A stretch of 64,000 nt of DNA, taken from Streptomyces sp. NBC_01439. Its GTDB lineage: Bacteria; Actinomycetota; Actinomycetes; Streptomycetales; Streptomycetaceae. Numbering within the stretch: position 1 is the first letter of the stretch; the number at the start of each line of letters is the position of its first letter. Where the stretch lies: contig NZ_CP109487.1 in NCBI RefSeq assembly GCF_036227605.1, positions 6,385,501 to 6,449,500 of the forward strand, read 5' to 3'. A model generated the notes under the pieces. The model had not been told where the DNA came from. It saw only the letters and a list, made by a program, of their open reading frames with translations, and did not search any database. This document shows positions 1-64,000 of this stretch, piece after piece. A program made the position numbers and the translations under genes.

Positions 1-907
1 GCAGCCGGGTCCCGAGCACCGGGTGGTGGGCGGCGGCCACGTCCCCGACCGCGTAGACGTCCGGGTCGGAGGTGCGCAGGGAGGAGTCCACCGCGATCCC
101 GCCGCCGTGCTCCCGGTCGACCAGGGCCAGCCCGGCGGTCTCGGCGAGCGCGGTCCGCGGGGCGGCCCCGATCGCGGAGAGCACCGCGTGCGCCGGGTGC
201 TCCTCCCCGTCGTCCGTACGGGCGGCCAGCACCATCCCGTCGTGGCCCACGATCTCGGTCAGCCGCGCCCCGAAGTGGAACCGCACCCCGTGATCGGCGT
301 GCAGGTCCGCGAAGAGCCGGCCGATCTCCGGGCCGAGCACCGCGTGCAGCGGGGTGGCCTCCGGCTCGACGACGGTGACCTCGGCACCGTAGCCGCGGGC
401 CGCGGCGGCCACCTCCAGCCCGATCCATCCGGCGCCGGCGATGAGCAGGTGCCCGTTGTCCCGGCCGAGCCCGGCCAGTACGCCCTTCAGCCGTTCGGCG
501 TGCGCGAGGCGCCGCAGGTGGTGCACCCCGGCCAGGCCGGTTCCGGGGACGTCCAGGCGGCGCGGCTCGGCGCCGGTGGCCAGCAGCAGCTTGTCGTAGT
601 GCAGGACGGCGCCGTCGCCGAGGACCACCTTCTTGGCGTCCCGGTCGAGGTGGACGGCGGGTTGGCCGAGGTGCAACTCGATGTCGGCGGCCGCGTACCA
701 GGACGGCTCGTGGACGAAGACGCTCTCCCGGTCGTCCTTGCCGGTCAGGTAGCCCTTGGACAGCGGGGGGCGTTCGTAGGGATGGTCGCGCTCGTCGCCG
801 ATCAGGATCACCCGCCCCGTGAACCCCTCAGACCTCAGCGTTTCGGCCGCCTTCGCCCCGGCGAGCCCTGCTCCGACGATGACGAACGTCCGGTGTGCGT
901 CGACCAC
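1..907 (-). CDS. FAD-dependent pyridine nucleotide-disulfide oxidoreductase (partial)
   Basis: The reading frame runs off the left edge, leaving about 302 N-terminal residues. An FAD-binding Rossmann motif (FVIVGAGLAGAKAAE) lies near residue 7, a second dinucleotide fold (LLIAGAGWIGLEVAAAA) near 150 and a conserved YAVGDVA motif near the truncation. This is the layout of ferredoxin/rubredoxin reductase-like proteins that pass electrons from NAD(P)H. I chose the GTG at 905-907 because AGGAGG lies 6 bases upstream of it; an in-frame ATG at 920-922 would contain that Shine-Dalgarno sequence. Its redox partner cannot be told from the sequence, although assimilatory nitrate reductase lies 3.6 kb away on the other strand. 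Confidence 0.85.
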   Translation of the reverse strand, partial: MVDAHRTFVIVGAGLAGAKAAETLRSEGFTGRVILIGDERDHPYERPPLSKGYLTGKDDRESVFVHEPSWYAAADIELHLGQPAVHLDRDAKKVVLGDGAVLHYDKLLLATGAEPRRLDVPGTGLAGVHHLRRLAHAERLKGVLAGLGRDNGHLLIAGAGWIGLEVAAAARGYGAEVTVVEPEATPLHAVLGPEIGRLFADLHADHGVRFHFGARLTEIVGHDGMVLAARTDDGEEHPAHAVLSAIGAAPRTALAETAGLALVDREHGGGIAVDSSLRTSDPDVYAVGDVAAAHHPVLGTRL

Positions 908-1000
908 CTGATGCCTCCTCATAACCTCGCCGCCACATGCGAGCACATGCGAGCGTCCCGCACCGAGCCTGCCGCGTGAAGGGGGAGTGGCTCGATCAGC

Positions 1001-2326
1001 TCACCTTTCGGCGCGTCGGCCGCGCCGGGTGAGGCGTGCGTGAAGGGAACGGGCGGATGCGTCCGTGAGGCACGCGATCTGGTCGATGACCGCCCTCTTC
1101 CTGGCCTTGTCGTCCGGGGCCGCGTCGAAGATCGCCCGGAACTGCGGGTCCAGCCCCTCGGGCGCGCGGGCGCTCAGCGCCTCCGCGAGTTCGGCCAGGA
1201 CGATGCGCTGGTCGGCGCGGATCCGTTCCTGCTCGTCGCGCTGCATCACGTACAGATTGGCGACGGCCTTGAGGACCGCGCACTCGTTGCGCGCCTCGCG
1301 CGGGATCACCAGTTCGGCACCGTACCGGGTGAGGCGGCCGGAGCCGTACGCCTCACGGGTGGCACCCTCTGCGGCCAGGCAGAACCGGCCGATTAGCTGG
1401 CTCGTCGCGTCCTTCAACCGGGACTGGGCGAGCGCCGAACCGTCGTACCCGTGCGGCCACCAATCCTGCTCCATCAAACGGTCGAGGGCGGCCCGCAGCT
1501 CCTCGGGCGCGGTGTCGGCGGGGACGTACCGGCCGATGGCCACCTGCCAGATCGCCGTGCGCTCGGGTTCGGCGTAGAGCATGTTGGGGTCGAGGTGGCC
1601 GGCGTGCAGGCCGTCCTCGAAGTCGTGGACGGAGTACGCGACGTCGTCCGCCCAGTCCATGACCTGGGCCTCGAAGCACTTGCGGTCCGCGGGCGCGCCG
1701 CGGCGCAGCCAGGCGAAGACCGGTAGGTCGTCCTCGTACGCGCCGAACTTCACCGAGTCGGGGTCGGTGGGGTGGTCCCCGCGCGCCCACGGGTACTTGG
1801 TGGCGGCGTCCAGGCAGGCCCGGGTGAGGTTGAGGCCGACGCTGACGAGCTCCCCGCTCGCCGGATCGGGCACGAACCGCTTGGGCTCCAGACGGGTCAG
1901 CAGGCGCAGCGACTGGGCGTTGCCCTCGAAGCCGCCGCAGTCCTTGGCGAACTCGTTGAGCGCCTCCTCGCCGTTGTGGCCGAAGGGCGGGTGGCCCATG
2001 TCGTGGGAGAGGCAGGCGGCTTCGACGAGGTCGGGGTCGCAGCCGAGCGCGGCGCCGAGCTCCCGTCCGACCTGGGCGCACTCCAACGAGTGGGTGAGGC
2101 GGGTGCGGGGGCTCGCGTCCCAGTCGTAGGAACGGCTGCCGGGCGTGACGACCTGGGTCTTCCCGGCGAGGCGGCGCAGCGCCGCCGAGTGCAGCACTCG
2201 GGCGCGGTCGCGCTGGAAGGCGGTCCGACCGGGCCGTTTGTCGGGCTCGGCGGCCCAGCGTTCGGTGTCGGCCGCGTCGTAGCGGCCGTGGTGGTCGTCG
2301 GTGAGGGCGTGCGTGGTGCCTTCCAT
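1001..2326 (-). CDS. dgt: Deoxyguanosinetriphosphate triphosphohydrolase (dGTPase)
   Basis: The 441-residue protein has the HD-superfamily metal site of dGTPases: [16 protein letters not shown] near residue 75, then [17 protein letters not shown] near residue 108. The region after it ([16 protein letters not shown]) supplies the remaining metal-binding histidine and aspartate. The family hydrolyses dGTP, and often other dNTPs, to deoxynucleoside and triphosphate in the cytoplasm. The length matches actinobacterial members, and the start MEGTTHAL is the only nearby ATG. It lies 36 bases downstream of the chelatase gene on the same strand, so the two may be co-transcribed. Confidence 0.93.
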
Positions 2327-2362
2327 GCAAAGACGGTAACCGGAACAACTGACAAACCGGGA

Positions 2363-3088
2363 TCAGGCGGAGACGAGTTCCGGCCGCACCAGGTCGAGGG
2401 GGAGCGCGCGGGCCTCGTCGTACCGGTGCAGCAGCAGCCGGGCCAGCGCCGGGTGATCGCCCAGCGGGGCGGCGGCGGGGCCGGGCGCGGCCGCGGCGGC
2501 CTGGGTGGCGAACCGGCCGGGCGCGGCGAAGTACGAGGCCACGGCGATCCGGTGGTGACCACGGGCGGCGAGGGCCCGGACCGCCTCGGGCGCGTTCGGC
2601 GCGGCGGCGGAGGCGTAGGCGGGGGTCACCGGGACGCCGCCGAGGCGTTCGCTGAGCAGGGCGGCGGTGCGGCGGGTGTCGGCCGCCGAGTCGGGGTCGC
2701 GGGAACCGGCGGCGGCCAGCACGACGGCCGAACCGGGGGCCGGGGTCCAGCCGGTCTCCAGGAGCCGCTCGTAAAGGGCCTCGACGAGCAGCGGGTGCGG
2801 GCCCAGCGGGGCGGCGACGCGGGTGAGCAGGTGGCCGGCACGGGCGGCGGCCGCGGGGAGGTCACGCTTGACGTGGTACCCGCGGCCGAGCAGCAGCGGG
2901 ACGAGCACGGCCGAGCCGGACAGCCCGCTCAGGGTGTCGTCGAGCAGCGGCTCGTTCAGCTCGACGTGGCCGAGCCGGACGTCGAGCCGGGGGCGGAGTT
3001 CGCGGACCCGTTCGAGGAGGGCGAGGGCGGTGTGCAGGGCGCGCGGGTCACGACTGCCGTGGGCCACGGCGACGAGGGTGGGCTGCAT
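2363..3088 (-). CDS. Sirohydrochlorin chelatase (CbiX-like)
   Basis: The 241-residue product begins MQPTLVAVAHGSRDPRA, the first half-site of CbiX/SirB chelatases. A second repeat follows with VVLAAAGSRDPDS. The family inserts Fe or Co into sirohydrochlorin, so this is probably a supplier of siroheme for nitrite and sulfite reductases, which would fit the nearby assimilatory nitrate reductase. I chose the ATG at 3086-3088 because GGAG lies about 8 bases upstream and the VAHGSRD motif must be near the N terminus. The start lies inside a short overlapping frame that begins at 3216. Confidence 0.88.
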   Translation of the reverse strand: MQPTLVAVAHGSRDPRALHTALALLERVRELRPRLDVRLGHVELNEPLLDDTLSGLSGSAVLVPLLLGRGYHVKRDLPAAAARAGHLLTRVAAPLGPHPLLVEALYERLLETGWTPAPGSAVVLAAAGSRDPDSAADTRRTAALLSERLGGVPVTPAYASAAAPNAPEAVRALAARGHHRIAVASYFAAPGRFATQAAAAAPGPAAAPLGDHPALARLLLHRYDEARALPLDLVRPELVSA

Positions 3089-3216
3089 GGGCGGACTCCG
3101 GGTCGGCGCAGGCCGCTGAGCTGGGTGCCCAGCTGGAGGGTGATGCGGCCGAGCAGCTCGGCCGTACTGTCGAAGGGGAGGGCGGGAAACTCGGGAGGGT
3201 GCACCGGCTCCGTCAT
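2956..3216 (-). CDS. Small overlapping reading frame upstream of the chelatase
   Basis: An 86-codon frame begins at an ATG (3214-3216) with GGAGG 8 bases upstream, a strong ribosome site. The first 40 or so codons show strong G/C bias at third positions, as in Streptomyces genes. After that the frame continues 130 bases into the chelatase gene in another phase, and the codon bias is lost. It may encode a small protein of about 40 residues whose stop was lost, or a leader that couples translation to the chelatase. I recognise no family. The remaining intergenic stretch, 3217-3419, holds nothing else I can support. Confidence 0.4.
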   Translation of the reverse strand: MTEPVHPPEFPALPFDSTAELLGRITLQLGTQLSGLRRPGVRPCSPPSSPWPTAVVTRAPCTPPSPSSNGSANSAPGSTSGSATSS

Positions 3217-3419
3217 GAACCGATCCTCCGCGCCGGAGGTTGCCGGTGCGTTGCGCGGGGATGACGGGTCTTTGCCGTGTGCTCACATCGCGGCCGGCGC
3301 GACTGTTCGGAGCCGGCGCGGCCGGCGGCGTACCTGCCGCAGATCGGGTTCCGGGCGAACCGCGCGGCCCCGGTACGCGTCCTGACCAGCGGACGAGCAG
3401 TCGAGACACCAGGGGATGG

Positions 3420-4130
3420 ATGATGCGCCGACCGCGCCTGCCGAGAGTCGAGTGGAGCCGGGCGGTGGCGGCGCTGCGCAGCGTACGGACCCGGCGGCGG
3501 GCGGTGCAGGCCGTCATGGCGGGCTGCGTACTGGCGCTGCTGCCCTCGGCGTGGATGCACGCGGTGGCCGCCGACCGGCTGCGGACCACGGCGGGCGCGC
3601 CCTCCGCCGAGGTGGCCGTGGTGTTCGGCGCGGGCCTCCTCGGGAGCAGGCCCACCCCCTACCTGGCCGACCGGCTCGATACCGCGGCCGAGCTGTACCG
3701 CACCGGCAAGGTCAAGGTCGTCCTCGTCACCGGGGACAACGGCCGGCACGACTACGACGAGCCCGACGCGATGCGCAGGTACCTCACCGCGCACGGGGTG
3801 CCGGACGAGCGGATCGTCAGCGACTACGCGGGCTTCGACACCTGGGACTCCTGCGTGCGGGCCAAGGAGATCTTCGGCGTGGAACGGGCCCTGCTGGTCA
3901 CCCAGGGCTTCCACATCCGCCGTGCCGTCGCCCTGTGCCAGGCGGCGGGCCTGGAGTCGTACGGCGTCGGGGTGGCCGACGTGCACGACGCCACCTGGTA
4001 CTACGGCGAGACCCGCGAGGTCTTCGCGGCGGGCAAGGCGGCGCTGGACGCGGCCTTCAAGCCCGCACCGCGCTTCCTGGGACCGAAGGAGGAGGGGGTG
4101 TCGCGGGCGCTGGCCGCTCTGGCAGACTGA
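3420..4130 (+). CDS. SanA/YdcF-like DUF218 membrane protein
   Basis: After a basic N terminus there is one membrane segment (VMAGCVLALLPSAWM, about residues 30-50). The DUF218 fold follows: VAVVFGAGLLGSRPTPYL, LVTGDNGRHDYDEPDAM and LLVTQGFHIRRAVALCQ. This matches the SanA/YdcF family of envelope proteins, in which SanA is linked to vancomycin exclusion; the biochemical role is not known. Two ATGs are adjacent (3420 and 3423), and the AGGGG upstream fits the second slightly better. A longer frame extends upstream but lacks a ribosome site. The protein is 235-236 residues, normal for the family. Confidence 0.85.
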   Translation: MMRRPRLPRVEWSRAVAALRSVRTRRRAVQAVMAGCVLALLPSAWMHAVAADRLRTTAGAPSAEVAVVFGAGLLGSRPTPYLADRLDTAAELYRTGKVKVVLVTGDNGRHDYDEPDAMRRYLTAHGVPDERIVSDYAGFDTWDSCVRAKEIFGVERALLVTQGFHIRRAVALCQAAGLESYGVGVADVHDATWYYGETREVFAAGKAALDAAFKPAPRFLGPKEEGVSRALAALAD

Positions 4131-4200
4131 CGACCCCGCCGCATATGCCGATTAGTCATATGCCGTTCCGTCCGTACGAGAGCATCAGGGGTGTGGAACC

Positions 4201-4383
4201 GTGGCTGTTGTGGATCTGAGCGGCAAGGTCGTCGTCATCACCGGGGGAGCCCGGGGCCTGGGCGCCGCGGCCGCGCAAGCCGTCGTGGACGGTGGCGGCC
4301 GGGTACTGATCACCGACGCCGAACTCGCCGTCGACGGCGGCTGGACCGCGGGCCTGACGGTGAAGCACCTGACCGGCCAGTGA
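4201..4383 (+). pseudogene. Internally deleted short-chain dehydrogenase remnant
   Basis: This 60-codon frame joins the first about 33 residues of an SDR (LSGKVVVITGGARGLGAAAA, the TGxxxGxG cofactor loop) directly to the last about 22 residues of one (ELAVDGGWTAGL...HLTGQ). Those ends are characteristic of the 3-alpha/20-beta-hydroxysteroid dehydrogenase-like SDRs. About 190 internal residues, including the Tyr-x-x-x-Lys catalytic pair, are missing, but the reading frame is kept. No enzyme activity is possible. It starts at GTG 4201 and lies between the SanA-like gene and nitrate reductase. Confidence 0.8.
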
Positions 4384-4456
4384 CCCGCCCCGCCCCCCGG
4401 CCGCGCCGGGCCTCACCGCAGCCGTCCGGCGGCGCTGAGGCGGAGCACCCGGACCC

Positions 4457-4494
4457 GTAACGCGCCGCGGCGGCCGACGTAACACCGGCGACCC
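4457..4494 (+). promoter_or_regulatory. Possible GlnR box upstream of nitrate reductase
   Basis: Two GTAAC half-sites begin at 4457 and 4479, exactly 22 bases apart, which is the spacing between a-type half-sites in a GlnR operator. The expected GAAAC-type half-sites are poor: CGGCG at 4468 and GACCC at 4490. In streptomycetes GlnR activates nitrate assimilation genes. The site lies 13-50 bases upstream of the nitrate reductase start, close for an activator, so the call is tentative. Confidence 0.35.
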
Positions 4495-4506
4495 ACCCTG
4501 GACCGC

Positions 4507-6615
4507 ATGCACACCGCCGGCTCCGCCACCGACACGCACTGCCCGTACTGCGCCCTGCAGTGCGGGATGAGGCTGCGCCCCGAACCGGGCGGCGCCACCG
4601 TGGCGGTGGAGGAGCGGGCCGACTTCCCCGTCAACCGGGGCGCGCTGTGCGGCAAGGGCCGCACCGCCCCCGCCGTGCTCTCCTCCCGGGTACGCCTGAC
4701 CGAGCCGCTCGTCCGCACCCACGCCGGGCGGCTGGAGCCGGCCACCTGGGAGGAGGCCCTCGACGCCGTCGCCGAGGGCCTCGCCCGCACCGGCCGCACG
4801 CACGGCCCCGACGCCGTCGGGGTGTTCGGCGGCGGCGGGCTCACCAACGAGAAGGCCTACGCGCTCGGCAAGTTCGCCCGCATCGCCCTGCGCACCTCGC
4901 AGATCGACTACAACGGCCGCTTCTGCATGTCCTCGGCCGCCGCCGCCCACCAGCGGGCCTTCGGACTCGACCGCGGCCTGCCCTTCCCGCTGGCGGACGT
5001 CCCGCGCACCGGTTGCGTGATCCTCGTCGGCTCGAACCTGGCCGAGACCATGCCGCCCGCCCTGCGCTACCTCACCGAGCTCAAGGCGAACGGCGGCACC
5101 CTCATCGTCATCGATCCGCGCCGCACCCGCACCGCCGAACAGGCCGACCTGCACCTCGCCCCGCGCCCCGGCACCGACCTCGCCCTCGCGCTCGGCCTGC
5201 TGCACCTGATCGTCGCGGAAGGCCGGACCGACGAGGAGTTCATCGCCGCCCGCACCACCGGCTGGCAGGAGGCCCGGGCCGCCGCGATGGCCCACTGGCC
5301 GGAGCTGGTGGAACGCATCACCGGGATACCGGTCCCCAGGCTCCGCGAGGCCGTGGCGATGTTCTGCGCCCCGGAATCCGCCATGGTCCTCACCGCCCGG
5401 GGCCCCGAGCAGCAGTCCAAGGGCACCGACACCGTCGGCGCCTGGATCAACCTGTGCCTGGCCACCGGCCGGGCCGGCCGACCGCTGTCCGGCTACGGCT
5501 GCCTCACCGGGCAGGGCAACGGCCAGGGCGGCCGCGAGCACGGCCAGAAGGCCGACCAGCTCCCCGGCTACCGCAAGCTCACCGACCCGGCCGCCCGTGC
5601 CCACGTCGCCGGGGTCTGGGGCGTCGACCCCGACGGCCTCCCCGGCCCGGGCCGCAGTGCCTACGAACTCCTCGACGCCCTCGGCAGGGACGTGAAGGCC
5701 CTGCTGCTGATGGGCTCGAACCCGGTGGTGTCCGCCCCCGGCGCCGCCCACGTCGAGGACCGCATCCGCTCCCTGGACTTCCTCGCGGTCGCCGACGTCG
5801 TCCTCTCCGAGACCGCGGCCCTCGCGGACGTGGTCCTCCCGGTCACCCAGTGGGCGGAGGAGACCGGCACCACCACCAACCTGGAGGGCCGCGTCCTGCT
5901 GCGCCGCCGGGCACTGACCCCACCGCCGGGGGTCCGCAGCGACCTGGACGTGCTGCACGGACTCGCCGCCCGCCTGGGCGTGGAGAAGGGCTTCCCCACC
6001 GAGCCGGAGGAGGTCTTCGAGGAACTGCGCCGCGCCTCGGCCGGCGGCCCCGCGGACTACTCGGGCATCACCTACGCCCGGATCGAGGCCGAACAGGGCG
6101 TCTTCTGGCCCTGCCCCGCAAGCCCTGAAGGCGGCGAAGGCTCCGGCGGCGAAGGCTCCCCGGGCACCAAACGCCTCTTCCTGGACCGCTTCGCCACCGA
6201 CGACGGCCGGGCCCGCTTCGTCCCCGTCTCCCACCGGGACGCCGCCGAGGTCCCCGACGCGGACTACCCGCTGCTGCTCACCACCGGCCGGGTCGTCGCC
6301 CAGTACCAGTCCGGAGCCCAGACCCGCCGGGTGGACGAGCTCAACGCGGCGGCCCCCGGCCCCTTCGTGGAACTCCATCCGCGGCTGGCCGCCCGGATCG
6401 GCGCGGTCGACGGCAGCCCCCTCGCCGTGACCTCCCGCCGCGGCCGGGCCGTCGCCCCGGCCCGCATCACCGACACCATCCGGGCGGACACGGTCTTCAT
6501 GCCCTTCCACTGGCCGGGCGAGGGCCGCGCCAACACCCTCACCAACCCGGCCCTGGACCCCACGTCCCGCATGCCGGAGTTCAAGGTCTGCGCGGTCCGC
6601 GTCGAGCCGGCCTGA
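4507..6615 (+). CDS. nasA: Assimilatory nitrate reductase, molybdopterin oxidoreductase
   Basis: The 702-residue protein starts with a [4Fe-4S] motif (HCPYCALQCGM ... GALCGKG), followed by the molybdopterin oxidoreductase domain and a C-terminal dinucleotide-binding domain ending TRMPEFKVCAV-like (PTSRMPEFKVCAVRV). The segments RFCMSSAAAAHQRAFG and GCLTGQGNGQGGREHGQKAD are typical of NarB/NasA enzymes. No signal peptide is seen, as expected for a cytoplasmic assimilatory enzyme that reduces nitrate to nitrite. A Gly/Ser/Glu-rich insert lies near residue 540. The possible GlnR site upstream and the chelatase nearby fit nitrogen assimilation. The start is ATG 4507. Confidence 0.9.
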   Translation: MHTAGSATDTHCPYCALQCGMRLRPEPGGATVAVEERADFPVNRGALCGKGRTAPAVLSSRVRLTEPLVRTHAGRLEPATWEEALDAVAEGLARTGRTHGPDAVGVFGGGGLTNEKAYALGKFARIALRTSQIDYNGRFCMSSAAAAHQRAFGLDRGLPFPLADVPRTGCVILVGSNLAETMPPALRYLTELKANGGTLIVIDPRRTRTAEQADLHLAPRPGTDLALALGLLHLIVAEGRTDEEFIAARTTGWQEARAAAMAHWPELVERITGIPVPRLREAVAMFCAPESAMVLTARGPEQQSKGTDTVGAWINLCLATGRAGRPLSGYGCLTGQGNGQGGREHGQKADQLPGYRKLTDPAARAHVAGVWGVDPDGLPGPGRSAYELLDALGRDVKALLLMGSNPVVSAPGAAHVEDRIRSLDFLAVADVVLSETAALADVVLPVTQWAEETGTTTNLEGRVLLRRRALTPPPGVRSDLDVLHGLAARLGVEKGFPTEPEEVFEELRRASAGGPADYSGITYARIEAEQGVFWPCPASPEGGEGSGGEGSPGTKRLFLDRFATDDGRARFVPVSHRDAAEVPDADYPLLLTTGRVVAQYQSGAQTRRVDELNAAAPGPFVELHPRLAARIGAVDGSPLAVTSRRGRAVAPARITDTIRADTVFMPFHWPGEGRANTLTNPALDPTSRMPEFKVCAVRVEPA

Positions 6616-7596
6616 TCAGGCACCGTTCGCGAAGGTCGGGCGCAGGGCCTCCACCAGCCGGGCCAGGAACACCTCTTCGCCCGGGGCGGCCAGCTCGGGG
6701 TACTCCGCCTCGAAGTGCTCCCACTCGGCGCCCACGTAGCCCTCGGGGGCGATGTGCACGATGTCCAGCAGCTCCACGTCCCGGTTCGGCTGCGGGTTTT
6801 CGCCCGCCTGCCGGAACACCTCCTGGAGCAGGGCGTTCGGCAGTCGGTGCCGTTCGGCGAGCAGGACCGCGTCGTACAGGTCCTTGCCCTGCGGGTGCCG
6901 GTCGCTGATGAGCCACAGCACCTTCCAGGCCAGCGACAGCGCCGCAGTCGCGGCGAGGACCACCGCCCCGCAGGCGAGTTCGGCCGGCTCCGGCGGTACC
7001 GGGAGGCGCTCGTTGAAGACGAAGTCCAGCTGGACCTGCCCGTCCGGCAAGCCGGGTACGGACCACGGCAGCACCATGCGCCGCCCCGGCACCCGGTCGT
7101 ACGTCCAGATCTCCTCCGACACCGCTCCCGAGGCCTTGATCCCGGCCCGCCCGTCGGCCGCCGCCGCGATGCCGTCCAGCATCCGGCCGGTCCGGCCGTC
7201 CTCCATCCGCCACGTTTCGGGGACCACCACGAAGTCCAGGTCGCCGGGCTCCCGGGCCTGCTCCCCGAACCAGTCGGCGAGCAGCACGCTGCCCCGCAGC
7301 ACCAGCGAGTCCGCCCACTCGGACTCCGAGACCGCCAGCAGGACCGCTTCCATGGCCGCGCGCCGCGCCCGCACCCAGGCGAGGGTCCGCTCGGGGGAGT
7401 CGAAGACCGGGTCACCGGCCCGGTAGCCCTGGAAGTTGTGCCGCAGCGACGGGTCGAAGACCGCCCGCTGACGCACGTCGTCCCCGACGACCGGACGCAG
7501 CGTCCGCGGTAGGTGCCGGGCCGCGCGCGTCTCCTCGTCCAGGGGCTCGCTCGGCAGGTGCGTGCTGTTGATGCCGAACTCCCGCCACGAGCTCAT
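6616..7596 (-). CDS. AbiEii/AbiGii-type nucleotidyltransferase
   Basis: The 326-residue protein contains the nucleotidyltransferase motif of the AbiEii family: LVLRGSVLLADWF followed by PGDLDFVV, supplying the GS and DxD metal-binding residues, near residues 95-125. A conserved Lys-Asp segment (QGKDLYDAVLLAE) lies near residue 235. AbiEii toxins and related enzymes transfer nucleotides, in some cases to tRNA. The ATG at 7594-7596 overlaps the stop of the preceding 37-residue ORF (ATGA), so translation is coupled. It is the last of three overlapping genes, none of which resembles the usual AbiEi antitoxin. A toxin role is inference only. Confidence 0.8.
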   Translation of the reverse strand: MSSWREFGINSTHLPSEPLDEETRAARHLPRTLRPVVGDDVRQRAVFDPSLRHNFQGYRAGDPVFDSPERTLAWVRARRAAMEAVLLAVSESEWADSLVLRGSVLLADWFGEQAREPGDLDFVVVPETWRMEDGRTGRMLDGIAAAADGRAGIKASGAVSEEIWTYDRVPGRRMVLPWSVPGLPDGQVQLDFVFNERLPVPPEPAELACGAVVLAATAALSLAWKVLWLISDRHPQGKDLYDAVLLAERHRLPNALLQEVFRQAGENPQPNRDVELLDIVHIAPEGYVGAEWEHFEAEYPELAAPGEEVFLARLVEALRPTFANGA

Positions 7597-7706
7597 CGCG
7601 CACCTTCCCCGAGGCTCTTCTCCAGCAGCGCCAGCTTACGGTCCTCGTACCGGCGCCCGGTCGGTGTCGGCGGCGCCGGGTCCCGGACGTCCCGCTCCCC
7701 GGTCAT
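7593..7706 (-). CDS. 37-residue coupled small protein
   Basis: A 37-codon frame ([12 protein letters not shown]... ending LLEKSLGEGAR) sits exactly between two larger genes. Its ATG (7704-7706) overlaps the stop of the upstream gene as ATGA, and its own TGA overlaps the ATG of the nucleotidyltransferase the same way. This double coupling is the main evidence that it is translated. The peptide is charged, with a Pro/Asp-rich N half and a Lys/Leu/Glu helix-like C half. No family is recognised. It may be a cofactor or neutraliser of its neighbour. Confidence 0.65.
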   Translation of the reverse strand: MTGERDVRDPAPPTPTGRRYEDRKLALLEKSLGEGAR

Positions 7707-8353
7707 GCCGTCACCCCTTCGTCGATCCACCCGTCGTCCACCGACAGGTCGCTGTCGTACAGCACGAACTCCCGCTCCTGCGAACGGATCCTGTACCCGG
7801 CGGCGCCGAGCGCCGCGACCAGCGCGTCGCACGCCGCCCCCGCCTGCGCCGCCGTGCCGCGCCACCGCTGGGTCACGAACCGCTCGTGCACGCCCCCGGC
7901 CAGGACCCGGCGGGCGTTCCAGGACAGGTGGGCCCCGTGCGGGACGACCAGGGCCTCCAAGGCCGCGCGGTCGAAGTCCGCGGGCAGCAGCAGCTTCAGA
8001 TGGTGCTCGAAGTAGCCGCCGCCCGGTCCGGGCGGGTCCGCGGTCCACGGGACCGTCTCCACCTTGACCCGGACCGGGTCGAAGCCGGCCGCCCGTAGTC
8101 GCGGCACCAGCAGCTCGTGGCCCGTGCGGTCCGGCAGGGTCAGCATCGGCTGGGACACCATCCGGCCGCGGGCCAGCAGGATGTGCGTGACCTTCAACTC
8201 CCGTGCCCCGGCCCACGCGTCGAGGCGCGCCAACTCCGCTGCGTCCGCGCAGCGCACCGTCACATGGGTCTCGTACTCCGACATGGAGTCGATCATCTCG
8301 GACATGCGTCCGATCCGCATCGGGGTTCCCGCCGGGGGGTAACCATCGGTCAC
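7703..8353 (-). CDS. Hypothetical protein, first gene of the nucleotidyltransferase trio
   Basis: A 216-residue soluble protein with an extra N-terminal stretch; translation could also start at MRIGRM, MSEMID or MSEYETH downstream. Two similar halves may be present: each has a beta strand with a conserved Thr or His ([18 protein letters not shown]) followed by a helix and a strand ([23 protein letters not shown]). That would suggest an internal duplication of a small alpha/beta fold. No family is recognised. The stop overlaps the next gene as ATGA. It faces away from hrdA; the 104 bases between them must hold both promoters. Confidence 0.7.
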
Positions 8354-8457
8354 GCACCGGACTCAGAAAGTGCTCGCACGCCCCTCGTGGCCGCGATGTG
8401 TCGTACCCCACACTGGGGTGCGGTGCCCCCGTCCTCGGAGCCCTGGAGGTCGCCCCC

Positions 8458-9510
8458 GTGCAGACCCGGACCCTGACCGTGAACGTGAGCGAGTCCTCGG
8501 AGGCCAAGGCCGTGGACGAAGAGCCCGAGGTACTGGAGCTGATCGAGCCGGTGCCCGTGCAGCGCAGGCGCAGCAGCGGCGACAGCGGAGGCGGAGCGGG
8601 CCCGTCCGCCGACTTGTTCCGGCAGTACCTCCGCGAAATAGGCAGGATTCCGCTGCTCACCGCCGCCGAGGAGGTGGACCTCGCGCGCCGCGTCGAAGCC
8701 GGCCTGTTCGCCGAGGAGAAACTCGGCAACACCCCCGATCTCGACTCCCAGCTCGCCCTCGACCTCGACAAGCTCGTCGTCATGGGGCGGATGGCCAAGC
8801 GCCGGCTCATCGAGTCGAACCTGCGGCTCGTCGTCTCCGTCGCCAAGCGGTACGTGGGCCGCGGACTCACCATGCTCGACCTCGTGCAGGAGGGGAACCT
8901 CGGGCTGATCCGCGCCGTCGAGAAGTTCGACTACGCCCGCGGGTACAAGTTCTCCACCTACGCCACCTGGTGGATCCGGCAGGCGATGTCACGGGCCCTC
9001 GCCGACCAGGCCCGGACCATTCGGGTGCCCGTCCACGTCGTCGAACTGATCAACCGGGTCGTCCGCGTACAGCGTCGGATGCTCCAGGAGCGCGGGTACG
9101 AGCCCACGGCCGAAGAGGTCGCCGTCCAGCTGGAGTTGACCCCCGAACGGGTCCTGGAGGTGCTCCGCCTCGCGCAAGAGCCGGTCTCCCTGCACGCCCC
9201 GGTGGGCGAGGAGGACGACGTCGCGCTCGGCGACCTCATCGAGGACGGGGACGCCGCCTCCCCCGTGGAATCGGCCGCCTTCTTCCTGCTGCGCGAGCAC
9301 CTGGAAGCCGTCCTGTCGACCCTCGGCGAGCGCGAGCGCAAGGTCGTGCAGCTGCGGTACGGCCTCGCCGACGGGCGGCCCCGTACCCTGGAGGAAATCG
9401 GGCGGATCTTCGGCGTGACGCGCGAGCGGATCCGCCAGATCGAGTCCAAGACCCTCAACAAACTGCGCGACCACGCCTTCGCCGACCAGCTCCGCGGCTA
9501 CCTGGACTGA
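8458..9510 (+). CDS. hrdA: Principal-like RNA polymerase sigma factor, HrdA type
   Basis: The 350-residue protein has sigma-70 regions in order. Region 1.2 is [16 protein letters not shown], region 2 is [16 protein letters not shown] and [17 protein letters not shown], region 3 begins near [12 protein letters not shown], and region 4 ends [20 protein letters not shown]. It lacks the long acidic N-terminal extension of HrdB. I chose GTG 8458 because GGAGG lies 8 bases upstream. The assignment to HrdA rather than HrdC or HrdD rests on neighbours (ABC exporter pair, nitrate reductase, mbl further on) and is from memory. It probably directs transcription of a subset of vegetative promoters. A strong hairpin follows the gene. 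Confidence 0.82.
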
Positions 9511-9525
9511 CGGACCAACGGAAAA

Positions 9526-9549
9526 GGGGGCGCCCCGCCAGGCGCCCCC
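9526..9549 (+). terminator. Hairpin terminator after hrdA
   Basis: A perfect 9-bp stem (GGGGGCGCC / GGCGCCCCC) with a 6-base loop begins 16 bases after the hrdA stop. There is no T tract, as is common in Streptomyces. It also lies just downstream of the convergent acetyltransferase gene and could serve both. Confidence 0.75.
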
Positions 9550-9569
9550 ACCCGTTGCCCCGGCTCCGG

Positions 9570-10085
9570 CTACGGCTGCGCGGGTTCGTGCGGGTCGGCC
9601 AGGCTCCGGCTCATCCAGACGTCGTCGACGTAGGCCCCGTCCAGCAGGAACTCCTCGGGCAGGACTCCGACCACCGCGAACCCGCACCGCCGGTAGAGCT
9701 GCTGGGCCGGCTCGTTGTGGCCGAGCACGCGCAGGTTCATCCGGCGGGCGCCACCGGCCCGCGCGGCGGCGCAGGCGGCCTCGACGAGGGCCTGCCCGAC
9801 CCCGCTGCCGCGGGCGGACTCGCGGACCGCCAGTCCCTGGACGTGACGGACGTGCCGATTGGTTTCGAGGGGGCTCGCCGGGGCCTGGGCGACGTACCCG
9901 ACGATCTCCTGCCCGCGTTCCGCGACGAGGAAGCCCTCCACCGGGTGCCGCTCGTCGAAGACGGCCGCGTCGGCCGCGCGCTCGGGGCCGGGTTCGCTCA
10001 CGCGCGACCACACCGAGCGGGCCAGCTCCAGTATTTCGGGTTCGTCCTCCGCCCGAGCGGGGCGTACCACCACGTCCGTTGCCAT
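9570..10085 (-). CDS. GNAT-family N-acetyltransferase
   Basis: The 171-residue protein has the GNAT core: VQGLAVRESARGSGVGQALVE (the R/Q-x-x-G-x-G/A acetyl-CoA loop) near residue 85, followed by LRVLGHNEPAQQLYRRCGF, the usual final strand and helix. The acceptor substrate cannot be inferred. It is convergent with hrdA and shares its terminator hairpin. Confidence 0.85.
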   Translation of the reverse strand: MATDVVVRPARAEDEPEILELARSVWSRVSEPGPERAADAAVFDERHPVEGFLVAERGQEIVGYVAQAPASPLETNRHVRHVQGLAVRESARGSGVGQALVEAACAAARAGGARRMNLRVLGHNEPAQQLYRRCGFAVVGVLPEEFLLDGAYVDDVWMSRSLADPHEPAQP

Positions 10086-10168
10086 GCCGTCATGCTAACG
10101 ACGGCGCAGGGGCACCCGAGTGCGTCCCGCACCCGAATGCCCCTCACCGCCGCCGTCCCCCGGGCCGC

Positions 10169-12091
10169 CTAGTCGACCTCGGCCACCGCCTGCGCGAACT
10201 GCGCCGCGTACAGCCGTGCGTACGCGCCGCCCGAGGCCAACAGCTCCTCGTGCGTGCCCTGCTCCACGATCGATCCGTTCTCCATCACCAGGATCACGTC
10301 CGCGTCGCGGATCGTGGACAGCCGGTGCGCGATCACGAAGGACGTGCGGCCGCGCGCGAGGCGCGCCATCGCCTTCTGGATCAGCACCTCGGTACGGGTG
10401 TCCACCGAGCTCGTGGCCTCGTCGAGCACCAGGATCACCGGCTCCGACAAGAACGCCCGGGCGATGGTGATCAGCTGCTTCTCGCCCGCGCTGACCCCCG
10501 CGCCCTCGTCGTCCAGCACGGTGTCGTAACCGTCCGGCAGGGTGCGGACGAACCGGTCCGCGTGGGCGGCCCGCGCCGCCTCCTCGATCTCGGCGCGCGT
10601 GACCTCGCGCGAAGCGCCGTAGGCGATGTTCTCCGCGATGGTGCCGCCGAACAGCCAGGTGTCCTGCAGCACCATGCCGATGCCGTCGCGCAGTTCCTCG
10701 CGGGTCATCTTCGCGATGTCCACCCCGTCGAGGGCGATCTCCCCGCCCGTGACCTCGTAGAACCGCATCAGCAGATTGACCAGCGTGGTCTTGCCGGCGC
10801 CGGTCGGGCCGACGATCGCGACCGTCTGGCCCGGCTCGACCGTGAGCGAGAGGTTCTCGATCAGCGGCTTGTCCGGCTCGTATCGGAAGGCCACCTTGTC
10901 GAAGGTGACCTGACCGCGCAGCTCCTGCGGACGCTCCGGAACCACCGCGTCCGGCTCCTGCTCCGGCGCGTCGAGCAGCTCGTACACCCGCTCCGCCGAG
11001 GCGACACCGGACTGCACGAGGTTCGCCATCGAGGCGACCTGCGTCAGCGGCATCGAGAACTGCCGCGAGTACTGGATGAAGGCCTGCACGTCACCGATCG
11101 ACAGGGTGCCGGAGGCGACCCGGAGCCCGCCGACGACGGCTATCAGCACGTAGTTGATGTTCGAGATGAAGAACATCACCGGCTGCATGATGCCGCTGAC
11201 CAGCTGCGACGTGAAGGAGGCCCGGTAGAGCGCCTCGTTCTGCTCGGCGAAGACGGCAGCGGACTCCTTCTGCCGGCCGAAGACCTTGACCAGGCTGTGG
11301 CCCGAGTACATCTCCTCGATGTGGGCGTTGAGCGCGCCGGTCGCCTTCCACTGCGCCACGAACTGCGGCTGCGACTTCTTGCCGATCTTCGCGGCGACGA
11401 AGACCGACAGCGGTACGGTCACCAGCGCGACGAGCGCCAGCAGCGGAGAGATCCAGAACATCATCACGAGCACGCCGACGATGGTCAGCAGCGAGTTCAG
11501 CAACTGGCCCATCGTCTGCTGGAGCGTCTGGCCGATGTTGTCGATGTCGTTCGTGGCCCGGCTCAGCACCTCGCCGCGCTTCTGCTGGTCGAAGTAGGAC
11601 AGCGGCAGCCGCGACAGCTTCGCCTGGAGCTCCTCGCGCATCCGGTAGACGGTGCCGTTCATGACGTGGTTCGACAGCCGGGTCGCGACCAGCATCAGCA
11701 GGCCGGCCAGGGTGAAGACCACCAGCGCCCAGATCGCGACGACCCCGACGGCGCCGAAGTCGATGCCCTGCCCCGGGGTGAAGTCGGTACCGGCGAGCAT
11801 GTCCGCCATGCCGTCCTGGCCCCGGGCGCGCAGCCCGTCCAGCGCCTGCTGCTTGGTGGTCCCGGCCGGCATCTGGCGGCCGACGATCCCCGCGAACACC
11901 AGGTCGGTGGCCTCGCCCAGGATCTTCGGGCCCACCACCGCGCAGCCGACGCTGCCGACGACGGCCGCGACCATGCCCCAGATCTTGGCCCGGTCGTACG
12001 CGAGCTGGCGCAGCAGCCGCTTGCCCGAACCCTTGAAGTCCATGGACCGCTGGGCCGGCCCCATCATCATCCGTCCTCCGGGCCCGCTCAT
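10169..12091 (-). CDS. ABC exporter half, canonical ATP site
   Basis: A 640-residue fused membrane/ATPase half-transporter. Six membrane segments occupy about residues 35-350. The ATPase domain has Walker A (IVGPTGAGKTTL), signature GVSAGEKQ in place of LSGGQ, Walker B with catalytic Glu (VILVLDEATSSVD) and H-loop VIAHRLST. Its ATG overlaps the stop of the partner gene (ATGA), so the two are made together as a heterodimer. The odd signature here faces the partner's damaged Walker B site, the arrangement found in TM287/288-type exporters. Substrate unknown. Confidence 0.92.
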   Translation of the reverse strand: MSGPGGRMMMGPAQRSMDFKGSGKRLLRQLAYDRAKIWGMVAAVVGSVGCAVVGPKILGEATDLVFAGIVGRQMPAGTTKQQALDGLRARGQDGMADMLAGTDFTPGQGIDFGAVGVVAIWALVVFTLAGLLMLVATRLSNHVMNGTVYRMREELQAKLSRLPLSYFDQQKRGEVLSRATNDIDNIGQTLQQTMGQLLNSLLTIVGVLVMMFWISPLLALVALVTVPLSVFVAAKIGKKSQPQFVAQWKATGALNAHIEEMYSGHSLVKVFGRQKESAAVFAEQNEALYRASFTSQLVSGIMQPVMFFISNINYVLIAVVGGLRVASGTLSIGDVQAFIQYSRQFSMPLTQVASMANLVQSGVASAERVYELLDAPEQEPDAVVPERPQELRGQVTFDKVAFRYEPDKPLIENLSLTVEPGQTVAIVGPTGAGKTTLVNLLMRFYEVTGGEIALDGVDIAKMTREELRDGIGMVLQDTWLFGGTIAENIAYGASREVTRAEIEEAARAAHADRFVRTLPDGYDTVLDDEGAGVSAGEKQLITIARAFLSEPVILVLDEATSSVDTRTEVLIQKAMARLARGRTSFVIAHRLSTIRDADVILVMENGSIVEQGTHEELLASGGAYARLYAAQFAQAVAEVD

Positions 12092-13821
12092 GCGGCCTCC
12101 GCCTCCGTCAGCTGGGAGAGCACGATCTCCCGGTAGGTCTCGTTGCCGGCCATCAGCTCGTGGTGGCGCCCCTCGCCCACGACCTGGCCCTCGTCCAGGA
12201 CGATGATCCGGTCGGCGTCGCGGATCGTGGAGACCCGCTGGGCGACGATGACCACGGTCGCGTCCTCGGTCTCGCGGGCGAGCGCCGCGCGCAGCGCCGC
12301 GTCCGTCGCGTAGTCCAGGGCCGAGAAGGAGTCGTCGAAGAGGTAGATCTCCGGGCGCTGCACGAGCGTGCGGGCGATGGCCAGACGCTGGCGCTGGCCG
12401 CCGGAGACATTGGTTCCGCCCTGACTGACGGGGGCCTCCAGGCCGCCCTCCAGCGCGGAGACGAACTCCTTGGCCTGGGCCACCTCCAGCGCCTGCCAGA
12501 GCTCTTCGTCACTCGCGTCCGGGCGCCCGTAGCGCAGGTTGGAGGCGATGGTCCCGGAGAACAGGTACGGCTTCTGCGGCACCATGCCGACCGTCTTGGC
12601 CAGCAGCTCCGGGTCGAGCGCGCGGACGTCCTCCCCGTCGACGAGGACCTCGCCGCCGGTCGCGTCGAACAGGCGCGGGACCAGGCCCAGCAGGGTGGAC
12701 TTGCCGCTTCCGGTGGAGCCGATGACCGCCGTGGTCTCGCCGGGTCGGGCCACCAGGTCCACGCCGCGCAGGACCGGAGCCTCGGCGCCCGGGTAGCGGA
12801 AGTCGGCGCCGCGCAGCTCCAGGCGGCCGCGGCGGGCGAGTTCGCGCACCGGGTCCTCGGGCGGGACCACGCTGGACTCGGTGTCCAGGACCTCCTGGAT
12901 GCGTTCCCCGCAGACCTCGGCGCGCGGCACCATCATGAACATGAAGGTGGCCATCATCACGGCCATGACGATCTGCATCAGGTAGGCCAGGAAGGCCGTC
13001 AGCTGGCCGATCTCCATGCCGCCGCTGTCGACGCGCATCGCACCGAACCAGATGACGGCGACGCTGGAGATGTTCACGACCACGATGACCGTGGGGAACA
13101 TGTACGCGAGGAGCTTGCCGGCGGACAGCGAGACGCCGGTCAGGTCGGCGTTGGCCTCGCGGAAGCGGTCCTTCTCGTAGTCGTCGCGGACGAAGGCGCG
13201 GATCACCCGGTTGCCGGTGATCTGCTCGCGCAGGACCCGGTTCACGGTGTCCAGGCGCACCTGCATCTGGCGGAACAGCGGCCGCGTCTTGAAGACGATC
13301 GCGCCGACCGAGATCCCGAGCACCGGGACGACGGCGAGCAGTACGCCCGACAGCTTCACGTCGAGCGAGAGCGCCATGGCGATGCCGCCGACGCACATGA
13401 TCGGGGCCGAGACCATCAGGGTGAAGGTCATGAGCACCAGCATCTGGACCTGTTGGACGTCATTCGTCGTACGGGTGATCAGCGACGGGGCGCCGAACTG
13501 GCCCAGCTCCCGCGCCGAGAAGCTCTGCACGCGGTCGAAGATCGCGGCGCGGACGTCCCGGCCGAAGGCCGCGGCCGTGCGGGCGCCGTAGTAGACGGCC
13601 CCGACGTTGCAGACGAGCTGGACGAGGGAGACAGCGAGCATCAGCGCGCCGAAGCGCAGGATGTAGCCGGTGTCACCGTTGACGACACCGTTGTCGATGA
13701 TGTCGGCGTTGAGCGTGGGCAGGTAGAGGCTGGCGCTGGTCTGCAGCAGTTGCAGCAGGACCAGCACCGCGATGGGTTTCCGGTACGTACCCAGATGGGT
13801 CCGCAGAAGTCGTATGAGCAC
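12088..13821 (-). CDS. ABC exporter half, degenerate ATP site
   Basis: A 577-residue fused ABC exporter half with six N-terminal membrane segments. Walker A is VIGSTGSGKST and the signature NVSGGQRQR is canonical, but the residue after Walker B is Asp rather than Glu (YLFDDSFSALD) and the H-loop His is replaced by Gln (IVAQRVST). Those losses mark the non-catalytic site of a heterodimeric exporter. I chose GTG 13821 (GGAG 7 bases upstream, VLIRLLRTHLG start); a longer frame to 13914 has no support. It is the first gene of the pair and overlaps its partner by ATGA. Confidence 0.92.
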   Translation of the reverse strand: MLIRLLRTHLGTYRKPIAVLVLLQLLQTSASLYLPTLNADIIDNGVVNGDTGYILRFGALMLAVSLVQLVCNVGAVYYGARTAAAFGRDVRAAIFDRVQSFSARELGQFGAPSLITRTTNDVQQVQMLVLMTFTLMVSAPIMCVGGIAMALSLDVKLSGVLLAVVPVLGISVGAIVFKTRPLFRQMQVRLDTVNRVLREQITGNRVIRAFVRDDYEKDRFREANADLTGVSLSAGKLLAYMFPTVIVVVNISSVAVIWFGAMRVDSGGMEIGQLTAFLAYLMQIVMAVMMATFMFMMVPRAEVCGERIQEVLDTESSVVPPEDPVRELARRGRLELRGADFRYPGAEAPVLRGVDLVARPGETTAVIGSTGSGKSTLLGLVPRLFDATGGEVLVDGEDVRALDPELLAKTVGMVPQKPYLFSGTIASNLRYGRPDASDEELWQALEVAQAKEFVSALEGGLEAPVSQGGTNVSGGQRQRLAIARTLVQRPEIYLFDDSFSALDYATDAALRAALARETEDATVVIVAQRVSTIRDADRIIVLDEGQVVGEGRHHELMAGNETYREIVLSQLTEAEAA

Positions 13822-13938
13822 GCGTAGGCTCCGGTCGGCATGATCGAGGGGGTTCAACCCATCTTGGGCCAACCGGCCCCGTGATCCCCACCGGATTTCG
13901 CAAAGGCCGGTCAAAAGGACCAGCCCGCCCCGACCCGC

Positions 13939-13972
13939 GTACTAGGACACCTCTAGGACACCCCTAGAACGC
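13939..13972. repeat. Short CTAGGACAC-type tandem repeat
   Basis: CTAGGACAC occurs twice 11 bases apart, followed by a partial third copy (CTAGAAC), just at and beyond the stop of the sugar kinase gene. Its role is unknown; it may simply be slippage. Confidence 0.5.
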
Positions 13973-15412
13973 CCCGGGGTGGATCTGCTCCCGCGTCGCG
14001 ACGTACTGCTGGCGCACTCCCTGCCACGCCGGGAACTCCTCGCCCGGCTCGAAGACCTGGGCCGCGGGGGCCGGCCAGACCGGCGGGGTGTGCGGGGCCA
14101 GGGTGCCCTGCGCCACACCGAGCGTCCAGGCCGCCTGGCGCGCCGCGCCCAGCGCCGCGTAGTCGGCCGGCGCCGGTACGACGACCTGCGTGCCGAACAG
14201 TCCCGGGGCCGCGGCCTGCACGGCGGGCAGCTCGGCCGCCGCGCCCAGCAGGAACACCCGGCGGATCTCGACCCCGCGCGAGCGCAGCACGTCCAGCGCG
14301 TCCACCAGCCCGCACAGCATGCCCTCGAAGGCGGCCCGGGCCAGGTGCTCCGGCTTCATCGAGTCCCGGCGCAGCCCGGACAGGGTGCCGGCGGCGTGCG
14401 GCAGGTTCGGGGTCCGCTCACCCTCCAGGTACGGCAGGAGCACGAGGCCGTGCGCGCCCGGCGTCGACTTCAGCGCGAGCTCGGACAGCCCCTCCAGATC
14501 GGTGCCGAGCAGTTCGGCGGTGCCGCGCAGCGCCCGCACGGCATTGGAGGTGTTCACCACGGGCAGGTGCATGCCGCTGGCGTCGGCCAGCGAGGTGACC
14601 AGTCCGCCCGGCTCCGACACCGCCTCGTGGTGCACGGCCATCACCGAACCGGAGGCACCGAGGGAGACCACCGCGTCGCCGGGGCCCAGCCCCAGCCCGA
14701 GCGCGGCGGCCATCGTTTCGCCGGTGCCGGCGGAGATCAGCAGCCCCTCGGGCGTGGTCCCGGCGGCATCGGCCGGGCCGAGCACCTCGGGCAGCAGGGC
14801 CCGGTGCCCGAGCGCCAGCTCGACCAGGTCGGGGCGCCAGGTGCCGGTGGCCGCCGACCAGTACCCGGTACCGGAGGCGCCGCCGCGGTCGGTGGTCCGC
14901 CGGGCCGGGCGGCCCAGCAGCTGCCAGACGAGCCAGTCGTGCGGGGACATCAGCACGGCGATCCGGCGGGCGGCCTCGGGCTCGTTGCGGGCCAGCCAGG
15001 CCAGCTTCGCGACCGGCTGCGCGGAGTGCGGGACCGAGCCCACCGCCTCGACCCAGCCGTGCCGACCGCCGTAGGCGTCGATGAGGTCGGCGGCGGCGAC
15101 CTGGCCGCGCTTGTCGTTGCCGACGAGCGCGGGCCGCACCAGAGCGCCCTGCGGGTCCAGCGGCAGCAGGCCGTGCTGCTGGGCGGAGACCCCTATGGCC
15201 TGGACCCCTTCGAGGAGCCCGCCGCCGGCGGCCTCGCCGAGCGAGAGCAGCCAGGCCTGCGGGTCGGTCTCGTAGGGATTCGCGCCGTCCGGTTCACCCG
15301 AGGGCTGTGGGTGGGGTGCGTACCCCTGGCGCAGCACGGCGCCGGTCTCGGTGTCACAGACGACGATGCGTGTGAACGCGGAAGAGCTGTCCAGCCCGGC
15401 GACTATCCCCAT
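13964..15412 (-). CDS. FGGY-family sugar kinase, xylulokinase-like
   Basis: The 482-residue protein begins GIVAGLDSSSAFTRIVVCD (actin-like ATPase phosphate 1). It has the FGGY N-terminal substrate segment GVSAQQHGLLPLD, the mid-domain ATP segment VVSLGASGSVMA and the C-terminal VFLLGAAAELPAV. The length and the QQHG motif fit xylulokinase, which phosphorylates D-xylulose. One deviation is that the usual GGG(A/S) near the C terminus is GAAAE, so substrate and activity should be treated with care. No pentose isomerase gene is adjacent. Confidence 0.82.
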   Translation of the reverse strand: MGIVAGLDSSSAFTRIVVCDTETGAVLRQGYAPHPQPSGEPDGANPYETDPQAWLLSLGEAAGGGLLEGVQAIGVSAQQHGLLPLDPQGALVRPALVGNDKRGQVAAADLIDAYGGRHGWVEAVGSVPHSAQPVAKLAWLARNEPEAARRIAVLMSPHDWLVWQLLGRPARRTTDRGGASGTGYWSAATGTWRPDLVELALGHRALLPEVLGPADAAGTTPEGLLISAGTGETMAAALGLGLGPGDAVVSLGASGSVMAVHHEAVSEPGGLVTSLADASGMHLPVVNTSNAVRALRGTAELLGTDLEGLSELALKSTPGAHGLVLLPYLEGERTPNLPHAAGTLSGLRRDSMKPEHLARAAFEGMLCGLVDALDVLRSRGVEIRRVFLLGAAAELPAVQAAAPGLFGTQVVVPAPADYAALGAARQAAWTLGVAQGTLAPHTPPVWPAPAAQVFEPGEEFPAWQGVRQQYVATREQIHPGAF

Positions 15413-15509
15413 GCCGTGAATTCTGCCGCACGCGGGGCCGGACTCGACCGGTCCGGAGCCCCCGGAACCTCATGGATCCCGTGAGCCCCGGCGCGCGGAC
15501 CCGTGGTGC

Positions 15510-15812
15510 TCAGGTGTTGCTGGTGCCCCAGTCGTCCTCGCCGGCGCCGCCGGCCCGGCCGCGCAGCCCCCGTACCCGCCCGGAGAGCGAGTCCGGGACG
15601 GCGTCGCCGACCTTCTGACTCACCGCGGTGAAGGCCTTCCCGGCGAACTCGCGCCCGGTCTGACCCGCGGTTTCGGCGGCGTTGCGCACCGCGGGGTTCT
15701 GCGCGAGCTGCCGCGCGGACTTTCGCATCTGCTCGTAGCGCTCGCGTCCGGCCCGGGTTCCGAGCACGTACCCGAGGGCCAGTCCGACCACGAACGTGAC
15801 CTTGTACCGCAT
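15510..15812 (-). CDS. YtxH-like small membrane-anchored protein
   Basis: A 100-residue protein with one N-terminal membrane segment (VTFVVGLALGYVLGTRAGRE) followed by a long amphipathic, charged helix with repeated Ala/Glu/Lys. This resembles YtxH-domain proteins of unknown function. I chose ATG 15812, which has GAAGGG 8 bases upstream, over the in-frame GTG at 15821, which overlaps that site. It lies upstream of the tRNA cluster and on the opposite strand. Confidence 0.75.
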   Translation of the reverse strand: MRYKVTFVVGLALGYVLGTRAGRERYEQMRKSARQLAQNPAVRNAAETAGQTGREFAGKAFTAVSQKVGDAVPDSLSGRVRGLRGRAGGAGEDDWGTSNT

Positions 15813-15957
15813 GCCTGTCACCCTTCGTCGTGTGGTGCCCGGCCCGCTGTCGATACCGATTGGCGGAGCACCCCCCTGCTTGCGCTAATCTATGACTCGC
15901 AACGGGCACTCGCCCCCCGGCAACGCCGGAGGTGGGCTGTTCGATGCACCGCAGCAA

Positions 15958-16030
15958 TCCCCTGTAGCTCAATTGGCAGAGCAGCCGGCTGTTAACCGGC
16001 AGGTTACTGGTTCGAGTCCAGTCGGGGGAG
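15958..16030 (+). tRNA. tRNA-Asn (GTT)
   Basis: A complete 73-base cloverleaf: acceptor TCCCCTG pairs with CGGGGGA, the anticodon loop is CTGTTAA with GTT at 15991-15993, and the T arm is CTGGTTCGAGTCCAG. The CCA end is not encoded. It is the first of two near-identical copies 5 bases apart. Confidence 0.95.
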
Positions 16031-16035
16031 CGCGG

Positions 16036-16108
16036 TCCCCTGTAGCTCAATTGGCAGAGCATTCGGCTGTTAACCGGAGGGTTGCTGGTTCGAGTCCAGC
16101 CGGGGGAG
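16036..16108 (+). tRNA. tRNA-Asn (GTT), second copy
   Basis: A 73-base cloverleaf like the preceding gene, with anticodon GTT at 16069-16071. It differs from the first copy at a few bases in the anticodon stem, variable loop and T stem. It is presumably co-transcribed with the first copy and is followed by a terminator hairpin. Confidence 0.95.
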
Positions 16109-16119
16109 CAAGGAAGAGG

Positions 16120-16153
16120 AAGAGGACCCCGAGGGGTCCTCTTCTTTTCTTTG
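16120..16153 (+). terminator. Terminator after the tRNA-Asn pair
   Basis: An 11-bp stem (AAGAGGACCCC / GGGGTCCTCTT) with a very short loop is followed by the T-rich tract CTTTTCTTT. This is a clear intrinsic terminator 12 bases after the second tRNA-Asn. Confidence 0.85.
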
Positions 16154-16298
16154 TCGCCCCGTTCGGGAACCGGACAGCCCTCAGAACGGTCTCTCTGAGC
16201 AGGCGAAGCCGATCATGCGGGGCATCTGAGGCAGGAGATCGTATGAGCGGCTATGCTGCGGCAGACGGCGCGCACACGTGTACGCGCCACGCCGTGAA

Positions 16299-16372
16299 GG
16301 GGCGGTAGCTCAGCCGGTTAGAGCAGCGGACTCATAATCCGTCGGCCGTGGGTTCGAGTCCCACCCGCCCCA
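16299..16372 (+). tRNA. tRNA with anticodon CAT (elongator Met or Ile2)
   Basis: A 74-base cloverleaf: acceptor GGGGCGG pairs with CCGCCCC, the anticodon loop is CTCATAA (CAT at 16333-16335) and the T arm is GTGGGTTCGAGTCCCAC. It is not the initiator, since the acceptor is fully paired. Elongator Met and the lysidine-modified Ile2 species share this anticodon, and sequence alone does not settle which it is. Its 3' end is the left boundary of an integrated island, whose DNA supplies the last 24 bases and keeps the tRNA intact. Confidence 0.92.
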
Positions 16373-16374
16373 CT
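16349..16374 (+). repeat. attL: left 26-bp direct repeat at tRNA 3' end
   Basis: The last 24 bases of the CAT tRNA plus CT (TGGGTTCGAGTCCC then ACCCGCCCCACT) recur exactly at 33754-33779 in the same orientation. Flanking sequence differs on both sides. This is the signature of site-specific integration into a tRNA gene. Confidence 0.88.
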
Positions 16375-16377
16375 ACT

Positions 16378-16405
16378 GCAGGTCAGAAGAAACCTTCTGA
16401 CCTGC
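16378..16405 (+). terminator. Hairpin after the CAT tRNA
   Basis: A perfect 12-bp stem (GCAGGTCAGAAG / CTTCTGACCTGC) with a 4-base AAAC loop begins 6 bases after the tRNA. A short T run (GGTTTTTG) follows about 9 bases later. It lies just inside the island, so the element brought its own tRNA terminator. The displaced chromosomal one is probably the hairpin at 33784. Confidence 0.8.
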
Positions 16406-16519
16406 GGAAACGCGGTTTTTGTGGCCGTGGGATCCCCGTGTCGGTGTGGCGAACGTGAGGCGAAGGCTGCATCGCGGGAACCCCAGAGGCTCTTGACCTG
16501 GGGGTTTGCCTGCTCATAG

Positions 16520-16802
16520 GTGGGATGGGTGGTGGTTGGTCCCACGGCCGCATGGGGTGCCATCGCAGCGTCGACCTTCGCCGCGGTCGGGCTTTCGGCC
16601 CTGGTCATGGCCTCGGCCTAAGCCTTGACCGTGGTGAAGGTCCTCGGTCTCGACGACGGTGTCTATCTCGTCTGGCTGGGAGTCGTCACGTGGAGCTCCG
16701 CACGCGCAGACGCAACCCCAGACCCCGTGCTTCCGACGCGGAATCGCTCGACTGATGGGAGTGGTGCTGTTCGCCCTCGGCTTGCGGACGGCCGCGGCGT
16801 GG
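16520..16802 (+). pseudogene. Decayed LysE/RhtB-family exporter fragment
   Basis: In one frame the segment PTAAWGAIAASTFAAVGLSA is followed by a TAA stop (16619-16621), then LTVVKVLGLDDGVYLVWLG, which matches the conserved KxxGxxYLxWLG segment of LysE exporters. After a frame change, LMGVVLFALGLRTAAA matches the LysE C-terminal segment. So one stop codon and one frameshift interrupt the gene, and the N-terminal third is missing. It cannot be functional. Confidence 0.65.
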
Positions 16803-16839
16803 CGGAGCCCGTCGTGGCGCCCGACCTACCGGTGCGGAG

Positions 16840-17424
16840 GTGGCCACCACCGAGGTGTCGACCACCGGCGCCGACCCGGGCCGCGAGCACGCGCTCGTCC
16901 TGCTGGCCGGCACCCCCACCTCCAGCACCGGCGAAACGATCGACCGCGACAACCCCTTCACCGGCCCGGCCCGCGGCTGGTACCTGCCCGCCGGGACCTC
17001 CACGGCGTTCACCGCCGTGGCGCCGATCGCGTACGTCTCCAGCCCGCTTCCGCCCGGCACCCCGCCCACCGGCAGGGCCCCGGTGCTGCTCGGCGGGCCC
17101 GGCGCCGTGGTCGAAGTGCGCGGGCACGGCTCCTGGGAGCGGGAGGTCACCACCCTGATCACCCCGCCGCTCTCGGTCCGCCTGCAGCTGGGGGAGACCC
17201 TCGCCCGCGACGGCCGCTGGTCGACCTACCCGCCCCACCTCCACGACCCCAGCAACCCGCCCCACGAGACCGCGGTACAGGAGGCGTTCGCGTTCCACCT
17301 GAACCCGCCGACCGGCTTCGCCGTCCTGCTCACCTACGACGACGACCACCAGGCCGCCGACGCCACCGCGACCGTCATCACCGACCGCTCCCTGGCCGCC
17401 GTCGACCACGGCCAAGGTGAGATG
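16840..17424 (+). pseudogene. Truncated IolB-like (5-deoxy-glucuronate isomerase) gene
   Basis: From GTG 16840 the frame encodes an IolB-like cupin: HALVLLAGT, DNPFTGPARGWYLPAGT, RWSTYPPHLHDPSNPPHET (the WSSYPPHKHD metal motif) and EAFAFHLNPPTGFAVLLTY. Similarity stops after about TVITDRSLAAVDHG. The final about 60 residues with the GYHP metal ligands are missing, and the frame then runs through unrelated sequence to 17634. IolB belongs to myo-inositol catabolism, but no other iol gene is present. It is best read as a broken fragment at the left arm of the island. Confidence 0.65.
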
Positions 17425-17434
17425 AAGAACGGGC

Positions 17435-17560
17435 TCAGGCGAGGCGGGCCAGGACGGCGGCCATGTCCTGGTAAGTGGCCTGGACCCCGCCGGTGCTGCC
17501 CAGACGCTGGCGCTCCAGCCCGATCGCGCCGAGGTGGTGGCTACATCCGTGATCACGTTG
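17435..17560 (-). pseudogene. C-terminal fragment of an unidentified gene
   Basis: Reading leftward, a frame ends IGLERQRLGSTGGVQATYQD then MAAVLARLA and a TGA at 17435-17437. It looks like the natural C terminus of a larger enzyme, but no start or N-terminal domain exists upstream; the DNA up to about 17750 has no convincing frame. It abuts the truncated IolB-like gene from the other side, so both were probably cut by the same rearrangement. The family is not recognised. Confidence 0.35.
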
Positions 17561-17749
17561 TCGCGCAAGGTCATGTCGTCGAAGCGATCCGCGGCCACGA
17601 CCGGTGGCCCCCGGCTCCTGCGGGGTGCTCGTGAGGCCCAGCCACTGGCAGGTCCTGCCCGAGACGCTGCTTGCGCTGGCGTGCGGCGCGTGGAACGAGC
17701 CGAGGACCGGACTCCCGCACGGGGCGGGTGTGCGGGGGTCGAGGCTGTC

Positions 17750-18037
17750 CTACTTCTTGACGTAGAGCTCCTGGAACGGTGTGAAGGGGAGTGCCTGGTA
17801 GCAGAAGTACGCGGTCCATTTGTCTTCCGCGATGCCCGCCTGGCCCGCTGCCCGGCAGGCCGCGGCCGTGCCGCGGAAGGACTGCTCGTGGACGTAGCCG
17901 GCGGGGGGCGTGCCGAAGCTCGACGAGGAGGCCGGCGGCTGTGGTGCGGTGGTTGCGGCGAAGGCCTGGGGAGCCGCCGCCGCCAAGGCGGTGGCGAGGA
18001 CCGCACCGTGCAGGACGCGTCGTATCGAGCGGTTCAT
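17750..18037 (-). CDS. Small secreted protein
   Basis: A 95-residue product with a signal peptide (MNRSIRRVLHGAVLATALAA, cleavage likely after AFA near residue 27). A Ser/Pro-rich linker and a short mature domain with two cysteines (TAAACRAAG ... AYFCYQALPF) follow, which could form one disulfide. I chose ATG 18037 because AAGGAA lies upstream; a longer frame to 18073 would bury the signal peptide. It is last in a same-strand series after the regulator. Function unknown. Confidence 0.75.
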   Translation of the reverse strand: MNRSIRRVLHGAVLATALAAAAPQAFAATTAPQPPASSSSFGTPPAGYVHEQSFRGTAAACRAAGQAGIAEDKWTAYFCYQALPFTPFQELYVKK

Positions 18038-18069
18038 ATCGAGTTCCTTTCGTCGGGGTGGTAGGTGGA

Positions 18070-18411
18070 TCATTCCTCGCTGCCCTGGCGGGCACCGAGT
18101 TCAGCTGTCTGCTCCGGCTCCCACTCGGCGATGTCGCGGAGGGCAGCCAAGTGGCGAGTGAGGGCCACGCGCCCCTTAGCCGTCAGGGAGAGCCAGGTAC
18201 GGGCCCGCTTGCCGACGAAGGCTTTGCGGACCTTCACGTACTCGGCCTGCTCCAAGAGCGTGATCTGCTTGGAGAGGGCCGAGTCCGAGATCTCGATGGT
18301 GTCGCGGAGCGTTCTGAAATCGGCCTCATCGACCGAGGCCAGTGCGGCTGCGATGGAGAACCGCACCGGTGCGTGGATCAAGGTGTCGAGGGATTTGCGG
18401 GGATGCGTCAC
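18070..18411 (-). CDS. Winged-helix transcriptional regulator
   Basis: A 113-residue one-domain regulator of the small MarR-like/PF13601 type. The recognition region is TLRDTIEISDSALSKQITLL and the wing is KVRKAFVGKRARTWLSLTAK. It starts at GTG 18411, overlapping the stop of the upstream membrane-protein gene as GTGA. Such proteins often sit in, and repress, ABC-transporter operons. The palindrome at 20729-20757, in front of this operon, is its most likely target (inference). Confidence 0.85.
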   Translation of the reverse strand: MTHPRKSLDTLIHAPVRFSIAAALASVDEADFRTLRDTIEISDSALSKQITLLEQAEYVKVRKAFVGKRARTWLSLTAKGRVALTRHLAALRDIAEWEPEQTAELGARQGSEE

Positions 18412-18842
18412 GGCCTGGCCCCGGGGGTGCGGGCCGCCTTGCGTTCGAGCACGCCGATCACGAAGAAGGGCATGCCGCACAGGACGGCTCCCGGTACCCA
18501 CCAGAGTGGTTCGCCGGAGAAGAACACCGTGCCGAGAGTGACGACGAGTGTGTAGACAGCCGCGCCGGCCGTCGTCGTGAGGGCGTAAAGGGTCCGGTAG
18601 TGGCGGGGCAGTACCGGCCGCGTCGCCGTGTAGATCACGAGGGCGAAGAACGGAATGAGCAGGACGACCGGAACGGCGTACTGCGTAGAGGGCTCGATCA
18701 GCAGTCCGTAGACGGCCGTCATCACCATCATCGCCAGGCCGAGGAGGAACACCACCGGGCCGGGTCGCCGGTTTCCCCCTCGCATCCGGGACGCCAGTGC
18801 GTCCGCCGACGCAAGGGCTTCCCTTGCTTCCTTCTTGTCCAT
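18408..18842 (-). CDS. Four-helix membrane protein of the transporter operon
   Basis: A 144-residue protein with four predicted membrane segments: VVFLLGLAMMVMTAVYG, VPVVLLIPFFALVIY, LTTTAGAAVYTLVVTLG and WVPGAVLCGMPFFVIG. A charged N terminus (KKEAREALASADALASRM) precedes them. Two adjacent ATGs exist (18845, 18842); the second has better spacing from AAAGG. It is coupled to the downstream regulator by GTGA. It may be an accessory or immunity component of the adjacent ABC exporter; no specific family is recognised. Confidence 0.75.
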   Translation of the reverse strand: MDKKEAREALASADALASRMRGGNRRPGPVVFLLGLAMMVMTAVYGLLIEPSTQYAVPVVLLIPFFALVIYTATRPVLPRHYRTLYALTTTAGAAVYTLVVTLGTVFFSGEPLWWVPGAVLCGMPFFVIGVLERKAARTPGARP

Positions 18843-18883
18843 CATCGCGCCTTTCGTGGGAGGATTCCGTCGCATGCCCGTGC

Positions 18884-19642
18884 CTACGCGGCCTCGCCTT
18901 GGTCCCACTTGAAGGTGCGGACGGCGAGGACGACCGCCACGGCAGTGGTGACGGTGACGACCAGGACGGACAGCCACACCGGGTGGGTCGGTTCGCCCTG
19001 TGGCATCTGCGTGAGCATGAGGTCCGCGAAGAAGGACGTGGGCAGCAGGCTCAGCGTGGTGCGAACGGCATCGGGCATGAGTTCCAGCGGGAACGCCAGA
19101 CCGCTCAGGAACAGCGCCGCCAGCTGTACGAGCGTACCGACGTTGGTGGCGGCGTCCGGCGAGGCCAGACGGCCACCGATCAGGTACCCGACGCCCCCGA
19201 ACATGGCGAGGCCGAGCAGCGTGATGCCGAAGAGCGCGGGGAGGCTGCTCGGTTCCACCTTGCCGAGGGCGACCGCTAGCACGAGCAGGACCGCCGCCTG
19301 GACGGTGACCATGAGAATCCTGGCGATCATGTGGGTGAAGACGAGGCGGGCCCGCCCCACAGGTGTGGTGCCCAGGAGCCGGAGGGTTCCCTTGGCGCGC
19401 AGGCTGGCCAGCGGTCCGGCGGTGACGGTCAGGGCCGCGCTGGTCACGGCGAGGAAGATCGCCATGGGGAAGACGAGTTGCAGGAAGTCCGGGGCACCGG
19501 AGTCCTTCGGCATGGTGAAGCCGAGGCCGAGGAAGATGGCCAGCATCCCGAAGGGGAAGAACAGCGCGAAGTAGAAGTACTTCCCGTCGCGTACGAGCTC
19601 CCGGGCGTGCATGAGCGTCAGCTCACGCGAGGACGAGGACAT
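18884..19642 (-). CDS. ABC-2 type transporter permease
   Basis: A 252-residue membrane protein with six predicted helices, such as YFALFFPFGMLAIFLGLGF and LLTSAALTVTAGPLASLR-like segments, and the RAKGTLRLLGTTPVGR loop typical of ABC-2 (DrrB-like) permeases. The ATG overlaps the stop of the ATPase gene (TGATG). With the ATPase it forms an exporter that probably secretes the RiPP product or gives self-protection (inference from position inside the cluster). Confidence 0.88.
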   Translation of the reverse strand: MSSSSRELTLMHARELVRDGKYFYFALFFPFGMLAIFLGLGFTMPKDSGAPDFLQLVFPMAIFLAVTSAALTVTAGPLASLRAKGTLRLLGTTPVGRARLVFTHMIARILMVTVQAAVLLVLAVALGKVEPSSLPALFGITLLGLAMFGGVGYLIGGRLASPDAATNVGTLVQLAALFLSGLAFPLELMPDAVRTTLSLLPTSFFADLMLTQMPQGEPTHPVWLSVLVVTVTTAVAVVLAVRTFKWDQGEAA

Positions 19643-20661
19643 CACGCCATCACACCATTCGTCTCTGCGGGCTGCGCGGCATCGTGCCCGGTGGGCGGCT
19701 GCGCGCCGTCCCCCGCTTCGTGGAAGGAGACACCTGTGAGGAGGCGGAAGACCGCTTCCAGGCCGGCCTCCTTGATCTGGATGTGGCGGGCTCCGAGCGG
19801 GCCGGCAAGCAGGCCGAACGCCGCGTCGGAGTCGCTGGTCCGCACGATGACCCGGGTGTTGCCGCCGGTGTCGTGGCTCTCGATGTGAGACACCCCGGGC
19901 GCGGTGCGCAGCCGTGCGAGGTCGGTGCCGACCGGGACGGTGAAGTGCACCTCGCGTTCGGGCGCGTGGGTGTTGATCAGGTCCTGCGGGGTTCCGTAAG
20001 CGGCGACCCGGCCTTTGTGCAGCACGGCGACCCGGTCGCAGAGCATCTCGGCCTCCTCCATGGAGTGCGTCGACAACAGTACGGTTCCGCCGGCACCGCG
20101 GTGCGCGCGGATCGCGTCCCACAGTTCCTGCCGTGCGTTGGGGTCCATGCCCGTCGACGGCTCGTCGAGCACCAGCAGACGGGGGCGGGAGATGAGTGCC
20201 GTGCCGACGAGGAGGCGCTGGCGCTGTCCGCCGGAGAGCTTCGATACCCGGACGTCGCGCGAGGCCGACAGGCCCATCCGGTCGATGATGGTGTCGGGGG
20301 TCTCGGGGTCGGGATAGAGCGAGGCCCAGACGCGCAGGAGTTCCGCCACCGTCTGCTGCTCGAACACGGCGGCGTGCTGCGGCTGGATCGCGACGTACTT
20401 GCGGATCTCGTCCCGCTGCGCCACGGGGTCGTATCCGAGCACCCGGACGGTGCCTCCGGTGGGGCGGCGCAGGCCGACGAGGGTCTCGATGGTGGTGGTC
20501 TTGCCGGCTCCGTTCGGGCCGAGCAGACCAAAGATCTCCCCCGGCCGCACCGAGAGGTCAATGCCGGCCAGGGCGATGACGTCCCCATGGGGGCCCGGGT
20601 ACCGCTTGGTGACGTTCTCCAGCAGGATCACCGGGTCGTGGGACGGGCTTCGTTCAGCCAT
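19642..20661 (-). CDS. ABC transporter ATP-binding protein
   Basis: The 339-residue ATPase has Walker A (LLGPNGAGKTTTIE), Q-loop IQPQHAAVFE, signature KLSGGQRQRLL, Walker B LLVLDEPSTGMD and H-loop LLSTHSME. A DrrA-like C-terminal extension of about 90 residues follows. It is the first gene of a four-gene run (ATPase, permease, membrane protein, regulator), and a long palindrome lies about 70-95 bases before its start. Start ATG 20661. It pairs with the ABC-2 permease for export or immunity. Confidence 0.92.
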   Translation of the reverse strand: MAERSPSHDPVILLENVTKRYPGPHGDVIALAGIDLSVRPGEIFGLLGPNGAGKTTTIETLVGLRRPTGGTVRVLGYDPVAQRDEIRKYVAIQPQHAAVFEQQTVAELLRVWASLYPDPETPDTIIDRMGLSASRDVRVSKLSGGQRQRLLVGTALISRPRLLVLDEPSTGMDPNARQELWDAIRAHRGAGGTVLLSTHSMEEAEMLCDRVAVLHKGRVAAYGTPQDLINTHAPEREVHFTVPVGTDLARLRTAPGVSHIESHDTGGNTRVIVRTSDSDAAFGLLAGPLGARHIQIKEAGLEAVFRLLTGVSFHEAGDGAQPPTGHDAAQPAETNGVMA

Positions 20662-20728
20662 TCCGCATCTACCTCTCATCGGGTTCCACCGAGGTCTTGC
20701 CGTGCGTACCGCTGTCCAGTCAGCTTGG

Positions 20729-20757
20729 CAACCACTTTCCAAATTGGCAAGTGGTTG
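20729..20757. promoter_or_regulatory. 29-bp palindromic operator before the exporter operon
   Basis: Outer arms CAACCACTT and AAGTGGTTG are perfect 9-bp inverted repeats. The centre (CCAAATTGG) is itself a palindrome, leaving a single mismatched pair in the whole 29 bases. It sits in the 124-base gap between the elimination-protein gene and the ATPase start, in a locally AT-richer stretch. The winged-helix regulator at the end of the operon is the likely binder. Confidence 0.65.
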
Positions 20758-20785
20758 GGGAAAGGTAACTGGATTTGGCTCGCGG

Positions 20786-21673
20786 CTAGTTGGCGGAAGC
20801 GAGCACGCCCAGAAGGCTCTCCTCGGCCGGAACGAAGCCCCAGCGGTTGAGGTCCATGTGCAGGTAATGAAGGAGCAACTCCTCCCGCGGTACGGGGTTC
20901 TCGTCGGCCGCCGCAGCGTCGAGGGTGCGCACGACCGTCCCGACGTGCCGCGCCGCGCTTTCCCGGAGGGGTGCGTCCAGGCGCGCCGCGGCCTCCCCCG
21001 TGCCCTGCGCGGCACGGCCGAGAAGGCTGCGCAGCACCGCCTGGTCGGGCGCGGCCATGCGCAGTTGCCGCCCCCATTGGCGGCGGTGGGCGGTCCAGAA
21101 CGCCGTCCGCGCCTGGGGGTCGGGGAGCGCCGCCTGGACGAGCGTGCTCATGTACGAGACGGCCAGCGCAGCCCGGTCGAAGAGCGGGGCGAGGCTGCCG
21201 ATCCGCTGGTCGGCGTACCACTGGCAGGAAGCCGTGAAGAGCTCCTCGGCCCTGGCCACCCCGCGCGCTCCTCCGTATTTGGCGAGTTCCGGTGCGTACA
21301 AGCAGCACCGGGCCTGTTTGACCATCGGCAGCCCCTGCGGTACGGAGCCCGGCACGAGGCGTTCCGAGGCAGTGGGTTTGTCGAGCGTGTGCAGCAGCCC
21401 GACGAGCTCGGGCAGGCGTACGTAAACGCGGTCGATCCCATCGGCGGAGCACCTGAGGCGCAGCCGTAGGTGATGACCGCTCATGTCCCAGTAGCGGGTG
21501 AAGAACCACGCGGATGCCTTCTCCTCGGATGCCCGCGCGGCCAGCCAGGGGATCAGTACCCGGGTGGCCTCGTCTATGGCGTCCGGGTGTCCCGGGTAGG
21601 CGCGGACGTACCACCAGTCCGTCTCCATGCCCGGGTCCGCGCGGTCCGTGCAGTGGTGCGGTGTCGGCATCAT
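20786..21673 (-). CDS. LanB elimination-domain protein (SpaB_C / thiopeptide-type)
   Basis: A 295-residue stand-alone SpaB C-terminal domain protein. Recognisable segments are DWWYVRAYPGHPDAIDE, SAWFFTRYWDMSGHHLRLRL (the family's W/FFxRY...H-RLR motif) and a C-terminal HYLHMDLNRWGF. In split LanB systems this protein removes glutamate from glutamylated Ser/Thr to give dehydroalanine or dehydrobutyrine. Related proteins can also be [4+2] pyridine synthases. Only one copy exists here, so elimination is the more likely role. Its ATG overlaps the stop of the LanB gene (ATGA). Confidence 0.87.
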   Translation of the reverse strand: MMPTPHHCTDRADPGMETDWWYVRAYPGHPDAIDEATRVLIPWLAARASEEKASAWFFTRYWDMSGHHLRLRLRCSADGIDRVYVRLPELVGLLHTLDKPTASERLVPGSVPQGLPMVKQARCCLYAPELAKYGGARGVARAEELFTASCQWYADQRIGSLAPLFDRAALAVSYMSTLVQAALPDPQARTAFWTAHRRQWGRQLRMAAPDQAVLRSLLGRAAQGTGEAAARLDAPLRESAARHVGTVVRTLDAAAADENPVPREELLLHYLHMDLNRWGFVPAEESLLGVLASAN

Positions 21674-24153
21674 CGGTTCTCCTCGGGCCAGGCCAGCAGG
21701 GCTACGTGCTCGGTGACCCTGGGCCGGCCGAGGGCGTCGCGCTGGGCGTGCAGGGCGCGCCCGGGAAGTGCCTCCACGAGCCGGAGGTGACTGGTCTGCG
21801 GGCTGAGCCAGTGGTGCAGGACCCCTACGGACAGTGGAGAGGCCAGGGAGACCCACATGGGTTTCCGGTCGGCAGTCATACCGGGGGCGCTGCCTGCGCC
21901 GCCGAGCTGGTGCACGAAGACCTCCTCGGGAATGCCGTGCGCGCGTCGGAAGGCGTCGAGCCGGACGGCAAGGTCGGTCGCGTCGTGCTCGCCGCCCTCC
22001 GGGCGGGGGATCGCGGAGGCCGGAACGATCCACGAGGCGCGGCGGGTGACGAGACGGTTCCCGGGGCCGTCGGTGACGCGGGGGAGTTCCACCACGCCGT
22101 CGCCGCAGAGCGGGCCCAGCTCGTGGGCCTTGGTCATCGTGTAGTCGGAGTGCGGCGATCCGTTGACCCAGGGATCGGCGAGTATGGCGAGCAGCCGGAC
22201 GTAGGACTGGAGCAGATGCTGGGGGATGAGCCCCAGGTAGGCCAGCCCGACAGGGTCGCCGTCGCGGTCGAAGAGGGACAGCGTGTCGGTGCGGGCGTCG
22301 TGGGCGAGCACGGTGTCGTCCAGGGTGATCCCGTTCGCGGCCTCGACCTCGCCCGGCAGGACCAACGGCGGCAGGAGGCCGCCGCATTCGGACTGCACGG
22401 TGTTGCAATCGGTCCATACCACCAGCTCGCGGCGGGTAAGGCCAGGCCAGCAGCTTTCGATGTGCGCGGCGAGGCGTTCGCGGAAGCCGTCGCCGAGGAG
22501 CCGGCCGAAGCGGCTGAACAGTCCACCGGTGCCCGCCCCGTACTGGTTGACGACGAGACGGTAGCGGCCCGCCTCGATGTCGGCATGGCTCGCCGCCTCC
22601 AGTTGGAAGAAGACTCCGGCGTTCGGCGGGGCGCTGGTCGGCCCGATCGGGAGCCATGCGCGGTCCGCCGGGTCACGGCGGCTGGCCATGTCGGCGAACA
22701 GCGCGCGGTCGAGCGGCGGATTGGCGTCCCGGTCGATGGTGAGGCGCATGAGGAAGCCGAGCGGGTCCCGGCAGACACCGCCGGCGCCGAACTCCGCGGT
22801 GAAGCGTTCCAGGAGGAAGTCGTAGAGGTGTGAGCGGAAGACGTACGGTCGCATCTGCTCGCCCAGTGCCGTGAGGTCGGCCCGGACCGCGGGGACGTTC
22901 AGCGGGTCGGGCAGACCCAGGTCCGTCTCCCGGTCCTCGTAGATCAGCCCGCTGGGTTTGCGCTCGCTCCGGTCGTTGTGCTCGTTCCAACCGCCGGTGA
23001 GGTCCCGCAGCTCCGCGGCGGCGTTGATCCGCCCCTCTGCGTCGTGCCGCCACATACCGTCACCCAGGTCGTGGGCCCGCGACAGGTCGCTGCGCCCGAT
23101 CGGGGACGTGGTGGTGCCCCCTTCCAGCAGCGCGGCCAGAACGGGGAACGGCGCCTCGCTCCTGTCCCAGGGAGGGATGGGCTGTAGGACACCGGTGTCG
23201 ATCAGACGAACGAACCGGGTGAAGGGCCGGGCACCACCGACGGCGGTGAGGAGTTCGGTGAACGTGGCACCGGAGCGCAGGCCGGCCAACGAGGGCAGGG
23301 CGTAGTCGGCCTCGACCGCCCGGTCGTGGCGCCACACGACGCCCTCGGTGATGATCGTCTCACTGTGGAGCAGCAGACCCTCCGGTTCGGTGGCGGTGCC
23401 GGGGCGCACGGGCGCGACGCGGTAGTGCAGCAGGCCGGCCGTCGACGGGTCGCGCGCCAGCCGGCGCAGCGCCAAGTGGGCCATGGTCGCGGAGGTACGG
23501 CTGCGTACGCGGCCCCGTCCTTGCGATCCGGCCTCGCCGACCGTGGTCAGCCCGGAGAAGGGGCTCGTCTTGACGGCGGCACGGGCGACGTACGAGTACA
23601 GCGTCTTCAGTTGCTTCGCCGACCGGGCCTTGTGGTCGCGGTGCCGGATCCAGTCGGGCGCGGCGATCGCCAGGGATGCGGCGAAGCCGCGCTCCCCTGC
23701 GCCGTCGGCGGTGTCCCCGCCGTGTTCGAGAGTGCGGTGCAGTGCTTCGACGGCCTGGTCCCGGTCCTCGGCGAGCTGGGCGGTCAGCTGCTCGAGCAGC
23801 GCGTGCCGTTCGCCGACGAGACGCTCCCAGTCGTCCAGGAGGGGGGCCGCGGCGGGCGGGAGGCGCTCGGCCAGGCGGTGCCGTACGTCCTCGTCCCAGG
23901 GCAGCGGGTCCAGGCGGTTGACCGATCGCTTGGCGGCCAGGGCCCGGCGGCGTAGCGGTACGTCGTCGTCGAGGCGGGGCACGAGCGCGAAGAGGGCCTC
24001 GGTGAGTTCGGGGGCCAGGGAGCTCAGGCGTTCCGCGGCGGCGGCGTGTTCGGCCAGCAGCTTGCGCGTGGCCGGGGCGACCAGGTCGAGGGTGTCGGAG
24101 GGCAGGCCCGCCACCCGGGTCAGCGCGACGGGGGATATGACGAAGGAGGTCAT
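21670..24153 (-). CDS. Lantibiotic dehydratase N-terminal (glutamylation) protein
   Basis: The 827-residue protein matches the LanB N-terminal domain, which transfers glutamate from glutamyl-tRNA to Ser/Thr of a precursor. Visible segments are RARPSVNR-like KRSVNRLDPLPWDED near residue 75, YVARAAVKTSPFSGLTTVG near 195 (the conserved SPxS/FxxxT region) and FRSHLYDFLLERFTAEFG near 440. Full-length LanBs of about 1,000 residues carry the elimination domain as well; here that is the next gene, as in thiopeptide and goadsporin pathways. Coupled by ATGA at both ends. Confidence 0.9.
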   Translation of the reverse strand: MTSFVISPVALTRVAGLPSDTLDLVAPATRKLLAEHAAAAERLSSLAPELTEALFALVPRLDDDVPLRRRALAAKRSVNRLDPLPWDEDVRHRLAERLPPAAAPLLDDWERLVGERHALLEQLTAQLAEDRDQAVEALHRTLEHGGDTADGAGERGFAASLAIAAPDWIRHRDHKARSAKQLKTLYSYVARAAVKTSPFSGLTTVGEAGSQGRGRVRSRTSATMAHLALRRLARDPSTAGLLHYRVAPVRPGTATEPEGLLLHSETIITEGVVWRHDRAVEADYALPSLAGLRSGATFTELLTAVGGARPFTRFVRLIDTGVLQPIPPWDRSEAPFPVLAALLEGGTTTSPIGRSDLSRAHDLGDGMWRHDAEGRINAAAELRDLTGGWNEHNDRSERKPSGLIYEDRETDLGLPDPLNVPAVRADLTALGEQMRPYVFRSHLYDFLLERFTAEFGAGGVCRDPLGFLMRLTIDRDANPPLDRALFADMASRRDPADRAWLPIGPTSAPPNAGVFFQLEAASHADIEAGRYRLVVNQYGAGTGGLFSRFGRLLGDGFRERLAAHIESCWPGLTRRELVVWTDCNTVQSECGGLLPPLVLPGEVEAANGITLDDTVLAHDARTDTLSLFDRDGDPVGLAYLGLIPQHLLQSYVRLLAILADPWVNGSPHSDYTMTKAHELGPLCGDGVVELPRVTDGPGNRLVTRRASWIVPASAIPRPEGGEHDATDLAVRLDAFRRAHGIPEEVFVHQLGGAGSAPGMTADRKPMWVSLASPLSVGVLHHWLSPQTSHLRLVEALPGRALHAQRDALGRPRVTEHVALLAWPEENR

Positions 24154-25250
24154 CGGCCCACCGCCGAAAGGGCGAGGTCCACGGTGACCGGGAGGGCGTG
24201 GAACATGGCGTAGGCGAGGAAGCAGACGTAGGCCATGGAGAACAGTCCGTACGCCATGTGGCCGCGGCGGGCCACTTTGCTGAGGTTGGCGAGGTGCGCG
24301 GGGAGTTCCTGGCGCCGGACGGTGTGTCGCAGCAGCGCGAACGCGCGCCCCCGGGCGTTGGTGAGTCCGGTCGCCGCTTCGATGGCCGTGTAACCGTCGC
24401 TGGGCATGAGCGGGTTGAGGTTGACGATCAGCATCAGGAGTTGCATCCCCAGCAGCAGCGCGGCTGTGTCCCTGAGCAGTCCGGCCGAGTTCAGAGCGAC
24501 CGCGCCCGACAGTGCGCAGAACCAGCCGTCGCTGAGGATGCCGGCCATGGCCAGGGCGACTCGGCCGCCGCGTCCCCGGAAGCGGTAGGCGTCCGTGCGA
24601 TCCACGTAGGCGACCGGCATGAAGTAGAACAGCAGCGCGACTCCCAGTCCGCGGACCGGCGTTCCGAGTATCTGGGCGACCAAGGCGTGGGCGGTCTCGT
24701 GCATCAGTACATACAGCAGCATCACGCCCGTGGCGATCAGGAACGCGGGCCCGGCCAGATCCTGCGGGGGTGGCATCGCCGTGAAGAGGGTGTGGAAGCC
24801 GAATGTGTACCCCGCGAGCGCGCCGAGTGCCGCGATCAGCACCAGCAGTGTCGCCGGCACGGCGCGCAGTACCGCGGCCACGGGTTCGAGAAGGCGGGGC
24901 AGGGAGCGGGTCAGGATGATCCGCGGCATCAGCATGGACGTGCGCACGCGGCTGCCGTCCTGCGGCTTGTCGGGCAGCTCGGAGCCCTCGAGGAGCCCGC
25001 TCCGGTCCAGGGCGGCCAGAAAGGTGTCGATCTGCCGGGAGACCGCTCCGGCGCGCTCCTGGTCGGCGCGTGAGAGGAAGACGACGAGGTCATCGCGGGT
25101 GCGGGTGCCGTCCAGATAGGTGAGCACCATTTCGCCGGCGCGGGTGATGCGGTGGTAGTTCCCGGTGACCGGATCGAAGATCAGCGGGATGTCGTCCATC
25201 CCGCGGATGACCTCCAGCTCGTCTCGGAGCTTTGGTGGCGAACTGATCAC
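24150..25250 (-). CDS. M50-family membrane metallopeptidase with PqqD-like leader-binding domain
   Basis: A 366-residue protein. Residues 1-90 resemble a PqqD-like winged helix (IFDPVTGNYHRITRAGEMVL ... LVVFLSR), the fold used as a RiPP recognition element. Several membrane helices follow from residue 130. The zinc site HETAH is at about 184-188, and the second motif NLNPLMPSDGY (Asp ligand) near 275 completes the M50 signature. It probably binds and cleaves the precursor leaders at or in the membrane (inference). It is coupled to LanB by ATGA and is the first gene after the hairpin that follows the precursor genes. Confidence 0.85.
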   Translation of the reverse strand: MISSPPKLRDELEVIRGMDDIPLIFDPVTGNYHRITRAGEMVLTYLDGTRTRDDLVVFLSRADQERAGAVSRQIDTFLAALDRSGLLEGSELPDKPQDGSRVRTSMLMPRIILTRSLPRLLEPVAAVLRAVPATLLVLIAALGALAGYTFGFHTLFTAMPPPQDLAGPAFLIATGVMLLYVLMHETAHALVAQILGTPVRGLGVALLFYFMPVAYVDRTDAYRFRGRGGRVALAMAGILSDGWFCALSGAVALNSAGLLRDTAALLLGMQLLMLIVNLNPLMPSDGYTAIEAATGLTNARGRAFALLRHTVRRQELPAHLANLSKVARRGHMAYGLFSMAYVCFLAYAMFHALPVTVDLALSAVGR

Positions 25251-25349
25251 TGTCTACCTCTCCTGTACCCCTGGACGCCCTGGGCCGACGGGCCGCGACC
25301 CGTTGACCCAGGGCCCTGCGTTGCAGGATGCTGCGAAATGAGAAAGCTG

Positions 25350-25385
25350 CCTTCCAGCGGCGCCGGTGACGACGCCGCTGGAAGG
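25350..25385 (-). terminator. Strong hairpin between precursor genes and downstream enzymes
   Basis: A perfect 13-bp stem (CCTTCCAGCGGCG / CGCCGCTGGAAGG) with a 10-base loop lies 69 bases past the last precursor stop and about 100 bases before the M50 start. There is no T tract. It probably acts as a partial terminator or 3' stabiliser, giving more precursor than enzyme mRNA. Confidence 0.75.
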
Positions 25386-25454
25386 AAGGAGCCGTGCCCG
25401 GCGGGCAGGTGCTGAAACGGTGTCAGCCAGTGCGGCACCGCCTGCCGGGTCCGG

Positions 25455-25634
25455 TCACCCGTACGTCGACGCCGTGGTGGCACTGCTGGCCGAGCTGGCG
25501 GGGCAGGAGAAGGAGCTCGCCGAGGTGGCGCTGGAGAAGGAGCCCAGGGCGTTGCCCTGCGGCAGCTCCTCCACGAAGAGCTCCTCGTCCATCGCGTAGA
25601 GGTCGATGAGCTTGTCCGTGCTGTTCTCGTTCAC
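25455..25634 (-). CDS. RiPP precursor peptide A
   Basis: A 59-residue peptide from GTG 25634. The leader has LIDLYAMDEELFVEELPQG and ends at NALG. The 28-residue core is almost all Ser, Thr and Ala, with SCP at core positions 12-14 and Tyr-Gly at the end. The single Cys can become a thiazole (or thiazoline), and about 15 Ser/Thr are candidates for azoles or dehydration. It is the last of four tandem precursors, followed by a hairpin. It shares the EELPQGNALG leader end with precursor B. Confidence 0.88.
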   Translation of the reverse strand: MNENSTDKLIDLYAMDEELFVEELPQGNALGSFSSATSASSFSCPASSASSATTASTYG

Positions 25635-25677
25635 AGGAGATGTCCCTTCTGAGACTGGCGCGACCGCGAGGGAGCGG

Positions 25678-25851
25678 TCAGCCGAACGTCGACGCGCTGC
25701 CGACGCTGGCGGCCGAGGTCGCCGGGCAGGACGCGGTCGACGCCGAAGCGGCGGAGAACCAGCAGCCGAGTGCGTTGCCCTGCGGCAGCTCCTCGACCGA
25801 CAGCTCGCCATCCAGGGCGTACAGGTCGAATGCGTCCTCGTTGATGTCCAC
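25678..25851 (-). CDS. RiPP precursor peptide B
   Basis: A 57-residue peptide from GTG 25849-25851. The leader is short, with FDLYALDGELSVEELPQG then NALG. The 28-residue core begins Cys-Trp and has SCP at core positions 12-14 and Thr-Phe-Gly at the end. It is the only core that starts with Cys, so a second thiazole next to the leader is possible. A ribosome site is weak, as for the other GTG-start precursor. The gene ends 43 bases before precursor A starts. Confidence 0.87.
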   Translation of the reverse strand: MDINEDAFDLYALDGELSVEELPQGNALGCWFSAASASTASCPATSAASVGSASTFG

Positions 25852-25927
25852 TGATCGTTTTCCCTTCGGACGGGGCTCTGTGTAGGACGTGCGCGGAGAG
25901 GAGGAGCCGTTGGCACCTCCGGGCCTG

Positions 25928-26101
25928 TCAGGTGTAGCTGGAGAACGAGGTGAAGGAGGAGGCGGTGGTCACCGGGCAGGAGGCCGAGCTGGCCGATCCT
26001 GCGGTAGAGACCGACGAGAGGGCGTTGCCCTCCGACAGCGTCTCCATCTCGAGGGAGTCCTCAAGGATGTCGTCGAGGACGTAGAGTTCCAGTTCGGGCA
26101 T
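25928..26101 (-). CDS. RiPP precursor peptide C
   Basis: A 57-residue peptide from ATG 26099-26101 with AAGGGAAAC upstream. The leader has LELYVLDDILEDSLEMETLS and ends EGNALS rather than NALG. The 28-residue core has SCP at core positions 12-14 and ends Ser-Ser-Tyr-Thr. It is more divergent than A and B in the leader but keeps the same core length and spacing. Confidence 0.87.
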   Translation of the reverse strand: MPELELYVLDDILEDSLEMETLSEGNALSSVSTAGSASSASCPVTTASSFTSFSSYT

Positions 26102-26133
26102 GGTTTGTTTCCCTTCTTTGAGACGAGCCGGGC

Positions 26134-26319
26134 TCAGCCCGTGCAGTTGGCGGTCATGATGCTTCCGGCGCTGCTGATCGGGCAGCTGGCCGTGGTCGCG
26201 CTGGAGGCCGTGCTGAAGGTCCCCAGTGCCACGCCCTCGGGGATCTGCTCGATGGACAGTGCGTCGTCGCCCAGGTCGACGCTGTGGAGGTCGAGCTCCC
26301 ACGCGTTGGCGTCGGTCAT
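26134..26319 (-). CDS. RiPP precursor peptide D
   Basis: A 61-residue peptide from ATG 26317-26319 with GAAGGAAGTGATCCG upstream. The leader has ELDLHSVDLGDDALSIEQIP and ends EGVALG. The 28-residue core has SCP at positions 12-14 and a second Cys at position 26 (TANCTG end). It lies closest to the SagB-type dehydrogenase gene (35 bases) and is the first of the four tandem precursors. Confidence 0.87.
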   Translation of the reverse strand: MTDANAWELDLHSVDLGDDALSIEQIPEGVALGTFSTASSATTASCPISSAGSIMTANCTG

Positions 26320-26354
26320 CGGATCACTTCCTTCTCTTGGTGTCGGTTCTCGGA

Positions 26355-27107
26355 TCACCGGTGGCCGGTCGGCCCCGGAGGTATGGGGGGCGGCACGACT
26401 GCGCCGCCCAGGGCCAGGGCGAAGAGCTGGTGCCGGCTGGCCCCGTCGCTGCGCAGCGGCAGCCGTACGGAGGCCGGGATGAACCCGGCGAAGACAGTGC
26501 CGACGAGTCCGACGGCCACGGCGTCGAGCCACATCGTGTAGGCGGCCGCCGCGGCTCGGGTCATGAGCGTCCGGTAGCCGTGGGCGCCGTGGAGGCGGCT
26601 CGCCAGGTCCAGGTCCGCGGCGAGGGAGACGATGGCGGCGGAGTCGCAGAACTCCCGCTGGATCGTGAGGTCGTGCAGGGCCTCGCCCTCCGGCAGCGGT
26701 GCGACCGGGACATAGGACCGCTGCGTACCGCTGCCCGTCTCGAGGCCGTACATGCCGGGTTCCAGGCCACTGAGCCGGAAGGCGACGACGTTGATCTGCA
26801 GCGGCAGCCGCTCCCGTTCCTGCGGCCAGGACGCGAGGTCCGCGTCGATGCCCCGGGCGGCCACGTCGGCGATGAGTGAGGCGTCGATGGGCTGCGGTCC
26901 GAAGAATCGGATGGAGCGGCGCTTCTCCAGCACGGTGAGCAGGGAGGACCTGTCCCGCTGCTGGGCGGTGAAGAGGACGGGCGGTCCGAGGGGTGCGGGC
27001 GGCTGGGCCGCCGGCCGCTCGGGCGCCGGCACGGTGTCGGTGCCCGCGGCCGCGGGGGTCCGGAAGGCGGTGAGGAGCTCCGCCGCGAGGTCGTGCGGGC
27101 TGCTCAT
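26355..27107 (-). CDS. SagB-type FMN dehydrogenase (azoline oxidase)
   Basis: A 250-residue nitroreductase-fold protein. LTVLEKRRSIRFFGPQPI is the conserved FMN-binding RRSxRxF start of SagB/McbC enzymes, and SAAIVSLAADL and HGYRTLMTRAAAAAYTMWL follow in the expected order. These enzymes oxidise thiazolines/oxazolines to azoles. The ATG overlaps the stop of the upstream E1-SagB fusion gene (ATGA). The first 45 residues are a Pro/Ala-rich linker. Confidence 0.87.
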   Translation of the reverse strand: MSSPHDLAAELLTAFRTPAAAGTDTVPAPERPAAQPPAPLGPPVLFTAQQRDRSSLLTVLEKRRSIRFFGPQPIDASLIADVAARGIDADLASWPQERERLPLQINVVAFRLSGLEPGMYGLETGSGTQRSYVPVAPLPEGEALHDLTIQREFCDSAAIVSLAADLDLASRLHGAHGYRTLMTRAAAAAYTMWLDAVAVGLVGTVFAGFIPASVRLPLRSDGASRHQLFALALGGAVVPPPIPPGPTGHR

Positions 27108-28762
27108 GTGGCGTCTCCCAGATCGATGACGGCCGTGACCGGTTCCATGTCGGGGTTCGTCCCGAGGGCTGCGGCGATGGCTTCGTCGTCCCAGCGGGGG
27201 CGTAGGGCGAAGCCGATGCCCAGGGTGTGGGCCGCCTCCCGGGCGGTGGCCTGGGCGCAGCCGCTGTCGAGCAGGACGATCCGCAGGGCGAAGGCGGAGT
27301 ACTTCCGGGCGACCTTGGGGAAGTCGCCGGTCAGCACGATGCTGAACGGCTGGTCACCGGGCAGGGCGTCGACCCGGGAGGACAGACGGGCGAGGCGGTG
27401 CTCGGAGGCGACGTAGCCGTAGACGCCGGGGTTGATGCCCGGTACGTCCCGGACGACGGCGTATGCGGTCACCGAGCCGATGTTGCCGCCGCTTGCCGTC
27501 CAACGGGCCACCTTGTCCGCGTTGTCGGCCCTGATTCCCGCTGTGACGGAGAGCAGCAGCGACAGCGTGTCCGGCCCGGGCCGCGCGGCGTCCTGGCGCG
27601 GGGCGGACCGGTCGAGCCGGTCGTGGTCGGGTGGCGGGAGCTCGACGGCGGGAGCGACCGGCCAGGTCCGGGAGACGCGCTGCAAAGCCAGGTTGGAGGG
27701 CTTGTAGTGCATCTGGTGGGCCTTGAGGTCGGCGAACTCCTTCGGCGGCATGGCCACGGACGCCTCGAAGCGCGTGGCCGGCGCGGCGCGTTCAACGACC
27801 GGCCCCTCGGCTACGGAACAGCGCGGACAGCCGGGTCGGGTTGCGGAGGCGGTGTCCCGCTGGCCGAGGGTCTCCAGGTCCACCAGACGCCAGCGCATCG
27901 GCAGCGGTGTGGGGATCGTCCGGGAGACCGCGGCGAACACGTCGCGGGCGAACAGCGCGGTGGCGAGCTCGTGGTCGCCGACGCCGGCCGTACGGTCGTC
28001 GTCCTCGTCGTCGGCGGTCAGGCAGTCCAGGCACGGCGTGGTACGGGGGTCGACCAGCGGGCCCAGGGCCGCACGGCGACCGCGCACGCTCAGGCGCAGC
28101 ATCGGAATGCCCTTGTCCCAGCAGTGCTCGGCGAGGACGTCCCGGCCGGCACCGGGACCTGTGCCCAGTCCGCCGGCTCCGGTATCGGCCCAGACCGCGA
28201 GGGTCGCCCGTTCGGATGGGGTGTCGCCGGTGGCGAGGGTGACCCGCATGGAGCCGGTGAGCTCGTCGCGCAGGAACGCGGCGAGGGCCGGGTCGCCGAA
28301 GACTTCGATCTCGGCGGTGCGCAGGCGGGCGGCCGCCTCCTCCCAGCAGGGGTTCACCTCGGTGGCGCTGCCCACCCGGGACAGGTAGTCGGCGAGGCGG
28401 TCGTCGACATCCGCGACCGCTTCGCGTTCCGTCCCCCGCGGTGGTCCTTCTTCGACGACGCCGCAGGTCCACAGCAACGAGAGTGCCTTGAACACGACCT
28501 CTTCGGGCATCCCGAGCTCCGCCGCGAGCCGGTCATGCGTGCGCTCGCCGTCGAGCAGGGCGAGCAGCCCGGGCAGCATCTCCGTGGCGGACCTGCCACG
28601 GAAGAGCTGCTTCTTGGGCGGTCCGGTCACCACCACCTGGTCGGCCTCGATGACGACCACGAGACCCCGGCGCAGCCGCGGCCGGCGGGGGATGCGCAGC
28701 TGCGGGTCGAACCGTGCGGCGGAGCCGACGGTTTCGGCCGTCATCATGGATCGATCGTTCAC
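27104..28762 (-). CDS. E1-like leader-binding protein fused to a SagB-like domain
   Basis: A 552-residue protein. The N-terminal part has a PqqD-like stretch (GLVVVIEADQVVVTGPPKKQ ... LFRGRSATEMLPGLLALLDG). The middle is an ocin-ThiF-like E1 fold with zinc-type cysteine pairs (TTPCLDCLTADD; PGCPRCSV). From about residue 370 the sequence resembles the SagB nitroreductase fold (LSLLLSVTAGIRA ... GINPGVYGYVASEH ... IVLLDSGCAQATAREAAHTL). The SagB part lacks an obvious RRSxRxF start and may be catalytically inert. It starts at GTG 28762, overlapping the upstream stop (GTGA). Probable role: present the precursor leader to YcaO and the dehydrogenase. Confidence 0.8.
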   Translation of the reverse strand: MNDRSMMTAETVGSAARFDPQLRIPRRPRLRRGLVVVIEADQVVVTGPPKKQLFRGRSATEMLPGLLALLDGERTHDRLAAELGMPEEVVFKALSLLWTCGVVEEGPPRGTEREAVADVDDRLADYLSRVGSATEVNPCWEEAAARLRTAEIEVFGDPALAAFLRDELTGSMRVTLATGDTPSERATLAVWADTGAGGLGTGPGAGRDVLAEHCWDKGIPMLRLSVRGRRAALGPLVDPRTTPCLDCLTADDEDDDRTAGVGDHELATALFARDVFAAVSRTIPTPLPMRWRLVDLETLGQRDTASATRPGCPRCSVAEGPVVERAAPATRFEASVAMPPKEFADLKAHQMHYKPSNLALQRVSRTWPVAPAVELPPPDHDRLDRSAPRQDAARPGPDTLSLLLSVTAGIRADNADKVARWTASGGNIGSVTAYAVVRDVPGINPGVYGYVASEHRLARLSSRVDALPGDQPFSIVLTGDFPKVARKYSAFALRIVLLDSGCAQATAREAAHTLGIGFALRPRWDDEAIAAALGTNPDMEPVTAVIDLGDAT

Positions 28763-29388
28763 GCTGTCCGCCCTTCGGTGATCGACACCAGTCGGCGCCA
28801 CAGTTCGTCGCCATCGGCGGCGGTGCGGCAGCGCTCGCAGCGGTCCACCGCGATCACGGAGGCCTTGCTGGTGGCGCCGGTGATCTGGTCGAACTTCCGT
28901 ACGGTGCCGCCGATCGCCTCCTCGTCGCCGGGTGTGCCCAGCGCCTCCTCGATGGCTTGCCGGGCGAAGGCGGCGGCGATGCCGACGGCGTGGACCGGAT
29001 AGCCGGTCGGGTAGCGGTCGCCCGTGTCGACGGTGCCGTGCTCGGGCCGCCTGTGCTGGATGCGGCGGCGCACGTAGCACTGGTGGCAGGCCGTGCGGCC
29101 CGGGACCACCACGGGGCCGCACAGCACCTCGGTGGCGGTGGTGTGCACTCCGAACCAGGGAGTGCCCCAGGCGAAAGCCGCCCGGTCCGTCGCCTCGTCG
29201 ATACGGGGCCGTTTATGAGAGGTGGCCAACATGATGAGGTCGGCGCGGGGCCACAGACTCGGGTGGGTGCCCTCGTCGATCTCCATCAGGGTGATGTCGT
29301 GTCCGCGCTCCCGGGGGTCGTGTTGAAGACGTCGTGCGACGTCCTTGCCGAAGGCTCCCGAGGCGAGTACGAGCAGGTGACGATTCAT
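28759..29388 (-). CDS. Second E1-like (ThiF-fold) TOMM partner protein
   Basis: A 209-residue protein starting MNRHLLVLASGAFGKDVARR, a Rossmann-like nucleotide fold. Two zinc-type pairs (TACHQCYVRR near residue 110; VDRCERCRT near 185) are typical of E1-like proteins of azoline-forming pathways. The adenylation residues of ThiF are not evident. It starts at ATG 29388, 8 bases after the YcaO stop, and overlaps the next gene by GTGA. Having both this and an E1-SagB fusion is unusual; the two may form one split leader-binding and scaffolding complex. Confidence 0.78.
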   Translation of the reverse strand: MNRHLLVLASGAFGKDVARRLQHDPRERGHDITLMEIDEGTHPSLWPRADLIMLATSHKRPRIDEATDRAAFAWGTPWFGVHTTATEVLCGPVVVPGRTACHQCYVRRRIQHRRPEHGTVDTGDRYPTGYPVHAVGIAAAFARQAIEEALGTPGDEEAIGGTVRKFDQITGATSKASVIAVDRCERCRTAADGDELWRRLVSITEGRTA

Positions 29389-29396
29389 GACCCACC

Positions 29397-30752
29397 TCAT
29401 GCGAAGGGCTGCGGATCGGGATTGATGCCGTCGATGTCGTGCACGGGATGTCCCATGGCGCGGGGGGCCTCGTAGAGGCGGGGATGGGCGAGGTAGCGGG
29501 CCCGGTGGGCGAAGGAGAGCGGCATCAGCTGCGGCACCATGACCCGTACGGCGGTCGCACCCACCTGGCGGGCCTCGTCGGTCGTGATGTCGACGACTAC
29601 GACTTCGCAGCCGGCCCGGGACAATCGCTCCAGCAACCACGGCAGCTCTTCCGCTCCCTTCGCGGGGCGCGGCAGGTCCGTGAAGGCCCGTACGGGGCGC
29701 TCGCCCTTCAGAAGGAAGTCGAACCGGTGGCGCTGGTCGGGCTTCCCGGCGAGGAGCGCGCCGCCGATCACACTGACGATGTCCTGCGGGTCGTCGGGGT
29801 TCGTGTGCCGGCTCGCATGGGAGCGGAGCGCGATGCGCAGTGAGGCGGCCTCCCGGTGCAGTTTGGCGATGGCCTTGCCGGGGTCGGTGTCGCATGTGGC
29901 GACGACGAGTTGGGCGAGATCGGGGTCGTGGTCGGCGAGCTGCACCCCGTAGATGACCGGGATGCCGAGGTCCGTCGTGGCGTCGAAGAGCAGGGTGCGG
30001 ATGTTCTCGTTGGCCGCACGTTCGACGAACGCCCGGTGCTCCGGGGCCAGGCCGTCGAGTGCGAACTCCAGTCGGGGCAGCCGGAGGCGCTGGAGCCAGG
30101 TCAGGGCGATGGAGTCCCGTTCGACGACTTCCATCAGACCGTTGGCTATCGCGGCCAGCGGGTCGGCGTGGGTGGCGCAGCCCGTGGAGACCGGGTGAAC
30201 GAAGCGCTCCGCGGCCGACTCCGGTGAGCACTTCAGATAGACCTGGACGGCCGGGACGTACACCTTCCGGCCGCGGGCGAGGGACCAGCCCTCGACCCAG
30301 CGCAGCGGCATCCGCCGGTCGGTGGGGACCAGACCACAGCGCGGGTCGGCCAGTTCGGCCGGTGCGAGGTTCGGCCACTCCCAGGGCGGGATGGCGTCCT
30401 CGCCAAGTTCCTCGGCGGTCGCCCAGATCATGTCCCGCGGGGACCAGGCGCACGAGGAGTACCGCTCCAGGGATTCGGCGGCCGCGAGGTGGGCCGCCGT
30501 CTCGCGGTCCAGCGCTCCGCCGGCCCCGTCGAAGTTGCCGGAGGAAGCGTCGTGCGTCCACTCCGACTGCGCTGCGAGAACGGCTCCCGGGTCGCCCAGA
30601 GATCCGGAGAAGACCGCGAAGTCAGGTTCGCCCTCGGTTACGGGCAGCCAGGTGAGCCTCGACACGAGCCCGTACGGCGACACCAGCCTTCCGATCCGGC
30701 GCAGGGATTCGGGCACCGCGGCACCCTGGGGCGTCGCCTGAAGCGTCCTCAT
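29397..30752 (-). CDS. YcaO cyclodehydratase
   Basis: A 451-residue YcaO protein. ATP-binding motifs are visible: AAAESLERYSSCAWSP near residue 90, GLMEVVERDSIALTWLQR near 210 and AIAKLHREAASLRIALRSHA near 300. The C terminus is proline-containing (INPDPQPFA), like azoline-forming YcaOs. It uses ATP to cyclise Cys/Ser/Thr of a precursor to thiazoline or oxazoline. It is the first gene of the leftward biosynthetic operon, and a 325-base gap separates it from the divergent sigma-factor gene. Confidence 0.92.
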   Translation of the reverse strand: MRTLQATPQGAAVPESLRRIGRLVSPYGLVSRLTWLPVTEGEPDFAVFSGSLGDPGAVLAAQSEWTHDASSGNFDGAGGALDRETAAHLAAAESLERYSSCAWSPRDMIWATAEELGEDAIPPWEWPNLAPAELADPRCGLVPTDRRMPLRWVEGWSLARGRKVYVPAVQVYLKCSPESAAERFVHPVSTGCATHADPLAAIANGLMEVVERDSIALTWLQRLRLPRLEFALDGLAPEHRAFVERAANENIRTLLFDATTDLGIPVIYGVQLADHDPDLAQLVVATCDTDPGKAIAKLHREAASLRIALRSHASRHTNPDDPQDIVSVIGGALLAGKPDQRHRFDFLLKGERPVRAFTDLPRPAKGAEELPWLLERLSRAGCEVVVVDITTDEARQVGATAVRVMVPQLMPLSFAHRARYLAHPRLYEAPRAMGHPVHDIDGINPDPQPFA

Positions 30753-31077
30753 TCCCCGCCCTCCTCGACCGTCTGAGATCCGGCCGAGCCGCAGCCGATA
30801 TCTCGACCTATTCGCGTTCGTTGAAGCCGCAAATTGATTCCCTCATTCCGGACAAGTGCAATTCCAGTTCGCGCCATCAGGCCAGCTCACCGCAAGCCAT
30901 GTTGGGTCTTCTGGTCACAATCTTCTGGTCACTAGCGGGAGAGCAGATGACATGTTTGACTCCGTTGGACGCCGTGCGCGGCTCGGGTTCACGATCTGCT
31001 GCGAACGGTTCCAACCTTCTACACGTGGTGGACAGGTCGGGGCGCTGTTCGCCAAGACAAAGAATCTTGAAACGGGG
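30753..31077. promoter_or_regulatory. Divergent intergenic region between YcaO and sigma factor
   Basis: A gene-free 325 bases, AT-richer than its surroundings (for example CGATATCTCGACCTATTC near 30797). It must hold the promoter of the leftward RiPP operon and that of the rightward sigma factor. I could not match a confident ECF-type GGAAC/CGT pair or any clear inverted repeat. Confidence 0.5.
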
Positions 31078-31602
31078 ATGAACAGATTGGACAAGGCGCA
31101 CGAAGATGACTTCGAACGGCACGTCGTAGGCGTTCGACCGGCACTCAGACGCAACGCCTTCGTGCTGGTGGGGGACTGGTTCGCTGCTGACGATCTCGTA
31201 CAGCAGACGCTGATCGCCGTATATCGGGCTTGGGAACGGCTGGATCATCACGACGCACTGTCCGCCTACACCCGCACCGTGATGGTGCGGCTCTTCATCG
31301 ACGAACGACGCAGGCATCGCTGGACCCGCGAGCTGCTGCAGGAATCGTTACCCGACCCCGAGCCCGCACCCGAGGAGTTGGCTCAGATCGGGGACAGGTT
31401 GGTCCTGCTCAAGGCACTGTCCACCCTCACCCCGAGGCAACGCGGCCTCGTCTACCTGCGCTACTGGGAGGACCTGGGGATCGAAGAGGTCGCGCAAATC
31501 ATGGACTGCTCCTCCTCGACGGTTCGCAGCTCCACCTCGCGGGCGCTGCGGATCCTGCGCGAACGACTCGGCGAGCTGGGGGCCCGTCGACACGAGGACT
31601 GA
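31078..31602 (+). CDS. SigE-family ECF sigma factor
   Basis: The 174-residue protein has region 2 (ADDLVQQTLIAVYRAWERLD, near residue 45) and region 4 (LTPRQRGLVYLRYWEDLGIE followed by SSSTVRSSTSRALRILRE). Those are the signatures of the actinobacterial SigE-like/ECF41-style subfamily named SigE in Pfam-type models. Start ATG 31078 has ACGGGG just upstream. No anti-sigma factor gene is adjacent. Divergent placement next to the RiPP operon suggests it controls that operon (inference). Confidence 0.88.
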   Translation: MNRLDKAHEDDFERHVVGVRPALRRNAFVLVGDWFAADDLVQQTLIAVYRAWERLDHHDALSAYTRTVMVRLFIDERRRHRWTRELLQESLPDPEPAPEELAQIGDRLVLLKALSTLTPRQRGLVYLRYWEDLGIEEVAQIMDCSSSTVRSSTSRALRILRERLGELGARRHED

Positions 31603-31947
31603 CCCCGGATATGCCGAGGGATGCGCGGATCTGACGGCCCGGTAGCAGGAAGGGTGCTGGCCTGCGTGGATGCGAGTGTCTGTGTCGTATCGGTGCTGGG
31701 GTGAGGACGCCTTCCCGTGCGTGGTCCGGCCGGCCCCCGGCCACGGGGCCGGTCCGCCGGGGACGGTCCCCTTGCCAAGGGGGCGGTGGCCCGGCACTCT
31801 GGGGACCGGGTGTATGCAAGGGCATCACCAGGGGGTTCTCACCGGGAGACGGACAGGAATCCTCTGCGGGGCCAGCGGTGACCAGCGATCCCATAACTGC
31901 TTATGAGGCCAATCTATTCTGCCCTCTATTTCCCATAGGGTTGAGCC
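31603..31947. other. Gene-free stretch in the island
   Basis: I see no coding frame with Streptomyces codon bias. GC-rich inverted segments near 31735-31790 (CCGGCCCCCGGCCACGGGGC) could form terminator-like structures for the sigma gene. An AT-rich patch at about 31895-31935 (CTATTCTGCCCTCTATTT) probably holds the promoter of the next small gene. Confidence 0.45.
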
Positions 31948-32133
31948 GTGAGTGAGAATATGCGAGATCAAGCACCGGGATGCGAGCGGGATGCTTCCGA
32001 GTCACTCCGCGAAACCTTGCGCACCCTCCTCGGTTCGGCATCGGCCCCGCGCCCTGCATTGAGCGACGAAGAACTCGTCGCGAGAATCCGTGGATCCGCT
32101 GAGAACATCCACCCAGAGGGAGAATTCGAGTAA
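31948..32133 (+). CDS. 61-residue hypothetical protein
   Basis: A small acidic protein from GTG 31948, with AGGG about 8 bases upstream; an ATG at 31960 is an alternative. It has a helix-like middle (SESLRETLRTLLGSA) and a second helix (LSDEELVARIRGSAENI). No Ser/Thr/Cys-rich core is present, so it is not a fifth precursor of the same kind. Function unknown; it might be a small regulator or an anti-sigma-like peptide. Confidence 0.45.
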   Translation: MSENMRDQAPGCERDASESLRETLRTLLGSASAPRPALSDEELVARIRGSAENIHPEGEFE

Positions 32134-32208
32134 CGGGTATCGCCGCACCGTTCCGGCTCACTGGTCCGGACAAACGCCCGGCAATCCCGATGCAGCGGCT
32201 CCCCGTGG

Positions 32209-32892
32209 TCAGCTCCTCATCGTGACCAGAGCAACTGCGGTCATCGCCGCTTGCATCTCCCGTATCGCCTTACGGACGCTCTCACCGACCCATTGGCCCT
32301 CGGATATCTCCCGCATCCGCGGAACGACCTCTCTCGGCGGCCGGTCGGGGAATGCTAGGCGGTGCAGCTTGGCACCGTGCAGTAGTGCGATAAGGCCAGC
32401 CGAGCGGTCGTCGGGCTCGGCGTGCCGAAGGACAACCTCTTCGAGCCGCACACGCAGTTCGCTCTCGACCGTGCCGTCCACCTTGGGAAACCGCCATACC
32501 GGGAACATTCCCAACACCTTGCGCTGCTCGTGGCCGACCAGGCCGCGATCCCTAAGGGAATCGACGGTGGCGTCCAGAGCCTTGCGGTTGTCCTTGGTCA
32601 GCCACGCCGTCACTTTCGGCGGTCGGCGCGTCCCCGCCGCCCAGGTATCGATCGTCCTGAGCCGTCCGTCGAGCAGCGCGACCCCCGTCGGGGCTGTGTC
32701 GACCACGGTGATCCGGCCCCGGTCCACGGACACACGGCTGGCCAGCACCAGATCGAGAACGATCCCGCCCGCGACCGCCCACTGGCAGGCCTGCCGCTCA
32801 CGCACCGTCCCGGACTCATCGTCCAGCGACAGCAGCATGATCTCCTCGGCCAGTGTCACGGTCACGCTGGTCCCCCCGTCACTCAACTCCAT
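32209..32892 (-). CDS. GPP34/GOLPH3-family protein
   Basis: A 227-residue protein of the GPP34 (Golgi phosphoprotein 3-like) family common in actinomycetes. The start is LAEEIMLLSLDDESGTV, followed by VAGGIVLDLVLASRVSVDRG and later LHGAKLHRLAFPDR. Eukaryotic members bind phosphatidylinositol 4-phosphate; the bacterial role is unknown. Start ATG 32892 after MELSDGG. It lies at the right arm of the island and does not obviously belong to the RiPP pathway. Confidence 0.85.
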   Translation of the reverse strand: MELSDGGTSVTVTLAEEIMLLSLDDESGTVRERQACQWAVAGGIVLDLVLASRVSVDRGRITVVDTAPTGVALLDGRLRTIDTWAAGTRRPPKVTAWLTKDNRKALDATVDSLRDRGLVGHEQRKVLGMFPVWRFPKVDGTVESELRVRLEEVVLRHAEPDDRSAGLIALLHGAKLHRLAFPDRPPREVVPRMREISEGQWVGESVRKAIREMQAAMTAVALVTMRS

Positions 32893-33753
32893 CCCCTGAA
32901 ACGTACGAGACGGGAATCAGTTCCCGTTCTGCGTCCTGCCACCCGAGGACATTACCGAGCACGCCGCGCTGCCGGTGGCCGCCGACTGGCTCAGTGGACC
33001 GTTCGCGGACTGACCTTGATTCCCAGGGAGCGGGCATCCTCCACCAAGTCGTCAGCCGTCCCGGCCGACCACTCGCCCGGCTGGTCTGTCATGGGCTGGA
33101 ACTTACACCGGGATTGGGGCGATCGAGCGGGACTTCTCAGGCTCCGCTGGCCCAGAGTGGGGAGCAACGAAACGCCCTCGCGCCGCTCCCTCTCGCAAAG
33201 TCGGCGGCACGAGGGCCTGGCACCCCTTGGAGGGCCCGTGTATCACCGTACGCGCTACCCCATCCGTCGCCGACCCGTCCGGGACCGCCGCCCGGCATGT
33301 CGGAAGGGCATCCTCACGCACCTCCTCCGTGTGGCTGGGGGAACTGCTGTGACCACGGCGGTCACGGTAGGGCTCAACCACCTGATCCGCTGAACCGACG
33401 ACTCCCTGTCGCGGCCCGAGGGTCGCCCAGCAGCCGGCGGTGGGGGCGAGGACGTTCAGCGTGTGGACGCCCGGCCCCCAGTGCGGCCCTACGCAAAGTA
33501 ATTGTGCGCAGTAGGCGAGTATGGGTCAGAGTGTGGGGAGCCCGGGGCGACCCGCGTAGTGAAGCGAGAACCCTGGCGGGCGGAGTTTTCCGAAGCTCCG
33601 CGGGTGTGGTGGGAGTGCGGGACGCAGAGGAAGCGGTGTGGCGAACGCCTAACACTCCCCGTCGGAGCGGGATTGAGGAGGATGCAGGCAGATGGAAACG
33701 GATAGATATGTCCGATCCCTCGGCATCGTGGCAGGTGAGACGCGTCACTGAAA
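32893..33753. other. Right arm of the island, mostly non-coding
   Basis: This 861-base stretch precedes attR, where an integrase gene would be expected, but I find no tyrosine or serine recombinase motif in any frame. The long overlapping frames have no codon bias or family resemblance. One short frame at 33238-33393 is listed separately. An old, eroded integrase cannot be excluded. Confidence 0.5.
33238..33393 (+). CDS. Possible 51-residue protein
   Basis: A frame from GTG 33238 ends in a plausible amphipathic or membrane helix (LLRVAGGTAVTTAVTVGLNH then LIR). GGAGGG lies upstream but only 3 bases from the GTG, too close to be convincing. A Streptomyces small membrane protein is possible. 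The call rests on the hydrophobic helix only. Confidence 0.25.
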   Translation: MYHRTRYPIRRRPVRDRRPACRKGILTHLLRVAGGTAVTTAVTVGLNHLIR

Positions 33754-33779
33754 TGGGTTCGAGTCCCACCCGCCCCACT
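33754..33779 (+). repeat. attR: right 26-bp direct repeat
   Basis: An exact copy of the CAT tRNA 3' end plus CT. No tRNA body precedes it: the upstream bases (GTCACTGAAA) are unrelated to the tRNA anticodon arm. This is the displaced original 3' end of the tRNA gene and marks the right end of the island. Confidence 0.88.
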
Positions 33780-33783
33780 GCGA

Positions 33784-33815
33784 GCCGCAGGTGCAGAAAC
33801 GATCGCACCTGCGGC
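33784..33815 (+). terminator. Hairpin after attR
   Basis: A perfect 11-bp stem (GCCGCAGGTGC / GCACCTGCGGC) with a 10-base loop lies 4 bases after attR. It is probably the chromosomal terminator of the CAT tRNA before the island inserted. It stands in the same position relative to the tRNA end as the hairpin at 16378. Confidence 0.7.
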
Positions 33816-34264
33816 TTCGGTGTTTCCGGCGCCGTTGTGCCCTCAGGCGGGCCGGGCGCACGCCTGTGGCGGGGAACCGCCCGGGAGCGAGCCCCCCGGG
33901 TGACCTGCTCGCGCCGTCGGCGCGGCACGCGGAACGCCGCCTCCTCTGCCGCGTCGCGCCCGCCCGTACAGGACCGTGGCGGTCGTCGCCCTGGAACGGC
34001 GACCCCGGCGGCGCGCATCAGCGGCGCCCGGCCGCGCCGCGGCCCGTTCCGGCGGCCGGCTCAAGGCCTTGCCCCGGGAAGACCACGCCGCTCGCGGAAG
34101 GTCCTTGCGGCCGGGTGGACGGAGCCGGGAGATGGCCCGCTCGCGTGGCCCGCCATCACGGCGACTGCTCCTCGCACGGCCGGATTTCTCGCGCCGGGAA
34201 TTGTCGCCGCCGATCCCATCATGTGACGAGGAGCTGACCATCCTGTCGTTCATACGCTGACGCC
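33816..34264. other. Gene-free stretch before the dynamin operon
   Basis: About 450 bases without a supportable gene. The long overlapping frames here are Arg/Pro-rich out-of-frame readings. The promoter of the dynamin operon should lie in the last 100 bases (GGATTTCTCGCGCCGGGAATTG region), but no confident -35/-10 pair was found. Confidence 0.5.
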
Positions 34265-36199
34265 GTGACGGAACAGCTGGTGGTTGACGGTCTCGGAGCG
34301 GGTTGGACCTCTGTGGTCAGCGGGCATCTGCGGTGGATCGAGGGGCAACTCGACGGCCTCGGCCTGCCGACCGAACGGTCCGACGAGCTGCGGGCCCGGC
34401 TTCTCGCGGTCCAGGCACGGGCAGCCGACCCGCAGTTGCGGGTGGCCGTCTTCGGTGAGGCGTCCAGTGGCAAGAGCACCCTGCTCAACGCCTTCCTGCG
34501 GCGCCGGTTGCTGCCCTCCTCCGCCCGCGTGACGACGCGTACGACCACGGTGCTGGAATACCGCGAGGGCGCCGAGGGACTGACGGTGAGGACCGCGGAC
34601 GACTCCTACCTGGAGTGGCCGTCCGCGCCGTTCGCCGGGTGGGCGGGGCGGGGGCGGGAGGCCGGGCCGGACACGTTGGAGCGGGCGCTGCAGCGGGTGC
34701 TGACCACGGCACTGGCGGACGAGGTGGCCAGTTTGCGGGTGCTCTCGCCGGTCCGGCTGCTGGGCGGCGGAGTCACGGTGATCGACACCCCGGGGTTCAA
34801 CGTGACCGAGCGGGGGCACCGGGAGCTGGCCGAGGCCGCGGCGCGGCACGCGGACGTGGCGCTCGTGGTGGTGCCCGCCGTCGCGGCGATGTCGTTGACC
34901 CTGGTGGACTTCCTCACCGGTCCGCTGCGTGATCACCACGACCGGTGCGCGTTCGTCCTCACCAAGCTCGACCTCCTCGACGAAGACGAACGCTCCGAAG
35001 CCGTCGCGGTGGTCGAGCGCCGGCTCAGCGAACTGGGATGCACGGATCCACTGCTGCTGCCCTGCGCCCCGGGCAAGGCGTTGGGCGAGATCGAGGCCGT
35101 CGGCGTCCGCGGGCCGGGCCATCTCGCGTCCTTCCTCGAGGTGGAGGCGAGCATCGCGCAATTCGCCGCGGACAGCCGCCGGTCGGCCGTCGCCGCCACG
35201 ACGCTCGGGCTGCTCTCGGAACTGCTGGCGGCGGTGGAGGAGACGGCCGAGGCCCGGCGGGCCGCGCTCGGCCGGGGAGAGCGCGAGCTGGCGGCCCTGA
35301 CGCTGCCGGACTTCCCCGCCTTCCTCGACACCTGGGCCGCGCGCACGCGGCACCGGGCCGCGACCGAGCTGACTCCCGCCCTGAACCGGGCGTCACCGCA
35401 TTCCCGTACGACGCTAGAAGTGAAAGTCGGCAACGCGGTGGCGGGCGAGAAGATCAACGACTTGGCCGGCGCCGCGGAAGAGGTGTCCCGTCTGGTCCGG
35501 AACCACTTGCGGCAAGACGCCCAGCAAGCCGCCCGCAGGACGGCGAACCGGGCCGGCGAGGTGCTGAGCGCCGCCGCCGCGGAACTCGCCCGTGACTTCG
35601 AAGCCCAGTACAGCGCGCTGGTCGACCTGGCCGGGGAGACCAGGACGGCTCCCCCCGTGCCACCGGTGGTGTGGCCGGACCCGCCCGCCCCGGACATGTC
35701 CGACATCGACCGCGCGCTCAGCGCGATCGGCACCCAGCTGACCGCCAGCGGCAAATGGCGTACCGGCGGCGGGGCGATGGCCGGCGCCCTGGCCGGCGGT
35801 CTCGTCGTCCCGGGCATCGGCGCCGTCGTCGGTGGCGTGCTCGGCGCGCTCATCGGGCGCCGCGGCCCCGATGCGACCCGGGAGCAGTTCCTGCAGCAGG
35901 TCAGCCCGGTCATCGCGGCCGCGCACGAGGAGATCGGCGCCCTCGCCTCCTGCCTGCCGCGCGTCGCGGACAGCCTTGCAGAGAGCGTCGCCGCGCTGCG
36001 TCGGCAGTACGACGACGAGTGGCGCGAGGAGATCGCCGGGCTCACCGCAGCCCATGACAGGCGGCGGGCGGAACTGGCCGCCGGGATCGCTCACGCCGAG
36101 GAAACCGCGGTGGCCGCCCGACGGCGCCGTGACGAAGTCGCCGCCCTGCGGCGCCGCACCAGCCGGAACGTCCCCATCCCGAGGAGCCGTGACCAGTGA
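34265..36199 (+). CDS. Dynamin-like GTPase 1
   Basis: A 644-residue bacterial dynamin-like protein. GTPase motifs are G1 GEASSGKST (near residue 62), a Thr-rich G2 region (TTRTTTVLEY), G3 VIDTPGF (near 175) and G4 LTKLD (near 235). A long helical region follows. A Gly-rich hydrophobic hairpin near 505-535 (GAMAGALAGGLVVPGIGAVV) is a likely membrane-inserting paddle. Such proteins polymerise on and remodel membranes. It starts at GTG 34265 and is the first of four overlapping genes; its stop overlaps the next start (GTGA). Confidence 0.87.
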   Translation: MTEQLVVDGLGAGWTSVVSGHLRWIEGQLDGLGLPTERSDELRARLLAVQARAADPQLRVAVFGEASSGKSTLLNAFLRRRLLPSSARVTTRTTTVLEYREGAEGLTVRTADDSYLEWPSAPFAGWAGRGREAGPDTLERALQRVLTTALADEVASLRVLSPVRLLGGGVTVIDTPGFNVTERGHRELAEAAARHADVALVVVPAVAAMSLTLVDFLTGPLRDHHDRCAFVLTKLDLLDEDERSEAVAVVERRLSELGCTDPLLLPCAPGKALGEIEAVGVRGPGHLASFLEVEASIAQFAADSRRSAVAATTLGLLSELLAAVEETAEARRAALGRGERELAALTLPDFPAFLDTWAARTRHRAATELTPALNRASPHSRTTLEVKVGNAVAGEKINDLAGAAEEVSRLVRNHLRQDAQQAARRTANRAGEVLSAAAAELARDFEAQYSALVDLAGETRTAPPVPPVVWPDPPAPDMSDIDRALSAIGTQLTASGKWRTGGGAMAGALAGGLVVPGIGAVVGGVLGALIGRRGPDATREQFLQQVSPVIAAAHEEIGALASCLPRVADSLAESVAALRRQYDDEWREEIAGLTAAHDRRRAELAAGIAHAEETAVAARRRRDEVAALRRRTSRNVPIPRSRDQ

Positions 36200-38043
36200 C
36201 CACTACACCCCCGCCCACGGCGGACTCACCGCCGGAAGACGAACCCGCCACCCCCGTGGCCGATGTCGCCAGCGCCGCCCCCGGCTGGCTGCGACAGGCC
36301 CGCCAGCTCGCCGAGGACCACGGCCAGCACTCCATCCGGGAGGCGCTGGACCTGCTGGCCGCCGGGCGCGGCCGGCCCGCGTTCCGGATCGCGGTGGTGG
36401 GCGAGTTCAACCGCGGCAAGTCCACGGTGATCAACCGGCTCCTGGACCGTGACCTGCTGCCGACGGGGCCCCTTCCGGCCACGTGGGCACCCGTGGTGAT
36501 CCGGGCCTCCGACGAGGAGGGACTGACCCTCGGCTGGCCGGACGGCCGCCGTGAACGGCGCAAGCTCGACGACGACACCCTCTGGGACGGGCTGATCGGG
36601 CCCCCGACGGAACGCGAGCCGGGCGCTCCCGCAGCGCCCCCGGAGCCCGCCGTGACCGTGACCGTGGCGCATGACTGGCTCGCCGGTCTGGACGCAGAAC
36701 TGGTGGACACGCCGGGGGTCAACTCCGGGACGGAGGAGCAGTTCGAGCAGGTGCGCCGGACCGCGGCCGGCAGCGACGCCGTGCTGTTCGTCGTCTCGGC
36801 CCTCTCCCCGGTGAGCATCACCGAGCGGCGCCTCCTCGAAGAGGAGGTCCTCTGTCGGCACGTACCCTTCGTGGCCGTCGTCGTGACCATGCTGGACCTG
36901 GTGGACGGTGACGACCGCGAGGAGGCCGTGCGAGACCTCAGGGCACGACTGTCCGGCCTGCCCGTGCTGATCGCCCCGGCGCCCGGCGGAGGCGAGTCCG
37001 AGCTCGCCTCTCTGCGCTCGCTGTTGGAGGGGTTCGCGCGGGACAGCGAACGGGCGCTGTGGCGTGACAGGGCGATCGCCGCCCAAGTGGCGGACCACTG
37101 CGAGGTGATGGCCCAGATCGCCGCCGAGGCCGACGCGGCGGGTCGGCTGTCGAAAGAGGAGGTCGCGGAACGGGCCGAGCTGGCGCAAGCGCTGCGGGAG
37201 AGCGAAGACAGGGAGTGGGACCGAATCCAAGGCAATTTGACGGCACGTCAACTCCAGCTCGGTACCCGTCTGCGTGAACACGTCCAGAAGGGGCGCGACG
37301 GCATCATCGAACGGCTGCGCTGGGACCTGGAGCGGGCCTCCGACCCGGGCACCTGGTGGGAACGCGACCTGCCGGTCCGGCTGGGGCACGAACTGTCTCT
37401 GCTGGCCCGAAGCTCCGAACGCACGGTCCTGCTGCCGGCCATGGCCGCGGACACCGACTGGCTGGACCGGGAAGTGGCGCACAGGCTGCCGGGTGCGGCG
37501 CGCAGCCCACTGCCCGGGGCGTTGGAGCTGTCCGCCGAGGCGGACGTCGCCGGCGAGGTCTCCAGCCTGTCCAAGACCCGCTTGGCCACCCGGTTGGGCG
37601 CCCAGGGCGGTTCGATCCTCGGTTTTCTGATCGCCTACGCCCGCCAGCGCCAGCGATCAGGCTCCGGCCGGTCCGGAGCGCCACCGATGCTCTACAGCGG
37701 CGTCCTGAGCCTGGTCGGCGGTCTGCTGGCCGAGACGCACATCAGGAACGCCACCGAGGAGCGGCGCCGCCAGGTCGACGCCGTCCTCGTGCGGGCGGTC
37801 GACGAAAGTGCGGGGGCCTTCCAGCGGCGGGCCGTCGACGCACTCGGTGAGGTCTACGCGGACGTGTTCGCCCGACTCCGCGAGTCCCACGGGGCCTGGG
37901 CGGACGCCCGGCGGGCGGCGGCCGAAGCACCATCGGCATCCGGTACGGACTGGCCGCGCCTGGCGAGCGCCGCGACGGAGCTGGCCGGCCGCATCCGTTC
38001 CGCACTCGCCAGCGGCGTGCGGGTCGGGGAGGAAAACGAATGA
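36196..38043 (+). CDS. Dynamin-like GTPase 2
   Basis: A 615-residue protein with G1 GEFNRGKST (near residue 72), G3 VDTPGVN (near 172) and a G4 of TMLD rather than TKxD, which may lower guanine specificity. The helical C-terminal half has one hydrophobic stretch near 475 (GGSILGFLIAY). It starts at GTG 36196 inside the end of gene 1 and is coupled to gene 3 by ATGA. Bacterial dynamins often work as unequal pairs; here three are linked. Confidence 0.87.
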   Translation: MTTTPPPTADSPPEDEPATPVADVASAAPGWLRQARQLAEDHGQHSIREALDLLAAGRGRPAFRIAVVGEFNRGKSTVINRLLDRDLLPTGPLPATWAPVVIRASDEEGLTLGWPDGRRERRKLDDDTLWDGLIGPPTEREPGAPAAPPEPAVTVTVAHDWLAGLDAELVDTPGVNSGTEEQFEQVRRTAAGSDAVLFVVSALSPVSITERRLLEEEVLCRHVPFVAVVVTMLDLVDGDDREEAVRDLRARLSGLPVLIAPAPGGGESELASLRSLLEGFARDSERALWRDRAIAAQVADHCEVMAQIAAEADAAGRLSKEEVAERAELAQALRESEDREWDRIQGNLTARQLQLGTRLREHVQKGRDGIIERLRWDLERASDPGTWWERDLPVRLGHELSLLARSSERTVLLPAMAADTDWLDREVAHRLPGAARSPLPGALELSAEADVAGEVSSLSKTRLATRLGAQGGSILGFLIAYARQRQRSGSGRSGAPPMLYSGVLSLVGGLLAETHIRNATEERRRQVDAVLVRAVDESAGAFQRRAVDALGEVYADVFARLRESHGAWADARRAAAEAPSASGTDWPRLASAATELAGRIRSALASGVRVGEENE

Positions 38044-40016
38044 ACCAAGGAGAGGACGGCCTACCCATGACGACCGAAGAAGGCGGTTACGCTGCCGCCG
38101 ACGCACAGCGGGAGCGGCTGGCCGAGATGTGCCGCGGGGCGCAGAAGGCCGCCGAGCAGATCGGCAACAACGGTGCCGTCAACGACGTGGCGGCGCTGCT
38201 CGAACGGATCGAGAACCAAGTCTTCCACGTGATGGTGGTCGGGGACTTCAACCGGGGGAAGTCCACCTTCGTCAACGCCCTGCTGGGAGACCGGGTGCTG
38301 CCGGTCAAGGCGGTGCCCGCCACGGCCGTGATCACCGAGGTCAGGTTCGGCGAATCGCCGGCCGCACTGCTGTGGACCGAGGACGCGGACGAGCCCGAGG
38401 CGGTCGACCCGGCCCGGCTCATCGAACTCATCACGGTGAACAACGCGACGGGCGCCGAGCGCAGCCCGTACGTCATGGCCGAAGTGTCCTGGCCGCTGGA
38501 GCTGTGCCGCCACAACGTCGTACTGATCGACTCGCCCGGCCTCAACGCGTACGCGACCCACGACGGCATCACCCTCACTCACCTCAGCAAAGCGGATGCG
38601 GTGATCTTCCTGCAGCACGCGATCGCCCCGATGAGCATCAGCGAGTCCGATTTCCTGGAGAAGTACCTGAGTGCGTACGACCCGTTCTTCGTGTTCACCT
38701 ACTTCGACGCCATCGACGATCACGAGCGCGACGACGTCGTCCACTCGGCCCGGCGACGCATCACCACGCTGCGGGGCGAGGACAGGGACGAGGGCCGGTT
38801 CTTCTTCGTCGACGCCAAGTCGGCGCTGCGCGCCCGCATGGCCGAGGACGACGGGGCGTTCCGCCGCACCGGCATGGACGCGGTGGAGAGGCAGCTGGAG
38901 CGGTACCTCGTGACCGATCGCCACAAGGTCAAGTTGCTCGCCCCGGCCCGTACCCTGTGCGACGTCGCCCAGGAACTGCGCCACAACATCCCCTCCGAGC
39001 TGAAGATGCTCGAGTCGGAGAAAGCTGACCTCGAACGGAACTGGACCGCTGCCCAGCAGCCCGTCAAGGAGCTGGAGGCGCTGGCCCGCCAGATCTCCTT
39101 GGACATCCGCAACCAGACCCGTGAGCTGCAGGACCGGGTGGAGAGCCTGCTCGGGGGCTTCCTCACGGGCATCGCCGACGAGGCGCTCCCCATCGCACAG
39201 AGCGTCGACATCACGACCAAGCTCGGCATGAACCCCCTGAAGGCCAAGGAACGCGCCGGGCAGGTGGCGGACGAGATCGCCAACGGCACGGTGAAGGCCA
39301 TGGAGGAGAAGGTCGCCCTCTGGGTGACCGGGTCGCTGAAACTGGTGATCGAGCAGGAGCGGGAGCGGCTCGCCAAGCGGCTGAACGCCGAACTCGTCGC
39401 TTTCGACGAGTCACTGGCCAAGCTGCGGATCGAACTGCAGGGGGCGTCCGGCGCGGCCGTCGGGGGAGATCTGGAAGCCCAACCCCTGACCCGGTTCCTG
39501 GCGGGCGTGGGCGGGTGGGCGATCGGCGGGCCGGCGGGTGTTCTGGTCGGGACGCAGTTCGGGGCGAAGGAGGCGTTGCGTACGGTCCTGCCCTCTCTTG
39601 GCGTCGCCCTGGCCTGGTTGTTCACCCCGTTCGGATTGCCGACGTTGGTTGCGGCCTGGATCGCTCAAGGCTTCTTCCAGGTCAATTTCGCCGGTGACCG
39701 CGTGGAGAAGAAGATGCGGGAGGAGATCGGTCGCGCGATGGCCACCCAGCTGCGGATTGCGGCACCCACGCAGGCGCGGGAGGCCGCACGGGCCTTCGCA
39801 GCGGAGACGATGGAGCCCTTGGAGAGGCAGATCAGCCACGCCATGTCCTCCCGGATCGAGGAACTCACCCGCAGTGTGGTCTCCGCCCGGGCGGCCCTGG
39901 ACCAGGGCGAGGAGGCGGTCGAACAGCGCCGCACCGAACTGAGCCGGCTGGACGACCTCCTGAGCCGGGTCGACGAAGAGACCGGTGACCTCATCGCCGA
40001 GTTGACGAGGATGTGA
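38040..40016 (+). CDS. Dynamin-like GTPase 3
   Basis: A 658-residue protein with G1 GDFNRGKST (near residue 66), G3 LIDSPGLN (near 165) and a G4 position reading TYFD, so the guanine-specifying Lys is missing. Long helices follow, with a hydrophobic region near 485-545 (GGWAIGGPAGVLVGTQFGAK; LAWLFTPFGLPTLVAAWIAQ) suited to membrane insertion. I chose ATG 38040, which overlaps the previous stop (ATGA). ATG 38067, preceded by AGGAGAGG at a long spacing, is an alternative. The stop overlaps the next gene. Confidence 0.86.
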   Translation: MNQGEDGLPMTTEEGGYAAADAQRERLAEMCRGAQKAAEQIGNNGAVNDVAALLERIENQVFHVMVVGDFNRGKSTFVNALLGDRVLPVKAVPATAVITEVRFGESPAALLWTEDADEPEAVDPARLIELITVNNATGAERSPYVMAEVSWPLELCRHNVVLIDSPGLNAYATHDGITLTHLSKADAVIFLQHAIAPMSISESDFLEKYLSAYDPFFVFTYFDAIDDHERDDVVHSARRRITTLRGEDRDEGRFFFVDAKSALRARMAEDDGAFRRTGMDAVERQLERYLVTDRHKVKLLAPARTLCDVAQELRHNIPSELKMLESEKADLERNWTAAQQPVKELEALARQISLDIRNQTRELQDRVESLLGGFLTGIADEALPIAQSVDITTKLGMNPLKAKERAGQVADEIANGTVKAMEEKVALWVTGSLKLVIEQERERLAKRLNAELVAFDESLAKLRIELQGASGAAVGGDLEAQPLTRFLAGVGGWAIGGPAGVLVGTQFGAKEALRTVLPSLGVALAWLFTPFGLPTLVAAWIAQGFFQVNFAGDRVEKKMREEIGRAMATQLRIAAPTQAREAARAFAAETMEPLERQISHAMSSRIEELTRSVVSARAALDQGEEAVEQRRTELSRLDDLLSRVDEETGDLIAELTRM

Positions 40017-41251
40017 TGGCCCGGTACCGCAGACGGCTGTGCTTGGCCGTGGACCTGCGCAAGTACAGCCGTCACGGCTATCGCGCGCAGGAGGACGCGC
40101 AGTACCGGCTCCGGCTCGTGGTCGAGCACGCGCTGCGTCGGTCCCGGGTGCTGCGCGTCCGTGCCCAGCAGCAGGTGCAGGGAGACGGCCAACTCGTCGT
40201 CTTCCCCGCCAGGATCGATGCCGTACGCGTGATTCCCGCCCTGGTCCACGGCCTGCGGGACGGTCTCTACCAGGCGAACCGCACGCCCGGCGCCTTCGGC
40301 CGGATGCGGATGCGGGCCGCCCTCGCGATGGGGGAGGTCTCCCGGGCCGACCGCGGGTACCTGGGCGACTCCGTCGTCCTGGTCAACCGGCTGGTCGACT
40401 CGGACGGACTGCGCGGCGCCCTCGAGGACGCAGAGGGGAGCGACCTGGCGCTGGCCGTGCCGGACGACATGTACCGGGACGTGATCCTGCCCGACGGGCG
40501 GGGGCTGGCCGCCGAGTTCCGCCGGATCGAGGTGGCCGTCGAGAAGAAGGAGTTCGCCAGCGGTGCTTGGCTCCACGTGCCGCCCTCGGCTCCCGTCCGG
40601 GATCCCAGGCCGGAGCCGGTGATCTGGGGTCATTCGCCGACCCGTACGGCGATGCGCGAGTTCGTCGTCCCGGCGCTGGGTGCCGCCCACCTGGCGGCCA
40701 CGGCGCTCTCGCACGGTTCGCCGCTGCGGGAGTGGGTGCTGGGGGGCTCCGGCACCGGTGTCTCGTACGGGGGCGGGGAGCGGGACTTCGAGGACACGGA
40801 CGGTACGGACGGCACGGACGTGCACGAGGACGGTCTGGTCGACGGCCACCCCCCGGGGCGGCACCGGTCGGGCGCCCACCACGGGAGCGGGCCTCACGCG
40901 AGCGGCCACGCCGGAGCCCCCCGGCCCCCGGGCCCGCACCACGCCCCTGCGCACCACGCCCCCGGGCACGACGGAGATCCGCACCACCACGATCCCCATC
41001 ACGCCGATCCGCACCACCAGGACGCGCACCACGGAGATCCGCACCACCACGATCCCCATCACACCGATCCGCACCACCAGGACCCGCATCACGACGATCC
41101 GTACCACCAGGACGGGCACCACACCGATCCGTACCACCCGGACCCGCATCACGACGATCCGGGCCACCACGACCCGTACCACGACGATCCGGGGCACCAC
41201 GACCCCGGTCACCACGACCTCGGCCACCACTTCCACCACGGCGGGCACTGA
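40016..41251 (+). CDS. Class III nucleotidyl-cyclase-like protein with His/Asp-rich tail
   Basis: A 411-residue protein. Residues 8-18 (LCLAVDLRKYS) match the first metal-Asp strand of class III cyclases, and VQGDGQLVVF (about 54-63) matches the hairpin with the second Asp. GYLGDSVVLVNRLVDS (about 114-129) resembles the GDTVNxAxRLxS segment, keeping the Arg but not the transition-state Asn. The purine-specifying Lys is also absent. So it is cyclase-like, possibly inactive or altered in specificity. From about residue 285 the chain is His/Asp/Pro repeats (HHxDP), a likely metal-binding or disordered tail. ATG 40016 overlaps the dynamin 3 stop (TGATG). Confidence 0.72.
   Translation: MARYRRRLCLAVDLRKYSRHGYRAQEDAQYRLRLVVEHALRRSRVLRVRAQQQVQGDGQLVVFPARIDAVRVIPALVHGLRDGLYQANRTPGAFGRMRMRAALAMGEVSRADRGYLGDSVVLVNRLVDSDGLRGALEDAEGSDLALAVPDDMYRDVILPDGRGLAAEFRRIEVAVEKKEFASGAWLHVPPSAPVRDPRPEPVIWGHSPTRTAMREFVVPALGAAHLAATALSHGSPLREWVLGGSGTGVSYGGGERDFEDTDGTDGTDVHEDGLVDGHPPGRHRSGAHHGSGPHASGHAGAPRPPGPHHAPAHHAPGHDGDPHHHDPHHADPHHQDAHHGDPHHHDPHHTDPHHQDPHHDDPYHQDGHHTDPYHPDPHHDDPGHHDPYHDDPGHHDPGHHDLGHHFHHGGH
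40971..41250 (+). repeat. 60-bp tandem repeat encoding the His-rich tail
   Basis: A 60-base unit at 40971-41030 is repeated almost exactly at 41031-41090. A degenerate third copy follows at 41091-41150, then shorter CACGACGATCCG-type units. The unit encodes 20 residues of HHxDP-type sequence, itself made of roughly 5-residue repeats. It probably expanded by slippage or recombination. Confidence 0.8.
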
Positions 41252-41300
41252 CCGACGGCCGAACGCGGCCCGGTTGTACGAGAACTGGGCTGGGGGACGT

Positions 41301-42110
41301 CTACACCGGCCGCGGTGTCGGGCGGGTGGGGGTGGTGGGCGCCGCGGCGACCCCGTGGCCGATGCCCGCGGGGACGTTCCGTTGAGGGGCGTCCCCGTCG
41401 GCGACGAGCGTCAGTACCGATAGGTCCCTGACCAGGACCCGGCGGTAGCCGGTCTCGACGACGCCCCGCTCGCGCAGGGAACGCAGTTCCCGGTGCACGC
41501 TCGGTTCGGAGGCGCCGACCAGCTCCGCCAACTCGGGCTGCGTGAGCGAAACCCCGATCGAGACGCCGGTCGCGCAGGGGTGCCCGTACGCCCGGGCCAA
41601 CTCGAGCAGGACCCGGGCCACCCGTGTCCCCACCGGGCAACCGCCGAAGTCCTGCCGTCGCCGCGTCGCCCAGCGCAGCTTCCCGGCCACCGTGCACATC
41701 ACGGCCTGCGCCGCCTCCTCGTACGTCGCGAGGAGGTCCAGGAACGGCTGCCGGCCTATCAGTTTCGCGCTGCCCGTTCCGGCGGCCACCACCGTGGCGA
41801 CCCGGGGCTGGGCATCGAAACAGGCCAGCTCGCCGACGAGGTCCCCGCCGGCCCGGACCGCCAACAGACCCTCGCGATCGTCCTGCGTCCGGGCCAGCAC
41901 CTTGTACCAGCCGCTGAGGAGGAGGAACACGTACGAGCCGTACTCGCCCTCCCGCAGTAATCGTTCGCCCCGCTCGAATCGCACGTCCCGCCCGAGCCTG
42001 ACCAACTGTTCGCGGGGTTCCTCGGAGAGTCGGCCGAGAAGACTCGCCGCTGGCCAGTGACTGTGCCCCGGCCGTTGAGCGGATCCGCCGACCCCCATAG
42101 GTAACGTCAT
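41301..42110 (-). CDS. Crp/Fnr-family cyclic-nucleotide-binding regulator
   Basis: A 269-residue protein: cNMP-binding domain (LLREGEYGSYVFLLLSGWYK; phosphate-binding cassette VGELACFDAQPRVATV with the Glu and Arg kept) and a C-terminal Crp HTH (VSLTQPELAELVGASEPSVH). I chose ATG 42110 (GAGGGG about 9 bases upstream, MTLPMGVGG); a longer frame to 42242 is unlikely. It is convergent with the cyclase-like gene, 49 bases apart. No Cys cluster for an iron-sulfur centre is evident, so a nucleotide ligand is likelier. Confidence 0.87.
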   Translation of the reverse strand: MTLPMGVGGSAQRPGHSHWPAASLLGRLSEEPREQLVRLGRDVRFERGERLLREGEYGSYVFLLLSGWYKVLARTQDDREGLLAVRAGGDLVGELACFDAQPRVATVVAAGTGSAKLIGRQPFLDLLATYEEAAQAVMCTVAGKLRWATRRRQDFGGCPVGTRVARVLLELARAYGHPCATGVSIGVSLTQPELAELVGASEPSVHRELRSLRERGVVETGYRRVLVRDLSVLTLVADGDAPQRNVPAGIGHGVAAAPTTPTRPTPRPV

Positions 42111-42333
42111 GTACGGGACCCCTCGAATCACTGTTCGTTTTAGGTGGAGATGCCTCCTGCTGGCCCATTGTGTGCCGACCCGATGGTTCGGGCCATGAGA
42201 ATGACTGTTTTGTTGTTGCGTTCGGTGTTTTCGTCGTCGCACTCGGTCGGAGCTGGTGGCGCCGAAGCGGCCCCCGCGGACCCGTACCCCCGGCCGAGGG
42301 GCGCCGGGGGTGCGGGAGTCGGAGCCGGGTCGG

Positions 42334-43491
42334 TCAGAAGTCCTCCGTCTCGTCCGTGAGGTGGCGCAGTACGTCCGTCAGGTCCTGTCGGCGGGCGAAC
42401 GCCACCCGCTGGCGGTGGGCGCCCGAGCCGTCGCGCAGGAGGCCCGCCAGGGTCTTGGCGGCGTGGTCGAGGTCGCCGGCGGCGGCCAGTTCCGGGGCGA
42501 CCAGGTCCAGCAGGGCCTCCGCGAGGTCCGCCGCGGGGAGTTCCGTTCCCGAGTACGGGTCGAGGCCGAAGCCCTCCAGGCCGTCGTGGGCCGCCCGCCA
42601 GCGCGCGAGGCGCAGTACGTCGTCCCGCACGGCCGGTTCGGGCCGGCGCTCCGCGATCTCGCGCAGCGCCGTGGAGACCAGCGCGCGGGCCAGTTCGGCC
42701 TGGAGGACGGCCGAGTCGATGTCCGGGGACATGTCGGGCGCCCGGATCTCGAGCGTCGGCCAGTGTCCGGAGGGGCGGAGGTCCCAGTAGACCATCTTGG
42801 TGTCCAGGGCCGCCCCGGAGCCGAGCAGGGTCTGCACCGAGCGCCGGAAGTGCGCCGTGGACGTGAAGTGCGGGGGCAGGCCCGCCGAGGGCCAGCCGGA
42901 CCAGGCCATGGCCCGCCAGCTGGCATGACCGGTGTCACGGCCGCCCCAGAACGGCGAGTTGGCGGCCAGCGCGATCAGCGTGGGCAGCCAGGGTCTGATC
43001 CGGTTGGACACGGCCACCGCCGTGTCCACGTCGAGCGTGCCGATGTGAATGTGGCGGCCGCAGCTGACCAGCGTGTCGGTGAGCGCGCCGAAGCGGCGGT
43101 GCTGCTCGCGCTGGCGCGGCAGGTCGTCGGTCAGGTGCAGCGGTCCCTCCACGGCGACGACCGGCGAGGGGGCGGCCAGCAGCCGGCAGCCGTGGGCGCG
43201 GGCGGCCCGGCCGACGGTGCGCCGCAGCGCGGCGAGCTCGGCGCGCAGCGAAGCCGCCGAGTGGGCTATCGGGGTCGATATCTCCACCTGGTAGCGGGTG
43301 CCTTCGGGGTGGAGTTCGCCGGGCAGCCCGCCGGCCGTCGCCAGGACCAGCGGGGCGGCGGGAACCACCCGGAAGCTGCGGGCGTCGACGAGCAGGAACT
43401 CCTCCTCGACGCCGACGGTGAGGGGGACGGCGGGGCGTCCCGTGTTCTGCGTCGTGCCGGTGCTCGCGGTGCTGTTGCCAGGTTCGATCAC
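42334..43491 (-). CDS. YbdK-type carboxylate-amine ligase (glutamate-cysteine ligase 2 family)
   Basis: A 385-residue protein of the GCS2 family. VGVEEEFLLVDARSFRVVP gives the metal-binding Glu cluster, CGRHIHIGTLDVD and the PSGHWPTLEIRAPDM segment are typical, and the length fits. The family joins glutamate to cysteine weakly or to unknown amines; actinomycetes usually carry several paralogues. The gene stands alone between the Crp gene and a divergent MFS gene. Confidence 0.88.
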   Translation of the reverse strand: MIEPGNSTASTGTTQNTGRPAVPLTVGVEEEFLLVDARSFRVVPAAPLVLATAGGLPGELHPEGTRYQVEISTPIAHSAASLRAELAALRRTVGRAARAHGCRLLAAPSPVVAVEGPLHLTDDLPRQREQHRRFGALTDTLVSCGRHIHIGTLDVDTAVAVSNRIRPWLPTLIALAANSPFWGGRDTGHASWRAMAWSGWPSAGLPPHFTSTAHFRRSVQTLLGSGAALDTKMVYWDLRPSGHWPTLEIRAPDMSPDIDSAVLQAELARALVSTALREIAERRPEPAVRDDVLRLARWRAAHDGLEGFGLDPYSGTELPAADLAEALLDLVAPELAAAGDLDHAAKTLAGLLRDGSGAHRQRVAFARRQDLTDVLRHLTDETEDF

Positions 43492-43705
43492 TACGCCTCC
43501 CTGGACATACGAGTCTTTTCATCATGAGCTGAACCCGAGGTGAGGAGCGCACGTCGATTCGGTCAAATGTCCGATGATAATGGCGAGTTACCGGTAAAAC
43601 GCCGCCCGGTCCGGGAATCCGGAGCAGGGTGTGGCGACTGTTGCCGGTGTGTGAAAGGGCCGAAATTCCAGGAGGGCGCCGGACGGTCGGTGATTATCAT
43701 CCGAT

Positions 43706-44968
43706 GTGACTCCGACGACCGCCCCACCCCGGCTCTGGCAGCGCATATTCGCCGACCTCACGCCGCTGAGCGCATCCGCCGACTACCGGCGGCTGTGGTT
43801 CGGCGGAACCATCTCGTGGGTCGGGCAAGCGATGACCACCCTCGCCATCTCGCTCCAGGTCTACGACATCACCCGGTCCAGCTTCTCCGTCGGGCTCGTC
43901 GGTCTCTTCTCGCTCGTCCCGCTCGTCGTCTTCGGCCTCTACGGCGGCGCGATCGCCGACACCGTGGACCGGCGCAAACTCGGCCTCTACAGCTCGATGG
44001 GCGCCGCCGCACTCTCGGTCGTGCTCGCCGTCGCCGCGCTGCTCGACTTCCACCGCGTCTGGTTCCTGTACGCCGTCGTCGCACTCCAGGCGGTCTGCGG
44101 GGCGCTCACCGGGCCCGCGCGGTCCGCCATGATCCCGAGGCTGCTCCCGGTCGAACAGCTGCCCGCCGCCAATGCCCTGAACTCGATGACCATGACCTTC
44201 GGGTCGATGGTCGGCCCGGCCCTCGGCGGGGTCATCGTCACGGTCGCGGGCTACGGGACGGCCTACCTGATCGACGTCGTCACCTTCGGCGCCGCGCTCT
44301 ACGCGATGTGGAAGCTGCCGTCGATGAAGCCGGACCGGGCCGAGGGCGCCCGGGGACGGGCTTCCGTGCTCGACGGACTGCGCTTCCTCGGCACCCGGCC
44401 GAACATTCGGATGACCTTCTTCTCCGACCTGGCCGCCATGGTGCTCGCCCAGCCCAAGGCACTGTTCCCGGCCATCGCCGTGCTCTGGTACGGCGGCGGC
44501 CCCGGTACGGTCGGCCTGCTGGTCGCCGCGCTGGCCGCCGGAGCGCTGCTCGGCGGGCTGTTCTCCGGCTGGCAGGGCCGCATCCGCCGGCACGGGCTGG
44601 CGATCCTGCTGGCCGTCGCCGGCTGGGGGTTGGCCGTAGCGGCGTTCGGGCTCAGCCGGAACCTGTGGCTCGGCATGTTCTTCCTGGCCCTGGCCGGGTA
44701 CGCGGACACCGCCTCGATGGTGTTCCGCACGACCATGCTCCAGGCCGCCACCCCCGACGACATGCGGGGCCGCTTGCAGGGCGTCTTCATCATCGTCGTC
44801 GCGGGCGGGCCCCGGCTCGGTGACTTCCTCGCCGGGACCGCCGCCGACTTGATCTCCCCGGGCGTGGCCGTCACGGGCGGCGGGCTGGCCTGTGTGCTGG
44901 TGCTGGGTCTGCTCGCGCTGCGGTGGCGCAACTTCGCCCGGTACGACGCCCGGTCCCCACAGGCCTGA
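43706..44968 (+). CDS. MFS exporter, EntS-like
   Basis: A 420-residue membrane protein with about 12 helices. The loop 2-3 motif is present (YGGAIADTVDRRKL), and QAVCGALTGPARSAMIPRLL together with LPAANALNSMTMTFGSMVGP match the EntS/MFS_3 family of siderophore and drug exporters. It starts at GTG 43706. The substrate is unknown. No siderophore gene is adjacent. Confidence 0.87.
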   Translation: MTPTTAPPRLWQRIFADLTPLSASADYRRLWFGGTISWVGQAMTTLAISLQVYDITRSSFSVGLVGLFSLVPLVVFGLYGGAIADTVDRRKLGLYSSMGAAALSVVLAVAALLDFHRVWFLYAVVALQAVCGALTGPARSAMIPRLLPVEQLPAANALNSMTMTFGSMVGPALGGVIVTVAGYGTAYLIDVVTFGAALYAMWKLPSMKPDRAEGARGRASVLDGLRFLGTRPNIRMTFFSDLAAMVLAQPKALFPAIAVLWYGGGPGTVGLLVAALAAGALLGGLFSGWQGRIRRHGLAILLAVAGWGLAVAAFGLSRNLWLGMFFLALAGYADTASMVFRTTMLQAATPDDMRGRLQGVFIIVVAGGPRLGDFLAGTAADLISPGVAVTGGGLACVLVLGLLALRWRNFARYDARSPQA

Positions 44969-45040
44969 CAGCTGGGCCTGCCGGGACTGCTGGGGCCGCC
45001 GGGTGGGCTGCCGCCTGCTGCCCGTCGGTGGGTACCGACC

Positions 45041-45080
45041 TGCGTGCCGACCCGTGCCGACCCGTGCCGACGCGTGCCGG
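45041..45080. repeat. 10-bp tandem repeat (CGTGCCGACC type)
   Basis: Four near-identical 10-base units lie between the convergent MFS and cupin genes. It is probably a slippage repeat with no visible function, and could be a useful strain marker. Confidence 0.75.
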
Positions 45081-45101
45081 CCCCCGGCGCGACCGGCCGG
45101 A

Positions 45102-45464
45102 CTACGCGTCCACCGGTTCCCGGGTCCGGTCGCCGCCTCCGCTACCGGTGTTGACGGTGCCGACCGGTTCGAAGAGCAGGATCTGTGCCTCCTCCGCCGC
45201 CGCCGGGCAGTGTTCGACCCCGCGCGGGACCACGTACATCTCGCCGGGTCCCAGGACCACCTCCCCGTCGCGCAGGCGGATCGTCAGGGTGCCCCCGACC
45301 ACCAGGAACAGCTCGTCGGTGTCCTCGTGGGTGTGCCAGACGAACTCCCCCTGGAGCCGGGCGGCCTTGACCTCGTAGTCGTTGACGCGGGCGATGCGCC
45401 GCGGGGCCCACTGCTCGGTGAAACCCGCCAGCTTTTCGGCGATGTTGACCTTCTGTTTCGTCAT
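45102..45464 (-). CDS. Small cupin protein
   Basis: A 120-residue single-domain cupin: metal motif WHTHEDTDELFLVVGG (His, His, Glu) then GEMYVVPRGVEHCPAA (second His). It probably binds a divalent metal and may be an isomerase, a dioxygenase or a small-molecule sensor. It is divergent from the AraC gene 48 bases away, so the two may be regulated together. Start ATG 45464. Confidence 0.88.
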   Translation of the reverse strand: MTKQKVNIAEKLAGFTEQWAPRRIARVNDYEVKAARLQGEFVWHTHEDTDELFLVVGGTLTIRLRDGEVVLGPGEMYVVPRGVEHCPAAAEEAQILLFEPVGTVNTGSGGGDRTREPVDA

Positions 45465-45512
45465 GCGGACAGCCTGTCGGCACGCCCGCGGACGGTCTTG
45501 TACGTTCCTGAC

Positions 45513-46328
45513 ATGGCCGCGATACGTCCGCCCAGCACCGTGTCCGCCTGGCAGCCGCCGGTGCCCGGCATCGCCGAGGTCTTCCACGCCCGCTTCACCG
45601 AGCACGCGTACCCGGCCCACGTGCACGACACCTGGGCGCTGATGATCCTCGACGGCGGACGGGTGGACTTCGCCCTCGACGGGGAACGGCACGGCCTCGG
45701 GGTGTCGGACGCGGTGGTCCTGCTGCCGCCCGGGGTGAGCCACGACGGGCGGACCGTGACCGAGACCGGTTTCCGCAAGCGCGTGTTGTACCTGGACACT
45801 TCGGTGCTCCCGGAGCGGCTGACCGGGGCCGCCGTCGACACCCCGCTGCTGGCCGACCCCGCGCTCCGTGCGCGCGTGCACGGGCTGCACCTGGCGCTCG
45901 CGGAACGGGACCCCTTCGAGGCCCAGTCGCGCCTGGCCTTCCTACGGGAGCGGCTGCACCGCCGGCTGGCGGGGCGCGCGGCCGAAGGGCGGGGGCCCGT
46001 GCCGGGCGCGCGGGTCGCCGTACGGCTGCGCGAGCTGCTCGACGCGCGGGTGGTCGAGGGGATCACCCTGGAGGAGGCCTCGGTCGAGCTCGGACACCTG
46101 CACCCCACGCACCTGATCCGGACCTTCAAGTCGGCGTACGGGCTGCCGCCGCACGCGTATCTGACTGCGCGACGGGTGGCGTTGGCGCGGCGGCTGCTGC
46201 TGGCGGGGGTGCGGCCGGCCGAGGCGGCGGTGGCGGCTGGGTTCTACGACCAGGCGCACCTGACGCGGCACTTCGGGCGGCACGTCGGGATCAGCCCGGC
46301 GCGGTTCGCCCGATCCGGCCGGTCGTGA
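45513..46328 (+). CDS. AraC-family transcriptional regulator
   Basis: A 271-residue regulator with an N-terminal cupin sensor (TEHAYPAHVHDTWALMILDG) and a C-terminal double HTH (ITLEEASVELGHLHPTHLIR; AAVAAGFYDQAHLTRHFGRH). Start ATG 45513. It is divergent from the cupin gene, a common arrangement for control of the neighbour. The ligand is unknown. Confidence 0.88.
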   Translation: MAAIRPPSTVSAWQPPVPGIAEVFHARFTEHAYPAHVHDTWALMILDGGRVDFALDGERHGLGVSDAVVLLPPGVSHDGRTVTETGFRKRVLYLDTSVLPERLTGAAVDTPLLADPALRARVHGLHLALAERDPFEAQSRLAFLRERLHRRLAGRAAEGRGPVPGARVAVRLRELLDARVVEGITLEEASVELGHLHPTHLIRTFKSAYGLPPHAYLTARRVALARRLLLAGVRPAEAAVAAGFYDQAHLTRHFGRHVGISPARFARSGRS

Positions 46329-46377
46329 GGGGAAGCCGGCCGGTCGTCCGGCTGTCGCAGCGCCGGGTCGGGCGGCG

Positions 46378-47727
46378 TCAGGCCCCGTCGGCCGGGCCGA
46401 CGATGCCGCGGGCGACCCCCAGGGCGACCAGGTCCTGGGGGCGGACGCGGAGTTGGTCCGCCGTGGCGGGCGCGGCCGCCGGGGGCCGCTTGAGGATGGC
46501 CGCCGCCAGTTCCGGGGCGATCACCGAGAAGTAGCTGTCCGGTGTGGCCCAGGTGTTCCCCGGCGCGGCCAGCGCGAGGGCGCCGCCCGAGCCGCCCTCG
46601 CCGATCAGCAGGGTGGTGACGGGGACGGTGGCCGCGGCCACCGCCGCGAAGGTGTCCGCGATGGCCGCGCCCGCGCCCGCGTGTTCGGCGGCGGCGTCGT
46701 TGGCCGCGCCCGGGGTGTCCACCAGGGTGAGCACCGGGATGCCCAGCCGGTCCGCGAGGCGGATGACGCGGGCGGCCGTACGGTAGCCCGCCGGGCGGGT
46801 GGCGGTGCCGCACTGGGCGGCGTAGGCGACGGCGCGGCCCTCGCGCAGCCCGAATCCGCACAGCATGCCGGGGTCGGTGCCGCCCGCCCGGTCCCCGGAG
46901 AGGGGCAGGCGGAGCTCGAAGTACGCGTCCAGGTACGCGGCGGCGTGCGGCCGGTCGGGGTGCCTGGCCTGCAGGACGGCGTCCCATCCGGTCCGCGGCG
47001 GGCTCGCGTCCGCCAGCGCGCCAGGCGGCTCCAGCGGCGCTGCGGGGCGGGGCGCGGCCAGGATGCGGAGCCAGTCGGCGAGGGTGCCCGGCAGCTCGGC
47101 GGCGGGCACCACGGCGTCCACGTGACCGGCGGCGTACTGCCCTTCGGCGCCGTAGGCCGTGGGATCGGCGTCCGCCGGACGCACCCGGGACCCGGCGAAG
47201 CCGACCTGGGCCCCGGGGAGCGCGAGGACCACATCGGCCCCGGCCCCCAGGGTGGCCCAGCCGCCGCCCGTGGTCGGATCGCGCAGGACGGCGAGCTGCG
47301 GGAGCCCCGCGGCCCGGGTCAGGACGCACTGGCGGGCCACGCGCTGGAGCTGGGTGAGGGCGAGCATGCCCTCCTGCATCCGGGAGCCGCCGGTGGCGAT
47401 CAGCGAGACGAGGGGGAGCCGGTGTTCGCGGGCGTGGGCGTACGCGGCTTCGAGCCGGTCCCCGGTGCGCTGCCCCAGCGAGCCGCCGAGGAAGCCGAAC
47501 TCGAAGGAGATGACGGTGGCTTCGCGGCCGCCGACCCGGGCGGTGCCGGTGACCACGGACTCCTGTTCGCCGGTGCGCTCGGCGGCGCGGGCGCGGGAGT
47601 CGTCGTAGCCGGTCCACTCCAGGGGGCCGTCGGCGGGCGACTCCCGCCGGGGCGCCGGGAGTTCGGTGAAGCTGCCGGCGTCGGTCACGGAGGCGATGGC
47701 CGCGCGGGCCGAGAGGCGGGTCGTCAC
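46378..47727 (-). CDS. Fused acyl-CoA carboxyltransferase (AccD-AccA type)
   Basis: A 449-residue carboxyltransferase with both crotonase-fold halves. The beta-like half has FGFLGGSLGQRTGDRLEAAY and ATGGSRMQEGMLALTQL, and the alpha-like half has VLTLVDTPGAANDAAAEHAG and LLIGEGGSGGALALA. The two halves bind acyl-CoA and carboxybiotin. No N-terminal zinc finger of E. coli AccD is present. Start GTG 47727. Streptomycetes use separate AccB/PccB-type enzymes for most malonyl-CoA, so this fused one may be auxiliary. Confidence 0.85.
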   Translation of the reverse strand: MTTRLSARAAIASVTDAGSFTELPAPRRESPADGPLEWTGYDDSRARAAERTGEQESVVTGTARVGGREATVISFEFGFLGGSLGQRTGDRLEAAYAHAREHRLPLVSLIATGGSRMQEGMLALTQLQRVARQCVLTRAAGLPQLAVLRDPTTGGGWATLGAGADVVLALPGAQVGFAGSRVRPADADPTAYGAEGQYAAGHVDAVVPAAELPGTLADWLRILAAPRPAAPLEPPGALADASPPRTGWDAVLQARHPDRPHAAAYLDAYFELRLPLSGDRAGGTDPGMLCGFGLREGRAVAYAAQCGTATRPAGYRTAARVIRLADRLGIPVLTLVDTPGAANDAAAEHAGAGAAIADTFAAVAAATVPVTTLLIGEGGSGGALALAAPGNTWATPDSYFSVIAPELAAAILKRPPAAAPATADQLRVRPQDLVALGVARGIVGPADGA

Positions 47728-47753
47728 GGGGTCACCCCAGGTCGGGTCGTCGG

Positions 47754-47774
47754 TTGACGGTTGACGGTTGACGG
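47754..47774. repeat. 7-bp tandem repeat TTGACGG x3
   Basis: Three exact TTGACGG units lie 27-47 bases upstream of the carboxyltransferase start (gene on the minus strand). It may be simple slippage. Read as CCGTCAA on the minus strand it does not form an obvious promoter element. Confidence 0.7.
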
Positions 47775-47894
47775 TCGTCGAAGTCGTGTACGGACGACAG
47801 TACTTGGACCGGGTGGCGCCGGGGCGCCCGGCGGTGGATCCGGACGGCGTCGGTGGACGGTGGCGACCGGTGCGGCGCGGCCGGGACTCGCCGG

Positions 47895-48554
47895 TCACGG
47901 GAGCGGGAGGGCGATCTTCACCGCGTACGCGGCGACCAGGCCGTAGCCGAGGCGGAAGGTCCAGACGCGGGCGCCGTCCGGGACGCGGGTGCCGGCGAGG
48001 GCGCCGAGCGTCACGAGCGCCTGCTGCCAGAGGAGGGAGGCGGCGCCGACACCGAGGAGGAAGGCGGCGCCGGCCGCTCCGGCGCCGAGGGCGGCGCCCT
48101 GGGCGGTGGTGAGGGCGGCGAAGTAGAGGGCGGTGGTGGGGTTGAGGGCGGTGAGGCCGACGTACCGGGCGAAGGCCTTGGCCGGCCGGGCCGCGGGCCG
48201 GGCGGACACGGTGTCGGATGCCGCGGCGGAGTCCGAGACCCGGACGGGGGCCGAGGCCCGGGCGGGGGAGGCCCCGTAGAGGCCGCGCGCCGCAATGACC
48301 AGCAGGATCACCGCCGAGGCCAGCCGTACCCAGGCCTCGACCGGGGCGACGTGGGAGGCCACCCAGGGCCCCAGGGCGGTGGCGAGGGCTGCGTAGCCGA
48401 GGTCGACGGCCGCGATTCCCGCGGCCGCGGCCACGGCAGTGCGGCGGTCGCGCATGGCCTCTTGCAGCAGCAGCACGCTCATCGCCCCCATGGGCATCGC
48501 CACGCCCAGCCCCGCGGCCGCGCCCGCCAGCGTCGGTGTCATCAGTTCGCTCAT
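47895..48554 (-). CDS. LysE-family amino acid exporter
   Basis: A 219-residue membrane protein with LysE features: GAAAGLGVAMPMGAMSVLLL start, GYAALATALG, and LTALNPTTALYFAALT (the conserved NP motif after helix 3). A Ser/Ala-rich linker lies in the middle. It is divergent from an Lrp/AsnC gene 69 bases away, the classic pairing in which the regulator switches on the exporter when the amino acid accumulates. Confidence 0.88.
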   Translation of the reverse strand: MSELMTPTLAGAAAGLGVAMPMGAMSVLLLQEAMRDRRTAVAAAAGIAAVDLGYAALATALGPWVASHVAPVEAWVRLASAVILLVIAARGLYGASPARASAPVRVSDSAAASDTVSARPAARPAKAFARYVGLTALNPTTALYFAALTTAQGAALGAGAAGAAFLLGVGAASLLWQQALVTLGALAGTRVPDGARVWTFRLGYGLVAAYAVKIALPLP

Positions 48555-48623
48555 GGGGCGAGCGTCGGGCCCGGCCTTCGGGGGGCGAGCGCGCATACCG
48601 GGCCCGGCTGCGAGAATCGCGGT

Positions 48624-49064
48624 ATGGACCGCCTCGACAGGGAAATCCTCGGCATCTTGCAGCAGGATGCGCGGATCTCGTACCGGGACCTGGGAGTCCG
48701 TGTCGGCCTCAGCGCCAATGCCACCGCCGACCGGGTCCGACGGATGCGCCGCGAAGGGGTGATCCGCGGGTTCACCACGATCGTGGACCCGGCGGCCGAC
48801 ACCGCCGGCGGGCTCGTCGTCTTCATCGACGTCACCCTGCGCCAGGACACCACCAACGAGGAGTTCGAGCGGCAGGTCGCCAAGCTCTCCGGGATCACCG
48901 AGGTCGTGCACGTGACCGGCGAGCACGACTACCTCGTACGCGCCCGGGCCGCCGACCCCGCCGCCCTCGACGGGCTGCTCCGCCGCATGAAACGGGAGGC
49001 GGGGGTGGCCCAGTCCAACACCCGGATCGCACTGCGCGCGGCCACCCGACCGGGCCAGTACTAG
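48624..49064 (+). CDS. Lrp/AsnC-family regulator
   Basis: The 146-residue protein has the AsnC HTH (ILGILQQDARISYRDLGVRV followed by LSANATADRVRRM) and the RAM ligand domain (GITEVVHVTGEHDYLVRARA). Start ATG 48624. It probably senses an amino acid and controls the divergent LysE gene. Confidence 0.9.
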   Translation: MDRLDREILGILQQDARISYRDLGVRVGLSANATADRVRRMRREGVIRGFTTIVDPAADTAGGLVVFIDVTLRQDTTNEEFERQVAKLSGITEVVHVTGEHDYLVRARAADPAALDGLLRRMKREAGVAQSNTRIALRAATRPGQY

Positions 49065-49135
49065 GCCGTCCCTTCCGGATCTTGCCGGGCCCGCGACGCC
49101 CGGCCCGGCACGCCGCGGGCCCTACCGACGTCAGG

Positions 49136-49680
49136 TCACCCCGCGGCCGCGTAGCAGTGCACGGTCACCGTCCGCTCCGGGCTCCACCGCTGCTCGACCG
49201 TGGCCAGCAACTCCCAGCCCAGACGCTCGTAGAGGGCCACCGCCGAGGCGTCGGAGGCCACGACGTCGAGCACGGGATGCAGATCGCGCTCCCGCGCCTC
49301 CCGCGTCGCCGGGCCATCAGGAGCGCACCGATCCCGTGGCCCCGGGCCGCCGGAGCGACGAACAGACGGCCGACCACGGCGGCCCCCGCACGGCTCGCGC
49401 CCTCGCGGCTGCTCCACAGCGCGGGCGCCGCATCGCCTTCCGCACTGCGGGCCAGGCCGACGTGACCGACGATCCGCCCGTCGAGCTCCGCCACCCAGGC
49501 GGCGAGCAGTGCCGGCCCGGACAGCCAGCCGCCGGGGTTGTCCGGCCAGTTCACCGGATAGCCGTCCTGCTCGTGGACCTCGGCGAGTACCCGGACGCAC
49601 GCACCGAGGTCGGCGTCCGTCCGACTCCGGACGTGCCGGACCGCGGGTTCGCCGGCTGCTGGAGCACCCTCGTCGTTCAT
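49136..49680 (-). pseudogene. Frameshifted GNAT acetyltransferase
   Basis: From ATG 49680 the frame encodes the first two thirds of a GNAT protein (VVGRLFVAPAARGHGIGALL). It then changes phase near 49310-49318: the real C-terminal part (LDVVASDASAVALYERLGWE, ending VTVHCYAAAG at 49136) is in another frame. Adding one base, such as a G to the GCCCGGCGACG stretch, would restore a normal protein of about 180 residues. It is therefore either a recent one-base deletion or a sequencing error. Confidence 0.82.
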
Positions 49681-49749
49681 CGGATCATGGAAGCACAGCC
49701 GCGGAGCAGGGGTCCGTGGTCGACCGTTTCCGAAGCGCGCCCGCGGCCG

Positions 49750-51345
49750 CTACAGCGCCGACTCCCACGTCACCGTCGTACCCCGCGCACCCGACTCCGT
49801 ACGGCCGTCGTCCGCCACCGTCAGACGGACCCGGGACGGGCCCGCTTCCACCTGCACGTCGATGAAGGTGATCCCGCCGCGCCGGTGCGCCGCGGCCAGG
49901 GCGCCGCGCAGGGCGCCGAGCAGCTCGACCGCCACCGGATCCGGCAGGAGGGCGTCCACCGCGCCCGCGAAGTGCACCGACGGTTGGAAGCCGAGCACGG
50001 CCGCCGCCCCGCCCGTCTCGCGCAGCACCCGCCCCCGGAAGGTCGTCGGGGCGTCGGTCGGCGGCTGCTGGAGGGCGAAGATGGCCGTCCGGACCTCCTG
50101 GATGGTGGAGTCGAGCTCGTCCACCGCCCGGCCGAGCTCGTCGCCCACCGTGTCCCCCGACGGGGCGTTCGCGGCCCGCCGCCGGGTGCTTTCGAGCATC
50201 ATCTCGGTGGCGAAGAGCCGCTGGACCACCAGGTCGTGCAGGTCCCGCGCGATCCGGTCGCGGTCCTCGTACACCGCCAGCTGCTCCCGGTCGTGCTGGG
50301 CGTCCGCCAGTACGAGGGCCAGCGCGGCCTGGGAGGCGAACTGCGAGGCGAGCAGCCGGTCCACCGCGTCGTACGCGGGGCCGCCCCGGGCGCGGGGCAG
50401 GGCCAGGGTGCCGATCAGCTGGCCGCCGCTCTGCAGCGGAAGCATCATGCTCGGCCCGAACCGCTCCCGCACGTGCGTGGTCATCCGGGGATCCGTCGCC
50501 GAGTCGTCGATGAAGACGGGCTCGCCGCCGAGGAGTTGTACCAGCACCGGCGAACCGGGGGCGATCGCCGTCCCCACCAGGTCCCCGGGGTCCCCCTGCG
50601 TGGAGGCGGCCACGATCTCCATGCCGCCCTCGGGGGTCGGCTGGAGCACCACCCCGGCCGCTGCGTCCGCCAACAGCCGGGCCCGTTCGGCCACGCACTT
50701 CAGGGCGTCGGCCGCGGGGCGTCCGGCGAGCAGGGTCGTGGTCACGGCGGCGGCGCCGTCGATCCAGCGCTCCCGGCGGCGCGCGGTCTCGTAGAGCCGG
50801 GCGTTGCCGATCGCTATGCCCGCCTGTGAGGCCAGGACGCGCAGCAGGGCGAGGTCCTCGTCCGTGAAGGGGCCGCCGCCCCGCTTCTCGGTGAGGTAGA
50901 GGCTGCCGAAGACCTCCGTGTGCACCCGGATCGGGACGCCCAGGAGGCTGTGCATGGGCGGGTGGCCCGGCGGGAACCCGGCGGCCCGCGGGTCTTGGGT
51001 GACGTCGTCCAGGAGCAGTGGACGCGGGTCGCCGACGAGGGCTCCGAGCACGCCGGAGCGGGCGTCCGGCAGGTGCGGGATCGCGGCCCGCTCCTCCTCG
51101 GTGAGCCCCGCCGTGAACAGCCGGGTCAGCAGGACGCGCTCGGGGTCGACGACCCCGAGCGCTCCGTACCGGGCTGCGCACAGTTCGGTCGCGGAGTCCA
51201 CGATGTGCTGGAGGGTGGTGTGCAGCTCCAGCTCGGTCCCGACGTTGAGGACGGCTTCCAGCAGCACCGGAAGCCTGGCCGCCTCCTCGTCCGTCTCCCT
51301 GGGCTCCTGGGGCTCTTGGGGCTCCTGGGGCTCCTGGGGCCTCAT
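49750..51345 (-). CDS. GAF-domain histidine kinase-like protein with degenerate ATP site
   Basis: A 531-residue protein with two GAF domains (about 25-170 and 195-345) and a HisKA_3 helix (DRIARDLHDLVVQRLF, near residue 370) with the phosphorylatable His, as in DevS-like kinases. The ATPase part is damaged: the N-box reads LLGALRGALAAAHRRG with no Asn, and the G1 box reads VADDGRTESGARG with no DxGxG. It may be a scaffold or sensor rather than an active kinase. Its N terminus is QEP repeats. The ATG overlaps the end of the mbl gene (ATGA). Confidence 0.82.
   Translation of the reverse strand: MRPQEPQEPQEPQEPRETDEEAARLPVLLEAVLNVGTELELHTTLQHIVDSATELCAARYGALGVVDPERVLLTRLFTAGLTEEERAAIPHLPDARSGVLGALVGDPRPLLLDDVTQDPRAAGFPPGHPPMHSLLGVPIRVHTEVFGSLYLTEKRGGGPFTDEDLALLRVLASQAGIAIGNARLYETARRRERWIDGAAAVTTTLLAGRPAADALKCVAERARLLADAAAGVVLQPTPEGGMEIVAASTQGDPGDLVGTAIAPGSPVLVQLLGGEPVFIDDSATDPRMTTHVRERFGPSMMLPLQSGGQLIGTLALPRARGGPAYDAVDRLLASQFASQAALALVLADAQHDREQLAVYEDRDRIARDLHDLVVQRLFATEMMLESTRRRAANAPSGDTVGDELGRAVDELDSTIQEVRTAIFALQQPPTDAPTTFRGRVLRETGGAAAVLGFQPSVHFAGAVDALLPDPVAVELLGALRGALAAAHRRGGITFIDVQVEAGPSRVRLTVADDGRTESGARGTTVTWESAL
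51302..51337. repeat. 9-bp tandem repeat coding for the QEP tract
   Basis: Four GGCTCCTGG-type units (one with a C-to-T change) encode Gln-Glu-Pro repeats at the N terminus of the kinase-like protein. The repeat lies between the start codon and the first GAF domain, so copy-number changes would keep the frame. Confidence 0.8.
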
Positions 51346-52379
51346 TCGGCCAGCGGGTTGAGGACCATGGGGGCGATCTTCCCTTCGAGCATCGCGCCGA
51401 GACCGAGGACGGCGCACACGTCCGGCCGTTCCGCGATGGCGACGGGCATTCCGGTGGCGTCCCGCAGCATCTGGTCCAGGCCCGGCAGCAGGGCGCTGCC
51501 GCCCACCATCATGATCCCCCGGTCCGTCAGGTCGGCCACCAGGTCCGGCGGGCAGTCCCGCAGCACCTTGCCGATGCCGTCGAGGACGGCGGTCAGCGGG
51601 GTGTAGATGGCGTCGCGCACGGCCGCGGTGTCGACCTGCACGGAGCGGGCGAGGCCGGTGGCCACGTCGCGGCCGTGGATCAGGGTGGAGGCCGGGCCGC
51701 CGACGGTGAGGCCGTTGCCGTGGAGGGCCAGTTGCAGCGGCCGGACGGCCTGGCTGGGCAGCATCAGCTCGTGCGCGTGACGCAGGTGCTGGACGACCGC
51801 GTGGTCGATGGCCTCGCCGCCGACCGGGATCCGCTGGGCGGTGACGATGGATCCGAGGGAGAGGACGGCCACCTGGGTGGCCGCGGCCCCGCACACCATG
51901 ATCATCGTCGCGGTCGGCTGCTCCACGGGGAGTCCACAGCCGACGGCCGCCGCGATCAGGGTGTCGACCAGTTCGACGCGCCGGGCGCCGAGCCCGACGA
52001 GGGTCTCCACGGTGGCCCGCTGGGCGAGCGGGTCCGCGTCGTGCGGGGTGCACGCGGCGGCCCGCAGACGGGGCTTGCGGCGCAGGGCGCGCCGCAGCTT
52101 CTCGCCGAGGAGGTGACGCAGCATCCGCTGGGCCATCTCGATGTCGACGACGGTGCCGCCGGAGACGGGGCGCACGACCCGGATGTAGTCGGGCGTGCGG
52201 CCGGTCATCCGTTCGGCGAAGGAGCCGACGGCGATGAGGGCGCCGGTGCGCGTGTTGACCGCGGCGACGCTGGGTTCGTCGACCACGAGGCCGGCGCCCT
52301 TGACGTACACGCGGGTTCTTGCCGCCCCCAGGTCGACGGCGACGTGGCAGCGGCGCAACTGCTCAAGACTGACGGTCAT
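51342..52379 (-). CDS. mbl: MreB-like actin homologue (Mbl)
   Basis: A 345-residue actin-fold protein: phosphate 1 (CHVAVDLGAARTRVYVKG), connect region TPDYIRVVRPVSGGTVVDIE, and C-terminal GIMMVGGSALLPGLDQML matching MreB. The VCGAAATQVAVLSLG segment replaces the usual IGGGTT phosphate 2, a notable divergence, as expected for the diverged second MreB of streptomycetes that affects spore wall and shape. I chose ATG 52379 (GGAGG 8 bases upstream). It is coupled to the GAF protein by ATGA. Confidence 0.82.
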   Translation of the reverse strand: MTVSLEQLRRCHVAVDLGAARTRVYVKGAGLVVDEPSVAAVNTRTGALIAVGSFAERMTGRTPDYIRVVRPVSGGTVVDIEMAQRMLRHLLGEKLRRALRRKPRLRAAACTPHDADPLAQRATVETLVGLGARRVELVDTLIAAAVGCGLPVEQPTATMIMVCGAAATQVAVLSLGSIVTAQRIPVGGEAIDHAVVQHLRHAHELMLPSQAVRPLQLALHGNGLTVGGPASTLIHGRDVATGLARSVQVDTAAVRDAIYTPLTAVLDGIGKVLRDCPPDLVADLTDRGIMMVGGSALLPGLDQMLRDATGMPVAIAERPDVCAVLGLGAMLEGKIAPMVLNPLAE

Positions 52380-52588
52380 GGCAGATCCTCCCGAGAGCAC
52401 TGACGCAAGGACCGACGGAAGTGTCGATCGCTTTTCATATCATCGCGGGCAATTCGGGCTAACGGCCCGTTGGGCTGCTCCGGCCGGGGGTGTGTCGCGG
52501 CTGCATGGGGGTGGATTTCTGTACCGACAGGCAGCACCATGCGCCCACCGCACGCGCTACTCGCGCGTAACGAGGTAAAGGAGGCCCG

Positions 52589-53284
52589 ATGCTGACGGCC
52601 CGACAGGGGATGCAGGCCCTCCCGGTGCTCCTGACGCTCCTCGCGCTGTGCGTCGCGCTGCCGACGGCTCCCCCCGCCCGGGCCGCCGCCGCCCGTCACC
52701 CGGTGGTCCTCGTGCACGGCTACAACGCGGATCCGGGCGTGTGGGGAGCGCTGCGCGCGGACCTGCGCGCCGCCGGGTACACCGATGCGGAGCTCTTCTC
52801 CTTCGGCTACGACACCCACCGGTCCGTCAACGAAGTCCTCGCCGGGCGGCTCGGCGCCTACGTCGACCAGGTCCGCCGGGAGACCGGCGCCGCCCGGGTC
52901 GACGTCGTCTCGCACTCCCTCGGCTCGCTGGTCAGCCGCTGGTACGTGAAGTTCGGCGGCGGCGCGGCCGCCGTGGACCACTGGATCTCGCTGGCCGGAC
53001 CCAACCGCGGCACCTCCACCGCCTGGGCGTGCGCGCTGTGGGACCAGGCGTGCCGGGACATGACCCCCGGGTCGTACGTGGTGAAGAACCTGAACAGCGG
53101 GGACGAGACCCCGGGCACGGTGAAGTACGCGACCTTCTGGTCGAACTGCGACGAGGTCGTCAACCCGGACGACAGCGTCCCGCTGACCGGAGCCGCCAAC
53201 ACCCCGGTCGGCTGCCTGGGCCACAACGACCTGCTCGGCGACGACGCGACCTCGGCCGGGGTCCGCGCCTTCCTCTCCTCCTAG
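52589..53284 (+). CDS. Secreted lipase/esterase (class 2 lipase family)
   Basis: A 231-residue protein with a signal peptide (about residues 1-33, ending ARAAAA). The alpha/beta-hydrolase core shows HPVVLVHGYNADPGVWGAL (oxyanion region), nucleophile elbow VVSHSLGSLVSRW (Ser), NPDDSVPL (likely Asp) and GCLGHNDLLGD (His). Cysteines form possible disulfides. Start ATG 52589 with AAAGGAGG upstream. Its stop codon overlaps that of the convergent gene. Confidence 0.87.
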   Translation: MLTARQGMQALPVLLTLLALCVALPTAPPARAAAARHPVVLVHGYNADPGVWGALRADLRAAGYTDAELFSFGYDTHRSVNEVLAGRLGAYVDQVRRETGAARVDVVSHSLGSLVSRWYVKFGGGAAAVDHWISLAGPNRGTSTAWACALWDQACRDMTPGSYVVKNLNSGDETPGTVKYATFWSNCDEVVNPDDSVPLTGAANTPVGCLGHNDLLGDDATSAGVRAFLSS

Positions 53285-53850
53285 GAGGTGCCTTCCCCCG
53301 CGGCCAGGGCGAACCGCTGGAGCAGGCCGTAGGTGAACTCCGCCACGCAGGGCCGCCCCTGCGCGGCGAAGGCCAGGCGCCAGCGGGTCGGCGCGGTGCC
53401 CTCCATCGGCCGGACCGGGGCGAAGGCCCGCGCGACCTCGTCCACCGTCGCCGACCAGGGCCGCAGGTCGTCCGGCGATTCCAGTGCGGGCCCGCGCGCG
53501 CCCGGAGCCCGCACCAGCCACTCGTTCCACACGGCCCCGTCCGGCGCGGCCAGCACCTCGAAGCGCAGGTCCGGCCAGAGCGGCAGCGGCCACAGCAGGG
53601 CCTCGCACTCCAGATCGCCGATCGTGCGGTGCTCGGCGCGCTCCGGCGGACCGAGCACCGAGCGGTACCGGGCCAGGGCCCCGCGGGACCGCGGCGACCG
53701 GACCATCGCCTGCCAGCGCTTGTTCGCCTCCCGCTGGTCCGCGAGCGAGGCGCCCAGTCGGCGGCGGGCCTCGTCGGCAAGGTCCGGCTGGAAGTCGGCC
53801 ATCCGCCGCAAGAGCACCAACTGGAATCCGGTCGGCCCGAAAGATGTCAT
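53281..53850 (-). CDS. Conserved-looking hypothetical protein
   Basis: A 189-residue soluble protein, no family recognised. It has a helical N half (FQLVLLRRMADFQPDLADEA) and a strand-rich C half with many Trp residues (ECEALLWPLPLWPDLRFEVL; WRLAFAAQGRPCVAEF). Start ATG 53850. The stop (TAG read from CTA at 53281-53283) overlaps the lipase stop on the other strand in a shared CTAG. Confidence 0.7.
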   Translation of the reverse strand: MTSFGPTGFQLVLLRRMADFQPDLADEARRRLGASLADQREANKRWQAMVRSPRSRGALARYRSVLGPPERAEHRTIGDLECEALLWPLPLWPDLRFEVLAAPDGAVWNEWLVRAPGARGPALESPDDLRPWSATVDEVARAFAPVRPMEGTAPTRWRLAFAAQGRPCVAEFTYGLLQRFALAAGEGTS

Positions 53851-53928
53851 GGAAGCAACGATTCCACACAGGATCCTTACGTTCTCGGGATCCGGATGTT
53901 GCCGCAGACCACGTAGCCTGCGGGCGCC

Positions 53929-54642
53929 ATGAACTATTGCCACGCCTGCCGGAGGCACCTCAACGGCGCACTGGCGTGCGCCGGATGCGGAACCCCCGCC
54001 GAGTACCTGATACCCACCCCCTCCGCCGCCCCTGCCGCGCCGGCCGCCGAGGCGCCCGTCCCCGGACCGTCGCCCGCACGGGGCGAGGTCCACGCCGACT
54101 CGCTCGTCGTGCTGTCCGCGTCGAACGAGCGGCGCGCCGGTGCCCGCCGCCGGGTCACGCACCGGCGCCGCCGCCGGACCGTGCTGTCGCTCTCGCTCGG
54201 CCTGCTGCTCGCGGTCGGGGTCTCCATGGCGGTGGCCCGCATGGTCACCGACGGGGAGCGCACCGACCGGGCCGCGACCGTGGTGCTGACCGACGACGGG
54301 CCGCAGCAGCCCGCCCCGCTGCCCGACGTTCCGACGGCCGGTGCGCCCACGGGGCCCGGAAAGGCCACGACGAAGGCCGCCGTTGCGGGCACGAAGAAGG
54401 CCGGTACCGCGGCGCCTTCCGGGAGCGTTGCGCAGTCGGGTCCGGCCTCGCCCGCCCCCGAGTCCGCGACGTCGGGCCCGACGTCCCGCACTCCCGGTCC
54501 GGGGCGGTCCGTAGGGGGAACCGCGTCGGGGAAGCCCTCGCCGAGCGGCTCCACGGGAACGCGGGCGCCGTCGCCCCCGCCGTCCCCGTCGCCGACGCCC
54601 TCGCCGACCAAGGACTGCTGGATCTTCTGCGGCTGGTTCTAG
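53929..54642 (+). CDS. Zinc-ribbon membrane-anchored Pro/Ser-rich protein
   Basis: A 237-residue protein: N-terminal zinc ribbon (MNYCHACRRHLNGALACAGC), a basic stretch (RRRVTHRRRRRTV), one membrane helix (LSLSLGLLLAVGVSMAVARM) near residue 95, then a long Ala/Pro/Ser/Thr/Gly linker. It ends in the unusual aromatic motif DCWIFCGWF. The topology suggests a cytoplasmic ribbon and a wall-spanning tail. Function unknown. Confidence 0.75.
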   Translation: MNYCHACRRHLNGALACAGCGTPAEYLIPTPSAAPAAPAAEAPVPGPSPARGEVHADSLVVLSASNERRAGARRRVTHRRRRRTVLSLSLGLLLAVGVSMAVARMVTDGERTDRAATVVLTDDGPQQPAPLPDVPTAGAPTGPGKATTKAAVAGTKKAGTAAPSGSVAQSGPASPAPESATSGPTSRTPGPGRSVGGTASGKPSPSGSTGTRAPSPPPSPSPTPSPTKDCWIFCGWF

Positions 54643-54733
54643 CCAATCCTGGATTCCTGCCGCCGCAGGGGCCCGTCGTAGCGGCCCCGTCGTGTGCGGG
54701 CCCGGCCCGGCCGGGCTGGGCGCGACGGCGCCG

Positions 54734-55156
54734 TCAGGCCAGCATGCGCTTGAGGAGGTCCCGCAGGACCGTCCGTTCCTCCGTGGACAGCCCGGCCAGC
54801 GGTTCGCGGGCGAAGTCCAGCGATTCGCGCAGCCGCTCCGCGGTCAGCGCGCCCTCCTCGGTGGGGGCGGCCAGCTTCACCCGGCGGTCCGCCGGGTCCG
54901 GGCGGCGTTCGACCAGGCCGCGGGTCTCCAGGCGGTCGACGATGCCGGTCACGTTCGAGGGCTCGCACCGCAGCTTCAGTGCGATGCGCCGCATCGGCAT
55001 GGGCTCCAGGGAGAGCATGTTCAGCACCTTGGCCTGGGCGCCGGTGAGCTGGTGGCTGGCGGCCGCGTGCTCGTACTCCATGTGGTACCTGGCCACGACG
55101 TCGCCGATGAGCTCGACTACTTCGATGGTTACTGGGTCTGCGCGACGACTGGGCAT
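54734..55156 (-). CDS. MarR-family regulator
   Basis: The 140-residue protein has the MarR winged helix: LTGAQAKVLNMLSLEPMPMR, recognition helix CEPSNVTGIVDRLETRGLVE, wing RRPDPADRRVKLAAPTEEG. One Cys (Arg-Cys-Glu, in the recognition region) is present; OhrR-type regulators sense peroxide through an N-terminal Cys, which is absent here. It is divergent from the oxidoreductase and OsmC genes; a palindrome lies between. Start ATG 55156. Confidence 0.9.
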   Translation of the reverse strand: MPSRRADPVTIEVVELIGDVVARYHMEYEHAAASHQLTGAQAKVLNMLSLEPMPMRRIALKLRCEPSNVTGIVDRLETRGLVERRPDPADRRVKLAAPTEEGALTAERLRESLDFAREPLAGLSTEERTVLRDLLKRMLA

Positions 55157-55210
55157 GGAACCAGCGTACCCATTTACTTGACAACATGAAATATCTAGGA
55201 GCATGGTTGT

Positions 55211-55223
55211 TTCACCTAGTGAA
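55211..55223. promoter_or_regulatory. Probable MarR operator
   Basis: The inverted repeat TTCAC-CTA-GTGAA lies in the 94-base gap between the MarR and oxidoreductase genes. Related half-sites (TTACTT at 55174, AAGTAA at 55222) flank it in inverted order. The region also has the AT-rich ATATCTA at 55190, a likely -10. Both divergent promoters could be covered by the regulator. Confidence 0.6.
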
Positions 55224-55250
55224 GTAATTCGTTCTGACCAGGAGCGCCGC

Positions 55251-56273
55251 ATGTCTCAGATCCCCGCCGTCAGCCGCGAGTGGCACCTCGTCCGTCGCCC
55301 GCAGGGCTGGCCCGTCGCCGAGGACTTCGCCCTGCGCGAGGTGCCCGTGTCCGCCGAGCCCGCCGCCGGCCGGATCCTCGTGCGCAACCTGCACATGTCC
55401 GTGGACCCCTACATGCGCGGCCGGATGAACGACGTGAAGTCGTACATCCCGCCCTTCCAGCTCGACGAGCCGATGCAGGGCGGCGCGGTCGGCGAGATCG
55501 TCGCCTCCGCCGCCGAGGGCTTCGCCGTCGGCGACCACGTCCTGCACCCCTTCGGCTGGCGCGAGTACGCGGACCTCGACGCCGCGCACGCCGTCAAGGT
55601 GGACGCCTCGCTCGCCCCGCTCTCCGCCTACCTCGGCGTCCTCGGCATGCCGGGCCTGACCGCCTACGCCGGACTCTTCGAGGTCGCCTCCTTCAAGGAG
55701 GGCGACTCCGTCTTCGTCTCCGGCGCCGCCGGTGCCGTCGGTAGCCTCGTCGGCCAGTTCGCCAAGATCAAGGGCGCGTCCCGGGTGATCGGCTCGGCCG
55801 GCTCGGACGAGAAGGTGAAGGTGCTCACGGAGAAGTACGGCTTCGACGCCGCCTTCAACTACAAGAACGGCCCCGTCGCCGAGCAGCTGCCGGCCGCCGC
55901 CCCCGAGGGCATCGACGTCTACTTCGACAACGTCGGGGGCGACCACCTGGAGGCCGCCATCTCCTCGATGAAGGTGCACGGTAGGGCCACCCTGTGCGGC
56001 GCGATCGCCGGCTACAACGACACCGAGGCCGCCCCCGGTCCGCGGAACCTGATGCAGGTCATCGGCAAGCGCCTGCGCCTGCAGGGCATCCTCGTCAACG
56101 ACCACAACGGACTGCAGCAGCAGTTCGTCCAGGACGTCGCCGGATGGCTGAGTTCCGGCCAGCTGCGGTACGACGAGACGGTCGTCGAGGGTGTGGAGAA
56201 CGCCACCTCCGCCTTCCTCGGCATGCTGCGCGGCGAGAACACCGGAAAGATGATCGTTTCCTTCACCGGTTAG
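55251..56273 (+). CDS. NADP-dependent MDR oxidoreductase
   Basis: The 340-residue zinc-free medium-chain dehydrogenase is of the 2-alkenal reductase/curcumin reductase type: MSVDPYMRGRM (substrate-entry motif), PGLTAYAGLFEVASFKEGDS, VSGAAGAVGSLVGQFAKIKG (nucleotide loop) and DVYFDNVGGDHLEAAI. It reduces activated double bonds with NADPH. I chose ATG 55251 (AGGAG 6 bases upstream), not the in-frame GTG/TTG codons back to 55203. With OsmC it may detoxify lipid-peroxide products. Confidence 0.92.
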   Translation: MSQIPAVSREWHLVRRPQGWPVAEDFALREVPVSAEPAAGRILVRNLHMSVDPYMRGRMNDVKSYIPPFQLDEPMQGGAVGEIVASAAEGFAVGDHVLHPFGWREYADLDAAHAVKVDASLAPLSAYLGVLGMPGLTAYAGLFEVASFKEGDSVFVSGAAGAVGSLVGQFAKIKGASRVIGSAGSDEKVKVLTEKYGFDAAFNYKNGPVAEQLPAAAPEGIDVYFDNVGGDHLEAAISSMKVHGRATLCGAIAGYNDTEAAPGPRNLMQVIGKRLRLQGILVNDHNGLQQQFVQDVAGWLSSGQLRYDETVVEGVENATSAFLGMLRGENTGKMIVSFTG

Positions 56274-56337
56274 GCTCACTGCACACCGTCGTGATCGTGG
56301 GCGCGACTCACGGCGATTACCAGGAGGATCTTCCTTT

Positions 56338-56760
56338 ATGTCCATCCAGCAGTCCGACGTCGCCTACACCGCTGTCGCCACCGCCGAGAACGGCCGTGAC
56401 GGTCGCGTCGCCACCAACGACGGCCAGCTCGACGTCGTCGTGAACCCGCCGAAGGAGCTCGGTGGCAGCGGCGCCGGTACCAACCCGGAGCAGCTGTTCG
56501 CCGCCGGCTACAGCGCCTGCTTCCAGGGCGCCCTGGGCGTCGTCGCGAAGAACGTGAAGGCCGACATCTCCGGTTCCACGGTCACCGCCGAGGTCGGCAT
56601 CGGCAAGAACGACGAGGGCTTCGGCCTGATCGTCAAGATCTCCGCCGTGATACCGAACGTGGATGCCGCCACCGCCAAGGACCTCATCGAGAAGGCCCAC
56701 GAGGTCTGCCCGTACTCCAAGGCCACCCGCGGCAACATCACCGTCGAGCTCGCCGTCTGA
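56338..56760 (+). CDS. OsmC/Ohr-family peroxiredoxin
   Basis: The 140-residue protein has the Ohr layout with two redox cysteines, FAAGYSACFQGALGVV (near residue 60) and KAHEVCPYSKATRGN (near 125), and ends in VTVELAV-like strand. Ohr enzymes reduce organic hydroperoxides with lipoyl-type thiols. It lies 64 bases after the oxidoreductase, with AGGAGG 9 bases before the ATG, probably in the same MarR-controlled unit. A strong terminator follows. Confidence 0.92.
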   Translation: MSIQQSDVAYTAVATAENGRDGRVATNDGQLDVVVNPPKELGGSGAGTNPEQLFAAGYSACFQGALGVVAKNVKADISGSTVTAEVGIGKNDEGFGLIVKISAVIPNVDAATAKDLIEKAHEVCPYSKATRGNITVELAV

Positions 56761-56775
56761 TCCGGCGCTCGTAGC

Positions 56776-56810
56776 GCGAAGGCCGCACCCCACCGGGGTG
56801 CGGCCTTCGC
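56776..56810 (+). terminator. Strong terminator after OsmC gene
   Basis: A perfect 16-bp stem (GCGAAGGCCGCACCCC / GGGGTGCGGCCTTCGC) with a 3-base loop, 15 bases after the stop. It is the most stable hairpin I noticed in the window. Confidence 0.88.
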
Positions 56811-56824
56811 CGTAAACTGGCCCC

Positions 56825-57625
56825 ATGCGTGATCTTGCGGGGGGTTTCCGGTATCTGCTGGCCGGACAGCGATGGGTGTTCCGCCACGGCCGGTGGCTGG
56901 GCTTCGGGCTGCTGCCCGGGCTCGTGGCGCTCGTCCTCTACGTCGGCGCCCTGATCGGGCTCGGCTACGGAGCCGATGACCTGACCGCCTGGGCCACCCC
57001 GTTCGCGGATGACTGGTCCGCGCCCTGGCTCTCGCTCTTCCGCGGCCTCCTGACCGCCTTGTTCTTCGGCCTCGGGCTGTTCCTCGCGGTGATCACCTTC
57101 ACCGCCGTGACCCTGTTGATCGGCCAGCCGTTCTACGAGTCCCTCTCGGAGCAGGTCGACCGCAGCGAGGGCGGCGAGGTGCCGCAGTCGGGACTCCCGC
57201 TCTGGCTGGAGCTGTGGATCTCGGCCCGGGACAGCATGAAGGTGCTCGTGCGGGTGCTGCTGTACGGGATCCTGCTCTTCGCCCTCGGTTTCATCCCGGT
57301 GATCGGCCAGACGGTGATCCCGGTGCTCGGCTTCTGCGTCTCCGGATACTTCCTGACCCAGGAGCTCACCGCCGTGGCCCTGCAGCGGCGCAAGGTGGAG
57401 CTGCCCGACCGGCTGGAACTGATGCGCTCGCGGCGGATGCTGGTGCTGGGCTTCGGGGTGCCGCTGGTGCTGGCGTTCCTGGTGCCGCTGGTCGCGGTGT
57501 TCCTGATGCCCGGCGCGGTGGCGGGTGCCACGCTGATGGCCCGCGACCTCATGCGCAGCGACGAGGTCCCGGCCGCCGAAACCACCCCCGCGGGTTTCGG
57601 ACCGCCGCCGCCCGCGTACTCGTAG
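56825..57625 (+). CDS. EI24/CysZ-like membrane protein
   Basis: The 266-residue protein has about four to five membrane helices and the EI24 domain (LIGQPFYESLSEQVDRSEGG near residue 100; LGFIPVIGQTVIPVLGF near 160). E. coli CysZ is a sulfate permease of this family; the actinobacterial role is unproven. Start ATG 56825. It ends with a Pro-rich cytoplasmic tail. Confidence 0.87.
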   Translation: MRDLAGGFRYLLAGQRWVFRHGRWLGFGLLPGLVALVLYVGALIGLGYGADDLTAWATPFADDWSAPWLSLFRGLLTALFFGLGLFLAVITFTAVTLLIGQPFYESLSEQVDRSEGGEVPQSGLPLWLELWISARDSMKVLVRVLLYGILLFALGFIPVIGQTVIPVLGFCVSGYFLTQELTAVALQRRKVELPDRLELMRSRRMLVLGFGVPLVLAFLVPLVAVFLMPGAVAGATLMARDLMRSDEVPAAETTPAGFGPPPPAYS

Positions 57626-57643
57626 GCCCAGGTCGCCGGCCCC

Positions 57644-58531
57644 CTACCGCTTCAGCAGCAGGACGGCCCCCGTGGTGTCCTCCCCGCCGTGCGCCGCCGG
57701 GTCCGCGGTCAGCCGGCGGCGCAGCAGGTCCACGTACGGGGTGATCAGCTCGGGGCTGACGCCCTGCTCCTCGGCGGTGCGCAGCATGGTGCCGCTGCCC
57801 GCGACCTGCATGGCCAGGTTGGACACCACCCCCGAGGTGAAGTCCCGAGAGGTCAGTCGTTCGGCGGCGTTGCCGACGAAGAAGCCCATCGCGCCGAGCC
57901 ACTCGGACAGCAGTGGAGCCAGGTCCTTCGGTGCGATGTCCTCGCCCTCGATCAGCGCGTAGGCCTGCGAGATGCCGGCGAACATCCCCCACATCGCGCT
58001 GAGCAGCGCCACGTCGTGGAGGGCCGCGTGCCCAGGGTCCTCGCCGACGAAGCGGGACCCGGCCGGGACCTCCAGGACCGCCCGGCGGCGCTCGAAGAGC
58101 GCGCGCGAGCCGCTGTAGAAGACGTACCCGCCGGCCTCGGGGACGCCGATCATCGTCGGCGTGGCCATGATCCCGCCGTCCAGGTAGCGGGCACCGCGCG
58201 CCTCGGCCCAGGCGGCGCGGGCGCGCGCCTCGGCCGGGCTGCTGGTGGTGAGGTTGACGAGGTCCTTGCCGGTCAGGTCGATGCCGTCCAGGGCGGCGCC
58301 GACGCTGGCGTCGTCCAGCAGGCACACCACGACCAGCGTGCTCGCGGCGACCGCGTCGGCCGCGGTCGCGGCGACGGAGGCCCCTTCGGCGGCCAGCGCC
58401 CCGGCCTTGGCGGGGGTCCGGTTCCAGACGGTCGGGGAGTGCCCGGCGGCGAGCCAGGTGCGGGCGAGGGCGGTGCCCATGTCGCCGAGGCCGAGGAGGG
58501 TGAGGGAAAGGTGAGCTGTGGTGTCGGTCAT
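57644..58531 (-). CDS. NAD(P)-dependent beta-hydroxyacid dehydrogenase / imine reductase-like
   Basis: The 295-residue protein has an N-terminal Rossmann motif LTLLGLGDMGTALARTWL and the 6-phosphogluconate dehydrogenase-type helical C domain (MWGMFAGISQAYALIEGEDI). Residues GGIMATPTMIG follow the position typical of imine reductases. The catalytic Lys of 3-hydroxyisobutyrate dehydrogenases is not obvious (VGNAAERLTSRD). It is divergent from an HxlR regulator 96 bases away, which probably controls it. Confidence 0.85.
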   Translation of the reverse strand: MTDTTAHLSLTLLGLGDMGTALARTWLAAGHSPTVWNRTPAKAGALAAEGASVAATAADAVAASTLVVVCLLDDASVGAALDGIDLTGKDLVNLTTSSPAEARARAAWAEARGARYLDGGIMATPTMIGVPEAGGYVFYSGSRALFERRRAVLEVPAGSRFVGEDPGHAALHDVALLSAMWGMFAGISQAYALIEGEDIAPKDLAPLLSEWLGAMGFFVGNAAERLTSRDFTSGVVSNLAMQVAGSGTMLRTAEEQGVSPELITPYVDLLRRRLTADPAAHGGEDTTGAVLLLKR

Positions 58532-58627
58532 GACGTTTAGCCTGTTGGCAGGCGGCAGGGCGCTCAAGTACGCACTTCGGAGTGGGTGGTTACCCCGAGG
58601 TGAGCGAGCAGGTGGGGAGGGTGTGCG

Positions 58628-58963
58628 ATGGCGGTGACACGAAGGCCGGGTGCGGATCAATGCGGGATCGCCGCGGCGATGTCCGTGATCGACGGGAAGT
58701 GGAAGGTGTCGCTCCTGTGGGTGCTGGATCAGCGGCCCCACCGGTTCGGCGAACTGCGCAGGCTGCTCCCCGGCATTTCGGAGAAGGTGCTCGCCGCCCA
58801 GCTGCGCGAGCTGGAGACCGACGGCATCGTGCACCGCGAGGTGTACGAGGAGGTCCCGCCGCGCGTCGAGTACTCCTTGACCCCGCTGGGCCAGGACCTG
58901 AACGCGGCCCTGGAACCCCTCGGGGCGTGGGGCGGCAAGCACCTGCTGGCCGACACCGTGTGA
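58628..58963 (+). CDS. HxlR-family regulator
   Basis: The 111-residue protein has the HxlR pattern: N-terminal Cys (DQCGIAAAMSVIDGKWKVSL), RFGELRRLLPGISEKVLAAQ, wing EEVPPRVEYSLTPLGQDL. Family members respond to aldehydes or redox signals through the Cys. It is divergent from the dehydrogenase gene. Start ATG 58628. Confidence 0.9.
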   Translation: MAVTRRPGADQCGIAAAMSVIDGKWKVSLLWVLDQRPHRFGELRRLLPGISEKVLAAQLRELETDGIVHREVYEEVPPRVEYSLTPLGQDLNAALEPLGAWGGKHLLADTV

Positions 58964-58966
58964 GGC

Positions 58967-59689
58967 CTACGCGCGCGGCTGGACCCACAACGCCTCGGCG
59001 ACCGCGCAGAGCTCGCCGTCGGCCGTGGCCAGGGCCGTGCCCACGGTGTACTTGCGGCCCGAGGACGACACCATCCAGGCGTAGGAGACCAGCCCCTCGC
59101 CCACCGGCACCGGCCGCAGCAGCCGGGCGCCGAGCGCGGCGGTGACCGCACCGGCCGGGCGGCCGTCGAGCAGCCGTCCGGCCGCGTTCCCGGGGCAGTC
59201 CAGCGCACCCCACACCAGCTCGGGCGGCAGCAGCCCGTCCGCGCCCCCGAGTTCGGGCGCCGGCGTCCAGGCCGCGGCGACCAGCTCGCGGCCCGGCACC
59301 GTACCGCAGTGCAGGCGCAGTCCGGTGGCGGGCGTCCGGTCCAGGCCGCAGCCGAAGCAGTCGGCCTGGCCGTCCGGCGGGTCCGCCCGGAAGGCCTCGG
59401 CCGCCGCCACGGCCCGGTCCCAGGACGGGGCTTCGGGGCCGTGCGCACCCGGCGCCCCGACCGGGGTCGCCGCGGCCAGCAGCAGCTCGCCGTCCGTCAG
59501 CTCGCAGCCGCCGTCCGCGGTCGCCGCGAGCCGCACCGGCGCCCCGGTCGGCACCGGCCGCCGGAAGTCCACCCGTACGTCCTCGGCGGCGGCCCGGGCG
59601 GCCAGTACGCCCGCCACGTAACCGCCGAAGGCCACCCCCGGATATCCGTGGAGGCGTTCCGGAACCGTGATCGTCTCGAAGTCGCTCAT
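58967..59689 (-). CDS. Hotdog-fold thioesterase-like protein
   Basis: A 240-residue protein with a possible double hotdog layout. GYPGVAFGGYVAGVLAARAA fits the substrate helix, and VGEGLVSYAWMVSSSGRKYT then VGTALATADGELCAVAEALW matches a PaaI-like C half. A Cys pair (DCFGCG) lies mid-protein. I chose ATG 59689 (MSDFETI); a GTG 9 bases upstream is possible. It lies 13 bases downstream of the nitrilase-like gene and is probably co-transcribed with it. Confidence 0.72.
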   Translation of the reverse strand: MSDFETITVPERLHGYPGVAFGGYVAGVLAARAAAEDVRVDFRRPVPTGAPVRLAATADGGCELTDGELLLAAATPVGAPGAHGPEAPSWDRAVAAAEAFRADPPDGQADCFGCGLDRTPATGLRLHCGTVPGRELVAAAWTPAPELGGADGLLPPELVWGALDCPGNAAGRLLDGRPAGAVTAALGARLLRPVPVGEGLVSYAWMVSSSGRKYTVGTALATADGELCAVAEALWVQPRA

Positions 59690-59702
59690 GGCGCCCACCC
59701 CA

Positions 59703-60422
59703 TCACACCGGGGACGTCGCGACCGAGGCCGTCACCACCGACGGCGTGCGGTCGTCCGCCTCGGCGAGCAGGGCGCCGCCCGGGGCCCACACGGCCGAGC
59801 GGCCGCAGCCGGTCCACGGGCCGGCCGGGCCGACGTGGTTGGCGAGGACCACGTACAGGTCGTGCTCGCGCGCGATCCCGGGGTGGACGGTGGCGCGCTC
59901 GTGGATCCCGTCGCCCGTCCCGTACAGGGAGCTCGCCAGGTGGACCCGGCAGCCGTCGGCGGCGCCCCGGCCGGGCAGTTCGGGGAAGTGGTTGTCGAAG
60001 CAGACGCCCAGGCAGAAGCGGATCCCGCCGAGTTCGAAGCGCCCGTCGCCCCGGCCGCGTTCGAAGACGTCCTGCTCGTGCCGGTAGAGGTGCTGTTTCG
60101 CGTACGTCGTCACGTGCGCGCCGTCCGCGTCGTGGACCAGCGTCGCGATCGCGGGGCGCGGGCCGCCGGTGGGCAGGGCGACGTTGACCGCGGTGGCGAT
60201 CCCGGCGGAGCGCAGCGGATCCAGCCGGGGGTCGTCGGCGGCCGTCCACAGGCCCGGGTCGGCGGCCAGCGCGGCGAGCTCGTAGCCGGTGAGCGCGAGC
60301 TCGGGGAACACCACCAGCGCGGCGCCTTGTTCGCGGGCCGTCGCGGCGAGGTCCGCGGCCCGTGCGACGTTGGCCCGGACATCGGCGGGGACGCAGGTCA
60401 GCTGCGCGGCGGCGATCTTCAC
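59703..60422 (-). CDS. Carbon-nitrogen hydrolase (nitrilase superfamily)
   Basis: The 239-residue enzyme has the Glu-Lys-Cys triad: [13 protein letters not shown] (Glu), [13 protein letters not shown] (Lys), [14 protein letters not shown] (Cys). It hydrolyses amide or nitrile C-N bonds; the substrate is unknown. It starts at GTG 60422. Four bases upstream lies the stop of a truncated LysR gene on the same strand. Confidence 0.9.
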
Positions 60423-60426
60423 CGGG

Positions 60427-60705
60427 TCAGGATGCCAGCCCGGCCGCGACCTCCTTCAGCAGGGCCAGGAAGGCGAGGGCGGCGGGGGAGGGGGAGATCC
60501 CGCGCGGGGTGGCGGCGTAGACCCGGCGGCGCGGGGTGTCGTCCGGGTGCAGGGGGACGAGCGCGAGGTCGGCCCGTGCCGAGGAGGCGGCGAGCGCCGG
60601 GATCAGGGTGACGCCGAGCCCGGCGGCGAAGAAGCCCTGTTTGGCGATCCAGTCGACCCGCTGCCCGGCCCAGTGCGGGAGGTGCTCGATGCCCTGGGCG
60701 AGGTC
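60427..60705 (-). pseudogene. LysR-family regulator, C-terminal fragment
   Basis: Only the last about 90 residues remain ([40 protein letters not shown]), the second half of a LysR substrate-binding domain, ending [11 protein letters not shown]. No HTH or N-terminal sensor exists to the right, where the start should be. Instead a fragment of another gene begins there on the other strand. Confidence 0.78.
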
Positions 60706-61065
60706 ACGCCGTGCGGGCCGCTCGGCTCGGGGGCCGCCCTGAAGCTGGTGCTGATCAGCGCGGCGGTCGGCGGGGTGGCTCTGGTGGCCGAGGCCCTGAG
60801 GCTGGGCGGGGCCGTGGGCCTGCCGGAGGAACTGGTCCGCGACCGGCTGGCCCGCGGGCCGCTGGCGGGCGCGGTGGCCCGTGCGTACGCGGACGCTTCG
60901 CACTTCCCGGTGGCCCTGGCCGCGAAGGACGTGGCCCTGGCCACCGGCCACGCCCCCCTGCCGATCCTGGAGGCGGTGCGCGCCACGCTCACCGCCCGCC
61001 CGGAGCTCGCGGACCGGGACCTCTGCGCACTCCGGCCGGACGGTGGTCGCGGCGTCGCCGTCTGA
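60706..61065 (+). pseudogene. 3-hydroxyisobutyrate dehydrogenase-like, C-terminal fragment
   Basis: About 115 residues remain: [40 protein letters not shown] and [20 protein letters not shown]. These match the C-terminal helical domain of beta-hydroxyacid dehydrogenases, including the cofactor-contacting Lys. The Rossmann domain is missing because the DNA to the left is the LysR fragment on the other strand. The junction near 60705 is a rearrangement point. Confidence 0.78.
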
Positions 61066-61068
61066 CCG

Positions 61069-61968
61069 TCAGGCGGGGACGGCCAGGGACTCGATCACGA
61101 CGTGGTGGTCGGAGAAGGCCGAGTCGGCCACCGCGCACCAGCGCCGGGTCTCACTGGCGAACAGGTAGTCGATCTTCCCGCCGGAGGAGTGCGTCGCCCG
61201 GCCGGTCCGCGAGGCGCCCTCTTGATCGCACTCCTGGTAGCCCTCGGTGCCGGGCCCGGTGGAGTAGAGGCCGACAGGCCACACCAGGGCGGCCTTGTTC
61301 TTCGGGTCGTCCGGGGACAGGCTGTTGAAGTCCCCGCCGAAGACCGTCCGGGGGAAGGTGTTCACGAGGGCCTTGAGCTGCGCGAGCTGGTCGTCGCGGT
61401 AGTCCCAGGTCGGGTGGTCCGGGTTGCTGCCCAGCGGCGAGAGGTGGACGTTGCAGAGCCGGACGCCCCAGTACACCGCCGTCGCGCACTGGAAGGGGCG
61501 CTGCTGGCCCACGTACGGCTGCGGCAGCGGGTACTCCTGCGCGTCCGCCATCTGGCCCTTGACCACGATCGCGGTGCCGATGCGGTCGGCCCGCCCGTAG
61601 TCCTCACCGCAGCGGCTGTTCCACTTCCCGGAGGCTCCCTGCGACCACTGGTACGCGGCGAAGCTCGTGTTCCAGCCCGGCCCCAACTGGGCCATCAGCG
61701 CCGTGAGGTCGTCCTCGCACACCTCCTGGAGGAGCGCGACGTGCACGTAGTTGTTCTGGACGTGGTACCTGACCACGTCGATCTTCTGCTGCGGCGTGCC
61801 GGTGCCCTCGCAGTGCCAACTGGAACGCTGCGAACCGCACATGTTCCATGACATGACCTGGAGGTTCTTCGTCTCGGCGGCAACGGCCGCCGGCGTCCCC
61901 AGGCCTGCCGCGAGCAGGAGTGCGCTCAGCACTCCGGCGCTCCGCCTCATCCATCCGGACCTTTGCAT
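61069..61968 (-). CDS. Secreted endonuclease/exonuclease/phosphatase-family protein
   Basis: A 299-residue protein with a signal peptide (about residues 1-30, ending AAVAAE). EEP-fold motifs follow in order: VMSWNMCGSQ, VALLQEVCEDD (metal Glu), LCNVHLSPLGS, VFGGDFNSLSPDD (Asp and Asn) and FSDHHVVIES (catalytic His). Several cysteines suggest disulfides. The substrate could be nucleic acid or phospholipid headgroup; it cannot be inferred. Confidence 0.88.
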   Translation of the reverse strand: MQRSGWMRRSAGVLSALLLAAGLGTPAAVAAETKNLQVMSWNMCGSQRSSWHCEGTGTPQQKIDVVRYHVQNNYVHVALLQEVCEDDLTALMAQLGPGWNTSFAAYQWSQGASGKWNSRCGEDYGRADRIGTAIVVKGQMADAQEYPLPQPYVGQQRPFQCATAVYWGVRLCNVHLSPLGSNPDHPTWDYRDDQLAQLKALVNTFPRTVFGGDFNSLSPDDPKNKAALVWPVGLYSTGPGTEGYQECDQEGASRTGRATHSSGGKIDYLFASETRRWCAVADSAFSDHHVVIESLAVPA

Positions 61969-62030
61969 GAACTACCCAACCTTTGATCGAACTCAGTCGA
62001 CGATCAAGGTATCCGGAGGGGCGGCGCGGG

Positions 62031-62612
62031 TCAGACCTGGGTCCCGGGCCCCCTCAGCAGGGTCAGGAAGGCGCGGAAGGCGGCGGGCATGTCCACCGAT
62101 TCGGGGGCGAGCAGCCACTGGTACTGGAGGCCGTCCATGACCGCCGTCAGCAGCGGTGCCGCCTGCTCCGGAGTGAGGCCCGAGGGCAGGCGGTCGCCGA
62201 ACTCGGCGCGCAGCACCGCCGCCATCTCCGCGCGGACCTGGGCGTAGCGCTCGGTGAAGAACTCCCGGGCCGGATGCCCGTCGGTGACGCTCTCGCCCAG
62301 CAGCGCCGAGAAGGTCTGCACGATGCCCGGGCGCATGGCGTTGTACTCGACCAACGAGTCCAGCAGGTCCAGGCGCCAGGTGTCGGCGGCGGAGCGCGAA
62401 CCGCCGCCCGTGTCCCAGCGGTCGCGTTCCTCCAGCACCGCGACCAGCAGCGCCTCCTTGGTCGGGAAGTAGTGCAGCAGCCCCTGCTGGGTCAGGCCCA
62501 CGCGTTCGGCGACGGTGGCCAGGGACGCGCCCCGGTAGCCGCGCTCCGCGATCACCTCGACGGCCGCGCGGACGATCTCCCCTCGACGCTCCTCGCTCCT
62601 CGCCCTGACCAT
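62031..62612 (-). CDS. TetR-family regulator
   Basis: The 193-residue protein has the TetR HTH (IVRAAVEVIAERGYRGASLA; VGLTQQGLLHYFPTKEALLV) and a helical ligand domain. It is divergent from the GH3 beta-glucosidase gene with 161 bases between, and so is its probable local regulator. Start ATG 62612. Confidence 0.9.
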   Translation of the reverse strand: MVRARSEERRGEIVRAAVEVIAERGYRGASLATVAERVGLTQQGLLHYFPTKEALLVAVLEERDRWDTGGGSRSAADTWRLDLLDSLVEYNAMRPGIVQTFSALLGESVTDGHPAREFFTERYAQVRAEMAAVLRAEFGDRLPSGLTPEQAAPLLTAVMDGLQYQWLLAPESVDMPAAFRAFLTLLRGPGTQV

Positions 62613-62773
62613 CGACCCGGCACCCCTTCCCGTTCGCTCGCTGCGCCCTGCCCACAGGACCGTACGGCATCCTCAATATCACGAACAGATTACGAACCCT
62701 ACCGTTCAACAGGCAACAGGTCCACGATGGGGGCCCCGCACCGAGCAACCGCACTCAACGAGGAGGCACGGCC

Positions 62774-64000
62774 GTGACCGATGCCGATCAGGTCCGCGAT
62801 CAGGTCCGCGATCAAATACGCGATCAAGTCCGTGGTCAGATGCGTGACGAAGCCGTCGAGGCGGCGCTGGGCAAACTGGACCTCGACACCAAGGCCCGGC
62901 TCCTGGCCGGCCAGGACATGTGGTCCCTGCCCGCCGTCCCCGCGATCGGGCTGGAGTCCCTGGTCTTCTCCGACGGGCCCATCGGGGTCCGCGGCGTGCG
63001 CTGGACCGCTGACGACCCGTCCATCGCCCTGCCGTCCCCGACCGCGCTCGCCGCCGCCTGGGACCCGGAGCTCGCCCGCCGCGCCGGCCGGCTCCTCGCC
63101 CAGGAGGCCCGCCGCAAGGGCGTGCACGTCCTCCTCGCCCCCACCGTCAACCTGCACCGGTCCCCGCTCGGCGGCCGGCACTTCGAGTGCTACTCCGAGG
63201 ACCCGCACCTCACCGGCGCCGTCGGCGCCGGCTACGTGAACGGCGTCCAGGACGGTGGCGTCGGCACCACCGTCAAGCACTTCGTCGGCAACGACGCCGA
63301 GACCGACCGGTTCACCGTCGACAGCGTCATCGCGCCGCGCCCGTTGCGCGAGCTGTACCTGGCGCCCTTCGAGGCCATCGTCGCCCATGCCCACCCCTGG
63401 GGCATCATGACCGCCTACAACCAGGTCAACGGCACGACCATGACCGAGCACCAGCACCTCGTCAACGAGGTCCTGCGCGCCGAATGGGGCTTCGACGGCT
63501 GCAACGTCTCCGACTGGATGGCCGCACGCTCCACCACCGGCGACATCCTCGGCGGCATGGACGTGGCCATGCCCGGCCCCACCACCGTCTACGGTCCCGC
63601 CCTCACCGAAGCCGTCCGCGCCGGTGAGGTTCCCGAGGCCGTCGTGGACGAGGCCGTGCGCAACGTCCTGCGCCTCGCCGCCCGCGTCGGCGTCCTGGAG
63701 GGCGCCCCCGCCGCGGTCGAGAGCGCCCCGGCCCCGATCGACGGCCAGGCGCTGGCCCGCGAGCTCGCCGCCCGCGGCTTCGTCCTGGTCCGCAACGAGG
63801 GGGCGTTGCCGCTCGACGGGGCCGCCGGCCGCACCGTCGCCCTCTCCGGCGCCGCCGCCCGCGACGCCCGGGTCCTGGGCGGGGGCAGCGCCACCGTCTT
63901 CCCCGAGCGGATCGTCTCCCCGCTCGATGGCCTCACCGCGGCCCTCCCCGAGGGCGCCCTCACCTACACCGTCGGCGCCGACCCCTCCGACGAGCTCACC
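62774..64000 (+). CDS. GH3 beta-glucosidase (partial)
   Basis: At least 409 residues; the frame is open at the right edge. The GH3 (alpha/beta)8 domain shows SLVFSDGPIGVRGVRW, LLAPTVNLHRSPLGGRHFE, TVKHFVGNDAETDR and the nucleophile segment CNVSDWMAARST (Asp). The start of the second domain (LVRNEGALPLD) follows. It starts at GTG 62774, with AGGAGG 7 bases upstream. No signal peptide is seen, so it acts on imported oligosaccharides. The first 20 residues are a repeated DQVR motif. Confidence 0.9.
   Translation, partial: MTDADQVRDQVRDQIRDQVRGQMRDEAVEAALGKLDLDTKARLLAGQDMWSLPAVPAIGLESLVFSDGPIGVRGVRWTADDPSIALPSPTALAAAWDPELARRAGRLLAQEARRKGVHVLLAPTVNLHRSPLGGRHFECYSEDPHLTGAVGAGYVNGVQDGGVGTTVKHFVGNDAETDRFTVDSVIAPRPLRELYLAPFEAIVAHAHPWGIMTAYNQVNGTTMTEHQHLVNEVLRAEWGFDGCNVSDWMAARSTTGDILGGMDVAMPGPTTVYGPALTEAVRAGEVPEAVVDEAVRNVLRLAARVGVLEGAPAAVESAPAPIDGQALARELAARGFVLVRNEGALPLDGAAGRTVALSGAAARDARVLGGGSATVFPERIVSPLDGLTAALPEGALTYTVGADPSDELT
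62786..62845 (+). repeat. 12-bp tandem repeat in the GH3 N terminus
   Basis: Five 12-base units (GATCAGGTCCGC type, increasingly divergent) encode a DQVR-like tetrapeptide repeat just after the start codon. Changes in copy number would keep the frame and alter a charged helix. Confidence 0.8.

Follow-up and report, generated by a model that had tools for sequence, protein, structure and literature searches.

What do the four short open reading frames that lie head to tail on the minus strand at 25455-26319 encode, and which enzymes act on their products? These genes belong to an operon of the window, which is the whole 64,000-nucleotide stretch of Streptomyces sp. NBC_01439 DNA that was analysed. 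As read from the genes alone, one enzyme set of this cluster very probably turns the precursors into four linear peptides that carry azoles and are of the goadsporin/spongiicolazolicin kind. The observations behind this reading are a triplet pattern in the peptide cores, the accompanying gene set, the absence of a detectable pyridine synthase, and the restriction of the triplet middles to Ser, Thr, and Cys side chains. The cluster shows those features of linear azole peptides that sequence can test, and the goadsporin motif as well. The original prediction of four related products of one enzyme set is thus supported, as is the mass signature that it expected, losses of 18 Da for dehydration and 20 Da for azole formation.

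The precursors and their triplet cores

Each of the four precursor genes displays the triplet pattern in its core, written below in its units.

26134..26319, minus strand: precursor A1, ORF of 61 aa; NF033482, 44.8 bits; 29-residue core GTF-STA-SSA-TTA-SCP-I-SSA-GSI-MTA-NCT-G
25928..26101, minus strand: precursor A2, ORF of 57 aa; NF033482, 62 bits; 29-residue core SSV-STA-GSA-SSA-SCP-V-TTA-SSF-TSF-SSY-T
25678..25851, minus strand: precursor A3, 57 aa, GTG start; NF033482, 70.4 bits; 29-residue core GCW-FSA-ASA-STA-SCP-A-TSA-ASV-GSA-STF-G
25455..25634, minus strand: precursor A4, 59 aa, GTG start; NF033482, 72.5 bits; 29-residue core GSF-SSA-TSA-SSF-SCP-A-SSA-SSA-TTA-STY-G

All four match the NCBIfam model NF033482 (44.8-72.5 bits; cut-off 25), and a profile built from them retrieves 247 proteins at E <= 0.001, which together place the four precursors beyond chance; a Pfam scan of the four gives no family above cut-off. 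As had been predicted, exactly 28 residues follow VALG, NALS, NALG, and NALG in A1-A4, respectively, SCP occupies positions 12-14 in every case, and Ser, Thr, and Ala together account for 18, 20, 19, and 22 of the 28 residues. The leader pattern predicted alongside, LYxLD...VEELPxGNAL, holds less well: it is near-literal only in A3 (LYALD) and A4 (LYAMD), whereas A1 (LHSVD...IEQIPEGVAL) and A2 (LYVLD...METLSEGNAL) deviate. The triplet pattern also moves the predicted leader/core boundary one residue upstream, to the G or S before position 1, which would give cores of 29 residues.

Each window core is composed of five X-[S/T/C]-X triplets, one spacer, four further X-[S/T/C]-X triplets, and one final residue (5x3+1+4x3+1 = 29). 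When the Cys of SCP sets the register and the residue preceding the 28-residue core is numbered 0, the middle sites are positions 1, 4, 7, 10, 13, 17, 20, 23, and 26, and position 15, after SCP, is the lone spacer that divides the chain into 5+4 units. The homologue set comprised the best 120 of the 247 profile matches, the window's own proteins included. Among these 120 matches, 114 cores are 29 residues long; they comprise 88 distinct sequences, and the nine middle positions are Ser, Thr, or Cys in 88/88 (792/792), the same residues occupying 521/792 first places and 28/792 third places. The six cores of other length, inspected by eye, stand outside this count: four have an extra last residue and obey the pattern, and two are devoid of the spacer and obey it without one. 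A second search with divergent members gave 397 matches, and among the 120 listed 65 are new, 65/65 of which obey the triplet rule when the anchoring proline is picked to maximise the score. In shuffled window cores, the pattern arises by chance at frequencies of 2.4e-3, 7e-5, 4.9e-3, and 5e-4, the product of which, 10^-12.4, is no independent probability as the window cores are related.

Part of this conservation is expected for homologues fetched by similarity, and the interchange among Ser, Thr, and Cys is the safer argument. Eleven related loci (L011-L014, L046, and L040-L045) were compared with the window, making 12 loci in all. In the six close loci, with five precursor types and 45 middle columns, 13 middle columns vary and 13/13 remain within S/T/C, where about 0.25 per one-step change would be expected to do so; five first and seven third columns vary as well, 0/12 of them within S/T/C. 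Nine of the 13 columns vary only via L046, one only via the recombinant A4 of the window, one only via L011, and two via more than one locus, so that 13 overstates both the number and the spread of the events. Raw pN/pS over the cores is 0.30 (0.17-0.57 per gene; the cores look purified), and pN is highest at the middle positions (0.058 vs 0.027 and 0.038 at the other two places). Judged by these sequences, what is conserved is a heterocyclisable side chain and not the residue itself, as the formation of oxazole, methyloxazole, and thiazole at these sites predicts.

The modification enzymes of the operon

The operon is given below in minus-strand order, followed by the divergent sigma factor gene.

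29397..30752, minus strand: YcaO cyclodehydratase, SagD family, 451 aa (PF02624, 222 bits; TIGR03604, 340 bits)
28759..29400, minus strand: small E1-like TOMM leader-binding protein (F protein), 213 aa (TIGR03882, 51.8 bits, cut-off 36.9)
27104..28762, minus strand: E1-like cyclodehydratase partner fused to a SagB-type azoline dehydrogenase domain (E1-SagB), 552 aa (TIGR03605, 74.3 bits, cut-off 78.4; TIGR03882, 32.6 bits, cut-off 36.9; both just below)
26355..27107, minus strand: second nitroreductase-fold protein, 250 aa (PF00881, 28.3 bits)
25455..26319, minus strand: precursors A1-A4, as above
25335..25400, minus strand: hairpin with a 16-bp stem, downstream of A4 and ahead of the M50 gene (MFE -37.8 kcal/mol, z -6.3)
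24150..25250, minus strand: membrane metalloprotease of the M50 type, with an HExxH motif and a PqqD-like N-terminus (PF02163, 20.9 bits vs a cut-off of 27.2)
21670..24153, minus strand: LanB glutamylation half (LanB-N), GodF-like, 827 aa (PF04738, 39.3 bits)
20786..21673, minus strand: LanB elimination half (LanB-C), 295 aa (PF14028, 108.9 bits; TIGR03891, 87 bits)
19642..20661, minus strand: ABC transporter ATPase, DrrA-like (PF00005)
18884..19642, minus strand: ABC-2 permease (PF12698)
18408..18845, minus strand: small membrane protein, no family above cut-off, conserved in L046
18070..18411, minus strand: HTH_34 regulator (PF13601, 92.6 bits)
30856..31602, plus strand: SigE-family ECF sigma factor, divergent from the operon (TIGR02983, 154.5 bits)

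Genes overlap by 4 nt at 29397-29400, 28759-28762, 27104-27107, 24150-24153, and 21670-21673, which suggests that their translation is coupled. The YcaO, F, E1-SagB, 250-aa nitroreductase-fold, M50, LanB-N, and LanB-C proteins are present in 12/12 loci, the YcaO of L045 being incomplete at the edge of the fetched stretch, and the SigE-family gene remains beside the operon in the five close relatives (L011-L014, L046). The hairpin stretch aligns in 6/6 close loci, with one paired change, seen by eye, in L013. It is a possible attenuator that might keep precursor mRNA in excess; a consensus scan does not call it a terminator, and the promoter/terminator scan returned no promoters and one terminator, fewer than in shuffles.

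The dehydratase is split into two proteins. The glutamylation half matches PDB entry 9jhq, 'Goadsporin biosynthetic protein', which we take to be GodF (E 6.9e-49), and its family profile scores 374 bits to 9jhq vs 149 to 6ec7. The elimination half is the sole PF14028 protein of the cluster and the single one in the window; additional PF14028 genes in the genomes of the 12 loci fall outside those loci. Its GxHxRxR and HMxxNR motifs, presumably corresponding to the elimination residues of NisB, are kept in 12/12 loci. At E <= 1, the LanB-C profile matches full-length LanB proteins in the PDB, including 5ehk, 'Lantibiotic dehydratase', presumably MibB (59.9 bits), 9g04, 'Thiopeptide-type bacteriocin biosynthesis domain containing protein' (1038 aa, 40.2 bits), and two NisB chains (~35 bits), along with TsrE (23 bits) and a designed protein (19 bits). 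The M50 protein, in which H184, E185, H188, and D285 are invariant in 12/12 loci, scores 117 bits to daptide_HExxH (cut-off 300) and weakly to PqqD models, and is proposed as the candidate leader peptidase.

Two proteins of the operon resemble azoline dehydrogenases, each with a different part of the expected residue set. In the E1-SagB fusion, K487-Y488 is invariant in 12/12 loci and no conserved Arg pair is present ahead of the SagB domain; in the 250-aa protein, R63 and R67 are invariant in 12/12 loci and the Lys-Tyr pair is absent. We take the Lys-Tyr pair to be catalytic in McbC and the Arg motif to bind the FMN phosphate. The model of the fusion (mean pLDDT 72) best matches LynD/TruD, ThcOx, and MccB, with the ThcOx/McbC type also among its matches, and that of the 250-aa protein (mean pLDDT 79) best matches BmdC, other nitroreductases, ThcOx, and McbC. 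Sequence-only PDB searches with the single E1-SagB and nitroreductase-fold proteins gave no credible match, whereas the profiles did match: in the two-domain nitroreductase 3eo7, residues 16-237 are matched by the fusion profile and residues 324-494, the C-terminal half, by the 250-aa profile. That the two profiles match two halves of one structure suggests that the SagB domain and the 250-aa protein may form a heterodimeric azoline oxidase. The proposed two-subunit oxidase raises a further enzyme question.

Predicted products and other readings

In the proposed pathway, the E1-like proteins would bind the acidic leader, the YcaO protein would cyclise the central Ser, Thr, or Cys in every X-(S/T/C)-X unit, and a two-subunit FMN dehydrogenase, comprising the SagB domain and the 250-aa protein, would oxidise the azolines, giving at most nine azoles. 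Any Ser or Thr directly preceding an azole would then become Dha or Dhb through the split LanB pair, up to 5, 7, 4, and 8 in A1-A4 with the Ser at position 0 of A2 omitted. With nine azoles and these dehydrations, the 29-residue cores of A1-A4 have calculated [M+H]+ values of 2411.880, 2458.900, 2387.856, and 2340.800, respectively. The M50 protease would cut off the leader after ...AL, and the ABC-2 pump would export the product. Natural variation at every triplet position offers a test of how Ser and Thr are divided between YcaO and LanB.

The closest precedent for such a scheme is goadsporin, from the god cluster of Streptomyces sp. TP-A0584. According to PMC5303826, the determinant for GodD/E is X1-(S/T/C)-X2, with three of four X2 changes tried tolerated and E, R, Y, and W rejected at X1; Dha at S4 and S14 requires azoles at 5 and 15; and Ser-Ala inserted after G10 leads to a seventh azole. 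As this insertion makes a new unit, the 19 residues of goadsporin can be described as 3+1+3 triplets, which is our own reading of the positions. Similar to goadsporin, the window system has the X1-(S/T/C)-X2 motif, found throughout the core in 4/4 precursors, a predicted Dha directly before an azole, a lone residue between triplet runs (G10 between 3+3 by our reading; 5+4 in the window), and a cyclodehydratase, a dehydrogenase, and a split, GodF/GodG-like LanB pair, the dehydratase half of the window being nearest that of goadsporin in the PDB. Goadsporin differs in having one precursor, a 19-residue core, six azoles, two Dha, the ABC-peptidase GodB, and the acetyltransferase GodH, whereas the window has four precursors, 29 residues, 5+4 triplets, an M50 protease, and a separate SagB-like second protein. 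Neither a GodB-type ABC transporter with an N-terminal peptidase nor a GodH N-acetyltransferase is present among the operon proteins scanned (18070-30752); because an ABC-2 pump and an M50 protease stand in place of GodB/GodH, the cluster would work like that of goadsporin but is not filed as a god-type cluster. The goadsporin motif would thereby be extended from six to a predicted nine azoles and from one precursor to 3-5 sister precursors. Phe occupies X1 of the second triplet in 23/88 distinct cores among the matches listed, and likewise in A3; given the residues that GodD/E rejected at X1, this triplet may be left unmodified.

Other azole peptides share parts of this design. Spongiicolazolicins A and B (Streptomyces sp. 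CWH03) are reportedly linear azole peptides of 29 and 28 residues that are said to share similar tripeptide blocks, and by this likeness, which is one of lengths and blocks only, the window cluster may belong to the same family. The name S. spongiicola is absent among the matches listed (best 120 of 247; best 120 of 397), in which many names are shortened or pooled. Nostatin A, a proteusin of Nostoc, has a core of Dha/Dhb-azole-X triplets including SSA, STA, and TTA, but its nitrile-hydratase-like leader, LanM-like dehydratase, epimerase, methyltransferase, and unit order differ from those of the window (PMC11583998, excerpts). The dehydrazoles (carnazolamide) also carry Dha before azoles in one peptide; assignment to that class was rejected, their dehydratase being of the DUF4135/LanM type in the excerpts of PMC10676384 vs the split LanB here. 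No paper on this precursor family was recognised in the open-access literature searched, seen mostly as titles and abstract openings, which is weak evidence, and the spongiicolazolicin report may itself describe a member; the literature drawn on comprises excerpts of PMC5303826, PMC11583998, PMC10676384, PMC8838263, PMC10885120, and PMC7616364. As to role, it is a guess by analogy with goadsporin, somewhat short of probable, that the products are secreted to antagonise other actinomycetes or to signal to them; antibacterial activity is reportedly absent in the spongiicolazolicins, which speaks against an antibiotic role.

The precursors had originally been likened to thiazolylpeptide-type families, and a thiopeptide (pyritide), in which two Dha are joined into a macrocycle by a [4+2] pyridine synthase, would draw on much of the same equipment. 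YcaO and split LanB proteins are common to thiopeptides, and thiocillin/thiomuracin-type clusters share with the window a YcaO, an E1-like protein, a dehydrogenase, a split LanB, and an acidic leader before an S/T/C-rich core. Names favour this reading as well: NF033482 is called 'thiocillin family RiPP', and TIGR03891, 'thiopeptide-type', matches the LanB C-half, the profile of which matches 9g04, thiopeptide-type by name. However, none of the four precursors matches TIGR03892, NF033401, or NF033400 at E <= 1, so that the likeness fails at the peptides themselves, and no [4+2] pyridine synthase of the TclM/TbtD type is found in the window locus or the 11 related loci. A single PF14028 gene is present in every one of the 12 loci, that of the window overlapping its LanB partner by 4 nt and scoring only 16.3 of 325 bits to TbtD_PbtD_pyrid; in six relatives this model reaches at most 34.3 of 325 bits, three of the six not being listed at E <= 0.01. 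Stand-alone pyridine synthase structures, which we take to be present in the PDB, are absent from the LanB-C profile matches there (E <= 1). The PF14028 search does find a separate TbtD-like protein elsewhere in the genome of the window (31.8 bits; 144 bits to TbtD_PbtD, below the cut-off of 325), and thus is able to see such a gene. With no pyridine synthase in 12 loci, a thiopeptide is highly improbable. A sequence taken to be the thiocillin precursor exceeds the cut-offs of NF033401 and TIGR03892 (NF033400, only 11.9 bits) and does not match NF033482 at E <= 1, so that the name 'thiocillin family' looks misleading for this family of linear peptides. For the hundreds of database proteins so named, the triplet reading offers an exact prediction of azole, dehydro, and plain residues.

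The same split LanB would also fit a class I lanthipeptide in which the SCP cysteine captures Dha or Dhb as a thioether, and this Cys has one fixed place in all four window cores, as it does in 88/88 distinct 29-residue homologue cores among the matches listed. It is, however, at a triplet middle position, STP stands in place of SCP in 3/7 cores found in L044 and L045, and no LanC is reported among the operon proteins scanned, which leaves a lanthipeptide scarcely credible. Azoles at few sites, for instance at Cys only, in mainly polydehydrated linear peptides would suit the one or two Cys per window core and a LanB that could act on many Ser/Thr, and Ser and Thr are generally poorer YcaO substrates. 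Set against this are the nine middle positions, all kept as S/T/C, and the first positions, often G, A, F, M, or N, a distribution that argues for stronger constraint at the azole site than at the dehydration site. Dehydration in goadsporin, moreover, depends on the following azole (PMC5303826, excerpts), and a product with few azoles is unlikely.

Recombination and distribution of the tandem genes

Five precursors in the same order are observed in L011-L014 and L046, four in the window, and 3-5 in each of the 12 loci, counts that are lower bounds because the finder required the triplet rule. Counted from gene 3 up to the M50 gene, the block in the window has 246-255 nt fewer than its counterparts in L011-L014. 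The first 210 nt of the shortened block align with gene 4 of the relatives and the later part with gene 5 and beyond; the last codons of A4 are closer to gene 5, and the switch falls within a tract common to both genes. A4 is thus most simply read as a recombinant of gene 4 (5' part) and gene 5 (3' end) with the triplet register intact.

These observations bear on whether the peptides act only jointly, as a two-component or multicomponent mixture. The one order of five precursors in 5/5 close relatives fits a maintained set, and the cores of each gene look purified. On the other hand, one gene was lost by recombination in the window, which implies that the full set is not essential, and a mixture kept for breadth accounts for the same data; strictly joint action is therefore possible but doubtful. 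A broader speculation, which we also hold to be doubtful, is that the 5+1+4 triplet code serves as a modular scaffold: recombination between the tandem genes would swap whole units in register, so that the enzyme set with its heterodimeric oxidase would yield an evolving nine-azole library acting as a mixture. If so, A4 would be an example of such a swap, being a natural A4/A5 recombinant in which the code is unbroken.

The cluster occurs in 8/295 genomes of the genus sample and 2/396 of the phylum sample, the genome of the window being counted in both, and such low prevalence marks it as accessory. A genome-contig scan with the YcaO protein led to four close loci, and a plasmid search gave no matches. 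Named homologues among the matches listed also come from Kitasatospora, Nonomuraea, Planobispora, Streptosporangium, Amycolatopsis, Nocardioides, and others, and one family member, P0183, is listed under Actinomyces israelii, a source that is not one of the usual soil genera. L044 and L045 are divergent clusters, with the precursors downstream of the dehydratase (LanB) genes and with the STP variant cores. In L014, the LanB-N gene (16836-19315) is split by a frameshift near 18926-18929, either natural or a sequencing error. The genome of the window contains two other loci with two PF14028 matches each: L047 (G000:C1 172000-190000), a separate thiopeptide-like locus with the TbtD-like protein (144 bits, cut-off 325) at 177-183 kb and a distant YcaO of 29% identity to that of the window, and L048 (G000:C1 1407455-1410312). 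Elsewhere in the window, three tandem dynamin-like GTPase genes on the plus strand (34265-40016: 34265-36199, 36196-38043, and 38040-40016), with PADLOC LeoA/LeoBC matches of up to 75 bits, are followed by a gene at 40013-41251.
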